Assembly: GCF_900091455.1 (NCBI RefSeq)
Contig: NZ_LT607412.1
Location: forward strand, 5,208,001 to 5,272,000
Direction: 5' to 3'
DNA from: Micromonospora coriariae
GTDB lineage: Bacteria; Actinomycetota; Actinomycetes; Mycobacteriales; Micromonosporaceae
Length of the DNA: 64,000 nt
Shown here in pieces: positions 1 through 64,000 of this stretch. The stretch's first letter is position 1. Each line of letters starts with the position of its first letter. A program made the position numbers and the translations under genes. Below the pieces are notes generated by a model. The model ran no database searches. It was given only the letters and a program-made list of their open reading frames with translations, and had not been told where the DNA came from.

Positions 1-1
1 C

Positions 2-253
2 CTGGCCACGACCTTCTGCCTGACGTTCGTGCTGGCGTTCAGCGTGTTCCCGTCGGCCGTCCTGGTCGGCAATCCGGCGGGTGAGACGCGGGTCATCTCC
101 CTCGCGGCGTACCAGGCGGCGTACGAGCAGTACGACTACCCGTACGCCTCGGCGATCGCAATGATCATGGGGTTCGTCGAGCTGGTCATCATCGCGTTGG
201 TCCTGGCGGCGCGCAACCGCTTCTACACCGGCTCCACCGGAGGCAAGGGCTGA
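2..253 (+). CDS. ABC transporter permease, C-terminal part (5' end outside window)
   Basis: The reading frame is open from the first complete codon and ends at a TGA at 251-253, so only the last 83 residues of a larger protein are present. They are hydrophobic, with a final membrane span (around IMGFVELVIIALVLAA) followed by a short basic tail, as expected for the C-terminus of an inner-membrane permease. The stop overlaps the ATG of the next permease, so the two are probably translationally coupled and form a heterodimeric channel. The family call rests on this context rather than on a motif in the fragment, because the diagnostic EAA loop would lie upstream of the window. Confidence 0.7.
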   Translation: MATTFCLTFVLAFSVFPSAVLVGNPAGETRVISLAAYQAAYEQYDYPYASAIAMIMGFVELVIIALVLAARNRFYTGSTGGKG

Positions 254-1140
254 TGGCAACGATCACCCAGGCGCCACCAGCGCGGCCGCCCGCCAGCACC
301 GACCGGCGGCGGCGCGTCGCCGCGCGGCCGGCCGCCTGGATCGTGTGGGGCGTCGTCATCTTCTTCTTCCTCAACCTGCTGGGCGTCGTGGCGTCCGTGC
401 TGGTCAGCTCGTTCGGCCAGCGATGGTTCGACACCTGGCTCCCGGACGGCTACACCACAAGCTGGTATGGCCGGGCCTGGGACGAGTTCGCGCTCATGCA
501 GGTCATCGTCGTGACGCTCGAGGTCTCCGTGCTCGTCGTGGGCCTCTCGCTGCTGATCGGCGTGCCGGCGGCCTATGTCCTCGCGCGGCGTTCGTTCCCC
601 GGCAAGCGGCTGATCTTCCTCGTGTTCCTGCTGCCCATCCTGATGCCCCCGATCACGTACGGCATCCCGCTGGCGACCGTCCTCTACAAGTTCGGCCTGG
701 CCGGGAACATGTCCGGGGTCGTGCTCGCCAACCTCGTACCGTCGGTTCCCTTCGTCATCCTGACCATGACGCCCTTCATCGAGCAGATCGATCCGCGGAT
801 CGAGAGTGCCGCGCGCATGTGCGGCGCGGGCCTGCGGACGGTCTTCCTCCGGGTCCTCACGCCGCTGCTCGTGCCGGGCATCCTCGCCTCCGCGATCCTC
901 GTTCTGGTCCGGACGGTGGGCATGTTCGAGCTCACCTTCCTGACCGCGGGGCCCGACTCGCAGACCCTCGTGGTCGCGCTGTACTACTCGATGTCCGCGT
1001 CCGGCATCAGGGCACAGCAGTCGGTCGACGCGATGGCCGTCATCTACACCTCGATGATGCTCGTGCTTCTCGTCGTCGCGCTGCGGTACGTCAACCCGAC
1101 CCAGCTCGTGGCCCAGGTCAAGGAGGAGCCGGAGCATTGA
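253..1140 (+). CDS. ABC transporter permease, PotC/binding-protein-dependent type
   Basis: A 295-residue integral membrane protein with six predicted spans and the cytoplasmic EAA-type loop (ESAARMCGAG, around residue 184) that contacts the ATPase subunit. The arrangement of one N-terminal span, a periplasm-facing loop and five further spans matches permeases of the PotB/PotC and Fe3+/thiamine class. The ATG overlaps the previous TGA, marking the second permease of a pair. The 3' end overlaps by 23 bp the 3' end of a convergent FGGY sugar kinase, suggesting the substrate may be a sugar acid or polyol that is phosphorylated after uptake. That link is inference; no ATPase or binding protein for this system is visible, and both presumably lie upstream. 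Confidence 0.85.
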   Translation: MATITQAPPARPPASTDRRRRVAARPAAWIVWGVVIFFFLNLLGVVASVLVSSFGQRWFDTWLPDGYTTSWYGRAWDEFALMQVIVVTLEVSVLVVGLSLLIGVPAAYVLARRSFPGKRLIFLVFLLPILMPPITYGIPLATVLYKFGLAGNMSGVVLANLVPSVPFVILTMTPFIEQIDPRIESAARMCGAGLRTVFLRVLTPLLVPGILASAILVLVRTVGMFELTFLTAGPDSQTLVVALYYSMSASGIRAQQSVDAMAVIYTSMMLVLLVVALRYVNPTQLVAQVKEEPEH

Positions 1141-2659
1141 GCCCCACGGGTCGGCCGGCCATCACCTCGTCGAGGATCTCACCCACCCGGCCCGCGGCGC
1201 TGACGAGCGCGGGCAGCTTCGCGCGCAGGCCGCGATAGGCCGCGGCGAGAGCCGGGTCGACCGCGATCGGCTCGGCGCGGGCACGGCCGGGGTCGAGCTG
1301 GGTGACGGCCCCCTTGAGATCGGGCGCGAGGCCGATCGCGAAGAGCCCGAGCGCGGCCGCCCCGAGGGTGGCGTCATCGCCCGCACCCGCCACCTGGACC
1401 GGACGATCCAGGACGGCGGCCATCACCGCACGCCACAGCGGAGAGCGGAAGGCGTCACCGGTCAGCCGGACAGTGCTGATCGGGGTCAGCTCGGCCACGC
1501 GGTCGAGCACGACGCCGAATTGCAGGCAGACGCCCTCCACTGCGGCCCGCACCAGGTGGCCACGGGAGTGCTCGCTCCGCAGCCCCAGATACGCCCCCGG
1601 CGGTTCGGATCCTCCTGCCGGGTCGGCGAGCAGGTAGGGGAGCATCACGAGGCCGTCGCTTCCCGGGGGAATCCGCTCGGCGAGATCCAGCAGCGTCGGC
1701 GCGGCATGGTCGAGATCCGGCGCGAGGGCGCGTCCCGCCCAACGTACGACGTTGCCGCCGTTGCGGACCGCTCCGCCGACAACCCACGCGTCCTCGGTCA
1801 GCGCGTCGCAGACGAGGGTCTCCGTCGCATCGACGAGCGGAGCCGCGACGACCGTGCGCAGGGCGCCGGTGGCCCCGAGCGACAGGTTGCCGACGTTGCT
1901 GTCGATCGCCGCCGCGCCGAGGTTACGCGACGGGCCGTCGCCCGCACCCACGACGACGGGCGTACCGGACGGCAGGCCGACCGCCCGTCCGGCCGTGGCC
2001 GAGAGCCGCAACGACGCCGTCGTGGGCAGGACCGGTGGCAGCTGGCTCTCCGACACACCGACGAGGTCGAGCACCGGGCGGCTCCACGCCCGACGGTGCA
2101 CGTCGAACATCCCCGTTCCGGAGGCCGAGGACAGCTCGGTCACCAGCTTGCCGGTGAGCCGGTAGAGCAGGTAGTCCTTGAGGCCGATCCACCACCGGGT
2201 CGCGGTGCAGAGGTACGGCTCATGGCGGGCGAACCACATGAGCTTGCACAGGGGGCTCATCGGGTGCACCGGCGTGCCCGTCAACCGGTGCAGTTCCCGG
2301 CCCTGCCCGGAGATCCGCAGGTCACAGGCCGCCTCCGACGACCGCGAATCGGCCCGGGTCAGCAGCGGCGTCACCGGCGTCATCGCCGCGCCCAGCCCGA
2401 TCAGGCCGTACATGGCGGAGCTCATCGCGAGGGCGACCACCTCCGCCCCGGCGGTGTCGGCGACACACGCGGACGTCGCCTCCAGGGTGGCCGCCACGAG
2501 CACGTCCGGATCCTGTACCTGCCAGCCGGGCACCGGCTGAAGGAGCGGGTACTCCCGCCTCGCGACGTGCCGCGCGGTGCCGTCCAGCGCGAACGCGGCC
2601 GCCCGCACGGCTGAGGCGCCCACATCGACCCCGAGAATGACACGACGTCCTGGCCGCAT
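1118..2659 (-). CDS. FGGY-family carbohydrate kinase, gluconokinase-like
   Basis: A 513-residue kinase, the normal length for the FGGY family. The N-terminal phosphate-binding segment GVDVGASAVRAAAFALDGT is near residue 8, the second actin-like phosphate motif is GAGDGPSRNLGAAA, and the C-terminal adenosine-binding region includes GDAFRSPLWRAVMAAVL. The substrate-side motifs HPMSPLCKLMW and SSASGTGMFDV resemble gluconokinases more than xylulokinases, but substrate cannot be fixed by eye. The ATG at 2659 was chosen because the ATPase fold begins immediately after it; the frame stays open upstream but that part is unlike the family and overlaps another gene. It converges on the ABC permease pair and may phosphorylate the imported sugar. 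Confidence 0.8.
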   Translation of the reverse strand: MRPGRRVILGVDVGASAVRAAAFALDGTARHVARREYPLLQPVPGWQVQDPDVLVAATLEATSACVADTAGAEVVALAMSSAMYGLIGLGAAMTPVTPLLTRADSRSSEAACDLRISGQGRELHRLTGTPVHPMSPLCKLMWFARHEPYLCTATRWWIGLKDYLLYRLTGKLVTELSSASGTGMFDVHRRAWSRPVLDLVGVSESQLPPVLPTTASLRLSATAGRAVGLPSGTPVVVGAGDGPSRNLGAAAIDSNVGNLSLGATGALRTVVAAPLVDATETLVCDALTEDAWVVGGAVRNGGNVVRWAGRALAPDLDHAAPTLLDLAERIPPGSDGLVMLPYLLADPAGGSEPPGAYLGLRSEHSRGHLVRAAVEGVCLQFGVVLDRVAELTPISTVRLTGDAFRSPLWRAVMAAVLDRPVQVAGAGDDATLGAAALGLFAIGLAPDLKGAVTQLDPGRARAEPIAVDPALAAAYRGLRAKLPALVSAAGRVGEILDEVMAGRPVGLNAPAPP

Positions 2660-2741
2660 GCGCACATGGTCGAGCGGCGTCCGGTGGGCCGGCAAGCGGT
2701 TGCGCACAGTTGTCGCCGCCCTGCTGGAGCGGGTTGGATTC

Positions 2742-3008
2742 CTACGGTGCCGCCATCTGCGTGCGCTCCGGGTGCACGTCGGTCTGGGCCACCGGGTGAC
2801 CTGGCACGTTAATGCACAACTGTCCCGGTTCGGCACCGCACACGGGGCAGGGGCGGTACGACTCGACAGGCCCCGGATCGAGGCCTCTCGCCAGGGCGGC
2901 TCGGACGATGTCGTCGGCCGCGTGGTGCAGCTCAAGATCCCGATGTCGCACGGCAGCCTTGTGGATTCGTTGGAGCGCGCTTCGCGCCAGATCTCCGGGG
3001 TCATTCAC
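2742..3008 (-). CDS. Small zinc-ribbon-type protein
   Basis: An 88-residue protein with a helical N-terminal half (NDPGDLARSALQRIHKAA) and a C-terminal CPVCGAEPGQLC segment followed by a His/basic tail (HPVAQTDVHPER). This CxxC-G-x-C layout with a trailing histidine is common in short actinobacterial and actinophage zinc-finger proteins of unknown role, where a CxxC-C-H set holds one zinc ion. The GTG at 3008 has a good ribosome site (GGGAAGG, 8 nt upstream). It lies alone between the sugar kinase and the winged-helix regulator, on the same strand as both. Function is unknown; nucleic-acid binding is a guess from the family style. Confidence 0.6.
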   Translation of the reverse strand: MNDPGDLARSALQRIHKAAVRHRDLELHHAADDIVRAALARGLDPGPVESYRPCPVCGAEPGQLCINVPGHPVAQTDVHPERTQMAAP

Positions 3009-3069
3009 CCAGGTGACCTTCCCGCTGTACGCGCCGTCGCACGTACCCGTTCGGCTACTGAAACGCACG

Positions 3070-3408
3070 TCAGGGGGCCGGTGCTGGCTCACCAGCCGGG
3101 CTGTCCGGCGCCGTTGGCGCGCGGGCGGCGGCGACGATCTGCTCCAGCGCGGCCGCGTGGCGCTGGAACGCGTGCCGTCCGTGCGGAGTGAGCTGGACGA
3201 AGGTCCGCCGTGCCCGGCGTTGCTGATCTTTGCGAACGGTGACATATCCGGCCTCGGCCAGCGCGGAGATGTGCTTGGACAGCGCCGAATCGCTGGTCCC
3301 GATCGTGTCCCGCAGGAAGCCGAAATCGACCCAGGCGGCCGGTGCCAGCAGGGCGAGGATCGACAGCCGTGCCGGGACGTGCAGAAACTCGTCGAAGCGG
3401 GGGTCCAT
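3070..3408 (-). CDS. Winged-helix (MarR/HTH_34-type) transcriptional regulator
   Basis: A 112-residue one-domain regulator. It starts with RFDEFLHVPARLSILALL, then the helix-turn-helix TSDSALSKHISALAEAGYV and a basic wing (VRKDQQRRARRTFVQLT). This matches the winged-helix family related to ArsR/MarR that has no separate effector domain. Its ATG overlaps the stop of the preceding membrane-protein gene (ATGA), so the two are one transcription unit. A tandem palindromic sequence sits directly upstream of that unit, making autoregulation the simplest model. The C-terminal Pro/Ala-rich tail looks disordered. The ligand is unknown. Confidence 0.8.
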   Translation of the reverse strand: MDPRFDEFLHVPARLSILALLAPAAWVDFGFLRDTIGTSDSALSKHISALAEAGYVTVRKDQQRRARRTFVQLTPHGRHAFQRHAAALEQIVAAARAPTAPDSPAGEPAPAP

Positions 3409-3878
3409 CAGGCGCGTCCCGCGCGCAGCACGATCGCCCTGAAGATCCGGCGGACCAACGGCGTGATCACGACATAGGTCGCAGCCGTGGCGGCGGCGGC
3501 GAGCGTGCCCTGCGACAGCAGTCCCTGCGACGGCAGGGCCAACCACGCCCAGGCGACGATTCGGAAGACGCCGAACAGCAGCATGAGCCCGGCCGACAGG
3601 CCCACCCAGAACAGCCACTCCAGGCCGGTGGGTTTGCGCTGCACGAGCGCCCGGTGTTCGTGCACGATCCCTACTCCGGCGAAGAGTCCGAACCCCAACA
3701 GCACGGCGGCGGTGCGCCAAGGGTTCTGGAGATCAACGGACGCCAACCCGGCAAAGAGTCCCAGTGCTGCGAGCGGGACGGAGGAACGGGCGAAGGGCTG
3801 GCGGACGATCTGCTCCTGTGTCCGGTCCTGCAGGCGCCGGATGTCGTCGAGCGAGAACTGGGCATCTTGCGGGTTCAT
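3408..3878 (-). CDS. Small integral membrane protein paired with a winged-helix regulator
   Basis: A 156-residue protein with a soluble N-terminus (NPQDAQFSLDDIRRLQDRTQ) and four or so hydrophobic spans. I chose the ATG at 3878 over the in-frame ATG at 3887 because an AAGGA ribosome site lies 9 nt before it, whereas it abuts the upstream codon. The stop overlaps the start of the winged-helix regulator. Pairs of a small membrane protein and a one-domain winged-helix repressor are common in bacteria, and the membrane protein may sense or respond to envelope stress, but its activity is not known. No catalytic motif is visible. Confidence 0.7.
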   Translation of the reverse strand: MNPQDAQFSLDDIRRLQDRTQEQIVRQPFARSSVPLAALGLFAGLASVDLQNPWRTAAVLLGFGLFAGVGIVHEHRALVQRKPTGLEWLFWVGLSAGLMLLFGVFRIVAWAWLALPSQGLLSQGTLAAAATAATYVVITPLVRRIFRAIVLRAGRA

Positions 3879-3905
3879 GGAACCCATCCTTGGCCGTCGG
3901 ACTGG

Positions 3906-3954
3906 TTTCCCGCAAGGAAAGCAGTCGTGGCTTTCCTCACAGGAAAACAGTCGT
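3906..3954 (-). promoter_or_regulatory. Tandem TTTCC-N5-GGAAA operator
   Basis: Two copies, 26 bp apart, of TTTCC-N5-GGAAA followed by (A/G)CAGTCGT: the first palindrome spans 3906-3920, the second 3932-3946. They lie 28 bp upstream of the membrane-protein/winged-helix operon start. Two identical dyads about 2.5 helical turns apart fit paired binding of the adjacent repressor. The assignment of the repressor is inferred from position. Confidence 0.6.
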
Positions 3955-4056
3955 TGCGGGCCCGGCGTGGGGAGCGCGCGCGAACCCCGGCGAGAACTTT
4001 GTCCGCGTCACTGGGCCATCTGGCAGCGTCTACGCTGTTACCGGGAAAGGTGGATC

Positions 4057-4113
4057 ATGATGGTTACGTGTTGCCGGGCACTGACGTCGTCCCTGTCCGG
4101 GTTCGGCCAATGA
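4057..4113 (+). CDS. Possible 18-residue leader peptide
   Basis: A short frame, MMVTCCRALTSSLSGFGQ, follows a strong ribosome site (GGAAAGGTGG, 4044-4053) and its TGA (4111-4113) overlaps the ATG of the glycosyltransferase. The glycosyltransferase itself has no clear ribosome site, so this mini-frame could deliver ribosomes by coupling. It may instead be chance. Confidence 0.35.
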   Translation: MMVTCCRALTSSLSGFGQ

Positions 4114-5333
4114 GCGCAATCGCGTTCCTCAACATCGGCATGCACGGGCACATCAACCCGACGCTGCCGATCGTGACCGAACTTGTTCGTCGTGGCCACT
4201 CCGTCAGCTACCACACGCCGCCCGCCTACGCGGAGGAGATCGCGACCACCGGCGCGCGAGTGTTTCCCTACTCCGGGGATGACATACCGCTCTCCGGCCC
4301 GCCGACGCCCGTCACGGTGATGGAGCAGCTTGCGCGCACCGCAGTACGCGTGCTGCCCGCCGTCCTCACCGACCTGCGTGGTGCCCGACCGGATCTGGTC
4401 GTGCACGACTCCCTCTGCCCGTGGGGGCCGGTGGCCGCCCGGGAACTCGACGTGCCGGCAGCCTCGTCGTTCACCACGTTCGCGTTCAACAGGCACGTGC
4501 CCAGCCCCACCCGCGGCTCCTGGGAGCTGCTCGCCGCGGCGGCGGTCAAGCCCCGCCCCACCGGAAGGTACCTGCGGTCGCGCTGGGAGCTGCGCCGCCG
4601 GTACGACACCGGCGCGGTGCCCCTGATCGACCTGGCGAACATCCGCCAGCCGCTCAACCTGGTCTACACCTCGCGGGCGTTCCACCCCGGTGCCGACAGC
4701 TTCGACCAGTCCTACCGGTTCGTCGGACCGAGCATCGGCGCCCGCACAGCCGACTCGTCGTTCCCGTTCGACCGGCTGCGGGACCCGGTGCTCTACGCCT
4801 CGCTGGGCACGGTGTTCGGCGCCGACCCGCAGCTGCTGCGCACCTTTGCCAACGCGCTCGCCCCGCTGGGCGGCACCGTGATCGTCTCCACCGGACCCAC
4901 CGATCCCGCCACGCTCGGTCAGCTGCCGGCCAACGTGATCGCCCACCGCTCGGTACCGCAGCTGGAGGTCCTGTCCCGGGCCGCACTGTTCATCACCCAC
5001 GGCGGGGTGAACAGCGTCAACGAGGCCCTGTACGCGGGCGTCCCGATGCTGGTGGTCCCGCAGGGCGCCGACCAGTCGTTGGTGGCGTCCCGCATCGTCG
5101 CGCTCGATGCCGGCCTCGCGATCCGCACCGAGGACGTCACGGCGGAGGTCCTGCACGCCCGCGCCCAACGCCTGCTCGACGAGCCCCGATTCCGGGCCGC
5201 CGCGAACACCCTGCAGGCCGCCCAGCGAGAGGCAGGCGGCTACCCGCGTGCCGCCGACGAACTCGAGCGTTATATGCAGCAGAGCGACTCGTTCACTCAG
5301 CCGGTCTCAGCCGACCTGCCACCGCAGGGCTGA
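4110..5333 (+). CDS. UDP-glycosyltransferase, macrolide glycosyltransferase (MGT) type, GT1
   Basis: A 407-residue GT-B glycosyltransferase. The N-terminal half begins FLNIGMHGHINPTLPIVTEL, with the His that acts as general base in this family; the C-terminal nucleotide-sugar domain carries the signature HGGVNSVNEALYAGVPMLV and then PQGADQ. These features are typical of enzymes that glycosylate macrolides, flavonoids or lipids in actinomycetes. The frame is open far upstream, but homology starts at this ATG. It leads a three-gene unit with a membrane protein 2 nt downstream and a predicted alpha/beta hydrolase. Self-resistance by drug glycosylation or glycolipid assembly are both plausible roles; acceptor is unknown. 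Confidence 0.85.
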   Translation: MSAIAFLNIGMHGHINPTLPIVTELVRRGHSVSYHTPPAYAEEIATTGARVFPYSGDDIPLSGPPTPVTVMEQLARTAVRVLPAVLTDLRGARPDLVVHDSLCPWGPVAARELDVPAASSFTTFAFNRHVPSPTRGSWELLAAAAVKPRPTGRYLRSRWELRRRYDTGAVPLIDLANIRQPLNLVYTSRAFHPGADSFDQSYRFVGPSIGARTADSSFPFDRLRDPVLYASLGTVFGADPQLLRTFANALAPLGGTVIVSTGPTDPATLGQLPANVIAHRSVPQLEVLSRAALFITHGGVNSVNEALYAGVPMLVVPQGADQSLVASRIVALDAGLAIRTEDVTAEVLHARAQRLLDEPRFRAAANTLQAAQREAGGYPRAADELERYMQQSDSFTQPVSADLPPQG

Positions 5334-5335
5334 CG

Positions 5336-5827
5336 ATGTCCGCTGTCGTCGCCGTCATGCTGCTGTTCGCCGGGCTGTCCGAGGCCGTCGGGCGCCTCCT
5401 GCCGGTGGTGGCACGCCTGCGCGGCGTGTCGCACACCAGGGTGCTCGTGATGGTGCTGGGCGGCGCCGTGGTCGACGGCGCGGTCTTCGCGCTCTGGCCA
5501 CTGTCCGCGTGGACCCTCGCCGAGCTGGTGCTGCCCGCCGCATCGTCCGACCGGGCCGCGCTGGCCTGGACACCGGGCCTGGCCGCTCCGCTGCTGCTTG
5601 CCGCGGTCCTCGCGTTTCCGCTGCTCGGGCCGCTGCTGCACCTGCTGCTCATGGTGGGGGTGGGGACCGGCCTCGCCACTGCCCTCGCGACGGTGGCCGG
5701 GCTCGGTTGGTGGGAATCTGCCGGCTGCGTAGCCGTCGCGGGAGTCGGGCTCGGCGTCGCCGTCGAGGGCATCCGCCGCCTGGTCGTGCGGCTCAACACG
5801 ACAAGAGCCCCGGAGCGGTTTCCGTGA
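5336..5827 (+). CDS. Predicted multi-spanning membrane protein of unknown function
   Basis: A 163-residue protein with about five hydrophobic segments, for example VVAVMLLFAGLSEAVGRLL at the N-terminus and LLLAAVLAFPLLGPLLHLLL in the middle, and a short basic C-terminus. No family motif is recognised. The start is 2 nt after the glycosyltransferase stop and its own stop overlaps the GTG of the next gene, so it is the middle member of a translationally coupled trio. It may anchor or accompany the glycosyltransferase product, but that is only context. Confidence 0.65.
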   Translation: MSAVVAVMLLFAGLSEAVGRLLPVVARLRGVSHTRVLVMVLGGAVVDGAVFALWPLSAWTLAELVLPAASSDRAALAWTPGLAAPLLLAAVLAFPLLGPLLHLLLMVGVGTGLATALATVAGLGWWESAGCVAVAGVGLGVAVEGIRRLVVRLNTTRAPERFP

Positions 5828-6768
5828 TCGAACTCGCGCTCCTGCTGCTGCTCGGCGGGATCGGGCCGGTCCTGCTCGCCGAAGCTCTGCTCGCCCGCTA
5901 CGAGGTGGTGGTCTACGCCGCGGGCTGGCGGAGCCCCACCGCCGCGCGCCCCGAGGGCATGCCGCCCGCCCGAGGCGCGGACCCGGACCGCCCTCCGGCC
6001 GCGTACCTGGTCTATCTGGACGGCATCGGGAAACGCCGTTTCCACGACACCCGCGACGGCGGTCGACTGGTCAAGGCCCTGATCGCCGGAGCGCCCGAGC
6101 TCAGGGTGCTGGGCCAGGTGCAGCCCTACTCGCCGCTGGCTCTGCCGCTCGCCAACCGGCCGGTGTGGATATGGCTGCGCCGCCGCATCGGTCTGGTGCT
6201 GTTCCTGCACAACGTGATGCAGACCTTCGTCGCCGCCGACCGCCGGTACCGTCCCCTGTACAACCGCGCCGTCGGCTCGCAGATCGCCACTCAACTCCGG
6301 CTCGCCGGCTATCGGCGTGACAACGGCATCCCCCTGGTGCTGCTCAGTTACAGCGGCGGCGCCCAGGTCGCCACGGGCGCCGTGGACGAACTGTGGTCCC
6401 AGCTGCGCTGCCCGCTCTGGCTGATCACTCTGGGTGGGTTCCACAACGGCGCCAACGACATCCGCCACGCCCAGCACCTGGACCAGCTCACGAGTGCCGG
6501 CGACCGGATCGAGCGGGTCGGCACCTGGATGTTCCCGCAGCGGTGGCGGCTGTTCCGCCGGAGCGGGTGGAACCGGGCCGACCGCGCAGGGAAGATCACG
6601 GTGCACCGCCTCGACCCGGCCACCCACGTGGGCCCGCGCAGCTACATCAGCCCGGAGGCCCAGCTACCCGATGGCCGCAGTCACCTCGAGCGGACCGCCG
6701 ACACCGTGATCGCGCTGATCCGGGATCGCCTCGGCGCGACCGCGCGGAACGACGGTGACCTGAAGTAA
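5824..6768 (+). CDS. Predicted membrane-anchored alpha/beta-hydrolase-like protein
   Basis: A 314-residue protein that begins with one hydrophobic segment (IELALLLLLGGIGPVLLAEALL) and continues as a soluble domain. The segment VYLDGIGKRRFHDTRDGG and the later LVLLSYSGGAQVATGAVDEL resemble the strand-nucleophile-helix element of alpha/beta hydrolases, with Ser in the sequence SYSGG in place of GxSxG. A downstream Gly-rich strand (WLITLGGFHNGANDI) would be consistent with that fold. The catalytic acid and histidine cannot be placed with confidence. The GTG start overlaps the previous TGA. Together with the glycosyltransferase and membrane protein it could process a lipid or glycolipid; this is inference. 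Confidence 0.6.
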   Translation: MIELALLLLLGGIGPVLLAEALLARYEVVVYAAGWRSPTAARPEGMPPARGADPDRPPAAYLVYLDGIGKRRFHDTRDGGRLVKALIAGAPELRVLGQVQPYSPLALPLANRPVWIWLRRRIGLVLFLHNVMQTFVAADRRYRPLYNRAVGSQIATQLRLAGYRRDNGIPLVLLSYSGGAQVATGAVDELWSQLRCPLWLITLGGFHNGANDIRHAQHLDQLTSAGDRIERVGTWMFPQRWRLFRRSGWNRADRAGKITVHRLDPATHVGPRSYISPEAQLPDGRSHLERTADTVIALIRDRLGATARNDGDLK

Positions 6769-6789
6769 CGGGGCGTACCGGCGGCCGGA

Positions 6790-7671
6790 TCATTCGGTTC
6801 GTCCCGCCGCCGGGCGCTGCAGCCCGAGGCGACCAGGGAGCCGGTTCACCACCGCCGCGAAAGCGTCCGGAGTGGGGCGCCGGCTCACCATGAAGAGCGT
6901 GAGGTGGCCGGGTACGGGCGCGGCGGACAGCCGGTCCCCCTCCTGGGCGTAGGCGAGCCCGAGCCCGCGGGGCAGGACCGCCGGGCATCCCAGTAGTCGT
7001 GCCATTCGTACGGCCGTCTCCGCGGTGGCCGCCGTGCGGGGCCGGGCGCCGAGGCCGGAGAGTCGTTGGTGCAGCGTGTCCGCGGACATGTCGTAGGTGT
7101 AGATGGCGACGTCGAGATCGGCGAACGGCCGCCGGCCCTGTCGCAGGGATGCCGCCGGTGGTGTCAGGACGGCCAGTCGGTCACTCGCAACCGGTACGGC
7201 GCTCACGGTCGTGGGCAGACGCATCTGGTTGGCGACGGCGACGAACGCGGCGTCCAGCGACCCTTCGCCGACCCACTCCACGAGCCTGTCGCCATGGTCC
7301 GTCACCTGGTTGACGGTCGAGTCGCCCATCAGCACGTCGAGCGCCGGAAAGAGCAACGGCGCGAGGCTGCTGAAGGTGCCGATGTTGAACGTTCGCGCCC
7401 GTGCGGCGGCGCGCGTCCGGTCGAAGACGCGTCCCAGATGATCAAGCACGTGGGTCGCCTCGGCGCACAGCGCACGACCGGCCGGCGTCGGCCGCGCCCC
7501 GGTCGTGTCCCGGTCGAAGAGCCGTTCACCGACCCGCCGCTCGAGCGCCGCCAGACGGTTGCTCGCGGCCGGCTGGCTGATGAGCAGCTCCCGTCCGGCG
7601 GCTCCGAGGGAGCCGTGCCGCGCCACGGCCTCGACCAGCCGCAGATCCTCGACGGAGGGGAATGAGCTCAT
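6790..7671 (-). CDS. LysR-family transcriptional regulator
   Basis: A 293-residue LysR-type regulator. The N-terminal helix-turn-helix is LRLVEAVARHGSLGAAGREL followed by ISQPAASNRLAALERRVG, and the C-terminal two-lobed ligand domain starts near residue 92 (FNIGTFSSLAPLLFPAL). It is transcribed away from an MFS transporter gene 72 bp off, the classic arrangement for a LysR protein that controls its divergent neighbour. A dyad with T-N11-A spacing covers its own start codon (7669-7685), which fits autorepression. Transcription is probably leaderless: TAGCCT lies 6 nt before the ATG. Confidence 0.9.
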   Translation of the reverse strand: MSSFPSVEDLRLVEAVARHGSLGAAGRELLISQPAASNRLAALERRVGERLFDRDTTGARPTPAGRALCAEATHVLDHLGRVFDRTRAAARARTFNIGTFSSLAPLLFPALDVLMGDSTVNQVTDHGDRLVEWVGEGSLDAAFVAVANQMRLPTTVSAVPVASDRLAVLTPPAASLRQGRRPFADLDVAIYTYDMSADTLHQRLSGLGARPRTAATAETAVRMARLLGCPAVLPRGLGLAYAQEGDRLSAAPVPGHLTLFMVSRRPTPDAFAAVVNRLPGRLGLQRPAAGRTE

Positions 7672-7685
7672 ATCTCCAGGCTATG
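7669..7685. promoter_or_regulatory. LysR-type T-N11-A dyad overlapping the regulator start codon
   Basis: CATA-N9-TATG forms a perfect 4-bp dyad with the T-N11-A spacing expected for LysR boxes. It covers the lysR ATG and its TAGCCT -10 element, and faces the divergent MFS gene. Confidence 0.5.
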
Positions 7686-7743
7686 AGCTGCGCTGTCGAT
7701 CCGCCAACTACCAGCGCTTTCTGCCCCACCCGACGATTACCGC

Positions 7744-9063
7744 GTGAATGCCAGACGCGAGATCGCCGCCATGCTGACAACCACCTTCGTGAGCTGGATG
7801 GGTCAACGTACGACGGCCGTCGCGCTTCCGCTCGTCGCGCTCGCCGAGACCGGATCCGCCTGGTCCACCGGGCTGGTCGGTGGGGCGGTGGGCCTGCCCA
7901 TGCTCGCCTCGCCCTGGTGGGCCAGGCGCCTGCGTCAGCGACTGACCACGGGCAGAGCCCTCGCCTGGGTGCTCGCGGTCCAGGTGGTCGGTTTGCTCGT
8001 CGTTCCGACCGGTGCGGCCGTCGGAACGGTCAGTGCGGTTCACCTCGCCGCCGCCGGGCTGGTCACCGGATGTGCCACCGCTCTGAGTGGCCCGGGGCAA
8101 CGAGCGGTGCTCTCGGACATCGGCGACAGCCTCGGGTCCACCGTCGCGGCGAAGCTGTTGACCTGGCAGGATCTCCTGCACCGCAGCACGATGATCCTGG
8201 CGCCACCGGTGGCCGGGTGGGCGGTGGCCGTCGGCGGGCCGCTGCCCCTGCTCTGGGCGGAGGCCGCCGGCGTCGGTGCGGGGGCGCTCCTGCTGCTCAC
8301 CGTTCGCACCACCGCGGCGGTCGCCCCGCCAGCCCGTTCGGCCGGTGCTCCGGCCCTGCGGCACGTGCTGGCGCGGCACGGGGACATCCGTCGTGCCGTG
8401 ACGATGTCGGGAGTCGGCGGGCTCGTATGGTTCGCGTTCACCCTCGGTCTCGCGATCCTCGGCGCCGAGACCGGGCGGCCCGGGGTACTCATCGCGGCCG
8501 GCATGACCGGATACGGCCTGGGCTCGCTCACCGGTGCGCTGCTGGCGCCGGTGCTCGTTCCGCGAATGCCGGCGCTCGCGACGATGGCGATCGGATGGGC
8601 CGTCCTCGGCGTGACGTTCACGGCCCTGCCCGCCGTGGCGTCGTCTGTCGTCCTGCTGGCGTGCGTGGCCGCCGTCGGTGGCTTCTGCATGCCGCTCGGC
8701 ATCGGCGCCCTCAACCGGATCATCAGCACGCGTACCGATGGCGCCGACCGGCGAGCGGCCTTCGCGGCGGAGAGCCTCGTACACGACGGCGCGGTGTCCA
8801 TCGGTCTGCTCGCCGGGGGCGCGGTCATCGGCGTCGTCGGCGCGGGCCCGACTCTCGTCGCCGCCGGAGTCGCCCAGGTCGCCGTCGCGCTCGTCGCCGG
8901 CCCGTGGCCGAGAAGCTCACGGCTCGGACGACGGCATCGACGTGGTGCCGGCCGTCGAGTACGTTACCGGCGAGTCCGTCTGGCGACGGCGGACGACGGG
9001 GAGGCCGCATGGCCGGGAGACATCGTTCGTGGTGGGGCTGGGGGCACGTCGAGGACGCGGTGA
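7744..9063 (+). CDS. Major facilitator superfamily transporter
   Basis: A 439-residue protein with about twelve hydrophobic spans. The first span region includes TTFVSWMGQRTTAVALPLVA and there is a typical mid-molecule break around residue 205, where the second half begins. This layout fits MFS drug/metabolite exporters of the MDR type. It starts with GTG, has no strong ribosome site, and is divergent from the LysR gene that probably controls it. The last 55 residues (from about PWPRSSRLGRR) are Arg-rich and unlike an MFS terminus, and their coding sequence overlaps the next gene by 55 bp, so the natural C-terminus may have been altered by a frameshift or extension. Confidence 0.8.
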   Translation: MNARREIAAMLTTTFVSWMGQRTTAVALPLVALAETGSAWSTGLVGGAVGLPMLASPWWARRLRQRLTTGRALAWVLAVQVVGLLVVPTGAAVGTVSAVHLAAAGLVTGCATALSGPGQRAVLSDIGDSLGSTVAAKLLTWQDLLHRSTMILAPPVAGWAVAVGGPLPLLWAEAAGVGAGALLLLTVRTTAAVAPPARSAGAPALRHVLARHGDIRRAVTMSGVGGLVWFAFTLGLAILGAETGRPGVLIAAGMTGYGLGSLTGALLAPVLVPRMPALATMAIGWAVLGVTFTALPAVASSVVLLACVAAVGGFCMPLGIGALNRIISTRTDGADRRAAFAAESLVHDGAVSIGLLAGGAVIGVVGAGPTLVAAGVAQVAVALVAGPWPRSSRLGRRHRRGAGRRVRYRRVRLATADDGEAAWPGDIVRGGAGGTSRTR

Positions 9064-10619
9064 CCGGCGCGGAGGCCACGGCGTTGACGGATCGGGTGCG
9101 CGCCCTGCTGCCCGACGCCGACCTGACCGAGCACGGTGCCCCGCCGGTGGCCGATCTCGGCCTGCGCGCGCCACGGATTGATCCGCCGGCGTCACTGGCT
9201 CGACTGTGCTCGACGGACCTGGCCGACCGGGCGGCGCACACCCACGGCAAGGCGTTCCGGGACGTCGTCCGCAACCTGCGCGGGGAGGTCCACGACCCGC
9301 CGGACCTGGTGGTCCGGCCGGTGACCGAGCAGGACGTCGTCGACGTGCTCGACTGGTGCGCCGGCCGGGACATCGCGGTGATCCCGTACGGCGGCGGGTC
9401 GTCAGTGGTCGGCGGTGTGGAGCCGCGGCTCGACGACGCGTATCCCGCGGCGGTCAGTCTCGACCTCGGGCGCCTCGACCGGGTGCTGGAGGTGGATCCG
9501 ACCAGCCGGGCGGCGCGCATCCAGGCCGGCGTGTTCGGCCCGGCGTTGGAGGACCAGCTCCGGCGGTACGACCTCACCCTGCGGCACTTCCCGCAGTCGT
9601 TCGAGTTCTCCACCCTGGGCGGCTGGTTGGCCACCCGGGCCGGTGGTCACTACGCCACCGTCCTCACCCACATCGACGACCTGGTGGAGTCGATGCGGGT
9701 GGTCACCCCGGCGGGCGTCAGCCAGTCGCGCCGGCTGCCCGGCTCCGGCGCCGGGCCGTCCCCGGATCGGCTGTTCCTCGGCTCGGAGGGCGTGCTCGGC
9801 GTCATCACCGAGGCGTGGATGCGGCTGCAGGACCGGCCCCGCTGGCGGTCTGGCGCCTCGGTGCACTTCACCGACCACGACGGGGCGGTCGCCGCCACCC
9901 GGGCCATCGCCCAGTCCGGTCTGTACCCGAGCAACTGCCGCCTGCTCGACCCGGCGGAGGCGCTCCTCAACGCCGGTGTCGCCACCACCGGAGGCGTGCT
10001 CGTCCTGGGCTTCGAGTCCGCCGACCACCCGGTCACACCATCGTTGGACCGCGCCGTCGAGCTGTGCCGCGACCACGGGGGAGCCCTCGCGGAGCCGTCC
10101 CGCGGCGACGGCTCGTCCGGCCCACGGCGGCGGACCGCCGCCGACGCCTGGCGCTCGGCCTTCCTGCGAATGCCGTACCAGCGCGACGCGCTCGCCGCCC
10201 GGTCGATGATCGTGGAGACGTTCGAGACCGCCTGCACCTGGGACCGGTTCCCCGCCTTGCGCGCCGCCGTGCTCGACGCGGCCGGCGAAGCGCTCCGGGC
10301 CGTCGCCGCGACCGGTGTGGTGACGTGCCGCTTCACGCATGTCTACCCGGACGGCCCCGCCCCCTACTTCGGCGTGTACGCCACCGGTCGCTGGGACGCC
10401 ACGATCGCCCAGTGGGACCAGATCAAGCGTGCCGTCTCCGACGCGCTGCTCGCCGCCGGCGGCACCATCACCCACCACCACGCCGTCGGCCGCGACCACC
10501 GACCGTGGTACGACCGGCAGCGTCCGGACCCGATCGCGCTCGCGCTGCGCGCCACCAAGAAGGCCCTCGACCCGTCCTGGATCCTCAACCCGGGTGTCCT
10601 CGTCGATCCCGCCGGCTGA
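9009..10619 (+). CDS. FAD-linked oxidase, alkyldihydroxyacetonephosphate-synthase-like
   Basis: A 536-residue flavoprotein. The FAD-binding PCMH domain is visible from about residue 97 (PPDLVVRPVTEQDVVDVLDW, then IPYGGGSSVVGG), followed by FPQSFEFSTLGGWLATRAGG and LFLGSEGVLGVITEA. The N-terminal segment HGKAFRDVVRNLRG and the late HHHAVGRDHRPW motif match the alkyl-DHAP synthase branch, in which tyrosine and a His cluster act in catalysis. Bacterial members are often annotated simply as FAD-binding oxidase, and an ether-lipid role is not proven. The ATG at 9009 has a GGGGAGG site 5 nt upstream and lies inside the 3' end of the MFS gene, so expression is likely coupled. Confidence 0.85.
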   Translation: MAGRHRSWWGWGHVEDAVTGAEATALTDRVRALLPDADLTEHGAPPVADLGLRAPRIDPPASLARLCSTDLADRAAHTHGKAFRDVVRNLRGEVHDPPDLVVRPVTEQDVVDVLDWCAGRDIAVIPYGGGSSVVGGVEPRLDDAYPAAVSLDLGRLDRVLEVDPTSRAARIQAGVFGPALEDQLRRYDLTLRHFPQSFEFSTLGGWLATRAGGHYATVLTHIDDLVESMRVVTPAGVSQSRRLPGSGAGPSPDRLFLGSEGVLGVITEAWMRLQDRPRWRSGASVHFTDHDGAVAATRAIAQSGLYPSNCRLLDPAEALLNAGVATTGGVLVLGFESADHPVTPSLDRAVELCRDHGGALAEPSRGDGSSGPRRRTAADAWRSAFLRMPYQRDALAARSMIVETFETACTWDRFPALRAAVLDAAGEALRAVAATGVVTCRFTHVYPDGPAPYFGVYATGRWDATIAQWDQIKRAVSDALLAAGGTITHHHAVGRDHRPWYDRQRPDPIALALRATKKALDPSWILNPGVLVDPAG

Positions 10620-10736
10620 CCCACGGCTTCGCCACTCTTGCGCCTGCTGGTACGCCATCGATGGGTGCGCGGTAGCGTGTCTGATATCGCAGGGTTTCGC
10701 CCTTTCGGTGAACTCCTTCTAACGGGTCGAGGCTGA

Positions 10737-13508
<2,772 letters not shown>

Positions 13509-13521
13509 CCCGGCTCCACAC

Positions 13522-13564
13522 GACGAGCCCCGGTCGATCCACCAGTGATCGGCCGGGGCTCGTC
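13522..13564. terminator. Bidirectional terminator hairpin between katG and epoxide hydrolase
   Basis: An 18-bp stem (left arm 13522-13539, right arm 13547-13564) with a single G-U-type mismatch and a 7-nt loop. There is no long T run, as is usual in high-GC actinomycetes. It lies between two convergent genes and can end both transcripts. Confidence 0.8.
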
Positions 13565-13577
13565 CGTCGATTCAGTG

Positions 13578-14792
13578 TCAGGTGCGGGCGGCCTCGCAAA
13601 GTTTCCGGAAGAAGCCCCTGATGTCGTCGACCAGAAGCTCTGGTTGTTCCATCGCGGCGAAGTGCCCACCCCGGTCGTACTCCGTCCATTGCACGATGCG
13701 GTTCGTGCGATCCGCGATGTGTCGCAGCGGAATGAAGTTGTCCCGTGGAAAGACGGCCAGCGCGGTCGGTGCGGTCGACAGTTCGGGTGGCATGCCCTGG
13801 TAGTCGGCGTGCGCCCGTTCGTAGTAGATGCGGGCGGACGAGCCGGCCGTGCCGGTCAGCCAGTAGAGCATCACGTTGGTGAGCATCTGGTCGCGGTCGA
13901 CGGCGTCTTCCGGGCGATCCTCGGAGTCCGTCCACTCCTTGAACTTCTCGACGATCCAGGCCAGTTGGCCCACCGGCGAGTCGGTCAAGCCGTACGCCAG
14001 GGTCTGTGGCCGCGTGGACTGGATGTCGGCGTACCCCTGACGCTCGCGGCTCCAGGACCTGAGGCGTTCCCAGGAGGCCAGGGTGCGCTCGCGCTCCGGC
14101 GGGCTCAGCGCCTCCAACTCGTGCGGCTCGGGTTCCTGCGGCTGGAACGAGTTGGGCAGCAGGTTGAGGTGCACGCCGATGACCCGGTCGGATCGGGTGC
14201 GGCCGATCTCCCGGGAGATGATCGCTCCCCAGTCGCCGCCCTGCACCCCGTACCGTTCGTAGCCGAGACGTCGCATCAGCACGACGAACGCCGCGGCCAC
14301 CCGCTTGAACTCCCAACCTGTCTCGGTGGTCGGCCCGGACAACGTGAACCCGGGGATGCTCGGGAGCACCAGGTGGAACGCGTCGGCCGGGTCGCCGCCG
14401 TGCGCACGCGGGTCCGTGAGCGGGCCGACGACCTCGGCGAACTCGACGATCGAGCCGGGCCAGCCGTGCGTCATGGGCAGCGGGGTCGCGCCCGGTTCGG
14501 GCGACCGGAGGTGGGCGAAGTGAATGTTCGCACCGTCGATCGTGGTGGTGAACTGCGGCCACTGGTTCAGCCTGGCCTCTGCGACCCGCCAGTCGTACTC
14601 CTGGCGCCAGTACCGCACGAGCTCCTTGAGGTAGTCGCGCGGGACGCCGTACGCCCACCCCACACCTGGCAGTTCGTCGGGCCAGCGGGTGCGGTCGAGA
14701 CGTTCTCGCAGATCATCCAGATCGCTGTGCGGAACGGCGAGGTGGAATGGATGAATGACTTCTCCGGCTGCCCCTGTCGTCACTTCGCGCAT
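13578..14792 (-). CDS. Epoxide hydrolase (EHN-domain alpha/beta hydrolase)
   Basis: A 404-residue epoxide hydrolase of the juvenile-hormone/microsomal type. The N-terminal EHN domain is FHLAVPHSDLDDLRERLDRT, followed by RWPDE; the oxyanion-hole motif is HGWPGS; the nucleophile Asp is in VQGGDWGAIISREIG; a lid Tyr lies in ARIYYERAHAD; and the catalytic His is in GGHFAAMEQPE. All key residues are present, so it should be active. The ATG at 14792 was chosen because the EHN domain starts 15 residues later; no clear ribosome site is seen. A small DUF2007-type gene ends 27 nt upstream on the same strand and the two could be cotranscribed. Confidence 0.9.
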   Translation of the reverse strand: MREVTTGAAGEVIHPFHLAVPHSDLDDLRERLDRTRWPDELPGVGWAYGVPRDYLKELVRYWRQEYDWRVAEARLNQWPQFTTTIDGANIHFAHLRSPEPGATPLPMTHGWPGSIVEFAEVVGPLTDPRAHGGDPADAFHLVLPSIPGFTLSGPTTETGWEFKRVAAAFVVLMRRLGYERYGVQGGDWGAIISREIGRTRSDRVIGVHLNLLPNSFQPQEPEPHELEALSPPERERTLASWERLRSWSRERQGYADIQSTRPQTLAYGLTDSPVGQLAWIVEKFKEWTDSEDRPEDAVDRDQMLTNVMLYWLTGTAGSSARIYYERAHADYQGMPPELSTAPTALAVFPRDNFIPLRHIADRTNRIVQWTEYDRGGHFAAMEQPELLVDDIRGFFRKLCEAART

Positions 14793-14818
14793 GTTACGTC
14801 GACCGGTTTCGGCCTCGA

Positions 14819-15067
14819 TCAAATGCCACTCGGCAACCCGTCGGTTCCGTCCTGCTCGGCAGCGGCCAGGAGTTGACGGGCGTCGGCTTCGTCGGCGCGG
14901 GCGACCCGCACGTGGACCCCCTGCCGTTGCAGGTGCGGCTCCTGTCCGCCGACGTCGTCCGCCGCCACGACGGCTCGCAGGCCGTAACTGAGCAGCAGGC
15001 CGACGATAAGGTCCGCCTCCGTGCGGCTGTCGACGACCGTCAACGACACCATGGCGCGTTCCTCCAT
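14819..15067 (-). CDS. DUF2007-type putative signal-transducing protein
   Basis: An 82-residue protein whose core (LTVVDSRTEADLIVGLLLSY, then GVHVRVARADEADARQLLAA) matches the small DUF2007 domain, a PII-like ferredoxin-fold protein often described as putative signal transducing. The ATG at 15067 has a GGAGGG ribosome site 6 nt upstream; a second in-frame ATG at 15052 has its own GGAGGA site, so either could be used. Function is unknown. It lies just upstream of the epoxide hydrolase. Confidence 0.7.
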   Translation of the reverse strand: MEERAMVSLTVVDSRTEADLIVGLLLSYGLRAVVAADDVGGQEPHLQRQGVHVRVARADEADARQLLAAAEQDGTDGLPSGI

Positions 15068-15094
15068 GCGTTTCCCTCCTTCGTTCCAGCTCGC

Positions 15095-15262
15095 TCACCG
15101 GCCGGCCGGCCCGAAGCGCTGACAGCCGTGGACCCGACGAGGAGGCTGGGCGTCGAGGTCGCGCAGTGCCAGGAGGATCGCCTCGCAGAACGTCGGGAAC
15201 GGTTGGATGACATCGAACAACACCGACCGGGGCCTACGGGCGTGAATCGCCAACGTCGCCAT
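15095..15262 (-). pseudogene. Degraded C-terminus of a pyridine nucleotide-disulfide oxidoreductase
   Basis: The minus-strand frame encodes TLAIHARRPRSVLFDVIQPF and then PTFCEAILLALRDLD, which resembles the C-terminal end of FAD/NAD(P) disulfide oxidoreductases of the lipoamide dehydrogenase/mercuric reductase group (typically LAIHARxPLxVLxDxIQPFPTFSE...LRxL). The FAD and NADP domains and the redox CxxxxC are missing, and the sequence before it changes frame. It is a remnant, not a functional gene. Confidence 0.55.
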
Positions 15263-15810
15263 CCCCGGTAGGACACTCGCCGTCGAAGCTGTGCAGGACG
15301 ACCATCGACCCGGTGATGGTGATCCCCTGGTCGCAGATCCGGTACCGGCGGTGCGGGAGACGCCGAGCGTGCGTGCGGTGGTCAGGGTCCTGGCCGGGCC
15401 CTGTAGAGCTGCCCCAGATATGAGACATCGCCACTCCGCCGCGGCTGAGCTGCGCTGCGCTCCATACGTGGGGCAGCTCGACAGGACTCGCGCAGGGGCC
15501 GGTGCAGCCCCGGAGGCGCGCGTCATTCTCGGAGCGATCCGCGCCTCGCGTCCTGTGAGCTGGGTCTGGGCAATCTCGACGTGGCGAGGAAACTGTTCGC
15601 CGAGGGGCGTGAACGGGTGTTCCGCAAGCGGCTGGGCCGACTTCGTGCCGTACATCTGCGTGCCGGGTGCCGCGCTCGCCTCGGCCAAAGCGGATCACCC
15701 GCGTGCGGCGTTCGCCGACGATCGGCGCTGACCTGATAAAAGTGCCGGGCTTCACCTGCTGGGCGGTTTGCGTTGGTCACCGCCGTCGAAGTCCCACACC
15801 CCCGAACTGT
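15263..15810. other. Decayed intergenic stretch without an intact gene
   Basis: No frame here has a recognisable complete domain. On the minus strand a piece reading QTQLTGREARIA (about 15540-15570) resembles the first helix of a LuxR-type HTH, and RRTV appears just upstream in another frame, suggesting a frameshifted LuxR remnant; this is weak. Next to the oxidoreductase remnant it looks like a region of gene loss. Confidence 0.4.
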
Positions 15811-15831
15811 ATTTAGTCAGATCTATCTATA

Positions 15832-15860
15832 TTGACGTTCGGCGTTGGCGGCGGCAGGAT
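15832..15860 (+). promoter_or_regulatory. Sigma-70-like promoter for the GDSL esterase
   Basis: A -35 TTGACG (15832-15837), a 17-bp spacer and a -10 CAGGAT (15855-15860). An unusually AT-rich patch, 15811-15831, lies immediately upstream and could act as an UP-like element or a regulator site. Confidence 0.5.
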
Positions 15861-15897
15861 CTCGGCACCACCACCGTCATCCCCCTTGGGAGGCGTC

Positions 15898-16788
15898 ATG
15901 ACCCGTCCCCGCCTGCCGTTCCTGCCGGCAGCGACCCGGTTGGCCGCACTCGCCGTGGCCACCGTCGGCATGCTGCTCGCCGTCGCCACACCCGCCAGCG
16001 CCGCCGTGCCCGCCGGCCGCTACGTGGCGCTGGGCGACTCGTACACCGCCGGTCCGCTGATCCCCACCCAGGTCGACCTCAACTGCCTACGGTCCAACCG
16101 CAACTACCCCTCGCTGGTCGCCGCGTCCGGTGCGTCGTCGTTGGCCGACGTGAGCTGTTCCGGCGCCACCACGGACGACATCCTCTACGGTGGCAGCGGC
16201 CAGTTGGGCATCGAGCTGCCACCGCAGCTCAGCGCGGTCACGTCGAACACAGCGCTGGTGACGGTGCAGATCGGCGGCAACGACATCGGCTTCTCCGGGA
16301 TCATCAGCGACTGTGCGGAGGCCAGCCTCAGCAGCCCGCTCGGATCTCCGTGCAAGAACCGGTACACCGCCGGCGGCACCGACCAGTTGCAGGCTCGGAT
16401 CGCCGGTGCCACGCCGAAGGTGGCCGCCGTGCTGCAGGCGGTCCGCCGGGCCGCGCCCGGCGCGCGGGTCGTGGTGCTCGGGTACCCGGCGATCCTGCCG
16501 GACACCGGATACGGCTGCTGGCCCGTCGTCCCGATCGCGTACCAGGACGTGCCGTACCTGCGCGGCATCGAAAAGTCGCTCAACGCGATGCTGGCCAGCA
16601 CCGCGACCGCGAACGGCGCCACCTACTCCGACGTCTACACCCCGTCGATCGGCCGCGACGCGTGCAAGGGCAGCGGCACCCGATGGGTTGAGGGACTGGT
16701 GCCACAGAACTCGGCTGCTCCGTTCCACCCGAACGCCCGGGGTGAGCAGGGCATGGCCACCGCCCTGCTCGCCACGCTGAACAGCTGA
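15898..16788 (+). CDS. Secreted SGNH/GDSL-type esterase or lipase
   Basis: A 296-residue secreted hydrolase. A Sec signal peptide ends around TPASA-AVPAG (residues 32-40). The four SGNH blocks are visible: Ser48 in VALGDSYTAG, the Gly in the VSCSGATTDDI region, Asn in IGGNDIGFSG, and His277 in FHPNARGEQG near the C-terminus. Paired cysteines suggest disulfides. The size and motifs match the Streptomyces GDSL lipase/phospholipase A1 group. GGGAGG precedes the ATG by 5 nt, and a longer in-frame start would put residues before the signal peptide. Likely acts on extracellular esters or phospholipids. Confidence 0.92.
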   Translation: MTRPRLPFLPAATRLAALAVATVGMLLAVATPASAAVPAGRYVALGDSYTAGPLIPTQVDLNCLRSNRNYPSLVAASGASSLADVSCSGATTDDILYGGSGQLGIELPPQLSAVTSNTALVTVQIGGNDIGFSGIISDCAEASLSSPLGSPCKNRYTAGGTDQLQARIAGATPKVAAVLQAVRRAAPGARVVVLGYPAILPDTGYGCWPVVPIAYQDVPYLRGIEKSLNAMLASTATANGATYSDVYTPSIGRDACKGSGTRWVEGLVPQNSAAPFHPNARGEQGMATALLATLNS

Positions 16789-16800
16789 CCGGGCGCTTGG

Positions 16801-16846
16801 CCGGTCGAGCCGGCCCCGCCGCGCAGCGACGGGGCCGGCTCACCGG
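16801..16846 (+). terminator. Terminator hairpin after the GDSL esterase
   Basis: A perfect 12-bp stem, GAGCCGGCCCCG (16807-16818) with its complement at 16830-16841, loop of 11 nt, extended by CCGGT/ACCGG at the base. It begins 13 nt after the esterase stop. Confidence 0.75.
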
Positions 16847-16866
16847 TGCCGTGGGATGCTTCGCAC

Positions 16867-17364
16867 ATGTCCTCCTTCCCGGCGACGTTCGCCGAAGACG
16901 TGATCGCCCGGCCGGCCAAGGACCAGTTCGAGGCGTTTCTCGATGAGCACCGCCGCGCGCTCAATGACTGCTTGGACGGGCTGACCGAGGAGCAGGCGCG
17001 CCGGTCATTGGTGCCGTCCCGCACCACGCTGCTGGGCCTGGTGAAGCACGCGACCTTCGTCGAGAAGGTCTGGTTCGACGAAGCCATCACGTGCCGGCCA
17101 CGGGCCGAGATCGGCATCCCCGCTACGCCCGACGAGTCCTTCATCCTCGATGACGACGACACGGTCGACACCGTGCGGCGAGCACACGACGAGGCATGCC
17201 AGGCGTCACGCCGCGCGACGTCATCCCTGGGGCTGGACGACTTGGTGCACGGCAACCGGCGGGGCCCGCTTCCGTTGCGCTGGGTGTACCTCCACATGCT
17301 GCGCGAGCTCGCCCAGCACTGCGGGCACGCGGACATCCTGCGCGAACAACTCCTGGACGAGTAG
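16867..17364 (+). CDS. DinB-family protein (DUF664-like)
   Basis: A 165-residue protein with the four-helix DinB fold. Motifs include FLDEHRRALNDCLDGLTEEQ, LLGLVKHATFVEKVWF with the first metal-binding His, and WVYLHMLRELAQHCGHADIL with the two C-terminal His of the DinB triad. Members include thiol-dependent S-transferases using bacillithiol or mycothiol and proteins of unknown role. ATG 16867 is favoured because a -10-like GATGCT ends 6 nt before it, implying a leaderless message; a GTG at 16846 would add seven residues but falls in the preceding terminator. Confidence 0.82.
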   Translation: MSSFPATFAEDVIARPAKDQFEAFLDEHRRALNDCLDGLTEEQARRSLVPSRTTLLGLVKHATFVEKVWFDEAITCRPRAEIGIPATPDESFILDDDDTVDTVRRAHDEACQASRRATSSLGLDDLVHGNRRGPLPLRWVYLHMLRELAQHCGHADILREQLLDE

Positions 17365-17403
17365 TGCTCCGGCATCCGCACCTGCCGGTTCGTGGGGGAC
17401 GTG

Positions 17404-18147
17404 TCAACGAGCCGACCACCCGGCGTCATCAGTCAACTGGACCACGCCGGTCAGGTAGTCCACGCGTCGCTGCGGTTCGAACTTCTCGATCGCGTACCGC
17501 AGCATGACCCGCGGCATGGCCCGGTAGTGCCGGGCCAGGAACTCCTCCTCCGCCGCTCTGTTCCGATTGCCCACCTCGCGCAGCATCCAGCCGACCGCCT
17601 TGTGAACCAGGTCGTGCGGGTCGCGCAGGAGCCGTTCGCTGAGGCGGAAGGTCCAGTCGAAGTCACCCGCCTTGATGAAGGCGAACGTCGCCATGATGGC
17701 GATGCGCCGGTCCCACACCAGGCTTGACCCGGCCAACCGATCCAGGACGCTCCGGTCCTTGTCGATCAACCAGGGGCCGACGATGTACGGCGCGGACGAG
17801 TCCACCAGGTCCCAGTTGTTGATGCGGCCGGTGTTGGCCAGGACGAGGCGGAAGATCTCGCCCTGTTCCTCCTCGTCGCCCTTGGTGAACTTCCGCACCA
17901 GGATGAACAGCGACGTCAGCCTCTCCTCGTGCACGCCGCTGCTCAGCAGCTCCGCTGCCTGGGAGAGGGAGAGGTCACGCCAGTACCGGGCGGCCACCCT
18001 GCGCTGCTCCGGCACGGAGACACCGATGGCCCGGTCGCCCTCGCCGTACCCGCCCGGAATCATCTGCAGAAACCGGCTCGATCCCTCCGCCCGACGTGGG
18101 TCGGCGAGGCTGGCAAGGTCGTGACGGACGTCGGCGGTCGTGGCCAT
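17404..18147 (-). CDS. DNA alkylation repair protein, AlkD-like HEAT-repeat glycosylase
   Basis: A 247-residue all-helical HEAT-like repeat protein. Characteristic stretches are FLQMIPGGYGEGDRAIGVSV, INNWDLVDSSAPYIVGPWL and HDLVHKAVGWMLREVG, all typical of the AlkD branch that removes positively charged alkylated bases without base flipping. The Trp and Asp in NNWDLVD correspond to the residues that contact the lesion. The ATG at 18147 is preceded by TAGGTT 8 nt upstream, suggesting leaderless transcription. It stands alone and is convergent with the DinB-family gene. Confidence 0.88.
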   Translation of the reverse strand: MATTADVRHDLASLADPRRAEGSSRFLQMIPGGYGEGDRAIGVSVPEQRRVAARYWRDLSLSQAAELLSSGVHEERLTSLFILVRKFTKGDEEEQGEIFRLVLANTGRINNWDLVDSSAPYIVGPWLIDKDRSVLDRLAGSSLVWDRRIAIMATFAFIKAGDFDWTFRLSERLLRDPHDLVHKAVGWMLREVGNRNRAAEEEFLARHYRAMPRVMLRYAIEKFEPQRRVDYLTGVVQLTDDAGWSAR

Positions 18148-18327
18148 GACTCCGCAACCTACAGCGACCGCCGGTGGGCACGGTGCTGCGCCGCGGTCCG
18201 GGGTGATGCTTCCCGACGAGCGCGAAATGTCGAACTTCTCGCCGCCAGTGACCCGTGGTCGGCCGATGAGTTTGGGATGATGCGCCGGTCTACCAGCGAC
18301 ACCACCTGACACGAAGGGATCTGCCCG

Positions 18328-18942
18328 ATGGCAAAGCTCATCTCCACGCTGTTCATCTCTGCCGACGGTGTGGCGGAGATCGACCCCGATTGGCACTTCC
18401 CGTACTTCGACGACAACATGGGTCGCGCCGTCGGCGAGGACTATGACACCTCCGACGTGCTGCTCATCGGACGCGAAACCTATGACAGCTTCGCCGGAGC
18501 ATGGCCGGACCGCGAGGCCGCGGGTGGCGAGGACGCGCCGTTCGCCAAGCAGCTCGGAGACGTACGCAAGGTGGTCGTCTCGCGCCAGCCGCTGGAGTTC
18601 TCCTGGCGCAACTCGGAGCTGATGAAGGGCGACCTCATCGGTGCCGTGACCGCCCTCAAGGCCGACGCCGGCATCAAGGGCATCCTCATCCCCGGGTCGA
18701 TCTCCGTGGTTCAGCAACTGCTCGCCGCAGGGCTGGTCGATGAGCTGCGGCTCCTGGTGCATCCGGTAGCGGCGCGCAAGGGCCGCAAGCTGTTCGACGA
18801 GGGGGACGCGCCGTACCACCTGAAGGTGACTGCGACCGAGGCGTTTCCGACGGGCGTGATCCGCGTGATCTACTCGCCGACCGCGGCACCGACCAAGATC
18901 GGCTACGACGAGGTCAAGGACCAGGTACCCGTCGGCAATTAG
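18328..18942 (+). CDS. Dihydrofolate reductase-like (RibD C-terminal domain) protein
   Basis: A 204-residue protein of the RibD_C/dihydrofolate reductase fold. It begins AKLISTLFISADGVAEI, with DVLLIGRETYDSFAGAW in the middle and IKGILIPGSISVVQQLLAAG and LVDELRLLVHPV toward the end, the usual NADPH-domain landmarks. Such stand-alone proteins are widespread in actinomycetes and mostly of unknown substrate; they are not true folate or riboflavin enzymes. A GAAGGGA ribosome site precedes the ATG. A long inverted repeat follows the stop. Confidence 0.85.
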   Translation: MAKLISTLFISADGVAEIDPDWHFPYFDDNMGRAVGEDYDTSDVLLIGRETYDSFAGAWPDREAAGGEDAPFAKQLGDVRKVVVSRQPLEFSWRNSELMKGDLIGAVTALKADAGIKGILIPGSISVVQQLLAAGLVDELRLLVHPVAARKGRKLFDEGDAPYHLKVTATEAFPTGVIRVIYSPTAAPTKIGYDEVKDQVPVGN

Positions 18943-18977
18943 TCGCCTTCGCGGGGGAGGTGACGATCCCGATCCTC

Positions 18978-19053
18978 CGGGAGCCCGATCGTGCACCGCA
19001 CGCGCGCTGATTCTCCACCTGCGACGCGCGCTCGTGCCGGGATCGGGCTCCCG
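18978..19053. repeat. Long interrupted inverted repeat, possible terminator or RNA structure
   Basis: CGGGAGCCCGATC (18978-18990) is perfectly complementary to 19041-19053, and the inner sequence continues to pair imperfectly (GCACCGCACGCGCGC with GCGCGCTCGTGC). The hairpin would be about 76 nt with an AT-richer apical loop. It lies between the DHFR-like gene and the P450 gene. Confidence 0.6.
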
Positions 19054-19139
19054 AGGGAAACTCGGGATGCAGCTGGCCGGTGTGGAGCCCCTGGCGGGCT
19101 GGTGGTTTGCCGCCCGGTCCACCGGGCAGGACTGCACCC

Positions 19140-20381
19140 ATGCCGAAACGCTCCACCATGCGCCTCGACGACGCCCTCCCGCTCGCCCTGGAGGGCTACG
19201 CCTGGCTGCCAAACCGGCTGCGCCGGGCCGACGCGGACGTCCTGCGGACCCGGCTGCTGGGGCAGCCCGTCATGGCCCTGCGCGGTCCGGCGGCGGCGCG
19301 GTTCTTCTACGACGAGCAGAACGTCCGCCGGCACGGGGCGATCCCGGGGCCGGTGCGGAGCACCCTGTTCGGTCACGGCGCGGTGCACACCCTCGACGGC
19401 GCGGCGCACCGCGTCCGCAAGGAGTTGTTCGTGGGGCTGCTGATGAACGGCGGCATCGACGGCCTGGTCGAGCGGGTCGGTGCGGCGTGGCAGGCGGGTA
19501 CCCGGGACTGGTCGACCGGCGGCCCGGTGGTGCTCTTCGACGAGGTGAGCCGGGTGCTGACCCGGGCGGTCTGCGACTGGACCGGCATTCCGCTGGCGCC
19601 GGCCGAGGTGCCGGCGCTCGCCGCCGACCTCGTCGCCATGGTCGACGGCTTCGCCACCGCCGGCCCCCGGCACTGGCGGGCCCGGCGGGCTCGGACGCGC
19701 CGGGAGAACTGGCTGGCCACCCTGATCGAGCAGGTGCGCCGGGGCGAGACGAAGGCCACGGCGGGATCCGCGGTCGCGGCGGTGGCCGAGCATCGGGACG
19801 CCGACGGCCCACCACTGGACGCCTGTGCCGCGGCGGTCGAGCTGCTCAACATCATCCGGCCCACGGTCGCGGTGAGCTGGTTCGTGGCCTTCGCCGGGCA
19901 TGCCCTGCACCGCTGGCCGGCGCATCGGGACCGGCTCCGCGCGGACGAGCCGGCGTTCACCGAGGCGTACGCGCACGAGGTCCGCCGGTTCTACCCGTTC
20001 GCGCCGTTCGTCGGTGGGCGGGCGGTGACCGACCTGGCGTGGGACGGGGTACGCGTCCCGGCCGGAGCGATCGTGCTGCTCGATCTGTACGGGCAGAACC
20101 ACGATCGGCGGCTCTGGCCGGAGCCGTACCACTTCCGTCCGGAGCGGTTCCTCGATCGGGAGATCGGGTCGTTCGAGCTGGTGCCGCAGGGCGGTGGGGA
20201 TCCACGCACCGGCCACCGCTGCCCCGGGGAGCTGATCACCGTGGCGCTGCTGCGGGACCTCGCCGTGCGGCTGGCCCGCCTGGACTACACGATGCCCGAG
20301 CAGGACCTGAGCATCCCTCTGCACCGCATCCCCACCCGACCGGTGGACGGGCTGGTGATCGAGGTCCGCCCGACGACCTGA
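19140..20381 (+). CDS. Cytochrome P450 peroxygenase, CYP152-like
   Basis: A 413-residue P450. The heme-binding loop reads QGGGDPRTGHRCPGE with Cys361 as thiolate ligand, and the I helix has the Arg-Pro pair (NIIRPTVAVSWF, Arg240-Pro241) in place of the usual acid-alcohol pair. Both features mark the CYP152 group, which uses hydrogen peroxide directly to hydroxylate or decarboxylate fatty acids bound through that arginine and needs no redox partner. No ferredoxin or reductase gene is nearby, consistent with that. No strong ribosome site precedes the ATG. The 3' end overlaps a small convergent frame. Confidence 0.9.
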   Translation: MPKRSTMRLDDALPLALEGYAWLPNRLRRADADVLRTRLLGQPVMALRGPAAARFFYDEQNVRRHGAIPGPVRSTLFGHGAVHTLDGAAHRVRKELFVGLLMNGGIDGLVERVGAAWQAGTRDWSTGGPVVLFDEVSRVLTRAVCDWTGIPLAPAEVPALAADLVAMVDGFATAGPRHWRARRARTRRENWLATLIEQVRRGETKATAGSAVAAVAEHRDADGPPLDACAAAVELLNIIRPTVAVSWFVAFAGHALHRWPAHRDRLRADEPAFTEAYAHEVRRFYPFAPFVGGRAVTDLAWDGVRVPAGAIVLLDLYGQNHDRRLWPEPYHFRPERFLDREIGSFELVPQGGGDPRTGHRCPGELITVALLRDLAVRLARLDYTMPEQDLSIPLHRIPTRPVDGLVIEVRPTT

Positions 20382-20575
20382 CGAACTGAGCCGTCGCCGT
20401 CGGTGTCGGCCACGCGGTCGGCCGGCGCCGCGGTGACCGGGTGGCCGGTGTCGTCCACCACGCCCGGCGCCATGCTGCCGCCGTGCGCATCCTGCGCCGC
20501 CCGGGTCCGCTTCGCCGCCGCGTCCTGCGGCACCCCGATGCGGTCGGCATCGCGGTGCTGTTCCCGCTCGCTCAT
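20285..20575 (-). CDS. Small hydrophilic protein, hypothetical
   Basis: A 96-residue frame beginning MSEREQHRDADRIGVPQDAA, rich in charged residues, Ala and Gly and probably disordered. The start has a GGGAGGG site 10 nt upstream and the N-terminal composition is not that of a random antisense frame. The last 33 codons run antisense into the P450 gene, so the end may be artefactual. No family is recognised. Confidence 0.4.
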   Translation of the reverse strand: MSEREQHRDADRIGVPQDAAAKRTRAAQDAHGGSMAPGVVDDTGHPVTAAPADRVADTDGDGSVRQVVGRTSITSPSTGRVGMRCRGMLRSCSGIV

Positions 20576-20663
20576 CCGGTGCGTCCCTCCCTCGGTCCTG
20601 CCAGCGGCGGTACCCCGGCAACCGGCGTGGAAACCGGGCTGGCCAGCCCGGCGGCACACCGAA

Positions 20664-21458
20664 TCATGTCCCGCCGAAATCGGTGCAGTGTGCGATCGTC
20701 GCGTCGTCCGCCGCCACGGCGTGGCGCGCCTCCGCCTGCCGGACACGGCGGATGATCTCGGCCGGTCCGCTCGACGTCAGGACGGCCATGACCTCTGGCC
20801 AGTCGGCGAGCCGAAACCGGTCCACGATGCGGCTGGCTCCGTTGCTGAGCAGGACGGCGCCGGTCAGCCCGGAGACCGAACAACTGCCGGTGATCGCCTC
20901 GTCCGCCGCCCGCGGGTCGTCCTTGGCCACCCAGAAGCCGCCCGGCTGGTTCCGGTTGGCGCGCAGGTCCCGGAGGATCCGGCGGTACTCGTCGCTGTCG
21001 TCGACGACGGCCTCGAGCGCGGACTGGTACGACCGACTGATGATCACCTCTCGGGGATCGGAGACGACGAGGGGCGCGGCATCCGTCCGGTCGAGTACGA
21101 CGACCGAGTCACCGAGCACCAGGTGCTCGATGAGGCCGTCGGACAGGCGCAGGATCGCCACGGTCGCCGACGGACTGATGGGGTCGGCGACGTCGCAGGT
21201 GTCCCGGTGAACGCTCGTCACCTGCTCGATGGCCTCGGCGAGCAGCGCCGGAAGGCTGCGGTCCGGCACGAGTGACAGGAGGCTGAGAAGGCTGCCTCCC
21301 AGGCGGCTGGCGTACCAGGCCACGCCGTGCCGACAGGTCGACTCGGCGCCGGGAATGCCAGCGCCGTCGATCAGCACCGCTGCCGTCGGTACGGCGCCGG
21401 TGAAGTCCTCGTTCACGCGGCCGGGCCGTGCCGCGGCACTCGTCATCGTCACCCGCAT
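20664..21458 (-). CDS. PP2C-type phosphatase-like protein
   Basis: A 264-residue protein with PP2C-like features: an N-terminal NEDFTGAVPTAAVLIDGAG stretch corresponding to the ED...DG metal motifs, SATVAILRLSDGLIEHLVLG, VLLSNGASRIVDRF in the position of the usual SDGVxxxL element, and a C-terminal DDATIAHC matching DDxT. The catalytic GD and SDG motifs are altered (DGAG, SNGAS), so activity is uncertain. The start is preceded by GGAAGGG. It is the last of three closely spaced minus-strand genes with a DUF1330 and an NTF2-like protein. Confidence 0.65.
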   Translation of the reverse strand: MRVTMTSAAARPGRVNEDFTGAVPTAAVLIDGAGIPGAESTCRHGVAWYASRLGGSLLSLLSLVPDRSLPALLAEAIEQVTSVHRDTCDVADPISPSATVAILRLSDGLIEHLVLGDSVVVLDRTDAAPLVVSDPREVIISRSYQSALEAVVDDSDEYRRILRDLRANRNQPGGFWVAKDDPRAADEAITGSCSVSGLTGAVLLSNGASRIVDRFRLADWPEVMAVLTSSGPAEIIRRVRQAEARHAVAADDATIAHCTDFGGT

Positions 21459-21478
21459 GGCCCGCCGCCCTTCCGCCG

Positions 21479-21823
21479 CTAGAGATTGTCGGCACGACGG
21501 AGATGGGCAGCCATCCGCGACGAGCTGTGGTCGGTCTCGATTCCCTCGACGAGGATCACCTCGCCGGTGAGGTGCCTCGTCCGCAGGGGTTTGATCTCCT
21601 GGTAGACGCTGGAGTGGTACCAGGAGTGGGCGGTGACCAGGTCGGGAAATTCGATGATCACCACGTCACCGGGCCAGTCGCCTTCCAGCACGTCGACGCT
21701 CCCGCCGTGGACGATGAACCGGCCCTCGAAGGGGGCGAGGGTGGCCTGGATGCGCTCCAGGTACTCCAGCACGTCGGTGTGGATTGGTGCCTTGCGCAGG
21801 TGTGCGAGCGCGTACGCGGTCAT
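21479..21823 (-). CDS. DUF1330 family protein
   Basis: A 114-residue protein of the small ferredoxin-like-fold DUF1330 family. Hallmarks are the N-terminal YALAHLRKAPIHTDVLEYLE, the core GRFIVHGGSVDVLEGDWPGD and VVIIEFPDLVTAHSWYHSSV with its W-Y pair. Function is unknown in general. It lies 20 nt upstream of the PP2C-like gene and 90 nt downstream of the NTF2-like gene on the same strand, probably in one transcript controlled from the NTF2/XRE intergenic region. Confidence 0.88.
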   Translation of the reverse strand: MTAYALAHLRKAPIHTDVLEYLERIQATLAPFEGRFIVHGGSVDVLEGDWPGDVVIIEFPDLVTAHSWYHSSVYQEIKPLRTRHLTGEVILVEGIETDHSSSRMAAHLRRADNL

Positions 21824-21913
21824 GGGTCTCCGTTCGGGTCAGTTCCCGGCGCTGGTGCCGGTGGTGGCGAGCAGCGGGGGCGGCCGGCGGTGGCCGCTGC
21901 CCCCGCGGGGGCC

Positions 21914-22282
21914 TCAGGCCGCTGGGAGTCGGTCCAGGAAACCCAGCACCTGCGTCAGCCGTCCGCTGGCGTCGGTCACCGCGACGTCGAAGCCGACGAT
22001 CGGTGCCTCGACGTTCTCCGGCCCGAGCTCCCAGGTGAAGCGGGCCTGGTTGTGGTGGCCGTCGACCGGTCCGGCCAACCGGAACGTCATGCCGGGAAAC
22101 TGGCTCTGCACGGCGGCGATCGTCGCGTCGATCGCGTCCCGGCCCTCGGCGACGGCCAGCGGGTCGACGTAGCGGCCCTCGGGGGCCCACAGGTCGTCGA
22201 TGTCGCGGCGCCGCCTCGCCGGATCGGTCTCGTTCCAGATCGCGATGTACCGCTCGGCCAGCTCGTCGAATGTGGTTGCCAT
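21914..22282 (-). CDS. NTF2-like/SnoaL-fold protein
   Basis: A 122-residue protein of the nuclear transport factor 2-like fold. It starts FDELAERYIAIWNETDPARR and contains LWAPEGRYVDPLAVAEGRDA, PGMTFRLAGPVDGHHNQARF and GFDVAVTDASGRL, the usual cone-shaped barrel pattern. Members act as small isomerases/hydrolases or binding proteins. It is divergent from an XRE regulator, with a palindrome in the shared 124-bp gap that probably controls both. Confidence 0.88.
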   Translation of the reverse strand: MATTFDELAERYIAIWNETDPARRRRDIDDLWAPEGRYVDPLAVAEGRDAIDATIAAVQSQFPGMTFRLAGPVDGHHNQARFTWELGPENVEAPIVGFDVAVTDASGRLTQVLGFLDRLPAA

Positions 22283-22353
22283 GGATCTCTCCTCGTTCGT
22301 CAGGAATCCTCGCCTCTGGAGAAGATGATTTCCGGCGCCGTGGCGGGCTGTCG

Positions 22354-22370
22354 ATTACGTCGCAGGTAAT
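22354..22370. promoter_or_regulatory. Palindromic operator between NTF2-like gene and XRE regulator
   Basis: ATTAC-GTCGCAG-GTAAT is a perfect 5-bp dyad, 24 bp before the XRE regulator's -10 box and about 70 bp from the divergent NTF2-like start. It is the most likely site for that regulator. Confidence 0.5.
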
Positions 22371-22393
22371 GGCTGCCACGCCGACGCGGTCAT

Positions 22394-22399
22394 TAGGGT
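22394..22399 (+). promoter_or_regulatory. -10 element (TAGGGT) of leaderless XRE regulator gene
   Basis: TAGGGT lies 7 nt before the GTG start, so transcription should begin at the start codon itself. Confidence 0.55.
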
Positions 22400-22406
22400 C
22401 GGTGGC

Positions 22407-23210
22407 GTGACGACCATGACCAGGCCGGGACGACCGGTGGGGGAGCTGCTGCGCGACTGGCGCCGAACTCGCGGAATGAGTCAGCTCGACCTGTCGATCG
22501 AGGCGGGGGTGTCGGCCCGGCACCTGAGCTTCGTCGAGACCGGGCGATCCCGGCCGAGCCCGGAACTGATCCTGCGGCTGGCGGAGCAACTTGAGATGCC
22601 GTTGGCGGAGCGCAACAGGATGCTGCTCGCCGGCGGCTACGCGCCCGCCTACCCCAGTCACGAGCTGAATGATCCGGAACTGGCGCCGGTACGTGCCGCC
22701 GTACGGCAGATCCTCGACGGACACAGCCCGTACCCGGCGCTCCTCATCGACCGGCACTGGCATCTCGTCGAAGCCAACCCTGCCGGCGCCCTGTTCACCG
22801 CCGGTGCGCAGCCGCACCTTCGCACACCACCGATCAACGTGCTGCGGCTCAGCCTGCACCCCGACGGCATGGCACCGCGAATCCTCAACCTGCCGGAGTG
22901 GCGCGCCCACCTGCTCAACCGGCTGCGCCAGCAGGCCGCGGCAACCAACGACCCGGTTCTGTACGACCTGCACGAGGAACTGCGCGGCTATCCCGGCGGC
23001 AACGGCCACGCGGCACCGGTCAACGACGCCGTTTCGCACGTCGTCGTTCCGCTCCGGTACCGCCACAACGACCAGGCGCTGTCGTTCATCAGCACCACGA
23101 CCCTCTTCGGCACACCGCTGGATGTCACCGTTTCCGGATTGGCAGTCGAGGCATTCTTCCCGGCCGACCCGGCGACCACCGAAATGCTCCACACCCTCGC
23201 CACCTCCTGA
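22407..23210 (+). CDS. XRE-family regulator with MmyB-like ligand domain
   Basis: A 267-residue regulator. The N-terminal helix-turn-helix is LRDWRRTRGMSQLDLSIEAG followed by VSARHLSFVETGRSRPSPEL; the remainder matches the MmyB-like PAS-type ligand-binding domain (PYPALLIDRHWHLVEANPAG and DVTVSGLAVEAFFPAD). Actinomycete members usually control a neighbouring oxidoreductase or small enzyme operon; here the divergent NTF2-like/DUF1330/PP2C-like genes are the obvious targets. GTG 22407 was chosen because TAGGGT sits 7 nt upstream. Confidence 0.9.
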   Translation: MTTMTRPGRPVGELLRDWRRTRGMSQLDLSIEAGVSARHLSFVETGRSRPSPELILRLAEQLEMPLAERNRMLLAGGYAPAYPSHELNDPELAPVRAAVRQILDGHSPYPALLIDRHWHLVEANPAGALFTAGAQPHLRTPPINVLRLSLHPDGMAPRILNLPEWRAHLLNRLRQQAAATNDPVLYDLHEELRGYPGGNGHAAPVNDAVSHVVVPLRYRHNDQALSFISTTTLFGTPLDVTVSGLAVEAFFPADPATTEMLHTLATS

Positions 23211-23402
23211 GCCGGCAGAGGTGGCGCTCACCATCCGGCCCGCGGCACAGCGGCGGATCGCGCAGGGCCAGCGCCGACGCCGACGCGTGCAGCGACCGGG
23301 TGACCGGCCGGAACACGCGACGACGTCGACGAACTGCCCTACGTCGGCGTCATCGTCGCCGATGTGGACGAGCGCCCCGCCGATGGCGACGGCGGCGACG
23401 GG

Positions 23403-25646
23403 TCATGTTCCCGGCCGGTAGCGTCGCTCGACATGGCCCTTGAGGTCCTCCGGGTAGAAGTAGACGGGCCGGAGGTTGCCGCTCGCGTAGCGTTCGGCCT
23501 GGTCGTTGAAGTGCGGCGAGTCCGGGTGGCCGCTCGCGCCTCCCGCCGTCACGGCCCAGGCCCGCAGCCTCGGCCCGAACTCCACGACCGCCACGAAGCT
23601 GTTGCCGCTGGTGCCGTAGTAGCGCTTCGTTCCCGGGTAGCGCCGCGCCCCGAACGAGGCGAGCGAGCCCCACTGCGCGGAGGTGAAGGGCACCGGACTG
23701 CTCGGCTTGGCGTCGTCGAACGTCTGGACGATCGCGCCGTCGTTGCGCTGGAAGCGGTTGATCTCGCCCCAGGGCACCTGCCAGCTGCCGAAATCCTGCG
23801 TCAGCCGATCCGCCGCGGCATCGAGGGCCGTGAGCCGCTGCGCGTCGGTGGCGCGCTCGGCCAGGTAGTCCCACATCGACATGCCCGCGTCGCGCGCCGC
23901 CTGGGACAGGGGCGCCCAGAGCGCCTCCCCCCAGAACACCGCCAGCGAGGTCGCGGTCGACTGGGCGGACCAGCGGTAGTTCCAGTCCCGCAGCAGGTCG
24001 ATCGGGCCGGCGAGCGCCTCCTTCTGCTCGTTGCCCTCGGGCAGCTTGTCCCACGCCGCGACCAGCCCGGGCACGAGCCGGGCGAAGGCGGTGAGGTAGG
24101 TGTCGAAGGCCGCCGCGATGAGTGTCTGCGGGGTGAAGTCGTTCCGCGCGCCGAGCACCCGGATCGCCTGCGGTCCGCGGGGGTTCTCCCCGGCCTGGTC
24201 GAAGTAGCGCGGATAGTCGGCGGCGTCGGGGCTGTCCGGGCCGGCCGCGGTCCAGGGCCAGTTGTTCGTGTTGAACGCCCAGCCGTTTCTCGGGTTGACC
24301 GCTTGGGGGAGACTCCGGAGACTGTGCAGTCCGCGCCAGTCGGTCGCCGGGTCGCTGCCGTCGACCGGCCTGCGGTAGTCGAAGCGGTCGTCGCGCCTCG
24401 GCATGAACTGCGGCACGAGGAACGCGGTCTCGCCCTTGGAGTCCGCGAAGAGCGTGTTGTTCGAGCTGTTTGCCTTGAGGCCCGCCACCTGAATGAAGTC
24501 CGCGTAGTCCCGCGTCTTGGTACGCAGGAAGCTCTGCTGCAGCGCCTCGACGGGCTTGTTCATCAGCGCGAACGCGATCCACTTGCCGTCCGCCTCTCGG
24601 ACGATCGGGCCGTGGTGGGTGGCGAAGGTGGTGAAGCCGCGCTGAGCGCGTCCGCCATCGGCCGTGCGATACGACAGCGTGATCGTCTTCGTCCGCACCG
24701 GCCGCAGCGCGTTGCCGTAGCGGTAGGAGTGCCGCCCATCGGTGCCGGTCACGATCGTCTCGGCGAACTCGTCGACGTTGTCGACGCCGCTCGACGTGTG
24801 CATCCAGCCGGTGTTCGGGTTGAAGCCCTGGTAGATGAAGAACTGTCCCCAGGTGGCCGCGCCGTAGGCGTTGAGCCCTTCCTGGCTCGTCACGTGCTGC
24901 TCGGAGCGGAAGAAGAAGCTGGTGTGCGGGTTGATCAGCAGCAGCGCGTGGCCGTTGCGCGTGTGGCTCGGCGCGATCGCCATGCCGTTCGAGCCGCTGG
25001 GCTCGCGGAACAGCAGCCCGCGCTCCTCATCGGTCATCGGCACCGAGCGCCCGCTGTAGAAGGCTTCGAGCTGGGTGAGTGGCACACGCTCGATGTCGCC
25101 GCCGATGCTGCCTTCGGAGAAGCTCAGCGGCATCCACGGCTCGAACCGCCTGATCACCCGCGGCTGCACCTCGGGGTGTGTCGCGAGGTAGTAGTTCAGC
25201 CCGTCGGCCCACGCCTGCATCAGTTTGCGCAGCCAGGACGGGCAGTGCGCATAGTCCCGCTTCAGTGCCGAGGGGTCGACGTACAGCCGCTGGCGCAGGT
25301 CCTGCCAGATGGCGCTCTCGCCCTCGGCCTCGGCGAGGCGACCGAGGCTCACCAGATAGTTTCGTTCGATCCGGTTGAAGTCGTCCTCGGCCTGGGCGTA
25401 CATCATCCCGAACACCGCGTCGGCGTCGGTCCTGCCCACCACGTGCGGGATGCCCCAGTTATCGCGGGTGATCGTCACGTGTTCGGCCTGCCTGCGCCAC
25501 TGGGCGACGTCGGGTGCGGTCCGCGCGGGAGCGGCGACGGCACCGGACGGCAGCCCCGCGGCCACCACCGCGGCGCCGGCGGCCAGTCCGGCTGCTCCGC
25601 CCAGCATGCGGCGCCGGCTCAGCCCTTCGTTCTGCGCGTGGTTCAT
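23403..25646 (-). CDS. Tat-exported penicillin acylase-family Ntn hydrolase
   Basis: A 747-residue precursor. The N-terminus has a twin-arginine signal (LSRRRMLGGAAGLAAGAA), then an alpha-subunit region (DNWGIPHVVGRTDADAVFG). The autocatalytic site lies at REPSGSNGMAIAP, where Ser219 would become the N-terminal nucleophile of the beta subunit; conserved beta features include HTSSGVDNVDEFAE and WAFNTNNWPW. The layout fits acylases that cleave amide-linked acyl chains, such as aculeacin A, penicillin or homoserine-lactone acylases. Substrate cannot be read from the sequence, so quorum quenching or lipopeptide deacylation are both possible. ATG 25646 has an AAAGGTGG ribosome site. The enzyme should act outside the cell. 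Confidence 0.9.
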   Translation of the reverse strand: MNHAQNEGLSRRRMLGGAAGLAAGAAVVAAGLPSGAVAAPARTAPDVAQWRRQAEHVTITRDNWGIPHVVGRTDADAVFGMMYAQAEDDFNRIERNYLVSLGRLAEAEGESAIWQDLRQRLYVDPSALKRDYAHCPSWLRKLMQAWADGLNYYLATHPEVQPRVIRRFEPWMPLSFSEGSIGGDIERVPLTQLEAFYSGRSVPMTDEERGLLFREPSGSNGMAIAPSHTRNGHALLLINPHTSFFFRSEQHVTSQEGLNAYGAATWGQFFIYQGFNPNTGWMHTSSGVDNVDEFAETIVTGTDGRHSYRYGNALRPVRTKTITLSYRTADGGRAQRGFTTFATHHGPIVREADGKWIAFALMNKPVEALQQSFLRTKTRDYADFIQVAGLKANSSNNTLFADSKGETAFLVPQFMPRRDDRFDYRRPVDGSDPATDWRGLHSLRSLPQAVNPRNGWAFNTNNWPWTAAGPDSPDAADYPRYFDQAGENPRGPQAIRVLGARNDFTPQTLIAAAFDTYLTAFARLVPGLVAAWDKLPEGNEQKEALAGPIDLLRDWNYRWSAQSTATSLAVFWGEALWAPLSQAARDAGMSMWDYLAERATDAQRLTALDAAADRLTQDFGSWQVPWGEINRFQRNDGAIVQTFDDAKPSSPVPFTSAQWGSLASFGARRYPGTKRYYGTSGNSFVAVVEFGPRLRAWAVTAGGASGHPDSPHFNDQAERYASGNLRPVYFYPEDLKGHVERRYRPGT

Positions 25647-26102
25647 GAATTGGTCCACCTTTCTCGGGGGTGCGAGAGATCGTGCCGGGTTGGCCGACCG
25701 GCTCGGTGGGGCTCGCGCCCGAGGGACCGCCGGGAGCGGTCGGTACGAAAGGGCAGGGCCGCTCGTGGTTGCGCCGCGCCGGCTGCGGGGATCACCGCCG
25801 CCGGCGCGGCGACGCCCGCCATCCGTACGCCGATGTCTCGGTGCGATGGACGGGCCCCGGGTTTCGAACACTCGCCGGTCGATCCCTACCGCACAGAGGT
25901 GGTCGCGGTGCCGACCATCCGGGTGCTCGGGTGGCTGGACGCGGCGACGATCATGGCCGCCTCCCGGGTGCTTGGTGATCAACCTTCTGCAAGATGCCTA
26001 CCACTGGTTCTGCCCGCGGGCAATAGACATCCGATGATGGCGTGACACGTGACGTGCCCACGACCGTCGAGGTCGGCCGTCGCACCCGCCGCGCGTCGCC
26101 GG
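25647..26102. other. 456-bp intergenic region without a recognisable gene
   Basis: This stretch lies upstream of the exported acylase and downstream of the DUF6223-type gene. Frames across it have no domain, coherent codon bias or good ribosome site. A short minus-strand frame beginning ATGATCGTCGCC near 25955 follows a GGGAGG but has only 23 codons. It presumably contains the acylase promoter, which I cannot locate. Confidence 0.5.
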
Positions 26103-26546
26103 TCAGCCGGTGCGGCGGGTGCGAGCCAGCGCCAGACCACCGAGAGCCACCGCGATGAGCCCGACCAACAGGGCCACGTAGGCACCGCCTCGCCCGTTGC
26201 CGGTGCCGATGCCACTGTCTGAGGTGGCTACGACGAGTCCGCCGAGGGCGATGCCGATCAGCCCCACCGCCAGGGCGGTCATGGCTCCGAGTCGGCCGTT
26301 GCCGGTGCCGACACGACTGGTGGGGCGGGCCAGAGCCAGCCCACCGACGATCACGCCGGCCAGGCCCAGCACGGCGCCCACGAGTGCCCCGAGTCGCCCG
26401 GCGCTCATGGTGGTGACACTGGCGGCGATCGGCTGGCCCGAGACGTGTGCCGCTGCCGGTGCGGCGAACCCGAGACCTCCGAGCAGGGCGGCTCCGGTGG
26501 CGGCAAGTACAAGTCGGACTGACATCTGGGCGCCGGATCGGTTCAT
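26103..26546 (-). CDS. DUF6223-like small membrane protein
   Basis: A 147-residue protein with a cleavable signal-like N-terminus (VRLVLAATGAALLGGLGFAA then PAAAHVSG) and three Gly/Ala-rich membrane spans. The spans are an internal repeat: each is LVGxxxGxIGxxxGGLALAR-like and is separated by a GTGNGR loop (RVGTGNGRLGAM, GIGTGNGRGGAY). This matches what I know as the actinobacterial DUF6223 family, of unknown function. A strong AAAGAGGAG ribosome site precedes the ATG. It is divergent from a two-component system that may regulate it. Confidence 0.75.
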   Translation of the reverse strand: MNRSGAQMSVRLVLAATGAALLGGLGFAAPAAAHVSGQPIAASVTTMSAGRLGALVGAVLGLAGVIVGGLALARPTSRVGTGNGRLGAMTALAVGLIGIALGGLVVATSDSGIGTGNGRGGAYVALLVGLIAVALGGLALARTRRTG

Positions 26547-26751
26547 GCTTCGCTCCTCTTTCGTGCGTTTCGACAACAGCCTGAGCATGCCGCCGGGTGC
26601 GCCACCGGTCGTCCCGCGGCCGGATGCACTCTGCGCTGCCGCCGGTGGCGCACCCGGCTGCCGCAGACGCCGCAGACGCCGCGAAGGTACTGCGCGTGCG
26701 GTAGGCGACCGCTCATCCGTGAGCAGGAGTCGCACCACGGAGACATCCAGC

Positions 26752-26757
26752 TAGGGT
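26752..26757 (+). promoter_or_regulatory. -10 element (TAGGGT) of leaderless histidine kinase gene
   Basis: TAGGGT is followed by 6 nt and the ATG at 26764, so the transcript probably starts at the initiation codon. Confidence 0.55.
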
Positions 26758-26763
26758 GCGCGC

Positions 26764-27894
26764 ATGGGCACAGGACGGACTGGCGTTCGGGCGGGTGTGC
26801 GAGATTGGGCGATCGCGGTCTGCGTGGCGTCGGTGCTGCTGCTCGCCGGGCGGTCCGGGGATCGCCCGGCGACGGACACCTACCTACTCGGCTACGCACT
26901 GTTGGCGGCGGGTGGCCTGGCGCTGGCCGCGCGCCGCCGGGCTCCGGTTCCCGTCCTGGCGGTCACCGGGCTGTGCGCGGTGGGTTACCAGGCGGTCGGT
27001 TTCGACGTGCCCGCCGTCGCGTTCCTGTTCGCGGTGTACGCCGCCGTGCGGGCGGGCCACCGCGTCACCACGGTCGTGGCGGCCGTGCTGATGCTGGCCG
27101 CTCTCCCGCTCGCGGCCCTCGCCCCGCCGCAGGACATGCCCGTGGGCGAGGCACTCGCACGGGCCCGGGGCGCCCTTGAGGTGGCTTGGCTGGTCGCCGC
27201 CGGTGCGGCGGGGGAAGCGCTGCGCCAGGCCGAGCGGCGGGCGGACGAGGCCGAGCGCACCAGGGAGGAGACCGCGCGGCGGCGGGCGGACGAGGAGCGG
27301 CTGCACATCGCGCGGGAGCTGCACGACTCGCTCACCCACCAGATCTCGATCATCAAGGTGCAGGCGGAAGTAGCCGTCCACCTGGCCCGCAGGCGTGGCG
27401 AACAGGTGCCGGAGGCCCTGCTGGCGATCCGGGAGGCCGGTCGGGAGGCGACCCGGGAACTGCGCGCGACCCTAGAAGCGCTGCGCGACGACGGTGAGAC
27501 CCCGCCGCATGGGCTCGACCACCTCCCGGAACTGGTGGAACGGGCCCGTGCGACCGGCCTGGACGCGACATTGACGATCGAAGGACAACGGCACGACGTG
27601 CCGGCCGCGATGGACCGGACCGCCTACCGGATCGTTCAGGAGTCGCTGACCAACATCGCCCGTCACGCCGCCGCCGCTACGGCGTCGGTCCGGGTCGACT
27701 ACCGTCCGGACGCCCTCGCGATCCGAGTCGACGACGACGGCAAGGCCACGCAGGACACCACCCCGATTCCCGGCGTCGGGCTGCTCGGAATGCGCGAACG
27801 AGTCACCGCCCTCGGCGGTCGCCTGCGCGCGGAACCACGCAACGAGGGCGGCTTCACCGTCCACGCTGAACTACCCGTGGGCCGGACGTCATGA
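26764..27894 (+). CDS. NarL-type sensor histidine kinase
   Basis: A 376-residue membrane kinase. About five hydrophobic N-terminal spans (for instance VASVLLLAG and FLFAVYAAVRAG) are followed by a coiled linker rich in Glu/Arg, the HisKA_3 dimerisation box RLHIARELHDSLTHQISIIK with the phospho-accepting His, and a HATPase domain with RIVQESLTNIARHA and GVGLLGMRERVTALGG. No extracellular sensor domain is evident, so it may sense the membrane state. The stop overlaps the response regulator start (ATGA), so the pair is coexpressed. The divergent DUF6223-like gene is a candidate target. Confidence 0.93.
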   Translation: MGTGRTGVRAGVRDWAIAVCVASVLLLAGRSGDRPATDTYLLGYALLAAGGLALAARRRAPVPVLAVTGLCAVGYQAVGFDVPAVAFLFAVYAAVRAGHRVTTVVAAVLMLAALPLAALAPPQDMPVGEALARARGALEVAWLVAAGAAGEALRQAERRADEAERTREETARRRADEERLHIARELHDSLTHQISIIKVQAEVAVHLARRRGEQVPEALLAIREAGREATRELRATLEALRDDGETPPHGLDHLPELVERARATGLDATLTIEGQRHDVPAAMDRTAYRIVQESLTNIARHAAAATASVRVDYRPDALAIRVDDDGKATQDTTPIPGVGLLGMRERVTALGGRLRAEPRNEGGFTVHAELPVGRTS

Positions 27895-28553
27895 TCCGCG
27901 TCCTGCTCGTCGATGACCAGCCGCTCCTTCGCAGCGGCTTCCGCGCGCTCCTCGATGTCGAGGACGACATCGAGGTGGTGGCCGAGGCTGCCGACGGGAA
28001 GGAGGGCCTGGCTCTCGCCAGAGAGCACCTGCCCGACATCGCGCTCATCGACATCCAGATGCCGGTCATGGACGGCATCGAGGCGACCCGGCGCATCGCC
28101 GCCGACCCGGCGCTGGCCCGGGTGCACGTCGTCATCCTGACCAACTACGGCCTCGACGAACACGTCTTCCACGCCCTGCGGGCCGGAGCCGCCGGATTTC
28201 TCGTCAAGGACATCGAGCCGGAGGACTTCCTGCACGCCATGCGCGTCGCCGCGCGCGGCGACGCCCTCCTCGCACCGTCGATCACCCGCAAGCTGATCAA
28301 CCGGTACGTCACCGAGCCGCCCCACACACCCGCCGACGACCGGCTGGAGGAGCTGACCAACCGCGAGCGAGAGAGCGTGGCTCTCGTCGCGCAGGGCCTT
28401 TCCAACGACCAGATCGCGGAACGCATGGTGATCAGCCCACTGACCGCCAAGACCCACGTCAACCGGGCCATGGCCAAGCTCCATGCGCGTGACCGCGCCC
28501 AACTCGTGGTCCTCGCCTACGAATCGGGCCTGGTGGCACCACGCAACCGGTGA
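27891..28553 (+). CDS. NarL/LuxR-type response regulator
   Basis: A 220-residue response regulator. The receiver domain shows the acidic pair Asp8-Asp9, phospho-acceptor Asp54 in ALIDIQMPVMDG, the Thr in VVILTNYG and Lys in FLVKDIEPEDF. The C-terminal LuxR HTH is LTNRERESVALVAQGLSNDQ followed by ISPLTAKTHVNRAMAKL. It should dimerise and bind DNA after phosphorylation by the overlapping kinase. Its targets are not identified. Confidence 0.94.
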   Translation: MIRVLLVDDQPLLRSGFRALLDVEDDIEVVAEAADGKEGLALAREHLPDIALIDIQMPVMDGIEATRRIAADPALARVHVVILTNYGLDEHVFHALRAGAAGFLVKDIEPEDFLHAMRVAARGDALLAPSITRKLINRYVTEPPHTPADDRLEELTNRERESVALVAQGLSNDQIAERMVISPLTAKTHVNRAMAKLHARDRAQLVVLAYESGLVAPRNR

Positions 28554-28766
28554 CATCGACGGCCCGTAGCAGACGAGGCTGGCAGCCGGCTCCGTCTGGC
28601 AACGGCATCCCCTCGCGGTGATCGCGATCGCCACGATGCCCGGGCGCTGGCACAGCTCAGGATGCACCTGACCGCCGTCTCGTGAGGGGTGTGCAAGGCG
28701 CACCGCCCGGGACTCCGCCCGCAGCTTGGCGGGTGTAGGCGCCCGAGCGGCGGGTAGGGGGTGGCC

Positions 28767-29315
28767 ATGCTGAAGCATGCGGTGTGGCAGGGGCTGGTGG
28801 CCGGGCTGGCGGGGACGGCGGTGATGACCGCGGCGGAGAAGCTGGAGCAACGGGTGACCGGGCGGCCCGACTCCCACGTGCCGGCCCGCGTACTGGCACG
28901 GCTCACGGACATGCCCGAGGCACCGAAGCGGCAGCCGCGCTGGCGGAACCTCACGATGCACTACGGACAGGGAGCGCTCGTGGGTGTACTGCGCAGCACC
29001 ATGGCGCAGGCCGGCCTGCGGGGCCCGTGGGCGTCGGGAATGTTCACCGTGGTCCGGCTGACAAGCGATCAGATCCTGGAGAACGCCACCGGAGTCGGAG
29101 CTCCGCCGCAGACCTGGCCACGCTTCGAACTCGCCGTCGACGTGCTGCACAAGACCATCTACGGGTTCGCCACCGGGGCGGTCGCGGATGCCCTCGCCGC
29201 CCGCGACGGCGCCGGCCCCGGCCAGCGGCACGCGGCGTTGCGTCCCGGTCGCCGTTCCGACGTGGGCCCGCTGCCGCGCGCCGCCGCCCACGCCGTATCC
29301 GGACGGCGGAGGTAG
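28767..29315 (+). CDS. Hypothetical membrane-associated protein
   Basis: A 182-residue protein starting LKHAVWQGLVAGLAGTAVMT, a hydrophobic helix that could anchor it, then a Glu-rich helix and two moderately hydrophobic helices (HYGQGALVGVLRSTMAQAG and AVDVLHKTIYGFATGAVADA). The pattern of a first helix with GxxAGxxGTxxMTxxE resembles small DUF1440/YagU-like membrane proteins, but I am not certain. The ATG at 28767 is 6 nt after TAGGGG, the same leaderless layout as the kinase gene. The C-terminal 40 residues are Arg/Gly/Ala-rich and look disordered. Confidence 0.65.
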   Translation: MLKHAVWQGLVAGLAGTAVMTAAEKLEQRVTGRPDSHVPARVLARLTDMPEAPKRQPRWRNLTMHYGQGALVGVLRSTMAQAGLRGPWASGMFTVVRLTSDQILENATGVGAPPQTWPRFELAVDVLHKTIYGFATGAVADALAARDGAGPGQRHAALRPGRRSDVGPLPRAAAHAVSGRRR

Positions 29316-29359
29316 GGGGTCAGCGACCAGACAGAACCGGCGCGCGCGGATCTACGCCG

Positions 29360-30496
29360 TCACCGGGCGGTGGTCTGTGCCGCAAGCAGATCCAGCACGG
29401 CATGGAGGTCGCCGGTGCGCTCGAGCGTTCGCCGCTGTCGTCGGGCACCCGTGCCGTCACGGCGTAGCCGGGCCAGTTGGGCCAGAACGTAGCCGAGGTT
29501 GCCGTGGCGCAGGAGCGCCGGTGCGACGGTGGCGAAGAGCTCGTCGATGAGTTCCCAGGCGGGGCGGGCTCCGCCGGCGCGCAGGTCGATCAGGGTGCCG
29601 TCGAGGCCGTCGTGCGCTGCCCGCCAGTGCGCGGCGGAGACCAGGCAGCCCCGGACGCGGGGCGCGGCGACACCGGCGTTGATGTCCTCGATCACGGTCG
29701 CGACCAGCGCGCGGACCAGCCCGGCGACCAGCACCGTGTCGTCGACCGTGGAGCACACGTCGCCAACCCGGATCTCCACCGTCGGGTAGGCGGCGGACGG
29801 GCGGGCGTACCAGTAGACCATCGCCTCGTCGAGCATCACGCCGGCGGTGACCAGCGCGGCGACGGTCTGGTCGTAGTCGGCGGTGGACGCGAAGTGCGGG
29901 GTGGGGCCGATGCTGGGCCAGCGTTCGAGTTGCATGGAGCGCCAGCTGGCGTGGCCGGTGTCGGTCCCGTCGTGCAGGGGTGAGTTGACGGTGATCGCCT
30001 GGACGACCGGCAGCCAGACCCGCAGGTGGTTGCAGACCTGCACGGCCAGTTCGCGGTCGGGGATACCGACGTGGATGTGGCAGCCGCACACGGCGGGGTC
30101 GTGGGCGACGGGCCCGTAGCGGTCCGACATGGCGTGGTAACGCGGCCTGTCCGGCACTGACCGGTGTGGTTCCGCGACGGGAGTCGCACCGACCGCCACC
30201 AGGCGTGCACCCGCGTTCGCGGCGGCCCGCTCCGCGGCCTCGCGCAGCTCCACCAGCTGGTCCCGGAGCTCGCCGAGGTCCGTGCAGACGGGCGTGACCA
30301 TCTCGATCATGCTGTGCCGGAACTCCTGACGGCTCTGTTCGCGGGCCTCGCCGTGCAGGGCGGTCAGCACCTGGCCGGCCACCGGCATGTTCACGCCCGT
30401 TTGCGGATCCAGGAGCAGGTATTCCTCCTCCACGCCGAGGGTCAGCACGTCGGTGCCCGGCCGCGCGGCGCTGGTGACCGTGGAACGTTGCGTCAT
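29360..30496 (-). CDS. YbdK-type carboxylate-amine (glutamate-cysteine) ligase
   Basis: A 378-residue ligase of the GCS2 family. Key blocks are TLGVEEEYLLLDPQTG at the start (acidic metal/ATP residues), EFRHSMIEMVTPVCTDLGEL, CGCHIHVGIPDRELAVQVCN and PTVEIRVGDVCSTVDDTVLV. The family makes gamma-glutamyl-type peptide bonds and YbdK itself has weak gamma-glutamylcysteine ligase activity; actinomycetes use mycothiol, so the physiological product here is unclear. It opens a run of redox-protective genes on both strands. Confidence 0.92.
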   Translation of the reverse strand: MTQRSTVTSAARPGTDVLTLGVEEEYLLLDPQTGVNMPVAGQVLTALHGEAREQSRQEFRHSMIEMVTPVCTDLGELRDQLVELREAAERAAANAGARLVAVGATPVAEPHRSVPDRPRYHAMSDRYGPVAHDPAVCGCHIHVGIPDRELAVQVCNHLRVWLPVVQAITVNSPLHDGTDTGHASWRSMQLERWPSIGPTPHFASTADYDQTVAALVTAGVMLDEAMVYWYARPSAAYPTVEIRVGDVCSTVDDTVLVAGLVRALVATVIEDINAGVAAPRVRGCLVSAAHWRAAHDGLDGTLIDLRAGGARPAWELIDELFATVAPALLRHGNLGYVLAQLARLRRDGTGARRQRRTLERTGDLHAVLDLLAAQTTAR

Positions 30497-30683
30497 CGTG
30501 CGTCCGCTCCTGTCGTGGAAGGTCGCCGCGAGTTCCCGGTCATCAGGCTGGGAAACCCCGCCAGGCGACCGAAATGCTGGTCAGAACGCCCCCGACTCCG
30601 TCGTCCATCGACCGCTGCCCGGATGGGGCAGCCCGTCCCGGTCTTCCCCCTGCCCTGGACCGGGACCGGCGTGAACGCCCGTG

Positions 30684-31601
30684 TCAATCCAGGGCGTCCT
30701 TGACCTTCTTGACCACGTTGGTGACTCCCTGGGCGTGCGCTCCGGCGGCGTCACCGGTCTTGCCCGGGCCCCGGGAGCCGTCGTAGGTGGCGTACAGCTT
30801 GGGGTCGGGCGGCGGGGGCAGGGCCGTGTCATCGGTCAGTGGCGTCGCCTGCGCCAGGTAGGTCAGGTCGGGTCCGCCGATGAGGCTGGGCCCCTGCGCC
30901 CAGCGGCCCTCGCCGGCCTGGCTGTCGGTGCCGAAGCTCCAGAAGGTGTGGTTGTGGTCCTTGTTCTCCTCGTCGAAGTTCGAGTTCTCGATCCCGTGGT
31001 CGGAGTAGCCGTCGGCGATGAGCTGCTCGATGCCGAGGAGCCACTGCTGCTGGTGGTAGGTGTCGCGGGCCAGGTTGAACCGCAGCATCTGCTTGACGCC
31101 CGGGTCGTCGGTCATGTTCATGACCCGGCTGGTCTGTAGGCGGCTCTGCGCCTCGGCGGCGACGTTCGAGCGGAAATCCGCGAGCAGGTTGCCGCTGGCG
31201 ACGATATAGCCGCTGTTCCACGGCACGCCCTGGCTGTCCCGGGGCAGCGGGCCGCCACCAGCGACGATGGCGTGCTGCGGGTTCATGCCACCGATGACCG
31301 CGGCGAGGACGGGATTGGCGGCGACGGCCTTCTCGGTCGTCTCCGCCGGGGCGCCTTCCAGGAGTCGGGCCAGCATGGTGGTGAGCATTTCGACGTGACC
31401 GATCTCCTCGGTCCCGATGTCCATGATCATGTCTTTGTACTTGCCGGGGACCCGGCAGGTCCAGCCCTGCCAGAGGTACTGCATCATCACGGTCATCTCG
31501 CCGAACTGGCCGCCGAGGATCTCCTGGAGCTTCACCGCGAACAGGGCGTCGGGCTTTTCGGGCTTGGCCTGGAACTGCATATGTCGGTCGTGTCTGAACA
31601 C
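30684..31601 (-). CDS. Manganese (non-heme) catalase
   Basis: A 305-residue di-manganese catalase. The ferritin-like four-helix bundle carries the metal ligands: Glu in ILGGQFGEMTVMMQYLWQGW, the EEIGHVEM motif (Glu and His) and, in the second half, RFNLARDTYHQQQW. The family disproportionates hydrogen peroxide without heme and usually forms hexamers. The start is a GTG with AGGAG 6 nt upstream; an internal ATG eight codons on is an alternative. A His/Asp-rich stretch and a Lys-rich C-terminal tail follow the core. The organism therefore carries a second catalase unrelated to KatG. Confidence 0.95.
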   Translation of the reverse strand: MFRHDRHMQFQAKPEKPDALFAVKLQEILGGQFGEMTVMMQYLWQGWTCRVPGKYKDMIMDIGTEEIGHVEMLTTMLARLLEGAPAETTEKAVAANPVLAAVIGGMNPQHAIVAGGGPLPRDSQGVPWNSGYIVASGNLLADFRSNVAAEAQSRLQTSRVMNMTDDPGVKQMLRFNLARDTYHQQQWLLGIEQLIADGYSDHGIENSNFDEENKDHNHTFWSFGTDSQAGEGRWAQGPSLIGGPDLTYLAQATPLTDDTALPPPPDPKLYATYDGSRGPGKTGDAAGAHAQGVTNVVKKVKDALD

Positions 31602-31734
31602 GACGGCCTCCTGTCGGATGGACGAGCACGCCGCTCTGCCGGCGACGTGCTCCCCACATCCCCACCGCGCCGGCCCGTCGGTGCCACCCCATGTCCCCGA
31701 CGGGCCACGGCGACGCCGCGTGGTGCTGCCTGTG

Positions 31735-32136
31735 TCAGGCGCGGCTGGCGGCGCTGGTGCTGCGCTTGTTGGCCTTCTGGATCGCCTCGACGAGCTGCGG
31801 CTTCGTCATTCGGGACCGGCCTCGGATCTCCAGCTTCCGGGCGACGTCCATCAGGTGCTCCTTGCTGGCGTTGGCATCGGCGCCACCGGCCGTTCGCGCC
31901 GCCTTGGACCCGCGGCCGCGCGCGGCCTGCCTGTCGCTGGGGCCCTTGCCCTTCTTGGGCTCCCAGTGATCGCCGACCTTCTCGAACGTGTGTTTGACGG
32001 CGGCGAAGGCGGTGCGGTGGGCACGCTCGCCCTCGCCGTACTCCTCGACCGCCGAGTCGTGTGCCTTGACGTAGGTGTCCTGCGCCTTCCTGGGCGACCG
32101 CTTCAGTGTCGCCGGCACGTCGTCGCGCGCGGGCAT
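31735..32136 (-). CDS. ChaB-domain protein with C-terminal Rho-N/SAP-like domain
   Basis: A 133-residue two-domain protein. The N-terminal ChaB-type domain (DVPATLKRSPRKAQDTYVKA, then AHRTAFAAVKHTFEKVGDHW) is joined by a basic Gly/Ala linker to a Rho-N-like helical module (SKEHLMDVARKLEIRGRSRM and TKPQLVEAIQKANKR). ChaB is linked to cation transport regulation by name only; Rho-N/SAP modules bind nucleic acid. GGAGG precedes the ATG by 6 nt. It is near the manganese catalase, a common neighbourhood for such stress-response genes. Confidence 0.85.
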   Translation of the reverse strand: MPARDDVPATLKRSPRKAQDTYVKAHDSAVEEYGEGERAHRTAFAAVKHTFEKVGDHWEPKKGKGPSDRQAARGRGSKAARTAGGADANASKEHLMDVARKLEIRGRSRMTKPQLVEAIQKANKRSTSAASRA

Positions 32137-32303
32137 CGCAAACCTCCTCCGGGTGCGTTGCCATCTCAGGTGCCCGACGGCGCGGCCGACCAAACACGGG
32201 CGAACCAGCACCGAAACCCGAAGTGGTGCTGTCCGTCCGGTTCGGCACAGCGGCCGGGGGTACCGCCACATGCTGGAGAGCGGTGCGGAGCGAGGAGGCG
32301 GCG

Positions 32304-34097
32304 ATGGCGAACGCGACAGTGTCGGACCTGGTGGTCGGCCGGTTGGGGGACTGGGGTGTGGACCGGGTCTTCGGCTACTCCGGCGACGGCATCGACGGGA
32401 TCATGGGCGCGCTGCGCCGCGCTGGCCGACCCGAGTTCGTGCAGGCCCGGCACGAGGAGACGGCGGCGTTCATGGCGTGCGGGCACGCGAAGTACACCGG
32501 CGGGCTGGGAGTGTGCCTGTCCACCCAGGGGCCCGGCGCTGTGCACCTGCTCAACGGCCTCTACGACGCCCGGCTGGACTCCCAGCCGGTGCTCGCGATC
32601 GTCGGCCAGCAGGTGACCTCGGTGCTGGGCAGCGGCTACCAGCAGGAGATCGACCTCGTCCGGCTCTACGGCGACGTCTGCTCCCAGTTCGTGCAGACCG
32701 CGTACACGGCCGAGCAGCTGCCGATGCTGCTCGACCGGGCGATCCGCTCCGCCCTGGCGACCCGTAGCCCGACCTGCGTGATCCTGCCGCACGACGTGCA
32801 GACCGCCCCCGCCCCCGATCTGGGCGCGCGTCAGCACGGGATCATGGTGACCAGCCCGGGGATGCCGGTGCCCGAGCTCCGCCCGCGCGCCGAGGACCTT
32901 CGTGCCGCGGCCGACCTGCTGGATGCGGGCCAACGGGTGGCGATTCTGGTGGGACAGGGCGCCCGCGACGCCGCCACCGAGGTGACTGAGCTGGCTGAGG
33001 CGCTCGGCGCGGGGGTGGCCGCGTCGCTACTGGGCAAGCCGGTGCTGGACGAGTCCCTGCCGTTCCACACCGGGGTGATGGGGCATCTGGGCAGCACCGC
33101 CAGCAGCGTACTGATGGGGGAGTGCGACACCCTGATCATCGTCGGCAGCAACGACCCCTGGTCGGAGTTCTACCCCGCTCCCGGTCAGGCACGGGCGGTG
33201 CAGATCGACATCGACGGCCGACGCATCGGTGTGCGGTACCCGGTGGAGGTGCCGCTGCTCGGTGACGCCGCCACGACCATCCGTGCCCTGCTGCCGTTGC
33301 TCGCGCCCAGACCGGACCGGAGCTGGCGGCAGCGCGTCGAGGGTGCGGTGACCCGCTGGCGGGACATCGCCCGGCAGCGGGCCACCGCCGACGCCGACCC
33401 GCTCAATCCGCAGTACGTGCTGCACGCGCTCAGCGACCGGCTGCCCACCGACGCGCAGGTGTCGGTGGACGTCGGGTCGGTGACGTACTGGTACGCGCGG
33501 CACCTGCGGTTGCCCGTCGGCGTCGACGCGCACCTGTCCAGCACCCTGGCCTCGATGGGCTCGGCGCTGCCGTACGGGCTGGCCGCGAAGCTCGCCACCC
33601 CGGACCGCCCGGTGGTGGCGTTGGCCGGCGACGGGGCGATGCAGATGAACGGACTGGCCGAGCTGCTGACCGTCGCGCACCGGTGGCGGAAGTGGGCGGA
33701 CCCGCGCTTCGTGGTGCTGGTGCTGCACAACCGGGACCTGGCCGAGGTCAGCTGGGAGCAGCGGGAGATGGAGGGCGATCCCCGCTTCGTCGAGTCCCAG
33801 CGCCTGCCCGACGCCCCGTACGCCCTCTGGGCCGAGCTGCTGGGCCTGCACGGACTTCGGGTCACCACGCCCGGCGAGGTCGACACGGCCTGGGACCGTG
33901 CCCTGTCGGCGGACCGGCCCACGCTCATCGAGGCGGTGGTGGATCCGGCGATCCCGCTGCTCCCGCCAGCACAGCCGTACGAGAAGGTCGAGGCGATGTA
34001 CCGGGCGCTCGGCCGGGAGGACACCGATCTGGGCCGGCGGGCGCTGGCACACCTCCGCCGGGAGCGAGCCACGGAGGGCTTCGACGACCCGCAGTGA
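32304..34097 (+). CDS. Thiamine-pyrophosphate enzyme, pyruvate oxidase (PoxB)-like
   Basis: A 597-residue ThDP enzyme with three domains. The N-terminal Pyr domain has VDRVFGYSGDGIDGIMGAL and the catalytic Glu in ARHEETAAFMACGHAKYTG; the middle domain is Rossmann-like (AAADLLDAGQRVAILVGQGA); the C-terminal PP domain has VALAGDGAMQMNGLAELLTV and an Asn in VLVLHNRDLAEVSWEQREME as the ThDP-Mg site. Closest in style to PoxB/pyruvate dehydrogenase (quinone) and related acetolactate-synthase-like proteins, so it may oxidise pyruvate to acetate and feed electrons to the membrane. GAGGAGGCG precedes the ATG. It leads a plus-strand block of redox genes. Confidence 0.88.
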   Translation: MANATVSDLVVGRLGDWGVDRVFGYSGDGIDGIMGALRRAGRPEFVQARHEETAAFMACGHAKYTGGLGVCLSTQGPGAVHLLNGLYDARLDSQPVLAIVGQQVTSVLGSGYQQEIDLVRLYGDVCSQFVQTAYTAEQLPMLLDRAIRSALATRSPTCVILPHDVQTAPAPDLGARQHGIMVTSPGMPVPELRPRAEDLRAAADLLDAGQRVAILVGQGARDAATEVTELAEALGAGVAASLLGKPVLDESLPFHTGVMGHLGSTASSVLMGECDTLIIVGSNDPWSEFYPAPGQARAVQIDIDGRRIGVRYPVEVPLLGDAATTIRALLPLLAPRPDRSWRQRVEGAVTRWRDIARQRATADADPLNPQYVLHALSDRLPTDAQVSVDVGSVTYWYARHLRLPVGVDAHLSSTLASMGSALPYGLAAKLATPDRPVVALAGDGAMQMNGLAELLTVAHRWRKWADPRFVVLVLHNRDLAEVSWEQREMEGDPRFVESQRLPDAPYALWAELLGLHGLRVTTPGEVDTAWDRALSADRPTLIEAVVDPAIPLLPPAQPYEKVEAMYRALGREDTDLGRRALAHLRRERATEGFDDPQ

Positions 34098-34169
34098 CGG
34101 CGGCATTCGGCGGACGGGAGGGGCCGTTCGAGCCCACGGATCGGCGGTCGCGCGACGAAGTGCGCTGAC

Positions 34170-34201
34170 TCTCCCGTGTTTGTGCTGACCCGGACGGGAG
34201 A
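34170..34201 (+). repeat. Inverted repeat before the HPP-family gene
   Basis: TCTCCCGT (34170-34177) is perfectly complementary to ACGGGAGA (34194-34201) with a 16-nt loop. It lies between the PoxB-like stop and the HPP gene start and could be a weak terminator or an operator. Confidence 0.4.
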
Positions 34202-34233
34202 AGTGTGACGATCAGAGGCGGAGGGGGAGTCTG

Positions 34234-34767
34234 ATGAGGCAGGCGCGGCCGTCGGTGCACGCCTTCGTGGGCACCGCGCTGGCGATCGTCGTTGCCGGTG
34301 CGGTCGCGGTCCTCACCCATCAGCCGTGGTTGTTCCCCAGTCTCGGGCCGGCGGTGATGCTGCACGTGGAGAAGCCGGACGCGCCGCAGTCGTCGCCGCG
34401 CAGCACACTCATCGGGCACGGGGTGGCCCTGCTCGCCGGGTACGCGTTCCTGGTCGCCTGCGGACTGTCCGACGACCCCTCGGCGCTCCAGGAGGGGGTC
34501 GACGGGCCGCGGATCGTCGCGGCCGCCGGGTCGGTGGCGGTCACCACGGCGGTGCTGGTGCTGCTGAAGGCGTCGCATCCACCGGCGGGCGCGACGACAC
34601 TGATCGTGAGTCTGGGCCTGCTGCGCACCCCGGCACAGTTGCTCATCGCTGCCGGCGCGGTGGTACTGGTCACCGTGGTGAACTGGCTGTACGGGCGGGT
34701 GTCGGCCCGGCCCATGCCGGTGTGGGCGGCGTCCGACCCGTCATCGAGAGGAGCACGGAATGGTTGA
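34234..34767 (+). CDS. HPP-family integral membrane protein
   Basis: A 177-residue membrane protein with four predicted spans. The family signature is present as ASHPPAGATTLIVSLGLL, and the earlier PWLFPSLGPAVMLHVEKPDA matches the conserved first loop. Cyanobacterial and plastid HPP proteins transport nitrite; the bacterial ones are otherwise unassigned. The adjoining molybdopterin oxidoreductase, which overlaps it by 8 bp, makes an anion transport role attractive, but this remains inference. Confidence 0.88.
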   Translation: MRQARPSVHAFVGTALAIVVAGAVAVLTHQPWLFPSLGPAVMLHVEKPDAPQSSPRSTLIGHGVALLAGYAFLVACGLSDDPSALQEGVDGPRIVAAAGSVAVTTAVLVLLKASHPPAGATTLIVSLGLLRTPAQLLIAAGAVVLVTVVNWLYGRVSARPMPVWAASDPSSRGARNG

Positions 34768-37195
34768 CCGGATCGCTGATCCCTGGGGTGAGCGGACCCC
34801 GTACGGGCCGGGGCAGGAGTGGCCGGTCCGGGTGGACCGGTTCCTCGACGGCGACCGCACCGAGGCGGATGTCGATCGGTGGGCCCAGTCGGCGTCGGTG
34901 TTGCACTCCAACGGAGACGCCATGGACATCGCGGTCGCCGACGGCAGGATCGTCGGGGTGCGTGGCCGCGCGGCCGACCGGATCAATCGGGGACGGCTCG
35001 ACCCGAAGGATCTCTACGGCTGGCAGGCCAACCACAGCTCGGACCGGCTGACCCGCCCGCTGGTCCGCGACGGTGACCGCCTGGTCGAGGCGGACTGGGA
35101 CACGGCGATGGGCCGGATCGTCGCGCGCTCGAAGGAACTACTGGCCGGGCCGGGCGGGTGGGGTCACTTCGGCTTCTACACCACCGGGCAGCTGTTCCTG
35201 GAGGAGTACTACGCCCTCGGCGTTATCGGAAAGGCCGGTCTGGGCACCCCGCACATGGACGGCAACACCCGGTTGTGCACCGCCACGGCCGCGGCGGCGC
35301 TGAAGGCCAGCTTCGGCACCGACGGGCAGCCGGGGTCGTACACCGACGTCGACCACTGCGACGCGATTGCGCTGTGGGGCCACAACGTCGCCGAGACCCA
35401 GACGGTGCTCTGGATGCGGATGCTGGACCGGCGGCGGGGCCCGAACCCGCCGGCGATGCTCGCGGTCGACCCACGCGCCACCCCGGTCGCGCGGGAGGCC
35501 GACCTGCACCTCGCCGTCCGCAACGGCACGAACATGGCCCTGATGAACGGGCTGCTCCGCGAGATCATCCAGCGCGGCTGGTACGACTCCGACTACGTCG
35601 ACGCGCACACCCTCGGGTTCGAGGAGCTGTGCCGGACGGTCGACGGTTATCCGCCCAGCCGGGTGGCCGACATCTGCGACGTCCGGGCCGCCGACGTGGA
35701 ACGCGCCGCCGAGCTGCTGGGCTCCTCTGAGCGGCTGCTGTCGACGGTTCTCCAGGGTTTCTACCAGTCCAACCAGGCCACCGCCGCCTCGTGCGCCGTC
35801 AACAACGTGCACCTGCTCCGCGGCATGATCGGTCGTCCCGGCGCCGGCATCTACCAGATGAACGGCCAGCCCACGGCCCAGAACACCCGGGAGACGGGTG
35901 CCGACGGCGACCTGCCCGGCCTCCGGAACTGGGACAACGAGCAGCACATCGCGGAGCTGGCACGGCTGTGGAACGTCGAGCCCGACACCATTCCGCACTG
36001 GGCGCCGCCGACGCACGCCATGCAGATCTTCCGGTACGCGGAGCAGGGCTCGATCAAGCTGCTCTGGATCTCCGCCACCAACCCGGCGGTATCCCTGCCC
36101 GACCTGTCGCGCATCCGGCGGATCCTCAGCCAGCCGGAGCTGTTCGTGGTGGTGCAGGACCTGTTCCTGACCGAGACCGCCGAGCTGGCCGACGTGGTGC
36201 TGCCCGGCGCGACCTGGGGTGAGAAGACCGGCACCTTCACAAGCGTCGACCGCACCGTGCACATCTCGGAGAAGGCCGTCGACCCGCCCGGCGAGGCCCG
36301 CACCGACCTGGACATCTTCCTCGACTACGCCCGGCGGATGGACTTCCGCGACCGCGACGGCGCGCCGCTGATCCGGTGGACCGGGCCGGAGGAGGTGTTC
36401 GAGGCGTGGAAGGAGTGCTCCCGGGGGCGGCCGTGCGACTACACCGGCATCACCTACGAGCGACTGCGGGGCGGCTCCGGCATCCAGTGGCCCTGCAACG
36501 AGGAACACCCCGACGGCACCGAACGGCTCTACACCGACGGCCGGTTCAACACCGACCCCGACTACTGCGAAACGTACGGGCAGGACCTCGCCACGGGTGC
36601 CGAGTTCACCGAGCCCGAGTACCGCGCCAAGGAACCGAAAGGTCGGGCGTTTCTGCACACCGTCGACTACCAGCCCTCGCCCGAGGTGCCCGACGAGGAA
36701 CACCCGATGCTGCTCACCACCGGGCGTACCGTCTACCAGTTCCACACCCGCACCAAGACCGGCCGCGCCCCGCAGCTCAACCAGGCCGCCCCGGACGTGT
36801 GGGTGGAGCTCAACCCGGCCGACGCCGACCGGCTCGGTATCGCCGAGGGTGACCTGGTCGGTGTCTCCTCGGCGCGCGGTGGCATCCAGGCCCGCGCCCG
36901 GCCCTGCGGCATCCGCCCCGGGGTGGTGTTCCTGCCGTTCCACTACGGCTACTTCGACCAGGACCCGGCCGAGCGCACACCGCGTGCCGCCAACGAGCTG
37001 ACCATCACCGCCTGGGACCCGGTCTCCAAGCAACCCCTCTTCAAGGTGGCCGCCGTCGCGGTGGCGAAACTCGCCGACGGGCGGGGCGTACCCTCGCCGG
37101 CGCCGACGGTCGGCGGCAGCGAGCCGCCCCCGGGCGCCAACGTGCCCGCGACCGTCGGCGGACCGGCCGCCCAGGCAACCAGCGGGAAGGAGTGA
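34760..37195 (+). CDS. Molybdopterin oxidoreductase (nitrate reductase/formate dehydrogenase type) lacking Fe-S cysteines
   Basis: An 811-residue bis-MGD enzyme of the DMSO reductase superfamily. The molybdenum-ligand Cys is in DGNTRLCTATAA (Cys173), and cofactor-binding stretches are seen at CDAIALWGHNVAETQ, VLQGFYQSNQATAASCAVNN and the C-terminal MLLTTGRTVYQFHTRTKTGR. The N-terminal CxxCxxxC that normally holds a [4Fe-4S] cluster is replaced in register by Ser46, His49 and Asp53 (SVLHSNGD), and the fourth position appears to be Asp81. The rest of the fold is intact, so it could be an active enzyme that passes electrons differently. A C-terminal Pro/Gly tail is added. It overlaps the HPP gene and is followed by a helical protein 3 nt on. 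Confidence 0.9.
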   Translation: MVDRIADPWGERTPYGPGQEWPVRVDRFLDGDRTEADVDRWAQSASVLHSNGDAMDIAVADGRIVGVRGRAADRINRGRLDPKDLYGWQANHSSDRLTRPLVRDGDRLVEADWDTAMGRIVARSKELLAGPGGWGHFGFYTTGQLFLEEYYALGVIGKAGLGTPHMDGNTRLCTATAAAALKASFGTDGQPGSYTDVDHCDAIALWGHNVAETQTVLWMRMLDRRRGPNPPAMLAVDPRATPVAREADLHLAVRNGTNMALMNGLLREIIQRGWYDSDYVDAHTLGFEELCRTVDGYPPSRVADICDVRAADVERAAELLGSSERLLSTVLQGFYQSNQATAASCAVNNVHLLRGMIGRPGAGIYQMNGQPTAQNTRETGADGDLPGLRNWDNEQHIAELARLWNVEPDTIPHWAPPTHAMQIFRYAEQGSIKLLWISATNPAVSLPDLSRIRRILSQPELFVVVQDLFLTETAELADVVLPGATWGEKTGTFTSVDRTVHISEKAVDPPGEARTDLDIFLDYARRMDFRDRDGAPLIRWTGPEEVFEAWKECSRGRPCDYTGITYERLRGGSGIQWPCNEEHPDGTERLYTDGRFNTDPDYCETYGQDLATGAEFTEPEYRAKEPKGRAFLHTVDYQPSPEVPDEEHPMLLTTGRTVYQFHTRTKTGRAPQLNQAAPDVWVELNPADADRLGIAEGDLVGVSSARGGIQARARPCGIRPGVVFLPFHYGYFDQDPAERTPRAANELTITAWDPVSKQPLFKVAAVAVAKLADGRGVPSPAPTVGGSEPPPGANVPATVGGPAAQATSGKE

Positions 37196-37198
37196 ACC

Positions 37199-37657
37199 GT
37201 GCACCTCGCCCACTACCTCGGCCTGCTGCACCGCGCACAGGTCAACCTCGCCGACGCGTTCCGGCAGGTCGCCGAGGCCCACGCCGAGGAGCCCGACATC
37301 CAGCACCTCTGCCAGCAGCAGGCCCAGCGCTGCGACGCGCACGCCGAACGCCTGCAGCCGTTCGCCGCCCGCTACGCCGAGGAGGCACCCGACGAGCCGG
37401 ACCGGCTGCACTCGCAGCTGTTCACCGGCACCCGCACCGGCGGCCTCGGTCTCCTGCGCGACCTGCAGGACCTGTACCTGATGGCGGCCGAGTGCGACAT
37501 CGCCTGGACCGTCGTCGGACAGGCCGCCCACGGGGCTCGGGACGAGGAGCTGCTCGCGACGGTGCAGGGCTGCGAGGGGGAGACCGCGATCCAGCTCAAG
37601 TGGCTGCGTTCCAGGATGAAGCAGGCCGCTCCGCAGGCCCTCGTCGTCGCCGACTGA
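37199..37657 (+). CDS. Ferritin-like helical protein of unknown function
   Basis: A 152-residue protein predicted to be a four-helix bundle: HYLGLLHRAQVNLADAFRQV, DIQHLCQQQAQRCDAHAERL, LLRDLQDLYLMAAECDIAWT and GCEGETAIQLKWLRSRMKQA. His and Glu residues recur at heptad-like spacing inside the helices, as in metal- or ferritin-like bundles, though no ExxH pair can be assigned. The GTG start has an AAGGAG site and sits 3 nt after the molybdopterin oxidoreductase stop, so it is likely a partner or chaperone of that enzyme. Confidence 0.7.
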   Translation: MHLAHYLGLLHRAQVNLADAFRQVAEAHAEEPDIQHLCQQQAQRCDAHAERLQPFAARYAEEAPDEPDRLHSQLFTGTRTGGLGLLRDLQDLYLMAAECDIAWTVVGQAAHGARDEELLATVQGCEGETAIQLKWLRSRMKQAAPQALVVAD

Positions 37658-37760
37658 AGGCCGCCGACCACGTCGGCCCACAGGCTCTTCGGCTGTCTCG
37701 GCATGGCCGGGGCGCGGGTCGGTAGCGCAGGTGTGCCGAAACCCGATCAAGGAGATGACC

Positions 37761-38165
37761 ATGACGATCACCATGTCGATGCTGGAGACCTATCCGAAGT
37801 CGATCAACCTCGACCGGGCGAAGCTGGCCACGACCATCGACACGCTCAACGGCTGCGCGCAGGCGTGCACGGCCTGCGCGGACGCCTGCCTGAGCGAGGA
37901 CAGCGTCGCCGAGTTGACCAAGTGTGTGCGTACCGACCTGGACTGCGCCGACATCTGCACCACCACCGCCCGGGTGCTGTCCCGGCACACCGGCTACGAC
38001 GCCAACATCACCCGCACCCTGCTGGAGGCCTGCGCCACCGCCTGCAGGTCCTGTGGTGACGAGTGCGCCCGGCACGCGCAGATGCACGAACACTGCCGGA
38101 TCTGCGCCGATGTGTGCCGAGCCTGCGAGCAGGCCTGCCGCGACCTGCTGGCGACCATCAGCTGA
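37761..38165 (+). CDS. Four-helix copper-storage-type Cys-rich protein (Csp/DUF326)
   Basis: A 134-residue helical protein with many Cys in CxxxCxxC patterns: GCAQACTACADACL, KCVRTDLDCADIC, ACATACRSCGDEC, HCRICADVCRACEQAC. This is the signature of the Csp/DUF326 family, which fills the core of a four-helix bundle with Cys residues that bind many Cu(I) ions. No Tat signal is present, so it is the cytosolic type. ATG 37761 is chosen because AAGGAG is 6 nt upstream; the earlier in-frame ATG at 37755 touches that site. It probably buffers copper in the cytoplasm. The 3' end overlaps a convergent gene by 8 bp. Confidence 0.9.
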   Translation: MTITMSMLETYPKSINLDRAKLATTIDTLNGCAQACTACADACLSEDSVAELTKCVRTDLDCADICTTTARVLSRHTGYDANITRTLLEACATACRSCGDECARHAQMHEHCRICADVCRACEQACRDLLATIS

Positions 38166-39117
38166 GCGCGCGGAGGCGGTCGGCCAGAGTGTCGCGGAAG
38201 AAGTCGAGGAAACCGTCGGGGTCAGGGCCGGCGTTCTGCAGCACGAGGTGGTCGAAGCCCGCGTCCACGAACTTGCGCACGGCCTGGACGTGGGTCTCGG
38301 GGTCGGGGCCGACCGCGAACTGCTGCCGGATGTCGTCCTCCGTGACGGTGCGGGACGCGGCGTCGAAGTTGACCGGATTGGGCAGCTCACTCATCACCTT
38401 CCAGCCGGTGACCGCCCACCGGCTGGTCTGCCAGGCCGCCCGCACCGCCTGCTGCTCGTCGGTGGCCCACGCCACCGGCACCTCGGCGTAGCGCGGCCCT
38501 GTCCCGCCGCCGCGCTGGTAGGCCTGCACGAGGTCGGGTTCGGGCTCGGTGGCGAACAGGCCGTCACCGAGCTCGGCGGCGATCGCCACCGACGCGGGGC
38601 CACTGGCCGCGACGGCGATGACCGGTGCCCGCTCGGGCAGATCGAACACCCGCGCGTCCTCCAGCTGGAGGTGCTTGCCCTCGTATGACTGGTAACCACC
38701 GGACCACAGCAGCCGGATGATCTCCAAGGCCTCGCGCAGCCGCTCGTGCCGACCGCGCGCGCTGGGGAACCCCTGGCCGACGACGTGCTCGTTGAGCCGC
38801 TCGCCGGCGCCCACGCCGAGGGTGAACCGGCCGTCGGAGACGATTGCCAGAGTGGCGGCCGCCTGCGCGATGATCGCCGGGTGGTAGCGCGTGGTCGGGC
38901 AGGTCACCCCCGTGGCCAGGCCGACCCGCTCGGTCTGCGCGGCGATCGCCCCGAACACCGTCCAGGTGAACGACGAATGGCCCTGGACATCCAGCCACGG
39001 GTGGTAGTGGTCGCTCATCTCGACGAAGTCGAAGCCCACCTGCTCGGCGCGGACCGCCTGTCGGATGATCTCCTTCGGGCCGAATCCCTCGGTGGACAGC
39101 TTGTACCCGATCCGCAT
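38158..39117 (-). CDS. LLM-class F420-dependent oxidoreductase (FGD-like)
   Basis: A 319-residue TIM-barrel oxidoreductase. It begins IGYKLSTEGFGPKEIIRQAV, has FVEMSDHYHPWLDVQGHSSF, RVGLATGVTCPTTRYHPAII, FTLGVGAGERLNEHVVGQGF and ILR/IIRLLWSGGYQSYEGK, all typical of the luciferase-like group related to F420-dependent glucose-6-phosphate dehydrogenase and TIGR03557-type proteins. F420 rather than FMN use is inferred from that similarity. It may supply reduced F420 in a redox-stress setting. Confidence 0.9.
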   Translation of the reverse strand: MRIGYKLSTEGFGPKEIIRQAVRAEQVGFDFVEMSDHYHPWLDVQGHSSFTWTVFGAIAAQTERVGLATGVTCPTTRYHPAIIAQAAATLAIVSDGRFTLGVGAGERLNEHVVGQGFPSARGRHERLREALEIIRLLWSGGYQSYEGKHLQLEDARVFDLPERAPVIAVAASGPASVAIAAELGDGLFATEPEPDLVQAYQRGGGTGPRYAEVPVAWATDEQQAVRAAWQTSRWAVTGWKVMSELPNPVNFDAASRTVTEDDIRQQFAVGPDPETHVQAVRKFVDAGFDHLVLQNAGPDPDGFLDFFRDTLADRLRALS

Positions 39118-39201
39118 GCCGTTCTCCTTGACCGGTCCGTGCCGCTCCTGTCCGTCACCCTCTCACCGATCCAGCGCGGAGAAGCCGGGTTCCGCCGGTC
39201 C

Positions 39202-40068
39202 TCAGCCCGGCAGGGTGATGCCGCCGATCGGAGCGAGCACCTCGCCGGTGTAGTAGGACGACAGCCGGTCGCTGGCGAAGAACACGTACGAGGGAGCGAT
39301 CTCGTCCGGCTGCGCGGCGCGTCCCATCGGCACCTGCTGGCCGAACTCCTGCACCTTGTCCGCGGGGAACGTGGCGGGGATCAGGGGCGTCCAGACCGGT
39401 CCGGGGGCGACGCAGTTGACCCGGATCCGCTTCTTGATCAGGGATTGCGCGAGGGAGTAGGTGAGGGCGATGATCGCGCCCTTGGTGGCCGAGTAGTCGA
39501 TCAGATGGCCGTTGCCCTTGAGCCCGTTGATCGAGGCCGTGTTGATGATCGCCGAGTTCTCCGGTAGGTGGTCGAGGGCCGCCCTGGTCACCCGGTAGTA
39601 GCTGTGGATGTTCACGGCGAAGGTGTGCTGCCACTGCTCTTCCGAGATTTCGGTGAGCGAGTTGGCGTTCTGTTGGTAGGCGACGTTGTTCACCAGGAGG
39701 TCCAGGCCGCCGAGTTCTCCTACCGCGCGGGTGACCACCTCGGCGCAGTGCCGGGGGTCGGCCAGGTCGCCCGGGAGCAGCACGCACCGCTGTCCCGTCG
39801 CCTCCACCAGTTCGGCGGTACGTCGGGCGTCGTCGTCCTCGCTGAGGTAGGCCACGGCGACGTCCGCGCCTTCCTTGGCGAAGGCGACCGCGACGGCCCG
39901 CCCGATGCCCGAGTCGCCACCGGTCACCAGAGCTCGCCTGCCTCGGAGCAGGTCACGGCCGGCGTACTCGGCCATCTCGTCGCGGGGTCGAGGGTCCATG
40001 CCGGCGGTCTCACCGGGGTAGGGCTGCTCCTGCGGACTCGGGTCGGGCATTTGATCAGCAGAGGTCAC
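39202..40068 (-). CDS. Short-chain dehydrogenase/reductase (YghA/general stress protein 39 type)
   Basis: A 288-residue SDR with an N-terminal extension (PGETAGMDPRPRDEMAEYAG) typical of the stress-associated YghA/YhdF branch. The Rossmann motif is RALVTGGDSGIGRAVAVAF, followed by LVNNVAYQQN, INTASINGLKG with the catalytic Ser and YSATKGAI with Tyr and Lys. NADPH preference and substrate are uncertain. It stands 59 nt upstream of a 5'-nucleotidase-like gene on the same strand. Confidence 0.92.
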   Translation of the reverse strand: MTSADQMPDPSPQEQPYPGETAGMDPRPRDEMAEYAGRDLLRGRRALVTGGDSGIGRAVAVAFAKEGADVAVAYLSEDDDARRTAELVEATGQRCVLLPGDLADPRHCAEVVTRAVGELGGLDLLVNNVAYQQNANSLTEISEEQWQHTFAVNIHSYYRVTRAALDHLPENSAIINTASINGLKGNGHLIDYSATKGAIIALTYSLAQSLIKKRIRVNCVAPGPVWTPLIPATFPADKVQEFGQQVPMGRAAQPDEIAPSYVFFASDRLSSYYTGEVLAPIGGITLPG

Positions 40069-40126
40069 CTCCTGCCTATACCCGCCGATTCACGCATGAA
40101 TCTGCGCCAAGCCACCGGCTTCCGAC

Positions 40127-41479
40127 TCATGGCAGGACCGCGAGCAGGGCCCGGCGAGCCCCGACGTTCGCCACCTCGCTGTCCAGCGTGCGGTCGAGCA
40201 GTTCCGCGAGACGAGGTACGAGAAACGGTGCCACCGCGACCGTGCGGGGCTCGACGGGACCGGTGCTGATGCCGGGCGGCATCCGGCCCCAGTTCCACCA
40301 GACATGATCGCCGGCGGGGTTGGCCGGATCGGCGATGCCGGACACGACCCGCCGGAGCACGCGGTACTCGCCGGGCCGTAGATGGATCACGGCCGGGCGG
40401 TCGTCGGCCTGCCCGAACAGGCGCATGAGGTCCAGCTCGGTGACCGGCCCGGCGCGCAGCGCCGCCACCGAGCCGTCCACCGCGCCCTGGTTGGTGTGCT
40501 CGCTGGCGAGCACCAGCCCGGCGTCCGCCCCGGTGCTCTGGTGCAGCGCTCGAGCGAGGAGACCGGGAAGGTAGTGCGCCGCGCCGGTGCGGCCCAGCCA
40601 GTCGTGTCGGCTCTGCCCGAGGACGTTCGCGGCCGCGGCGTCGAGGGCGTCGACGGCCTGATCGCGTCGCTGCGGCTGCCGGGCGGGCACCGGATGGACG
40701 CCGCGGATCTGGGCGCGACCGGCGCCGGACGGCAGGTCGGCCACGAGGACGGACGCCGCGAAGATGTGCGGGTGCCCGAAGGGGACACCGCCGAGTGCGC
40801 CCACCCAGGAGCCGGGAGTGTGTCCGCCCAGGACGAGATCGACGCTGGTGATCCACGGCCTGGTGAGGGTGGCCAGCCGGTCGGTACGGGCGCCCGTGGC
40901 GGTGCTGCCGGGCTGCGGCCACCAGTCCACGCCGTCGTGCAGGAGGACGACCACCCAGCGTGCGTCGTTGGCGCGCAGGTCGGCGCTGAGGTGGGCGACC
41001 CGTTGTGGCCAGTCGTCGAGCGGCGGCGGGGCGCCGGCGAACCGGTGGGTGAACGGGTGGGTCAGCCCGATCACACCGACGGGACCACCGGGGGTGTCGA
41101 TGATCGTGGACGCTGGTAGCCCGACGTCGACGTTCGCGCACAGCACCGGATAGGGCAACAGCCCGGCAGCCGCCCGCAGCGCCGGTACGCCATCGTCGAA
41201 TTCGTGGTTGCCGGCGGCGGCCGCGTCGATGGGCAACCGCGCCAACTCATGCCATGGCCGGCGCCCCAGCAGTGGTTGTACCGGCCCGACGGCAAGATCG
41301 CCCGCGTCCAGCCAGAGGGTTGGTTGCGACTCACGCTCCCGCTCCAGCAGCTCCGCCACCCCGGCGCAGGTGCCGGCGGTGCCGTAACTCGTCCGCAGTG
41401 GCACGAAGGCCGCGCCCAGGTCGGTGGTGGCCAGGATCCGCACGGCGGTGCCGGGCCGCGCGTTCGGCAAGGTATCCAT
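40127..41479 (-). CDS. Bifunctional metallophosphatase/5'-nucleotidase-like protein
   Basis: A 450-residue enzyme with an N-terminal calcineurin-like metallophosphatase domain and a C-terminal 5'-nucleotidase domain. Metal motifs are seen in RILATTDLGAAFVPL (the usual TxDxHG is altered to TTDLGA), TLWLDAGDLAVG, AGNHEFDDG and VLGGHTPGSW; the C-domain has DAGLVLASEHTNQGAVDGSV. No signal peptide is present, so it is probably cytoplasmic, in contrast to most secreted homologues. ATG 41479 is preceded 7 nt upstream by TACATT, a leaderless layout; an overlapping GTG at 41482 is the alternative. Loss of the first His suggests altered metal binding. Confidence 0.8.
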   Translation of the reverse strand: MDTLPNARPGTAVRILATTDLGAAFVPLRTSYGTAGTCAGVAELLERERESQPTLWLDAGDLAVGPVQPLLGRRPWHELARLPIDAAAAGNHEFDDGVPALRAAAGLLPYPVLCANVDVGLPASTIIDTPGGPVGVIGLTHPFTHRFAGAPPPLDDWPQRVAHLSADLRANDARWVVVLLHDGVDWWPQPGSTATGARTDRLATLTRPWITSVDLVLGGHTPGSWVGALGGVPFGHPHIFAASVLVADLPSGAGRAQIRGVHPVPARQPQRRDQAVDALDAAAANVLGQSRHDWLGRTGAAHYLPGLLARALHQSTGADAGLVLASEHTNQGAVDGSVAALRAGPVTELDLMRLFGQADDRPAVIHLRPGEYRVLRRVVSGIADPANPAGDHVWWNWGRMPPGISTGPVEPRTVAVAPFLVPRLAELLDRTLDSEVANVGARRALLAVLP

Positions 41480-41643
41480 CACCTCGAATGTAGGACAGGT
41501 GGCGGGGGTAGGCGAACTGTTTGCCCAGGTTCGACCGTGATCAGCGGGGGATGGGTGGCCGGAATCTCCACACCGGACGCCCGCTCCCGAAGAAGTCGAT
41601 GATCTACAGGTTGGGCCAGACTCGCGGGGGTACGGATCTACCC

Positions 41644-43296
41644 ATGCGCGTCCTTGGCATCAACGCGATCTTCCACGACCCCGCAGCCGCCCTGGTGGTG
41701 GACGGTCAGGTGGTGGCCGCCGCCGAAGAGGAGCGGTTCAGCCGCCGCAAGCACGGCAAGCGACCCGTTCCCTTCTCCGCGTGGGAGCTGCCCGAGTTGT
41801 CCGCTGGCTGGTGCCTGGCCAGCGCGGGGGTGGACGTCGACAGCCTCGACGCGGTCGCGTACTCCTTCGACCCCGGTCTCTGCGGCGACGTGGCCGAGCT
41901 GGGACTCGACGACCCGTGGGACTGGCTGCGCGTGGACTACGCGCGGCGAGCCCCGCAGTTCCTCGCCGCCGCCCTGCCCGGGCTCGACCCGGAGAAGGTG
42001 CGGTTCGTGCCGCACCACGTGGCACACGCCGCGTCGGCCGGGCTGGCTGCCCCGACGGCCGGCGACGACACCGCTGTGCTGGTGCTCGACGGGCGCGGCG
42101 AGGTGGCCAGCCACCTGGCCGGCGTCTACCGCGACGGACGGTTGTCGTCGCTGTACTCGCAGCGGCTCCCGCACTCGCTCGGCCTGCTCTACGAGGACCT
42201 GACCCGTCACCTCGGCTTCCTGCACTCCAGCGACGAGTACAAGGTGATGGCGCTGGCGTCCTACGGCCGGCCCCGGCATCTCCCCGCGCTCCGCGAGCTG
42301 GTCCGGGTCACCGACGACGGCGGTTTCCACGTCGAGCGGATCGACTGGGCCAGCCTCGCCAAGGCGCGGCCCGCCGACGGGGAGATGGGCGGCGACCACG
42401 CCGACCTGGCCTCCAGCGTGCAGGCCAGGTTGGAGGAGGTCATCCTCGACCTGTCCCGCTGGCTGTACGACGCCGGCGGCGGTCCCACCACCCTGGCGAT
42501 GGCCGGCGGCGTGGCGCTGAACTGCGTGGCCAACGCGCGCATCGCGGCGGAGGGGCCGTACCGAAAGGTCTGGGTGCAGCCGGCGGCCGGCGACGCGGGC
42601 ACCGCGCTGGGCGCGGCCCTGCACGTCGCCGGCGAGCTGGGCGACCGGTCGACGCCCATGGCCGGGGTGGACCTCGGCCGGGGCTGGTCGGACGAGCAGT
42701 TGGAGGCCGAGCTGCGCCGGGCGGCGCTGCCGTACACGCGGCCGGAGTCGATCGCCGCCGAGGCCGCCCGCGTGCTCGCCGACAACGGGATCGTCGCCTG
42801 GTATCAGGGGCGCAGCGAGTATGGTCCCCGGGCGCTGGGCCACCGGTCGTTGCTCGCCCACCCCGGTGACCCGGCGACCACCGCCCGGATGAACGACGTC
42901 AAGGGCCGCGAGCAGTTCCGGCCGATCGCCCCGATGGTCCACGCGGATCGCTTCGCGGACATCTTCGAGGGCACGTACCCCAGTCCCTACATGCTCTTCG
43001 TGCACCGGGTGAAGCCGGAGTGGCGTGACCGGATCCCGGCCGTCACCCACGTCGACGGCACCGCCCGGGTGCAGACCGTTCACCCGGAGACGGAGCCTCT
43101 GGTGGCCGAGCTGCTGACCGGGTTCGAGCGGCTCACCGGGCTGCCGGTGGTGGTGAACACCTCGTTGAACACCGCCGGCCGTCCCATGGTGGACACGCCC
43201 CGCGAGGCGATGGAGCTGTTCGGCTCCGCGCCGGTCGACCTGCTCGCCCTCGGCCCGTTCGCGGTGCACCGGCGGGCGCCGGGCGGCAACCCATGA
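41644..43296 (+). CDS. Carbamoyltransferase (NodU/CmcH/TobZ family)
   Basis: A 550-residue O-carbamoyltransferase. It has an N-terminal Kae1-like ASKHA domain (VLGINAIFHDPAAALVVDG, the metal-binding HHVAHAASA, MAGGVALNCVANARI) and a C-terminal YrdC-like adenylation/transfer domain (GRSEYGPRALGHRSLLAHPG, KGREQFRPIAPMV, VVNTSLNTAGRPMVD). This enzyme class makes carbamoyl-AMP from carbamoyl phosphate and ATP and transfers the carbamoyl group to a sugar or antibiotic hydroxyl. It leads the nine-gene heptose-glycan operon and its stop overlaps the next ATG, so its acceptor is likely a sugar made or attached by the operon. A TACGGA box 7 nt upstream suggests a leaderless start. Confidence 0.93.
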   Translation: MRVLGINAIFHDPAAALVVDGQVVAAAEEERFSRRKHGKRPVPFSAWELPELSAGWCLASAGVDVDSLDAVAYSFDPGLCGDVAELGLDDPWDWLRVDYARRAPQFLAAALPGLDPEKVRFVPHHVAHAASAGLAAPTAGDDTAVLVLDGRGEVASHLAGVYRDGRLSSLYSQRLPHSLGLLYEDLTRHLGFLHSSDEYKVMALASYGRPRHLPALRELVRVTDDGGFHVERIDWASLAKARPADGEMGGDHADLASSVQARLEEVILDLSRWLYDAGGGPTTLAMAGGVALNCVANARIAAEGPYRKVWVQPAAGDAGTALGAALHVAGELGDRSTPMAGVDLGRGWSDEQLEAELRRAALPYTRPESIAAEAARVLADNGIVAWYQGRSEYGPRALGHRSLLAHPGDPATTARMNDVKGREQFRPIAPMVHADRFADIFEGTYPSPYMLFVHRVKPEWRDRIPAVTHVDGTARVQTVHPETEPLVAELLTGFERLTGLPVVVNTSLNTAGRPMVDTPREAMELFGSAPVDLLALGPFAVHRRAPGGNP

Positions 43297-44363
43297 TCAG
43301 CATCGTCGTTCCGACGCTCGGCCGGCCCAGCCTCGCCATTCTGCTGGACGCCCTCGCCGGCCAGCTCGCCGAGCTGCCCGAGGTCGAGGTGCTGCTCGTC
43401 GACGACCGGCGCGACGACACCGGTGAGCTGGCGGTGCCGGGCGCCCTCGCGGCGTACACGAAGGTGCTGCGCGGCCTGGCCGCGGGCCCGGCGGCCGCCC
43501 GCAACCTGGGCTGGCGGGAGGCCCGGGGCGGGTGGGTGGTCTTCCTCGACGACGACGTGGTGCCGAGCCCGGACTGGGCCCGGCGGCTGCGGAACGACCT
43601 CCGTGTGGCCGACCGGGTGGGTGGCGTGCAGGGCGTGGTGGTGGTGCCGCCGCCGGCCGGGCGCCGCCCGACCGACTGGGAACGCGGCACCGCGGGCCTC
43701 GCCGAGGGGCGGTGGATCACCGCCGACATGGCCTACCGGCGGGCGGCGCTGGCCGCCGTCGGGGGCTTCGACGAGCGTTTTCCTCGCGCCTACCGCGAGG
43801 ACGCCGAGCTGGCGCACCGGGTGCGGCTCGCCGGCTGGGACCTGGTCCGGGGCCGGCGCCGGGTGACCCATCCGGTACGCCCGGAGAGTCGCTGGGTCAG
43901 CCTGCGCAACCAGCGGGGCAACGCCGACGACGCGCTGCTGCGCCGGCTGTACGGCCGCACCTGGCGCAGCCAGCTCGACCTGCCCGGCGGCCGGCGGTCG
44001 CGGCACGTCGCGGTCACCGCGGCCGGCGCTGTCGCGCTGGCCGGCCTGGCGCTGCGCGCCGTGCACCGTCACCACTGTCGGCGGCGCGTCCTCGGCGTGG
44101 TGGCCGGTGTGTCGGCGCTGGGCTGGGCGGCCGGCACCGCCGAGTTCGCCCGGGTCCGCGTCCTGCCGGGCCCCCGCACCCGGGACGAGGTTCTCACCAT
44201 GCTGGTGACCAGTGCGCTCATTCCGCCGCTCGCGGTCGCCCGCTGGGTGGGCGGCTGGTGGCGAATCCGGGCGGTGCCCGCCGGGGCGCTGGTCACGGCA
44301 GACCGGCCGGCGACGACGGATGGGCCCGCACCGCGCCGGGCCCGCACAACGGAGGCGGCATGA
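43293..44363 (+). CDS. Family 2 glycosyltransferase with membrane tail
   Basis: A 356-residue GT-A glycosyltransferase. The nucleotide-sugar fold begins SIVVPTLGRPSLAILLDALA, the DXD-type metal motif is in WVVFLDDDVVPSPDW, and the acceptor-side ED motif is in PRAYREDAELAHRVRLAG. After residue 230 there are about three hydrophobic segments (AVTAAGAVALAGLALRAV, VLGVVAGVSALGWAAG, MLVTSALIPPLAVARWVGGW), suggesting it works at the membrane on a lipid-linked or surface glycan. It overlaps both neighbours by 4 bp. Donor sugar is not predictable. Confidence 0.9.
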   Translation: MISIVVPTLGRPSLAILLDALAGQLAELPEVEVLLVDDRRDDTGELAVPGALAAYTKVLRGLAAGPAAARNLGWREARGGWVVFLDDDVVPSPDWARRLRNDLRVADRVGGVQGVVVVPPPAGRRPTDWERGTAGLAEGRWITADMAYRRAALAAVGGFDERFPRAYREDAELAHRVRLAGWDLVRGRRRVTHPVRPESRWVSLRNQRGNADDALLRRLYGRTWRSQLDLPGGRRSRHVAVTAAGAVALAGLALRAVHRHHCRRRVLGVVAGVSALGWAAGTAEFARVRVLPGPRTRDEVLTMLVTSALIPPLAVARWVGGWWRIRAVPAGALVTADRPATTDGPAPRRARTTEAA

Positions 44364-45991
44364 CGCCGCCCGGGCCCGCGCTCTACGACACCGTGCTGCT
44401 CGACCGGGACGGCACGCTCGTGGAGGACGTGCCCTACAACGGTGACCCGGAGAAGGTCCGACCGGTGCCTGGCGCCCGACCGGCCCTCGACCGGCTGCGC
44501 GCCGCCGGGCTCCGCCTCGCCGTGGTCACCAATCAGTCCGGACTGGCCCGCGGCCTGTTCACCGAGCGGCAGATGCTCGCGGTGCACGCGCGGATCGAGG
44601 AACTGCTCGGCCCCTTCGACGACTGGGTGATCTGCCCGCACGACGAGACCGACGGCTGCGCCTGCCGCAAGCCGGCCCCCGGCCTGGTGTACGCCGCCGC
44701 CCGGTCGCTCGGCACCACTGCCCGGCGCTGTGTCCTGGTCGGCGACATCGGCCGGGACATGGCCGCGGCGCTCGCCGCCGGCGCCAGCGGCATCCTGGTG
44801 CCCACCCCTGTCACCCGCCCCGAGGAGATCGCCGCGGCGCCCGCGGTGGCCCCCGACCTTCCCGCGGCGGTGGACGAGATCCTGCGCCGCACGCGCGCCG
44901 TCCGTCCGGCCGCACCGCGTACCGGGCGGACCGGCACCGTCCTGGTGGTACGGAGCGACTCCGTCGGGGATGTGCTGGTCACCGGTCCGGGGATCCGAGC
45001 CGTCGCGGCCGGCGCGCAGCGGGTGGTGCTGCTCTGCGGGCCGCGCGGCCGGGCCGCCGCCGACCTGCTGCCCGGCGTCGACGACGTGATCGAGTGGCCG
45101 TTGCCCTGGATAGACCGCTCGCCCGGGCCGGTCGACCCGGCGGACCTGCGCGCGCTCACCGGCCGGCTCGCCCAGGTCGGTGCCGACGAGGCGGTCGTCT
45201 TCACCTCGTACCACCAGTCGCCGCTGCCCATCGCGCTGCTGTTGCGGATGGCCGGCGTCCCCCGAATCAGCGCGATCAGCGACGACTACCCGGGCTCCCT
45301 GCTGGACGTCCGACACCAGGTGCCGGTCGGTGTTCCCGAGCCGGAACGCGCGCTCTCCCTCGCCGCCGCGGCCGGGTTCGCGCTCGCACCGGGCGACGAG
45401 CCGGCACTGCGGCTGCGAGACGACGTGCTCGGGGCCGCGCAGGTGGCCCTCTCCGACGCCACGGCAGCCTCCGAGGCCCCGGCGACCGCGCTTCCGACCG
45501 GTGACTTCGTGGTGGTCCACCCGGGCTCGTCGGCGCCCGCGCGAGCCTGCCCGGCCAACCGCTGCGCCGACATCGTCGCCGCCCTGGTCGCCGGCGGTCA
45601 CCGTGTCGTCGTCACCGGCGGACCCGACGAGCGGGAGCTCACCGCCCGGGTCAGCGCGGCCGGCGGCACCGACCTGGGCGGGGCGGTCGACCTGGCCGGG
45701 CTCGCCCGGATCCTGTCCGGCGCTCGCTGCGTGGTGGTCGGCAACACCGGGCCGGCCCACCTCGCCGCAGCGGTCGGCGTGCCGGTGGTCAGCCTGTTCG
45801 CCCCCACCGTCCCGTTCGGGCAGTGGGGGCCGTACCGGGTGCCGACGGTCCGGATCGGCGACGCCGGGGCGGCCTGCCGCGACACCCGGGCGGCTGTCTG
45901 CCCGGTCGCCGGTCATCCCTGCCTGTCCGACGTCGACCCGGCCGAGGTGGTCGCCGCCGTACGGGTCCTCGCCCATGGTCCGCCGCACTGA
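44360..45991 (+). CDS. Fusion of GmhB-type heptose bisphosphate phosphatase and GT9 heptosyltransferase-like domain
   Basis: A 543-residue two-domain protein. Residues 1-180 are a HAD-IIIA phosphatase with DTVLLDRDGTLVED, the long PYNGDPEKVRPV loop, VTNQSGLARG and the zinc loop CPHDETDGCACRKPAPG, the set that defines D-glycero-D-manno-heptose-1,7-bisphosphate phosphatase (GmhB). Residues from about 195 form a GT9 ADP-heptose-LPS heptosyltransferase-like domain (VLVVRSDSVGDVLVTGPGIR, VVHPGSSAPARACP, GNTGPAHLAAAVGVPVVSLF). GmhB is normally a separate enzyme, so the fusion ties heptose activation to its transfer. It lies in the same operon as gmhA- and hldE-like genes. Confidence 0.93.
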   Translation: MTPPGPALYDTVLLDRDGTLVEDVPYNGDPEKVRPVPGARPALDRLRAAGLRLAVVTNQSGLARGLFTERQMLAVHARIEELLGPFDDWVICPHDETDGCACRKPAPGLVYAAARSLGTTARRCVLVGDIGRDMAAALAAGASGILVPTPVTRPEEIAAAPAVAPDLPAAVDEILRRTRAVRPAAPRTGRTGTVLVVRSDSVGDVLVTGPGIRAVAAGAQRVVLLCGPRGRAAADLLPGVDDVIEWPLPWIDRSPGPVDPADLRALTGRLAQVGADEAVVFTSYHQSPLPIALLLRMAGVPRISAISDDYPGSLLDVRHQVPVGVPEPERALSLAAAAGFALAPGDEPALRLRDDVLGAAQVALSDATAASEAPATALPTGDFVVVHPGSSAPARACPANRCADIVAALVAGGHRVVVTGGPDERELTARVSAAGGTDLGGAVDLAGLARILSGARCVVVGNTGPAHLAAAVGVPVVSLFAPTVPFGQWGPYRVPTVRIGDAGAACRDTRAAVCPVAGHPCLSDVDPAEVVAAVRVLAHGPPH

Positions 45992-46031
45992 ACTGCCAGC
46001 TCAGCCCCAACAGCCGCCCTCGAGGAGAGAG

Positions 46032-47015
46032 ATGAACGTACTGCTGTGGCACGTGCACGGCTCCTGGACGACGTCGTTCGTGCACGGAAGACACCGGTAC
46101 CTGGTGCCGGTCACCGCCGACCGCGGCCCGTACGGGCTGGGCCGGGCGCGGACGTACGACTGGCCGGCGCACGCTGTCGAGGTGGCCCCCGAGGAGCTGC
46201 GGGGGACCGAGGTCGACCTGGTCGTGCTGCAACGACCCGAGGAACTGGAGCTGGCCGAACGGTGGCTGGGCCGGCGCCCCGGCCGTGACCTGCCGGCGGT
46301 CTACGTCGAGCACAACACCCCCAGGGGCGACGTGCCGAACACCCGGCACCCGATGGCCGACCGCGACGACCTGCTGCTGACCCACGTCACGCACTTCAAC
46401 GAGCTGTTCTGGGACAGCGGCGGCACCCGCACCGCCGTCGTCGAGCACGGCATCGTGCCACCGAGGGTGGAGTGGACCGGTGACCTGGACCGGCTCGCCG
46501 TGGTGACCAACGAGCCGGTACGCCGCTGGCGGGTCACCGGCACCGACCTGATGCCGCGGTTCGCCGCAGTGGCTCCGCTGGACGTCTACGGAATGGGCGT
46601 GGCGGGGCTGCCGGAGGCGCTGGCCATCGCCGGTGACCCGGGTGGCCCGGTGACCGGCCACGAGGACCTGCCGCAGGACCGCATGCATGCCGAGGTGGCG
46701 CGGCGACGGGCGTACCTGCACCTGTGCCGGTGGACGTCGCTCGGGCTGAGCCTCATCGAGGCGATGGCCATCGGCATGCCGGTGATCGCCCTGGCGACCA
46801 CCGAGGCCGTCGATGCCGTGCCGCCGGACGCGGGGGTGCTGTCCACCAGGGTCGACACCCTGGTCGAGGCGGCCCGCTGGCTCGCCGGGGACCGCGAGGC
46901 GGCTCTCCGGCTGGGAGCGCGGGCGCGCGAGGTGACGAAGCAACGGTTCGGGCTCGACCGGTTCCTCGCTGACTGGGACCGGCTGCTGGAGGAGGAGACA
47001 TGCGGGTCGCGATGA
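46032..47015 (+). CDS. GT-B glycosyltransferase (family 4-like)
   Basis: A 327-residue glycosyltransferase. It begins NVLLWHVHGSWTTSFVHGRH and the C-terminal half has the nucleotide-sugar site YLHLCRWTSLGLSLIEAMAI followed by GMPVIALATTEAVDAVP, the E-x7-E-type pattern of GT4 enzymes. VYVEHNTPRGDVPNTRHPM lies in the acceptor domain. GAGGAGAGAG precedes the ATG, and the 3' end overlaps the next glycosyltransferase by 16 bp. Members of this kind are found near carbamoyltransferase/heptose clusters in actinomycetes, to my recollection. Donor unknown. Confidence 0.85.
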   Translation: MNVLLWHVHGSWTTSFVHGRHRYLVPVTADRGPYGLGRARTYDWPAHAVEVAPEELRGTEVDLVVLQRPEELELAERWLGRRPGRDLPAVYVEHNTPRGDVPNTRHPMADRDDLLLTHVTHFNELFWDSGGTRTAVVEHGIVPPRVEWTGDLDRLAVVTNEPVRRWRVTGTDLMPRFAAVAPLDVYGMGVAGLPEALAIAGDPGGPVTGHEDLPQDRMHAEVARRRAYLHLCRWTSLGLSLIEAMAIGMPVIALATTEAVDAVPPDAGVLSTRVDTLVEAARWLAGDREAALRLGARAREVTKQRFGLDRFLADWDRLLEEETCGSR

Positions 47016-48217
47016 TTTCGGAGCACGCCAGTCCATTGGCCGTCCTTGGCGAGGAGGACGCCGGCGGCCAGAACACCCACGTCGCGGAGCTGGCGGCCGC
47101 GCTCGTCGATGAGGGCCACGACGTGCGGGTCTACACCCGCCGTGACTCGGCCACCCTGCCCGAGGCGGTGCCCACGCCCTACGGCTACCAGGTGTGGCAC
47201 GTTCCGGCCGGCCCACCCCGGCGGGTGCCCAAGGACGAACTGCTGCCGTACCTGGGCGAGTTCGGCAGCTGGCTGGCGGACACCTGGCGGCGCGGCGACT
47301 GGACTCCGGAGGTGGCCCACGCGCACTTCTGGATGAGTGGGCTGGCCACAGTGCACGCCGGCCGCCGCATCGGGGTGCCGACCGTGCTCACCTACCACGC
47401 GTTGGGCACGGTCAAGCGGCGTCACCAGGGCACAATGGACACCAGCCCGCCGGGGCGGATCGGTTACGAGCGGGCGCTCGGTCGGGCAGCCGACCGGATC
47501 ATCGTGCAGTGCGCCGACGAGGTCCGGGAACTGGTGCGGATCGGCGTACCCCGGTCCCGGATGACGTTGGTCCCCTCCGGTGTCAACCAGCAGGTGTTCC
47601 GTCCGGACGGGCCGGCCGCGCCGCGTGGCCCGAGCGGGCCACGCATCCTCACCGTCGGCCGGATGGTGGAGCGCAAGGGTTTCCTGGACGTGGTCCGGGC
47701 GCTGCCCGCCGTGCCGCACGCCGAGTGTGTGGTGGTCGGCGGCCCGCCGGCGGACCTGCTCGCGGCCGACACCTTCGCCCGTCGGCTGTCCGCGGCGGCC
47801 GAGTCGTGCGGGGTCGGTGACCGGGTCAAGCTGGTCGGCGGTGTGCCCCGCGAGGAGATGGCCGCCTGGTACCGCTCGGCGGACGTGCTGGTCGCCGCTC
47901 CCTGGTACGAGCCGTTCGGGCTCACCCCGCTGGAAGGGATGGCGTGCGGGGTGCCGGTGATCGGCACCAACGTCGGCGGGATCGCCGACACCGTCGTGGA
48001 CGGGCTCACCGGCGACCTGGTCCCGCCGCGCGATCCCCGCGCGTTGAGCACCGCGATCCGGCGGCTCCTCGCCGACAAGGTCCGCCGCTTCGCGTACGCC
48101 ACGGCGGCGCTGGACCGGATCCGCTGCCTGTACTCGTGGAAGCGTTGCGCCGAACAGCTTGGCGGCGTCTACGCGGCGGTGGCCACGCTCACCCGTCCCG
48201 CGCAGGCGGTGGTGTGA
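47000..48217 (+). CDS. Family 4 glycosyltransferase (sucrose-phosphate-synthase/MshA-like fold)
   Basis: A 405-residue GT-B retaining glycosyltransferase. The acceptor domain starts VAMISEHASPLAVLGEEDAG with GQNTHVAELAAALVDEGHDV, and the donor domain has ILTVGRMVERKGFLDVVRAL and WYEPFGLTPLEGMACGVPVI, the EPFGxxxxE motif of GT4. The GGQN loop resembles sucrose-phosphate synthase and MshA. It overlaps the preceding gene by 16 bp and shares one base with the next (TGATG), so it is strictly coexpressed. Confidence 0.92.
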   Translation: MRVAMISEHASPLAVLGEEDAGGQNTHVAELAAALVDEGHDVRVYTRRDSATLPEAVPTPYGYQVWHVPAGPPRRVPKDELLPYLGEFGSWLADTWRRGDWTPEVAHAHFWMSGLATVHAGRRIGVPTVLTYHALGTVKRRHQGTMDTSPPGRIGYERALGRAADRIIVQCADEVRELVRIGVPRSRMTLVPSGVNQQVFRPDGPAAPRGPSGPRILTVGRMVERKGFLDVVRALPAVPHAECVVVGGPPADLLAADTFARRLSAAAESCGVGDRVKLVGGVPREEMAAWYRSADVLVAAPWYEPFGLTPLEGMACGVPVIGTNVGGIADTVVDGLTGDLVPPRDPRALSTAIRRLLADKVRRFAYATAALDRIRCLYSWKRCAEQLGGVYAAVATLTRPAQAVV

Positions 48218-48987
48218 TGACCCGCCACGACACCCTCGACGCGCACCTCGCCGGACTGGCCGCCGCGCTGCTGCCCTACCGCAGGGAGGCCGAGCGACTG
48301 TCCGTCTGGGGCAACGAGCTGGCCTGGACCCTGGCCGGGGGTGGACGGATCCTGGTGGCCGGTAACGGCGGCAGCGCCGCCGAGGCGCAGCATCTCACAG
48401 CTGAACTGGTCGGGAAGCTCCGCGACGACCGGGAGCCGCTGTCCGCCATCGCCCTGCACGCGGAGACCTCCGCGCTGACCGCGATCGGGAACGACTACGG
48501 CTACGACGAGGTCTTCGCCCGCCAGGTTCGCGCCCACGGCCGCCCCGACGACATCCTGCTGCTCATGTCCAGCAGCGGCAGCAGCAGGAATCTGCTCACC
48601 GCCGCCCGCGCCGGCCGCCGGACCGGACTGCGCTGCTGGGCCTTCACCGGCCCGGCCCCCAATCCCCTCGCCGACCTGTGCGATGACGTGCTCGCCGTGC
48701 CGTCCCCGGACAGTCAGGTGGTGCAGGAGCTGCACCTGGTCTCCACGCATCTGCTCTGCGAGTTCGTGGACCAGGCTCTGCCGCTGGTCCGACAGCTCCG
48801 TACCGTCCCCGTGCCGCCGCCCTGGGCCGACCCGAGCACGCGGCGGACCGTCCCGTTCCAGGGCGGGTCGCCGGCCACCGCGACGGTGGGTCACCGGACG
48901 AACGGGCATTCGCACAACGGGCATTCGCACAGCGGAAACCCGCACAACGGACGCGGATTCACCGGCACCGGTTGGGCGGCGTCGTGA
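48217..48987 (+). CDS. gmhA: Sedoheptulose-7-phosphate isomerase GmhA-like (SIS domain) with His/Asn-rich tail
   Basis: A 256-residue SIS-domain protein. The sugar-phosphate site reads ILVAGNGGSAAEAQHLTAEL followed by VGKL, close to the GmhA consensus, and the second phosphate loop is LLMSSSGSSRNLLTAA. GmhA turns sedoheptulose-7-phosphate into D-glycero-D-manno-heptose-7-phosphate; metal-binding residues are plausible in QELHLVSTHLLCEF. After residue 200 there is an extension not found in ordinary GmhA, ending in NGHSHNGHSHSGNPHNG, a short tandem repeat that could bind metal. Start overlaps the preceding stop and the stop overlaps the hldE-like GTG. Confidence 0.9.
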   Translation: MTRHDTLDAHLAGLAAALLPYRREAERLSVWGNELAWTLAGGGRILVAGNGGSAAEAQHLTAELVGKLRDDREPLSAIALHAETSALTAIGNDYGYDEVFARQVRAHGRPDDILLLMSSSGSSRNLLTAARAGRRTGLRCWAFTGPAPNPLADLCDDVLAVPSPDSQVVQELHLVSTHLLCEFVDQALPLVRQLRTVPVPPPWADPSTRRTVPFQGGSPATATVGHRTNGHSHNGHSHSGNPHNGRGFTGTGWAAS

Positions 48988-50396
48988 CCGGGCAGCTCGT
49001 CGTGGTCGGCGACACCCTGCTGGACCGGGACGTCACCGGGACTGTCAGCCGGATCTGTCCGGACGCCCCCGCGCCGGTACTCGATGAGGGCTCGGCGGTG
49101 GACCGGCCCGGTGGCGCCGGGTTGGCCGCCCAGCTCGCGGCCGCGCACGGCACCGAGGTCGCCCTGGTCACCGGGCTGGCCGGGGACGCCGGCGGGGCGC
49201 GTCTGACCGAACTGCTGAGCGACGCCGGGGTCAAGGTGTATCCGCTGCGCCTGCCCGGCGCGACCAGCGAGAAGATCCGGCTGAGGGCCGGCGGGCAGAC
49301 CCTGCTCCGCCTGGACCGGGGAGGTGAACCGCAGCGGCCGGACGAACCGCCGGAGGCGGTGCTGGAGGTGCTCGCCCGAGCCCGAGCCATCCTGGTCAGC
49401 GACTACGGCCGCGGGCTGGTACGGCAACCCGCGTTGCGCGCGGCGCTCGCCGAGGCATCCGCGCCGATCGTGTGGGACCCGCACCCGCGCGGTCCGGCCG
49501 CCGTGCCGGGGGCCCGGCTGACCACGCCGAACCTGGCCGAGCTGCGGCACCTCACCGGCGACGCGGGCCAGGGTTCCGCGCTCTCCACGGCCATCCGGGC
49601 CGGGCACGAACTGCGCCGCCGCTGGCGGGCCGGCGGGGTCGCGGTGACGATGGGCCCGGACGGCGCGCTGCTCTGCCACTCCAGCGGCACTCCGCTGATC
49701 GTTCCGCCCCCGTCCGCGCTCGATCGTGTCGAGGACACCTGTGGCGCCGGAGACCGGTTCGCCGCCACCGCCGCCCTGGCCCTCGGCGACGGCGCGACGG
49801 CCTCCGAGGCGGTCGGCATGGCGGTCGCCGCCGCGTCGGAGTACGTGGCGGCGGGCGGGGCGACCGGTCTGCACCGCCCGCCGCGGCGCGAACCGAGGCC
49901 GACCGCGGCGCGTTCGGCCGAGCAGGTGCTGGCGAAGGTACGCGCCGACGGCGGCACAGTGGTCGCCACCGGAGGCTGCTTCGACCTGCTGCACGCCGGG
50001 CACGTCGCCACCCTCCAGGCGGCCCGTCGACTCGGCGACTGCCTGGTGGTGTGCCTCAACTCCGACCGCAGCGTACGAGGGCTCAAGGGACCGGAGCGTC
50101 CGGTCGACTCCGAGCAGGACCGCGCCCGCCTCCTGGCCGCGCTGGACTGCGTCGACGCGGTGGTGGTCTTCGACGAGCCGACCCCGCACCGGGTGCTGGG
50201 CCGGCTGCGGCCCGACATCTGGGTCAAGGGCGGTGACTACGCCGGGGACGGTCGTCCCGAGCTGCCCGAGGCGGAACTGATCCACCGCTGGGGCGGGCAG
50301 GTGGTCACCGTCCCGTACCTGACCGGCCGGTCGACCACCGCCACCATCACCGCCGCGCGCCAGCGCGGCCTCCACCTCGTCAGGGGAGCGGTATGA
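48984..50396 (+). CDS. hldE: Bifunctional heptose kinase/adenylyltransferase HldE-like
   Basis: A 470-residue two-domain enzyme. The N-terminal ribokinase-fold domain shows VVVGDTLLDRDVTGTVSRI, RPGGAGLAAQLAAAHG and the catalytic loop EDTCGAGDRFAATAALAL; it should phosphorylate heptose-7-phosphate at C1. The C-terminal nucleotidyltransferase domain has ATGGCFDLLHAGHVATLQAA with the HxGH motif, NSDRSVRGLKGPERPV and DIWVKGGDYAGD, and should make ADP-heptose after GmhB action. GTG 48984 overlaps the GmhA-like TGA; a TTG twelve bases earlier is less likely. All three activities needed for ADP-D-glycero-D-manno-heptose are thus in one operon; no HldD epimerase is seen. Confidence 0.95.
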   Translation: MTGQLVVVGDTLLDRDVTGTVSRICPDAPAPVLDEGSAVDRPGGAGLAAQLAAAHGTEVALVTGLAGDAGGARLTELLSDAGVKVYPLRLPGATSEKIRLRAGGQTLLRLDRGGEPQRPDEPPEAVLEVLARARAILVSDYGRGLVRQPALRAALAEASAPIVWDPHPRGPAAVPGARLTTPNLAELRHLTGDAGQGSALSTAIRAGHELRRRWRAGGVAVTMGPDGALLCHSSGTPLIVPPPSALDRVEDTCGAGDRFAATAALALGDGATASEAVGMAVAAASEYVAAGGATGLHRPPRREPRPTAARSAEQVLAKVRADGGTVVATGGCFDLLHAGHVATLQAARRLGDCLVVCLNSDRSVRGLKGPERPVDSEQDRARLLAALDCVDAVVVFDEPTPHRVLGRLRPDIWVKGGDYAGDGRPELPEAELIHRWGGQVVTVPYLTGRSTTATITAARQRGLHLVRGAV

Positions 50397-51088
50397 GCAG
50401 GGACATGAACGGCAGGAGCATCCTCGTCACCGGCGGTTCGAGCGGACTCGGCGCCGCCGTGGTGGCCGCGGTGGCAAAGGCCGGCGGACGGCCGTACGTG
50501 CTGGATCAGCGGCCCCCGGCGGTCGAGGTGCCCTGGGCCGGGTGTGACCTGGCCGACGCCCGGGCCGCCGAGGCCGCCACCCGACGGCTCGCCGAGCAGG
50601 CCGGTGGCCTGGACGGGCTGGTGACCGCCGCCGGTATGGACGTGCCGGGGCGGCTGACCGACGTGCCGGGCGAGACCTGGGACCGGATCGTGGCGATCAA
50701 CCTGCTCGGCACCGCCGCGGTCGTCCGGGCAGCGGTGCCGTACCTGGAACGCTCGCACGGAACGGTGGTCACCGTGGCGTCCACACTGGGTGTCAAGGCG
50801 GTCAGCGACGCGACCGCGTACTGCGCCGCGAAATTCGGCGTGGTCGGCTTCACCCGGGCTCTCGCGGCCGAGCTGGCCGGCGCGGTGGGCGTCACGCTCC
50901 TCATCCCGGGTGGCATGCGGACCGCGTTCTTCGACGATCGGGACGAGAAGTACAAGCCCGGGCCGGACGCTGTCCTCAACGACCCGGCGGACACCGCCGA
51001 GGCGGTTCTGTTCGCTCTCGGGCAACCGCCCGGCTGCGCGGTACGCGAGCTGGTGGTCTGCGCGGAGCAGGAGTCGTCGTACCCGTGA
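50393..51088 (+). CDS. Short-chain dehydrogenase/reductase
   Basis: A 231-residue classical SDR. The cofactor site is SILVTGGSSGLGAAVVAAVA, followed by DGLVTAAGMDVPGR (NNAG replaced by TAAG), the Ser in TVASTLGVKAVSDA, and YCAAK with catalytic Tyr and Lys. It ends without an extra domain. It is not an HldD epimerase, which is an extended SDR, so the operon's heptose would stay in the D-glycero form unless another gene acts. It overlaps both neighbours by 4 bp and may modify the sugar or aglycone. Confidence 0.9.
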   Translation: MSRDMNGRSILVTGGSSGLGAAVVAAVAKAGGRPYVLDQRPPAVEVPWAGCDLADARAAEAATRRLAEQAGGLDGLVTAAGMDVPGRLTDVPGETWDRIVAINLLGTAAVVRAAVPYLERSHGTVVTVASTLGVKAVSDATAYCAAKFGVVGFTRALAAELAGAVGVTLLIPGGMRTAFFDDRDEKYKPGPDAVLNDPADTAEAVLFALGQPPGCAVRELVVCAEQESSYP

Positions 51089-52077
51089 TCCTCGTGCTCC
51101 GGGCGCTCGGCGTCGGTGACCTCGCCACCGGCGTGCCGGCCATCCGCGCCCTACGGGCCGCGTACCCCGACAAGGAGCTGGCGCTTGTCGCGCCACGGTG
51201 GCTGAGCCCGCTGGTCGACCTGGTCGGCGGTGTGGACCGGCTCATCGAGGCGGACGGGCTGGGCCACCTGAGGTGGTCCGGCCCGCCGCCGGAGCTGGCG
51301 GTCAATCTGCACGGCCGGGGGCCGCAGTCACACCACATGCTCGCCAGGGTCGGGCCGCGTCGGCTGTTCGCCTTCGCCAACGCCGAGGCAGGGCACGGGG
51401 ACGGCCCACAGTGGCGGGCCGACGAGCACGAGGTGGACCGGTGGTGCCGGATGCTCGCCTGGTACGGCATTCCCGCCGACCGCGGCGATCTGGCGCTGAT
51501 CCGCCCCGGGGCGGGCGGACTGCCGACCGGGGTCAGCGTCGTGCACCCCGGCGCGAAGGCGGCGCAGCGGCGCTGGCCACCGGTGCGCTTCGCGGCGGTC
51601 GCTCGGACGCTGGCCGACCAGGGGCACCGGGTGGTGGTCACCGGCAACCCGGGGGAGCGGGGCATCGCCGCGGAGGTCGCGCGCCGGGCCGGGCTTCCCG
51701 ACGACGCCGTGCTGGCCGGGAGGACGAATCTCGGCGAGCTGGCCACCCTGGTCGCCCACGCTCGCCTGGTGCTCAGCGGTGACACCGGCGTCGGTCACCT
51801 GGCGACCGCGTACGCCACCCCGTCGGTGCTGCTGTTCGGCCCGGTGCCACCCGCGCACTGGGGCCCACCGCCGGGCCGGCCCGGTCACGAGGCGCTCTGG
51901 GTCGGACCGCGTCCGCCGGGCGACGGCGTGGCGGTGCACCCGGCGCTCGCCGAGCTGGACGTGCCGGCCGTGCTGACCGCCATCGACCGGGTGACCCGGG
52001 CTCGCGCTCCTGCTGCCCTGCCGGTCCAGCCGGCGCCCTCAGCCGGTCGGTGGGCTGAGGCTGCGCGTTCGCCCTAG
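51085..52077 (+). CDS. Family 9 glycosyltransferase (heptosyltransferase-like)
   Basis: A 330-residue GT9 enzyme. It begins VLRALGVGDLATGVPAIRAL, the GDxxxxxPxLRAL pattern of ADP-heptose:LPS heptosyltransferases, with VVHPGAKAAQRRWPPVRFAA and the donor-site LSGDTGVGHLATAYATPSVL (the D-T-G-x-x-H motif). It is a stand-alone second copy of the domain fused to GmhB upstream. GTG start overlaps the SDR stop. The last 25 residues are Pro/Ala-rich. It closes the operon, with a convergent GAF-ANTAR gene 8 bp downstream. Confidence 0.92.
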   Translation: MILVLRALGVGDLATGVPAIRALRAAYPDKELALVAPRWLSPLVDLVGGVDRLIEADGLGHLRWSGPPPELAVNLHGRGPQSHHMLARVGPRRLFAFANAEAGHGDGPQWRADEHEVDRWCRMLAWYGIPADRGDLALIRPGAGGLPTGVSVVHPGAKAAQRRWPPVRFAAVARTLADQGHRVVVTGNPGERGIAAEVARRAGLPDDAVLAGRTNLGELATLVAHARLVLSGDTGVGHLATAYATPSVLLFGPVPPAHWGPPPGRPGHEALWVGPRPPGDGVAVHPALAELDVPAVLTAIDRVTRARAPAALPVQPAPSAGRWAEAARSP

Positions 52078-52084
52078 GGCCTCG

Positions 52085-52795
52085 TCAGGATCGCCGCCTG
52101 CGGGTGGTCTGCTCCACCAGTGCCTCGGCGACATCACGCAGCTTCTGGTTCGAGTCCTGGGAGATCTTGGCGAGCGCCGCGAACGCCTCGTCGGCGCTGC
52201 ACCGCCGACGACCCATGATGATCCCCTTGGCCTGTTCGATGACGGCGCGGCTGAGCATCGCGTTGCGCATCTGCTCGGCCAGGGCGGCAGCGCCGTCGTA
52301 GCGCTGCGCGTTGGCCACGGCCACCGCCGCGTGGCCGGCGAAGGTCTGGGCCAACTGGACGACCTCGGTGAAGGCCCGCGGGGCCCGGCCATAGATGTTC
52401 AGTGCGCCGACCACCGCCTCCTGAATGGGCAGAGCCACCGACAGGGAACTCGCCGCCCCGGTGGCGCGTGCACTCGCGGCCCAAGCCGGCCAACGGCGCT
52501 CCGTGGCCATGTCCTCGACCATGATGACGGTGCCGCTGCTGGCGGCGTCCAGGCAGGGGCCGCGGCCCTGCTCGTACTGCAACTCGTCCAGTCGCAACGC
52601 CAGGTCGCCGGTGTACGCCGCGGTGTACGACCTGGAGCCCTGAATCAGGGTCACCGACACGTCCTCAGAGCCGGGCACCGTCTGTTTGGCGATCTCCGTG
52701 ATCCTGACCAGGACGGCGTTCAGGCTCGCTTCGCCGTACCGGATCGTACCCAGCTCAATCAGGGCCTGGGTGAGATCGAGAGGTGCCTGTGGCAT
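52085..52795 (-). CDS. GAF-ANTAR antitermination regulator
   Basis: A 236-residue protein. A GAF sensor domain occupies roughly residues 20-165 (GSEDVSVTLIQGSRSYTAAY, YEQGRGPCLDAASSGTVIMV, ALPIQEAVVGALNIYGRAP) and an ANTAR RNA-binding domain the C-terminus (SRAVIEQAKGIIMGRRRCSA, FAALAKISQDSNQKLRDVAE). ANTAR domains bind paired RNA hairpins to prevent termination. It is one of three close paralogues in this window. The frame ends 8 bp from the heptose operon on the opposite strand. Ligand and RNA target are unknown. Confidence 0.93.
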   Translation of the reverse strand: MPQAPLDLTQALIELGTIRYGEASLNAVLVRITEIAKQTVPGSEDVSVTLIQGSRSYTAAYTGDLALRLDELQYEQGRGPCLDAASSGTVIMVEDMATERRWPAWAASARATGAASSLSVALPIQEAVVGALNIYGRAPRAFTEVVQLAQTFAGHAAVAVANAQRYDGAAALAEQMRNAMLSRAVIEQAKGIIMGRRRCSADEAFAALAKISQDSNQKLRDVAEALVEQTTRRRRS

Positions 52796-52891
52796 GCGTC
52801 TGGCGTCCTAGCGGAACGGGCGCGGTCGACCTCGAGCGAAGCTGGACAGCGCGGGGCGGGCGGCCCGCGTGCAACGGGCCGCTGTACGGAC

Positions 52892-52907
52892 CCTGACCTG
52901 GGTCAGG
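52892..52907. repeat. Palindrome in the 339-bp gap upstream of the GAF-ANTAR gene
   Basis: CCTGACC-TG-GGTCAGG is a perfect 7-bp dyad, 97 bp upstream of the GAF-ANTAR start. The rest of 52796-53134 contains no recognisable gene; a short AT-rich patch (GCATTTTACG, near 52967) is the only other feature. Confidence 0.4.
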
Positions 52908-53134
52908 ACCGGCGCCGCTGCTTGACGCTCGTTCGCGACGTCTGGACAGACGCGCTACAGGAGAGCATTTTACGATCCACACCGCGCCGGGGGGCACTCG
53001 GGCCGTCAGGTGTGATCGGTTTGCCGGGGCGTGCCCGAGCGGGGAACTTCCGAACCGTGACGCCAGCCGATCTCAGGTAGGGCGGGCACGCGGCGGTGCG
53101 TCACCGCCGCGTCCGGGAGCCGCTCGGCATGACG

Positions 53135-53578
53135 TCAGTGGGCCGTCCGGTCGGCCGCCACCGACGGGCCGAGAACCTCCCACCGGATGGGTGGAGTGTG
53201 GACGCCGAGGAGCTGGTCGACGCCCGTCACGCCGAGGATGCGCCGGACGGTCGATGACACGGCGGCCAGCGTGAGGACGCCGCCGGCACACGTGACCAGG
53301 TGCCGGGCCCGGAGCAGGGCGCTGACTCCGTGCGCGCCGAAGAAGGTGACCTCGGACAGGTCCAGCGCCACCTGCGGCGCGGGGTGCGCCGCGATCAGCT
53401 CGACCATGTCGACGAGCAGGTGGGCACTGCTCATGTCGATCTCGCCGGAAGCGCGGATCAACGTGGCCGGCGGCTCGCTCGTCGCGGCGACACACAGGAT
53501 GGGCTCGCCCGCTGGCAGGAGCCGTCCGGATGGAGAGTTCCGACCGTCAGGTCCGGGGTGGTACAGAATGTCTGACAT
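53135..53578 (-). CDS. STAS-domain anti-sigma factor antagonist-like protein
   Basis: A 147-residue protein with a single STAS domain: ATLIRASGEIDMSSAHLLVD, QVALDLSEVTFFGAHGVSAL and VLTLAAVSSTVRRILGVTGV. In anti-anti-sigma factors the phosphorylated Ser lies in a DSSG-like turn; here that turn is GAHG, so the usual phosphorylation site is missing and regulation must differ. A 40-residue N-terminal extension precedes the domain. A GGAGAAAGAC site precedes the ATG. It sits between two GAF-ANTAR genes, a regulator-rich neighbourhood. Confidence 0.85.
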   Translation of the reverse strand: MSDILYHPGPDGRNSPSGRLLPAGEPILCVAATSEPPATLIRASGEIDMSSAHLLVDMVELIAAHPAPQVALDLSEVTFFGAHGVSALLRARHLVTCAGGVLTLAAVSSTVRRILGVTGVDQLLGVHTPPIRWEVLGPSVAADRTAH

Positions 53579-54121
53579 GTCTTTCTCCGGCGGGACTCGA
53601 GTGCTGTCGCCTTCGCCACGCGGATGCGCGGCAGGACGGCCGGTCGGGCGCATGTCTTGACCCGTCCTCGACGGTACCCCTTTCCCGCCGGGCATGCATC
53701 ATGCGGCGGCACCGTCCGTCAGGCGCCGGGCAGCGCGGACACCCGGGATGGCAGCTGTGGGACGGGCCGTGTTGTCTGCTCGCCATGTCCGTGGTCGTGG
53801 CGCGGACAGAAAAGGTCACGCCGGAGAGGTCGAGGACGAGTCGCGCGCGCTGCCGACCAATCTCGTGTTCCCGTCGCCACCCTGCACGGGAGGGCATCTC
53901 CGGCTCGCGCGCAGCCCGGCACGGGGTCGGACAGGAGTAGATTGGCAATCCTGTAGTCCGCACCCCCCGTATCGGGTGCGGCGAACCGGCGTCGAGAGAC
54001 TGGCGTGGGTCCCGGCTCCGCCCTGGTGGGTCCGTGCAGCGGCCCGCCACCCGCAGGCTGCCACCCGCGCGCCCACGGTCTCGGCCGCACGACCGGGGCC
54101 CCGGTCGTGAGGATCTGACCC
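53579..54121. other. 543-bp intergenic region with a possible STAS fragment
   Basis: No intact gene is seen. On the minus strand at about 53811-53855 one frame reads RARLVLDLSGVTF, matching the central strand of STAS domains, but the flanking sequence is not STAS-like in any frame. It may be the remains of a second STAS gene. The plus-strand GAF-ANTAR promoter must also lie here but I cannot place it. Confidence 0.4.
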
Positions 54122-54835
54122 ATGACGCGCCCACCCCTGGACCCCACTGACGCCTTCGCCGAACTCGGCCGCCTGAAGCTCGACGAGAACAGTCTCGACG
54201 ATGTCCTGCAGCGCGTCGCCGAGCTGGCCAAACGTGCTCTGCCCATGCCGGTGGAGGTGTCGGTCACGCTGGTGCGCGGCGGGACCGGGCACACGGCCGC
54301 ATTCACCGACGAACTGGCCCGTGACCTCGACGAGCGGCAGTACGGACACGGCCGTGGCCCGTGTCTGGAGGCGGCTGCCAGCGGCGACGTCCTGTCCGTT
54401 CCGGACCTGACCGCCGACGAACGCTGGCCGGAATGGGCCGAACGTGGCCGCCAAGCCGGAGTGGGCAGTTCGGTGTCGATCGGTCTGCCGATCCAGGAGG
54501 CGGTCGTCGGAGCACTAAACGTCTACGCGGGCACGCCGCACGCCTTCGACGACGACTCGGTGTCGATCCTCAAGACGTTCGGCGCGTACGCCGCGGTCGC
54601 CCTGGCCAACGCTCAGCTCTACGACAGCACCGCCACCCTGGCCCGGCAGATGCAGGAGGCGATGGCGAGCCGAGCGGTCATCGAGCAGGCCAAGGGCATC
54701 ATCATGGCCGAGCGACGCTGCAGTCCGGCGGAGGCGTTCACGATCCTGTCCAAGGTGTCGCAGGACTCCAACCGCAAGCTCCGCGACATGGCCCAGGCCC
54801 TGGTCGATCGGACGACGCGGACGTCCGGCGTCTGA
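54122..54835 (+). CDS. GAF-ANTAR antitermination regulator
   Basis: A 237-residue GAF-ANTAR protein: PVEVSVTLVRGGTGHTAAFT, YGHGRGPCLEAAASGDVLSV and IGLPIQEAVVGALNVYAGTP in the GAF part, and SRAVIEQAKGIIMAERRCSP with FTILSKVSQDSNRKLRDMAQ in the ANTAR part. It is closely related to the proteins encoded at 52.1 and 63.2 kb, sharing the opening DPTDAFAELGRLKLDENSLD pattern with the latter. The three probably arose by duplication and may answer different signals through the GAF domain. Confidence 0.93.
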   Translation: MTRPPLDPTDAFAELGRLKLDENSLDDVLQRVAELAKRALPMPVEVSVTLVRGGTGHTAAFTDELARDLDERQYGHGRGPCLEAAASGDVLSVPDLTADERWPEWAERGRQAGVGSSVSIGLPIQEAVVGALNVYAGTPHAFDDDSVSILKTFGAYAAVALANAQLYDSTATLARQMQEAMASRAVIEQAKGIIMAERRCSPAEAFTILSKVSQDSNRKLRDMAQALVDRTTRTSGV

Positions 54836-54922
54836 GCGCGTCGACGGTTGCCGGGACCGGCGTGGCCGCAGGCCGGCCCGGAGGTGATGGGCGCCGGGCG
54901 GTGGGCGATCAGATCCAGGGGA

Positions 54923-55585
54923 TCAGCCCGCTTCGGTTGCGGTGTGCGGAGAGGTGACGGGCTTGGACTCGGGGGAGGCGTGCTGGCGCAGGAAGATGCT
55001 CAGCACGATCAGCGCCCCGACGGCGAGGAACTCGCTCTGCCAGTTCTGCATGGACTGGAACCAGAAGTCACTGGTGCTGAGAAACTGCCAGGCACTGATC
55101 GGGGAGGCTCCACTCTCCAACATCTGCTGCTCGTTGTAGTCGGCCGTACCCCCGAGCAGATGACCGACGAACGACCCGGCGAAGATCATCAGCAGGGCGA
55201 TGGACAGGCTGTTGCGGTAGATCACCAACGGAAGGCCGCCCACCCGTACCGGCCAGGGCGAATCGGTGGTCGCGTTCTCGGCTCGATCCTTCTCGCGGTC
55301 ACCCTGGTGCACCGGTTTGGATTCGGACGAACCCTGCTGCACCAGGTACGCGGTGAGCAGAACGTAGCCGCCCATCTGCAGGAACTCCGACTCCCAGTTC
55401 TCGAAGGTCGCCTCGGCGAAGTGCCCGGTGCGCAGGTACGCCAGATACGACAACCCCTCCCTGCCGTACTGGCTCAGCTCCTCGTTGTGAACGTGCCAAC
55501 CGAACACGCTCTGGAGCGCGAGGAAGATCAGGAAGGCGCCCAGCATCGTGACCGTCAGGCCGTGTTTTCGCAGTTCGCGCCACAT
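54923..55585 (-). CDS. DUF6766-family membrane protein
   Basis: A 220-residue membrane protein with four spans in two similar halves. Each half contains an xNWxSEFLxxG signature: FENWESEFLQMGGYVLLTAY and MQNWQSEFLAVGALIVLSIF, showing internal duplication. It begins WRELRKHGLTVTMLGAFLIF. The pattern is what I know as DUF6766, found mainly in high-GC Gram-positives and of unknown role. GAGGAG precedes the ATG by 5 nt. It is divergent from the nucleoside hydrolase gene. Confidence 0.85.
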   Translation of the reverse strand: MWRELRKHGLTVTMLGAFLIFLALQSVFGWHVHNEELSQYGREGLSYLAYLRTGHFAEATFENWESEFLQMGGYVLLTAYLVQQGSSESKPVHQGDREKDRAENATTDSPWPVRVGGLPLVIYRNSLSIALLMIFAGSFVGHLLGGTADYNEQQMLESGASPISAWQFLSTSDFWFQSMQNWQSEFLAVGALIVLSIFLRQHASPESKPVTSPHTATEAG

Positions 55586-55677
55586 GTGTTCTCCTCGTGC
55601 CGGCCCGGTCGGTACGCGCAAGGCGGTGAGTGGGCGGAAAACGCCGAGCACCCCCTGGTGTTCGGCCTGCCTGCTTG

Positions 55678-55683
55678 GATAAT
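55678..55683 (+). promoter_or_regulatory. -10 element of the nucleoside hydrolase gene
   Basis: GATAAT, a close match to TATAAT, lies 9 nt before the ATG; no ribosome site is present, so the message is probably leaderless or nearly so. Confidence 0.5.
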
Positions 55684-55692
55684 GGACCCGCC

Positions 55693-56646
55693 ATGGATAA
55701 CCGCCATCTGGTCCTGCTGGACACCGACATCGGCAATGACATCGACGACGCGGTGTGCCTCGCCTATCTGCTGGCGCAGCCGCGCTGTGACCTGCTCGGC
55801 ATCACGACGGTCACCGCGGAGCCGGAGCAACGGGCCGCCCTCGCCAGCGTGCTCTGCCAGGCGGCGGGCCGGCGTGTGCCGATCTTCCCCGGGGCGGCGG
55901 TGCCGTTGGCCAGCCCACCGGTCCAGGGCGCACCGCCGCAGGCCGCCGCCCTCGCACGGTGGAGTCACGACAGTTCGTTCCCCACCGGCGAGGCGGTGGA
56001 GTTCCTGCGGCGGATGATCCGGGCGCACCCCGGCCAGGTGACGCTGCTGGCGATCGGCCCGCTGACGAACGTCGCGCTGCTGTTCGCCGTCGACCCGCAG
56101 ATCCCCTCGCTGCTGCGGTCACTGGTCCTGATGGGTGGCGCTTTCGCAGCCGGGTCCGACCCGGAATGGAACATCCACTGTGATCCGTACGCGGCGGCCC
56201 GCGTCTACGCCGCCGCGGTACCGGTCCACCGCTCGATCGGCCTGGACGTCACGGAGCGGGTCCGGATGAAGGCCGACGATTTTCTCCAGCGGTGCGACGG
56301 CCCACTGCTGCGCCCGGTCGCCGACATGGCCGCGTCGTGGTTCGCCGACCGGCCGGAGGTCACGTTCCACGACCCGCTGGCGGCGGCCACCCTGTTCGAC
56401 TCTTCGCTCTGCTCCTTCACTCCCGGCGAGGTGGCCGTGCGGTGCGAGGGTGGGCCGACGGCGGGCACCACGACCTGGCGGCCCGCCGCCGACGTCGAGC
56501 CTGGTGTGGAGGCGGCCCTCGGCGCCGGGCCGGGCCTGCGGGTTCCGGCGTCGCACGAGGTCGCGCTCGACGTGCGGGAGCAGGCCTTCCTCGACCACTA
56601 CTTCAGCGTCGTGGAGGCCTTCCCGGTCACCGGCGCACCTGAGTGA
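55693..56646 (+). CDS. Inosine/uridine-preferring nucleoside hydrolase
   Basis: A 317-residue nucleoside hydrolase. The calcium-binding N-terminal [18 protein letters not shown] (DxDxxxDD signature) is clear, as are [35 protein letters not shown] and [12 protein letters not shown] with the last metal-site Asp. The family cleaves the N-glycosidic bond of nucleosides to base and ribose. The start follows a GATAAT box. A ThuA-like gene converges on it. Confidence 0.95.
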
Positions 56647-56664
56647 CCAGGCCGCGCCCGCGGG

Positions 56665-57327
56665 CTAGCGGCTGGCCCACATCAGGCCACGCTCCGTCAG
56701 CGTCCGCACCTCGCGGCGGTCGAGATCCTCGGGCCGATGCCCGATCGTCGAGACGAAGACGCGGCCGAGGCCCCACTGACGGGTCCAGACCGCCGGGGAC
56801 ACCACGTCCTGACGCCACGGCGTTTCCGGTGTCGCCCGGAAGCGGGTCGTGGCCAGGACGTCGTTTCCCGCGTCGGTCAGCATCCAGTACTGCTCGGTGA
56901 CCTGACTCCAGCGGTGCAGGCCGGTGACGATCGGATGGTCCGCCCGTTCGGGCACCACCTCGATCTCGTGTTCGACGAAGCCGCCGGGATGCTCCGCGAA
57001 CTGGCCTCCCGTCATCTGGAGGTACGGCGTCGAGGTGCGGAACGAGTCGACGATGCCGCCGTGCCAGCCGGCGAACCCGGTGCCGGCCCGTACGGCCGTG
57101 ACGAGCCCCGCGATCTGCTCGTCGGTGGCGGTGCCCATGGTCCAGCACTGCACGATCAGGTCGGTCCCCGCCATCCGGTCGGCGTCGGCATAGTCGGCGA
57201 GGTCGTCGCTCACCTCCACGGCGAAGCCGTTGTCGCGGAGGAACGGCACGAACCGGTCGGTCGTCTCGACCGGCTGGTGCCCTTCCCAGCCGCCCCGGAC
57301 GACCAGCGCGCGGCGATCGGTCGTCAC
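56665..57327 (-). CDS. ThuA-like trehalose-utilisation-domain protein
   Basis: A 220-residue protein of the ThuA class of glutamine-amidotransferase-like folds. Landmarks are RALVVRGGWEGHQPVETTDR, DLIVQCWTMGTATDEQIAGL, GTGFAGWHGGIVDSFRTST and GLGRVFVSTIGHRPEDLDR. ThuA-type proteins take part in sugar catabolism, including 3-keto-sugar metabolism, but their chemistry is not settled. Its ATG overlaps the stop of a truncated xylanase (same strand), placing it downstream of that gene in what was once a carbohydrate-degradation operon. Confidence 0.9.
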   Translation of the reverse strand: MTTDRRALVVRGGWEGHQPVETTDRFVPFLRDNGFAVEVSDDLADYADADRMAGTDLIVQCWTMGTATDEQIAGLVTAVRAGTGFAGWHGGIVDSFRTSTPYLQMTGGQFAEHPGGFVEHEIEVVPERADHPIVTGLHRWSQVTEQYWMLTDAGNDVLATTRFRATPETPWRQDVVSPAVWTRQWGLGRVFVSTIGHRPEDLDRREVRTLTERGLMWASR

Positions 57328-57803
57328 GGCAGCAGGCTCCGCAGCGGCGAGCGTCGCGGGGCGTTGCTCAGCTCGTTGGCGATGGCCCGGTAGGCGGGCT
57401 TCGGCGCCAGTTCGTCGTCGAAGGCGAGTGGCCGGCGCGGTGCGCCGTCCTCGCGCGGGTAGTCCTCTTCGAGCCAGGTGTAGCGGTCGGTGAGGCCGAA
57501 CGCCATCACCGCCTTGACGGACCGGTGCGAGAGGGCGACGTCGAGGTAGCGCCGGTACACGTCGGCGACGGCGGCGTCGCGGGTGGCGATGTCCGCCGGC
57601 AGGCCGTCGTCGAGCACGTCCAGTTCCGTGATGAGGATGTCCAGGCCGCGGTCGGCCACCTCGGAGAACCAGTTGAGGTAGGCGTTGGCCTTGAACCGGT
57701 TCGCGAACCGGTCGGCGAGCAGATGCGCCTGCACGCCCAGGGCATGCACCGGTACGCCGTCGCGGAGCAGGTCGTCGATGACCTGGAGAGTGGCGCGGCG
57801 GCG
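57324..57803 (-). pseudogene. GH10 endo-1,4-beta-xylanase, C-terminal fragment
   Basis: About 160 residues match the C-terminal third of a GH10 xylanase: VIDDLLRDGVPVHALGVQAH (from 57780 down), DILITELDV with the catalytic nucleophile Glu, FGLTDRYTWLEEDY and PAYRAIANEL. The N-terminal two thirds, including the acid/base Glu and any signal peptide, are absent, and the match stops in a GCG-rich run at 57795-57803, where a permease gene begins on the opposite strand. The frame stays open upstream only as antisense to that gene. The fragment cannot be an active xylanase. Confidence 0.85.
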
Positions 57804-58649
57804 TACGGCTTCCTCGCGCCCGGCCTGATCGTCTTCTCGGTGTTCACCGTGTTCGCACTGTTGTTCGCGTTCTACCTCACGTTCCGGGAATGGAACATCC
57901 TCGAGCCCGAGACGCCGTTCGTCGGCCTGCAGAACTACCGCGACATGGTCCACGACGAGGACTTCCGCCGGTCGATCATCAATACCGCCTACTTCACCGG
58001 CGCGTCCGTCCCGCTGGGCATGGCCGTCGGGCTCGGCGTCGCCCTCCTGCTCAACCAGCCGATCCGTGGCCGGGGCCTGTTCCGGACGATCTACTTCCTG
58101 CCGACCATCACGCCGTTCGTCGTCTCGGCCATCGTCTGGAAGTGGCTCTACAACGGTGACTTCGGCCCGATCAACTTCTACCTCCTCAAGGCCCACCTCA
58201 TAAGTGAGCCGCTGGTGTGGCTGTCGAACAAGAACCTGGCGATGCCCGCAGTGGTGCTGATGAGCGTCTGGGCCAGCGCCGGATTCTCGATGGTGGTCTA
58301 CCTCGCGGCGTTGCAGGCCATCCCGGACCAGCTCTACGAGTCGGCGCGGATCGACGGGGCGGGGCCGTGGGCCCGGTTCCGGTACGTGACGCTCCCGATG
58401 CTGTCCCCCTCGACGCTGTTCCTCATGGTCATGGGCATCATCGGCTCGTTCCACGTCTTCACGCAGATCTACATCATGACAAGCGGCGGCCCGGTCAACC
58501 GGACGACGGCGATGGTCTATTACATCTACGAGGCCGCCTTCAAGTTCTACGAGATGGGGTACGCGAGCACCCTCGCCTACGGGCTGTTCGTCCTCCTGCT
58601 GGCCTTCACGGCATTCCAGCTCAGGCTCTACAGAAAGGCGGACCTGTGA
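57795..58649 (+). pseudogene. Sugar ABC transporter permease (MalF/UgpA type), 5'-truncated
   Basis: From 57795 the frame encodes AAYGFLAPGLIVFSVFTVFA and a complete MalF-type core: six spans, the EAA loop ESARIDGAGPWARFRYVTLP and a normal C-terminus. What is missing is the usual basic N-terminal leader and any native start codon or ribosome site; only antisense xylanase codons lie upstream. Expression would need a chance start such as the ATG near 57747. It overlaps the next permease by 4 bp. The expected substrate-binding-protein gene is also absent. Confidence 0.75.
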
Positions 58650-59608
58650 CGGCTACCGTGAAGGACCCGCCGGCCGCCCCGCAGCAGGCGTCGACCGCAC
58701 CACGCCGCCCGGTCGTCGCGCGGCGACTGTGGCTGACCTTCTGCTACGCCATCCTCGTGCCCGGCGCGATCCTCTTCGTCGCGCCGTTCGCCTGGTTGGT
58801 GAGCGCCTCGTTCCAACACGTAGGCGACATCTTCTCCTGGCCCCCGCAGTGGATACCGAAGAACCCGACCCTCGACGGCTACAAGGGCTTCTTCGACATC
58901 GGCAAGGCCGGCGAGGACGCGCAGGGCAGCGAGGGCGCCTGGCGCTGGTTCCTCAACAGCGCCTTCGTCGCCACCTCGGTGACGGTGCTGCAACTGTTCT
59001 TCAACGCCCTGGCCGCCTATACCTTCGCCAAGCGCAAGTTCCCCGGACGCGACGCCATCTTCCTGCTCTTCCTGGCGACCATGATGGTGCCGCCGCAGGT
59101 GACCCTGATCCCGAACTACCTGGTGCTCAAGCACATCCCGTTCTTCGGGGGCAACGACGTGCTCGGCAACGGCGGCCATGGCTGGCTCGACTCGTACTGG
59201 GGGCTGATCCTGCCCGGCGCGGTCAGCGCGTTCGGCATCTTCCTGCTCCGGCAGTACATGATGTCGATCCCGGACGAGCTGCTCGACGCGGCCCGCATCG
59301 ACGGCGCCGGGGAATTCCGGGTCTTCTGGAAGGTGGTCCTGCCGCTGTCCGGTCCCGCCCTCGCCGCCACCGCGATCTTCACCTTCACCTATGCCTGGGA
59401 AGACTTCCTCTGGCCGCTCATCGTCATCTCCAGCTCCGACAAGTACACGGCCCCGCTCGGCCTGGCGCTCTTCGTCGTCAAGAACCGGACGTCGTGGAAC
59501 CTGTTGATGGCCGGCTCGGTCGTCGCCACGCTCCCCATGGTCATCACCTTCCTGGTGTTCCAGCGCCGATTCATCCAGGGCATCTCGATGAGCGGGCTCA
59601 AGGGATGA
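58646..59608 (+). CDS. Sugar ABC transporter permease (MalG/UgpE type)
   Basis: A 320-residue permease with six spans. It starts with a soluble leader, then LWLTFCYAILVPGAILFVAP, and has the MalG-type EAA loop LLDAARIDGAGEFRVFWKVV and the TYAWEDFLWPLIV motif of the last periplasmic turn. GTG 58646 overlaps the previous TGA with AGAAAGG upstream. Intact, but its partner is 5'-truncated and no binding protein is visible, so function of the importer is doubtful. Confidence 0.92.
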   Translation: MTATVKDPPAAPQQASTAPRRPVVARRLWLTFCYAILVPGAILFVAPFAWLVSASFQHVGDIFSWPPQWIPKNPTLDGYKGFFDIGKAGEDAQGSEGAWRWFLNSAFVATSVTVLQLFFNALAAYTFAKRKFPGRDAIFLLFLATMMVPPQVTLIPNYLVLKHIPFFGGNDVLGNGGHGWLDSYWGLILPGAVSAFGIFLLRQYMMSIPDELLDAARIDGAGEFRVFWKVVLPLSGPALAATAIFTFTYAWEDFLWPLIVISSSDKYTAPLGLALFVVKNRTSWNLLMAGSVVATLPMVITFLVFQRRFIQGISMSGLKG

Positions 59609-60825
59609 CCGACGGCGGAGCCGCCTCGCTGCGACCGCTGGTCGAGGAGCTGCTGAACGAGGGCGGGGGAGTGCTACGCCTCGCACCGGCGTTCGTCGCG
59701 CGGGACCTGGTGCCGCCCGGGCGACGGCTCGGCCTGCCCGAGGACGCGTACGACCTCGGCGAGCGAGGCTTCGTCTGCGAACGGTGGCTCGGCTCGACCA
59801 CCAGGGCCGACAACCGGATCGGCCCGGCCGGCGAAGGGCTCAGCCACGTCGTCGACGGCGCGGGGCGACGGCGGCTGACACTGCGCGACGCGGTCCGGGC
59901 CGACCCCGTCGCGATCATGGGCGAGGCGTACGCGGCGACCCACCCGCAGGGGCTCGGCCGTCTGGCGAAGCTTCTCGACTACGGCGCCCGCATCCCGTAC
60001 CACGTGCACCCGCCGCAACGGTTCGCGGAGTTGGTCGGGCGCCGGTCCAAGGACGAGGCGTACTACTTTCCCGCCGGGGTCGACACCGGCCCGCACCCGG
60101 AGACGTTCTTCGGCGTGCACCCGTGGATCGCCCGCGACGCCGCCTACGAGGTCCTGCTCCCGTACCTCGTCGACTGGAACAGCGACCTCATCCTGCGGCA
60201 CGCGCGCGCCGAGTTGCAGGTGCCCGACGAGGGCTTCCAGGTTCGGTCGGGGGTGTTGCACGCTCCGGGGACGGCGTTGACCGTGGAACTTCAGGAGGAT
60301 TCGGACGTGTTCGCCATGTTCCAAGCCCTCAACGCCGGCCGCATCATCTCCAAGGACCTGCTCTTCAAGGACGTGTCGCCCGACGACCGGCGCCGGCACG
60401 CCGAGCGGTTTCCGCTCGGATTCGTGGAGTGGGACCTCAACGGTGATCCGTTCTTCTACGAGAACAACCACCTGACGCCGCAGCCGGTCGACTCGGGACA
60501 GCCGTGCGGCGGGTACGAGTCCTGGATCTTCTACAACACCTCGAAGTTCAGCGGGAAGAAGCTCACCGTCCCTCCCGGCACGACGCACACGACGACCGAG
60601 CGCGGGGTCTACTCGATACTGGTCTGGTCGGGTGCCGGGCGGTACAGCGGTCACGACGTTCGCGGGGGACAGGCCGACCGCGACGAGCTGCTCGTGTCCC
60701 ACGACGTGGCGACGATGCCGCACCTCGTGGAGAACACGGGCCAGGACGACCTGGTGGTGTTCAAGTTCTTCGGGCCGGACATCAACCACGACTCTCCCCT
60801 CATCCAGATGACCGCGGGGACGTGA
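59605..60825 (+). CDS. Mannose-6-phosphate isomerase-like cupin protein
   Basis: A 406-residue cupin-type protein. The metal-site cupin segment IPYHVHPPQRFAELVG and then SKDEAYYF supplies the His-x-His and Glu of class I phosphomannose-isomerase-like folds, and a second barrel strand region is GKKLTVPPGTTHTTTERGVY. Its length and lack of the full PMI signature suggest a related isomerase rather than ManA. It is coupled by ATGA to the sugar permease, so it likely acts on the imported sugar or its phosphate. Substrate unknown. Confidence 0.75.
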   Translation: MTDGGAASLRPLVEELLNEGGGVLRLAPAFVARDLVPPGRRLGLPEDAYDLGERGFVCERWLGSTTRADNRIGPAGEGLSHVVDGAGRRRLTLRDAVRADPVAIMGEAYAATHPQGLGRLAKLLDYGARIPYHVHPPQRFAELVGRRSKDEAYYFPAGVDTGPHPETFFGVHPWIARDAAYEVLLPYLVDWNSDLILRHARAELQVPDEGFQVRSGVLHAPGTALTVELQEDSDVFAMFQALNAGRIISKDLLFKDVSPDDRRRHAERFPLGFVEWDLNGDPFFYENNHLTPQPVDSGQPCGGYESWIFYNTSKFSGKKLTVPPGTTHTTTERGVYSILVWSGAGRYSGHDVRGGQADRDELLVSHDVATMPHLVENTGQDDLVVFKFFGPDINHDSPLIQMTAGT

Positions 60826-60834
60826 CAGCCCGGT

Positions 60835-61422
60835 TCAGGTGTTCAGCGATCTCGTCACGGCGGCGTCCACCAGCTCGTGGATCTCCTGCTCGGTGAAGAT
60901 GTCGGGCAGGGTCAGCCGCTCCACGATGAGCCAGTTCAGCGCGAGGTAGAGGAGCAGCACCGAGGTCGAGTCGCCGGGCAGGCCCGAGTTGGCGTGGTGG
61001 CCGATGTTGGCGTCGATGTCCTCGCGGATGCGCTTGGTCAGCACGGCGCGCAGCTCGGGGCGGCGGGCGGACTCCAGTCGAAGCTCGAGCAGGGCCAGGT
61101 ATCCGGAGTTGAAGGCGGAGACCCGGTCGACCAGCTCGTGCATGAGTTCGGCATAGCGGGCCTGGTCCTGCACCCCCTCTCGGCTCCGGGCCATCGTGGC
61201 CTCGTCGGGCAGCAGCCGCTCGTAGATGCGCCCGCCGACCTGAGTGAACAGCTCATCCCGGTTGGCGAAGTAGTTCGAGGCCGTGCCCGGGGGCACGGCC
61301 GCCTCCGCGTCGACCGCCCGGAAGGTCAGCCCTCGCGCTCCCTCCCTGGCCAACACCTCGATGGCCGCGTCGATCAGCGCCTGCCGTCGCTCGGGATTCT
61401 TCCGCACTTGACACCACTCCAT
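60835..61422 (-). CDS. TetR-family transcriptional regulator
   Basis: A 195-residue TetR regulator. The N-terminal HTH is ALIDAAIEVLAREGARGLTF with VPPGTASNYFANRDELF, and the all-helical ligand domain follows (ELVDRVSAFNSGYLALLELR). ATG 61422 was selected; a GTG five codons in is an alternative and a TTG at 61440 would fall inside the operator. It is divergent from a DHFR-like reductase gene and between them lies a paired TGTAGTACT operator, so it probably represses itself and that gene. Confidence 0.92.
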   Translation of the reverse strand: MEWCQVRKNPERRQALIDAAIEVLAREGARGLTFRAVDAEAAVPPGTASNYFANRDELFTQVGGRIYERLLPDEATMARSREGVQDQARYAELMHELVDRVSAFNSGYLALLELRLESARRPELRAVLTKRIREDIDANIGHHANSGLPGDSTSVLLLYLALNWLIVERLTLPDIFTEQEIHELVDAAVTRSLNT

Positions 61423-61423
61423 C

Positions 61424-61463
61424 TGTAGTACTAGCTTCAAAGCACTTCGACCAGAGTACTACA
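61424..61463. promoter_or_regulatory. Paired TetR operator TGTAGTACT/AGTACTACA
   Basis: TGTAGTACT (61424-61432) and its exact inverse AGTACTACA (61455-61463) are 31 bp apart centre to centre, about three helical turns. Each half contains the palindrome AGTACT and overlaps a probable -10 element of one of the two divergent genes. Confidence 0.65.
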
Positions 61464-61479
61464 CCTGGAGTTGCCTAGT

Positions 61480-62052
61480 ATGCGAAAGCTTGTCTACTAC
61501 GTCGCCGTCTCGCTCGACGGTTACATCGCGGGGCCCAACGCCGAGTTCGACTTCTATCCGCTGTCCGACGAGATGGCAGCCTGGATCAACGCCCGCTACC
61601 CCGAGACGATCCCCACCCACGTCCGCAAGCTCGTCGGCCTCGACGGCGTGCCCAACAAGGTCTTCGACACGCTGGTGATGGGCCGCGGCACCTACGAGCC
61701 GATCCTCGACGTCCCCAGCACCAGTCCGTACGCCCACCTGCGCCAGTACGTCGTCTCCAAGACCCTGCGGATCGACGACCCGACGGTGCAGGTGGAGACC
61801 GGCGACGCCGTCGAGCTCGTCCAGCGGCTGAAGGCGGAGGACACCGGCATGGACATCTACCTCTGCGGAGGCGGCAAACTCGCCGCCTCCCTGCTCCCGG
61901 AGATCGACGAGATCATCCTCAAGAGCTACCCCGTGGTGGCCGGCGCGGGCATCCCGATGTTCTCCGGGGAGTTCCGCCCCACCCTGTTCACCCCCACCCG
62001 GCGCGAGTCCTTCGACAACGGCGCCCAGGTCACCTGGCTCACCAGGGCGTAG
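61480..62052 (+). CDS. Dihydrofolate reductase-like (RibD C-terminal) protein
   Basis: A 190-residue RibD_C/DHFR-fold protein. It starts RKLVYYVAVSLDGYIAGPNA, has VFDTLVMGRGTYEPILDV in the middle, IYLCGGGKLAASLLPEIDEI and YPVVAGAGIPMFSG toward the end. It shares the fold but not close sequence with the DHFR-like gene at 18.3 kb. It is divergent from a TetR gene and probably under its control. A GGAG lies 9 nt before the ATG. Confidence 0.88.
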   Translation: MRKLVYYVAVSLDGYIAGPNAEFDFYPLSDEMAAWINARYPETIPTHVRKLVGLDGVPNKVFDTLVMGRGTYEPILDVPSTSPYAHLRQYVVSKTLRIDDPTVQVETGDAVELVQRLKAEDTGMDIYLCGGGKLAASLLPEIDEIILKSYPVVAGAGIPMFSGEFRPTLFTPTRRESFDNGAQVTWLTRA

Positions 62053-62087
62053 AACGCAGGACCCCGCTGAGACGCGGCCGGTCTGCC

Positions 62088-62993
62088 TCACGCTCGGCGC
62101 GGGTCGAGCTGCTTCTCGAACCAGTGGTGGGCGAAGTGCTCGTTGTTGTACGGCTCGATCTCCCGGTACCCGGACGAGCGGTACAGGGCGATCGCCTCGG
62201 TCAGGTTCCGGTTCGTGTCCAGCCGCACGCTGGTCCAACCTCGCTCGGCCGCGTACCGCTCCAGGTCGCCCAGTATCCGCCGGCCCATGCCGAGCCCACG
62301 CACGGTGTCCGCCACCCAGACCCGCTTGATCTCGGCAGGTGCGTCGGGGTGCAGTTTGACCGCGCCGCAGCCGACCGGTTCGGAGTTCAGGGTGGCCAGC
62401 AGGAACACGCCGGCGGGCGGGACGAGTTCCTCGTCGTGGACAGGCTTGCTCAGTGCCGGGTCGAACCCGTCGTCGAAGCGGCGGCCGACGTCCCGGGCGT
62501 AGGCGCGCAGGCACGCCCGGGCACGCGGATCGCTGGGCGGGCAGGGCTCGACGACCACCATCGACGCGATGAGCAGCCGCTCGACCTGGGTCATCGCGGC
62601 GACGAGCTGCTCGCGTCGTGGCCCGGGCAGCGGTTCGAGGATCGACCAGGCGAGCTCGTCGGAGCGCTCGTCCAGGGTGGTCCACTCCGCCCGCCCGGCT
62701 CCGGTGAGTGTGGCGATCCGGACCCGTGCGTCGCCGCCGACCTGCCTCGCCGGCCCGACCGTGACGAGTCCGTCGCCCTCCAGGGTGCGCAGCAGCCGGC
62801 TGAGGTGGCCCGAGTCCAGACCGAGCCGGGCCCGTAGCGCCGCGACCTCCGCGCCGTCCGGACCGATCTCCCACAGCAGTCGCGCCTGCGCGAGAGGGCG
62901 TCCGGAGGCCATGTACTCGTCGTCGAGCGCGCCGACGCGCTGGGTCACCGTCCGGTTGAAGCGCCGCACCGCGGCGACGAGTTCGGAGCTCAT
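62088..62993 (-). CDS. MarR-GNAT fusion (regulator with acetyltransferase domain)
   Basis: A 301-residue two-domain protein. The N-terminal MarR winged helix covers about residues 1-140 (ARLLWEIGPDGAEVAALRAR, LDSGHLSRLLRTLEGDGLV) and the C-terminal GNAT acetyltransferase about residues 150-301 (GCGAVKLHPDAPAEIKRVWV, VRGLGMGRRILGDLERYAAE with the acetyl-CoA loop, YRSSGYREIEPYN). Such fusions couple DNA binding to small-molecule acetylation. ATG 62993 was chosen because the MarR helix starts there; a palindrome lies just upstream. No ribosome site is seen, suggesting leaderless transcription. Confidence 0.92.
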   Translation of the reverse strand: MSSELVAAVRRFNRTVTQRVGALDDEYMASGRPLAQARLLWEIGPDGAEVAALRARLGLDSGHLSRLLRTLEGDGLVTVGPARQVGGDARVRIATLTGAGRAEWTTLDERSDELAWSILEPLPGPRREQLVAAMTQVERLLIASMVVVEPCPPSDPRARACLRAYARDVGRRFDDGFDPALSKPVHDEELVPPAGVFLLATLNSEPVGCGAVKLHPDAPAEIKRVWVADTVRGLGMGRRILGDLERYAAERGWTSVRLDTNRNLTEAIALYRSSGYREIEPYNNEHFAHHWFEKQLDPRRA

Positions 62994-62997
62994 ATAG

Positions 62998-63011
62998 CTG
63001 ACTTTAGTCAG
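62998..63011. promoter_or_regulatory. CTGACT-N2-AGTCAG palindrome at the MarR-GNAT start
   Basis: CTGACTTTAGTCAG is a perfect 6-bp dyad beginning 5 nt upstream of the MarR-GNAT ATG, where the core promoter must lie if the message is leaderless. It is the natural autoregulatory site. Confidence 0.6.
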
Positions 63012-63231
63012 GCAATCGACATTGGGCCAGCCGTTGGGCGTCGAGACCGTGCATGTGACCCGGTACCTGGGACCGCAGGCCACCCCGGGGGAGTGTGAGC
63101 CGTGATTCAGTGGGTAGGGACAGGAGCCACGACGGCCGCTCGGGAGACGCTGCCGGGTGTTTGACGGGGGCAGCCGCCCGCTCGTGGCCCCGACCTGCCG
63201 GCGTACGCCGGCTGACAAGGACTGTTCTGCG

Positions 63232-63945
63232 ATGACGCCGCCGACCCTGGATCCCGCCGACGCGTTGGCCGAGCTGGGCCGGATCAGACTCGACGAGACC
63301 AGCCTCGATGACATGCTGCGCCGGATCGCCGAGCTGGCGAACCGAACAGTTCCCGGGACCAGGGACGTGTCGGTCACCCTGGTCCGGGGTCAGGCCAACT
63401 GGACCGCCGCGTTCAGCGGCGACGTGGCCTGCGATCTGGATGAGTGGCAGTACCGGCAGCACCGGGGGCCGTGCCTGGATGCCTCTGCCAGCGGTGACAG
63501 CATCTCGGTGCCGGACATGGCAGCCGAGCAGCGGTGGCCGGAATGGGCCGCCAGGGCTCGCGCTGCCGGGGTCGAAAGCTCGCTGTCGATCGGGCTGCCG
63601 ATCCAGGGATCGGTGGTCGGTGCGCTCAACGTCTACGGCGCCGCGGCGAACGCCTTCGATCCGGCGGCCATCACCGTCGCCGAGGGCTTCGCCGCCTACG
63701 CGGCGGTGGCGCTGGCCAACGCGCATTTGTACGACAGCGCCGCAACGCTGGCGGATCAGATGCAGGAGGCGATGCGGGGGCGGGCGGTGATCGAGCAGGC
63801 CAAGGGGATCATCATCGGGGAGCGGCGTTGCTCGCCGGAGGAGGCGTTCGCGCTGCTGTCGAAGATTTCGCAGGACACCAACCGCAAGGTTCGTGATGTC
63901 GCTGAGGCCCTTGTCGATCAAGCGGTTCGGAGAACGCGCGCGTGA
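63232..63945 (+). CDS. GAF-ANTAR antitermination regulator
   Basis: A 237-residue GAF-ANTAR protein with DVSVTLVRGQANWTAAFSGD, HRGPCLDASASGDSISVPDM and IGLPIQGSVVGALNVYGAAA in the sensor part and RAVIEQAKGIIIGERRCSPE with FALLSKISQDTNRKVRDVAE in the ANTAR part. It is the third paralogue in the window. Its TGA overlaps a GTG that opens a further frame, so it appears to be the first gene of an operon continuing beyond the window. Confidence 0.93.
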   Translation: MTPPTLDPADALAELGRIRLDETSLDDMLRRIAELANRTVPGTRDVSVTLVRGQANWTAAFSGDVACDLDEWQYRQHRGPCLDASASGDSISVPDMAAEQRWPEWAARARAAGVESSLSIGLPIQGSVVGALNVYGAAANAFDPAAITVAEGFAAYAAVALANAHLYDSAATLADQMQEAMRGRAVIEQAKGIIIGERRCSPEEAFALLSKISQDTNRKVRDVAEALVDQAVRRTRA

Positions 63946-64000
63946 GCACCAGGCAGGCCGATCAAGGAAATGGATCGTCCGCCCCGCGGCCGGACCGGGA
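63942..64000 (+). CDS. Start of a downstream gene, truncated by window end
   Basis: A GTG at 63942 overlaps the GAF-ANTAR stop (GTGA) and the frame (MSTRQADQGNGSSAPRPDR) stays open to the last base. Only 19 residues are present and no family can be named. The overlap is the main reason to call it. Confidence 0.45.
   Translation, partial: MSTRQADQGNGSSAPRPDR

Follow-up and report, generated by a model that had tools for sequence, protein, structure and literature searches.

A probable cell-envelope glycan operon of the cwg-like type, present as a second copy in Micromonospora coriariae

Results

The window analysed here is a stretch of 64,000 nucleotides from Micromonospora coriariae (contig NZ_LT607412.1). 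At positions 41644–52077 it holds nine genes, all on the plus strand, with overlaps of 1–16 bp and one gap of 40 bp. This layout and the domains named in the first-pass annotation were confirmed by profile search and ORF positions. The first gene (41644..43296) encodes CarbT, a NodU/TobZ-type carbamoyltransferase with the domains PF02543 and PF16861 and with TobZ and 7xb6 as relatives. Its motifs HxxxH, GRSEYGPRALG and REQFRP are invariant or nearly so in 34–35 aligned rows, which places it with the TobZ/NodU enzymes. It is followed by a GT2 glycosyltransferase (43293..44363; PF00535), a protein that joins a GmhB-like phosphatase to a GT9 domain (44360..45991; domain matches), the divergent GT4 enzyme GT4b (46032..47015; domain match), and GT4a (47000..48217), which is MshA/sucrose-phosphate-synthase-like by domain and family profiles. 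GmhA (48217..48987), assigned by the same two kinds of profile as a sedoheptulose-7-phosphate isomerase, has a C-terminal extension. The last three genes encode HldE (48984..50396; TIGR02199), a heptose-7-phosphate kinase and heptose-1-phosphate nucleotidyltransferase; a classical short-chain dehydrogenase/reductase, SDR (50393..51088; PF00106), whose Gly-rich, Ser and YxxxK motifs are kept across aligned relatives; and a stand-alone second GT9 (51085..52077; PF01075). According to hydropathy the GT2 is not a clear membrane protein, since its C-terminal hydrophobic stretches are weak and vary among relatives. A divergent metallophosphoesterase gene at 40127–41479 was considered as a partner of the operon and rejected, as no relative of it lies in the flanks of the compared loci, although it occupies the same place in genome G078.

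The isomerase, kinase, phosphatase and nucleotidyltransferase of a heptose pathway are all present with intact catalytic motifs in GmhA, HldE and GmhB. HldE scores 185.6 bits against TIGR02199 (cut-off 181.5). Its motif YLTGRSTT has Arg at the fifth position followed by STT, and begins with Tyr. The strict motif (F/L)XXGRSTT, found in 2 of 81 aligned rows, is absent from the window HldE, with Tyr replacing Phe/Leu. In the excerpted text of PMC11573728 this motif characterises the STTR5 heptose nucleotidyltransferases, and its Arg is tied to CDP- and UDP-heptose synthesis; the window enzyme resembles them in Arg5 and STT and differs in the first residue. As HldE contains this Arg, the heptose donor may be other than ADP-heptose. 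The earlier assignment of an ADP-heptose pathway is thus retained as regards the set of NDP-heptose enzymes, while the prefix "ADP-" was too specific. According to profile search, no heptose 6-epimerase scores above the curated cut-off in this genome, and the D,D form of the heptose is expected for that reason. The window enzymes are homologous to those of the LPS inner-core pathway (GmhA, HldE, GmhB, WaaC/WaaF) and have motifs in common with them. They differ from that pathway in the missing above-threshold 6-epimerase and in the divergence of both GT9 domains at the Lys/Asp positions. LPS is not known from Gram-positive bacteria.

Both GT9 domains score above the PF01075 gathering score of 22 bits (67.6 bits for the fused and 90.3 bits for the stand-alone domain). 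The fused GT9 has Asn462 in 72/72 rows where WaaC has Asp, and Arg in 73/73 rows at the Lys position; with these replacements it may not be a heptosyltransferase. The stand-alone GT9 keeps Asp233 in 71/71 rows and has Arg or Lys at the place of the WaaC Lys. In GT4b, the one protein covered by the second PDB comparison (VIA-align 2), Thr235 is invariant (46/46 rows) and stands where the EX7E motif has its first Glu, a residue that GT4b lacks. Among solved structures, GT4a is nearest in fold to sucrose-phosphate synthase (31% identity) and to MshA (29%), and its score against the MshA family profile is 216.8 bits, under the cut-off of 462.5.

The operon is not an isolated oddity, as clusters of the same type are widespread. 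The neighbourhood comparison across actinomycetes that the first-pass annotation had proposed showed the gene set to be co-inherited: it recurs, for the most part in one order, in Actinoplanes, Dactylosporangium and Streptomyces as well as in less closely related MAGs. A GT4b query matches 24 of 198 Actinomycetota genomes, its own included, and is patchy outside Micromonosporaceae. The other 23 GT4b-positive genomes gave 20 regions, with HldE and GT4a in all 20, GmhB in 19, GT9 in 18, GmhA in 17, and CarbT and GT2 in 16 each; SDR was found in 18, six of these matches being weak (33–39% identity). Locus L078 had no gene calls and was left out of the locus-comparison counts. A protein homologue search, in which 8000 candidates were scored, was not used for distribution, its best 120 rows being close relatives only.

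The version in Streptomyces cellulosae comprises twelve genes in the order epimerase-CarbT-GT2-GmhB-GT9-GT4b-GT4a-GmhA-HldE-GT9-GT2-GT2. It serves as a bridge to the cwg operon of Streptomyces coelicolor (SCO6179–6190), position and annotation rather than sequence being compared. GmhA is eighth and HldE ninth in S. cellulosae, which fits the twelve-gene cwg order, where SCO6186 is annotated as a phosphoheptose isomerase and SCO6187 as a bifunctional synthase/transferase. By position alone the S. cellulosae order agrees with the listed annotations of SCO6180–6183 and SCO6185–6188: transferases stand at the CarbT, GT2, GT9 and GT4a places, followed by an isomerase, a bifunctional HldE-like protein and a transferase. 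The window operon keeps the core order with nine genes. It differs in that GmhB is fused to GT9, SDR lies between HldE and GT9, and the leading epimerase, the two terminal GT2 genes and a recognisable sigma-E promoter are lacking. A simple consensus scan for the sigma-E box AAC-N15-18-[CG]GTC found none within 300 bp upstream of 41644. Over all loci, sigma-E-like matches precede 8 of 69 regions as compared to 6.8 expected; for CarbT-first loci the count is 7 of 33 as compared to 3.4 expected, and three of these seven matches are CarbT coding sequence itself. Because the box is absent upstream of the operon and S. coelicolor was matched by annotation, we use the term "cwg-like".

Beyond the reach of the first-pass annotation, the same chromosome contains a paralogous copy A without CarbT and GT2; the window operon is copy B. 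The GC content of the cluster is 75.1% as compared to 70.4% in the rest of the window, but that of copy A is 76.0%, which makes GC uninformative about a horizontal origin. With GmhB-GT9 as query, each of the 101 Micromonospora genomes gives a match, in some cases as fragments only, and 99 of the 101 contain a GT4a 69–73% identical to that of the window, which is the copy-A range. Window-type CarbT is sporadic (28/101 genomes), and in one of these it lies inside copy A. Genome G089 has nine genes, CarbT included, at the copy-A site, and in G035 the GT4a at the copy-B site is of copy-A type. A rule by which copy A is recognised by missing CarbT and copy B by its own GT4a is broken by these two genomes.

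At the usual copy-B site, 18 of 101 Micromonospora genomes have GT4a alone, and there it is under purifying selection. The tree requires at least three changes for this reduction, and CarbT and GT4b remnants accompany repeated copy-B deletion in the genus. These deletions and remnants could mark copy B as a relic of copy A that is redundant, under loss and without a product of its own, and the exchange in G035 shows that an enzyme of one copy can stand in for that of the other. On the other hand, all nine window genes are open with intact motifs, copy B occupies a new site in the window genome and in G078, and copy A of the window genome contains nothing that corresponds to CarbT and GT2. A relic is therefore very improbable.

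Discussion

Our results suggest that the window operon is probably a cwg-like cell-envelope glycan operon, the second copy in its genome. Substrates, products, acceptor and surface location are all predicted from sequence. In the proposed pathway GmhA, HldE and the GmhB domain would convert sedoheptulose-7-phosphate to NDP-D-glycero-D-manno-heptose (ADP-, possibly also CDP- or UDP-linked), and both GT9 domains would transfer the heptose. The acceptor would be bound to the envelope, with GT2, GT4a and GT4b attaching or priming further residues on it. CarbT would carbamoylate a sugar hydroxyl, and SDR may alter the oxidation state of one residue. The near-universal presence in Micromonospora of GmhB-GT9 and of GT4a in the copy-A range suits an envelope function. 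Against it counts that a scan of the operon and of 27 of its 50 flanking genes showed no flippase, polymerase, ligase or LCP-type gene. The lack of a sigma-E-like box, the Asn and Arg of the fused GT9, the lack of the first EX7E Glu in GT4b and the patchy occurrence outside Micromonosporaceae also speak against this reading. No report of heptose in Micromonospora walls, and no paper on the cluster in this genus, is among the literature matches listed. It is important to note that the cell wall glycan product of the S. coelicolor cwg operon is itself a prediction (PMC6767563); that operon is stress-induced and its glycan is chemically unsolved.

Alternatively, the operon could be the biosynthetic cluster of a secreted natural product that contains the heptose, either a glycoside or a nucleoside. 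On the Streptomyces plasmid pFRL5, rfaE2, GT9 and carbamoyltransferase genes adjoin those of a radical SAM protein and a P450, so this combination does occur in metabolite-like clusters. The sporadic CarbT would agree with such a role, and septacidin is built with heptose according to the excerpt of PMC11573728. The excerpted descriptions of the septacidin and hygromycin B clusters have the heptose made from sedoheptulose-7-phosphate, as predicted here. The window differs from them in its multi-glycosyltransferase set, its genus-wide paralogue and the lack of aglycone genes in the scanned flanks. Of the 50 flanking genes 27 were scanned and none of these has an aglycone-making domain, in line with the first-pass annotation, and although the window contains a P450 (19140–20381) and an EryCIII-like glycosyltransferase (4110–5333), both are more than 20 kb away. 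The near-universal copy A and a gene order kept over great distance also argue against a secreted product, and five glycosyltransferase domains would fit a glycan better. We consider a secreted product unlikely. The earlier preference for a glycan over a secreted glycoside is supported, as cwg-like synteny and the genus-wide paralogue favour a surface glycan; the first-pass interpretation as a whole is partly supported.

Heptosylation of a protein, or of a small cytosolic acceptor of the thiol or inositol kind by an MshA-like GT4a, is quite unlikely as well. The folds nearest to GT4a and the persistence of solo GT4a point in this direction, and protein heptosylation is known in bacteria (excerpt of PMC11573728). 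However, GT4a stays far below the MshA cut-off, and two GT9 domains, a second GT4, GT2 and CarbT would be in excess for a one-sugar modification.

The envelope glycan reading could be widened. Cwg-type operons might make a shared, ancient actinobacterial carbamoylated heptose wall glycan from CDP- or UDP-heptose, with the Micromonospora copy-B GT4a having a new specificity and using copy-A heptose. If true, this would account for the repeated loss of the other eight genes and the survival of GT4a alone. The copy-A-type GT4a at the copy-B site of G035 counts against such a special role, and we regard the wider proposal as rather doubtful. The excerpt of PMC11573728 describes CDP- and UDP-heptose as sugars of unknown role and suggests conserved neighbours of heptose genes as a clue; the window cluster is an example of the kind of neighbourhood recommended there. 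Micromonospora offers natural variants, namely copy A without the copy-B CarbT, A together with B, and A with solo GT4a. Differences between the wall glycans of these variants could serve to assign the steps due to the carbamoyltransferase, GT2 and GT4a. In a FastTree tree, built without a clade test, the early Micromonospora copies L055 and L069 fall outside the group of copies A and B.

Conservation and likely role of the operon

The nine-gene operon on the plus strand of the window (41644-52077) is real and conserved, and it most likely serves an envelope glycan; operons of this kind are already known by prediction. What is new is its duplication in Micromonospora, the different gene modules that the copies carry and the recurrent survival of GT4a as the only gene kept, for none of which we found a report in the literature searched, among the matches listed. 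Gene positions and domain searches confirmed the nine genes with the overlaps and domains described in the first-pass annotation. The Pfam match of GT4b is weak; its model (pLDDT 94.4) has a GT4/GT-B fold over the whole chain. For GT4a (pLDDT 92.3) the nearest solved folds are sucrose-phosphate synthase (6kih) and MshA (3c4q).

An HldE scan gave the best 80 of 535 relatives, of which 79 loci were gene-called; with the window and copy A, the paralogous operon of the same chromosome, this makes 81 rows. HldE is present in 81, GT4a in 78, SDR in 77, GT4b in 76, GmhB-GT9 in 74, GmhA in 73, GT9 in 71, the carbamoyltransferase CarbT in 36 and GT2 in 35, with some loci cut off by contig ends. Among 198 Actinomycetota genomes sampled independently, 24, our own counted, have GT4b at E<=1e-20. 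Regions around it were fetched for 20 of the 23 other genomes (one region is just 4.4 kb) and contain HldE (20), GT4a (20), GmhB (19), SDR (18, six of them weak at 33-39% identity), GT9 (18), GmhA (17), CarbT (16) and GT2 (16). These counts bear out the co-inheritance on which the earlier reading depended and show that the operon is not isolated. Within the class, 65 of 296 genomes have an HldE match at E<=1e-60, whatever the genes around it.

Three similar proteins are encoded inside 12 kb of the window: those at 52085-52795 and 54122-54835 are GAF-ANTAR proteins by Pfam, and the one at 63232-63945 is likened to them by its N-terminus only.

Predicted heptose chemistry

In alignments of 36 to 81 rows, the principal catalytic-motif residues of HldE, GmhA, GmhB, SDR and CarbT show little or no variation. 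Thr235 of GT4b (46032-47015), invariant in 46/46 rows, occupies the position where the EX7E motif of GT4 enzymes has its first Glu. The fused GT9 has Asn (72/72) where WaaC has Asp and Arg (73/73) at the WaaC Lys position, whereas the stand-alone GT9 retains Asp (71/71). Presumably these Asp and Lys residues matter for catalysis in WaaC, and the two GT9 enzymes are therefore likely to use different donors or acceptors.

No heptose 6-epimerase above the curated cut-off was found in the genome (best 126.7 vs 274.6 bits), and therefore D-glycero-D-manno-heptose is expected. HldE ends C-terminally in YLTGRSTT; the Arg is found in 77 of 81 rows and the strict (F/L)XXGRSTT motif in two of 81. One report ties this Arg to the use of CTP and UTP (PMC11573728), and passages of another state that the motif is not strictly needed for it (PMC11461863).

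Similarity to the Streptomyces cwg operon

Twelve consecutive genes of S. cellulosae encode NAD-epimerase, CarbT, GT2, GmhB, GT9, GT4b, GT4a, GmhA, HldE, GT9, GT2 and GT2, as assigned from gene order and matches to window genes and, for some families, by further family assignment. A second Streptomyces locus (L079) has a similar set. In the table section of PMC5839063, SCO6180-6183 of the S. coelicolor "cell wall glycan" (cwg) operon are listed as transferase, transferase, dehydratase and transferase, and SCO6185-6188 as transferase, phosphoheptose isomerase, bifunctional synthase/transferase and transferase; compared by annotation and position, these entries agree with the S. cellulosae order. 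From HisB-like similarity we infer that the "dehydratase" would be GmhB. The cwg operon is described, in passages of PMC6767563, as a sigma-E target induced by vancomycin, its wall glycan product being a prediction. A simple scan found no sigma-E promoter of the cwg kind at the window operon, which we therefore call cwg-like and not a proven cwg member.

Two copies in Micromonospora

Copy A (G000:C1:539834-547503) contains GmhB-GT9, GT4b, GT4a, GmhA, HldE, SDR and GT9 in the order they have in the window, at 62-80% identity to the window genes, and has neither CarbT nor GT2. A GmhB-GT9 query matches in 101/101 Micromonospora genomes (E<=0.001, some fragments only), a query that by itself does not discriminate between copy A and the window type, copy B. 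GT4a in the copy-A range (69-73% identity) is present in 99/101, the remaining two being very fragmented assemblies. Window-type CarbT (>=86% identity, >=320 residues) occurs in 28/101 genomes, 27 of them full length, and window-type GT2 (>=74%, a few partial) in 27/101, all among those 28; remaining GT2 matches are at <=42% identity.

Within Micromonospora the tree places copies A and B in two distinct clades. In Actinoplanes the nine-gene set lies where synteny would put copy A. Loci of CarbT genomes with a copy-A-like GT4a were inspected individually. One genome (L182, G089:C407:64000-83500) carries the full set of nine at the copy-A site, and this set clusters with copy A; no other copy A of this make-up was met in the Micromonospora loci looked at. 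CarbT and GT2 may have persisted here while disappearing from most copies A, or they may have been regained. Another (L183, G035:C14:142000-161000) also has all nine, here at the copy-B site; its HldE is of copy-B type but its GT4a groups with copy A, a pattern suggestive of gene conversion between the two. G069 was rejected as an exception, its A and B pieces merely lying on separate contigs. In M. coriariae the site where relatives have copy B is empty (L177:7222-9447) and copy B lies in the window instead, so it was either moved or regained; G078 has copy B at the same new place.

Retention of GT4a alone

In 18/101 genomes (L094-L097, L151-L164) GT4a stands alone and full-length at the usual copy-B site, at about 5000-8500 of each locus, with the same flanking genes on both sides, a few being absent here and there. 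Two more extra GT4a copies (L165, L166) are without those flanks and were left out of the 18. All 18 solo genes fall within the copy-B clade of a GT4a tree made by a quick method from 63 rows, of which 16 are copy B. Three or more state changes are required by starred branches, and over the whole tree the minimum is five; these counts are silent on direction. Eight of the 18 loci retain traces of lost genes: CarbT N-terminal remnants (36-56 aa) in four and GT4b C-terminal remnants in six, both in two. We take loss as the direction because of these remnants and because regain of eight genes in order is improbable.

The dN/dS ratio is 0.19-0.40 for solo GT4a (seven pairs), 0.16-0.22 for copy B (three pairs) and 0.11-0.21 for copy A (two pairs); the solo gene remains under constraint, if a somewhat looser one. 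Most simply read, copy-B GT4a has some role worth keeping alongside copy A. The replacement of GT4a in G035 speaks against a strictly separate specificity.

Other heptose-type loci

A third HldE-like protein of M. coriariae (L150:8135-9937; G000:C1:2232134-2233939) has 601 aa and an insert of about 107 residues in its kinase part; a glycosyltransferase-like gene follows, with an adjoining GT9 on the opposite strand. This is a separate heptose locus of its own. Plasmid pFRL5 (L181:3198-16125) encodes a radical SAM protein, a P450, GT9, a carbamoyltransferase and rfaE2, and looks like a heptose natural-product cluster. A Streptomyces fungicidicus plasmid (L180:6237-13425) has a short version with epimerase, CarbT, two glycosyltransferases, an SIS protein and rfaE2.
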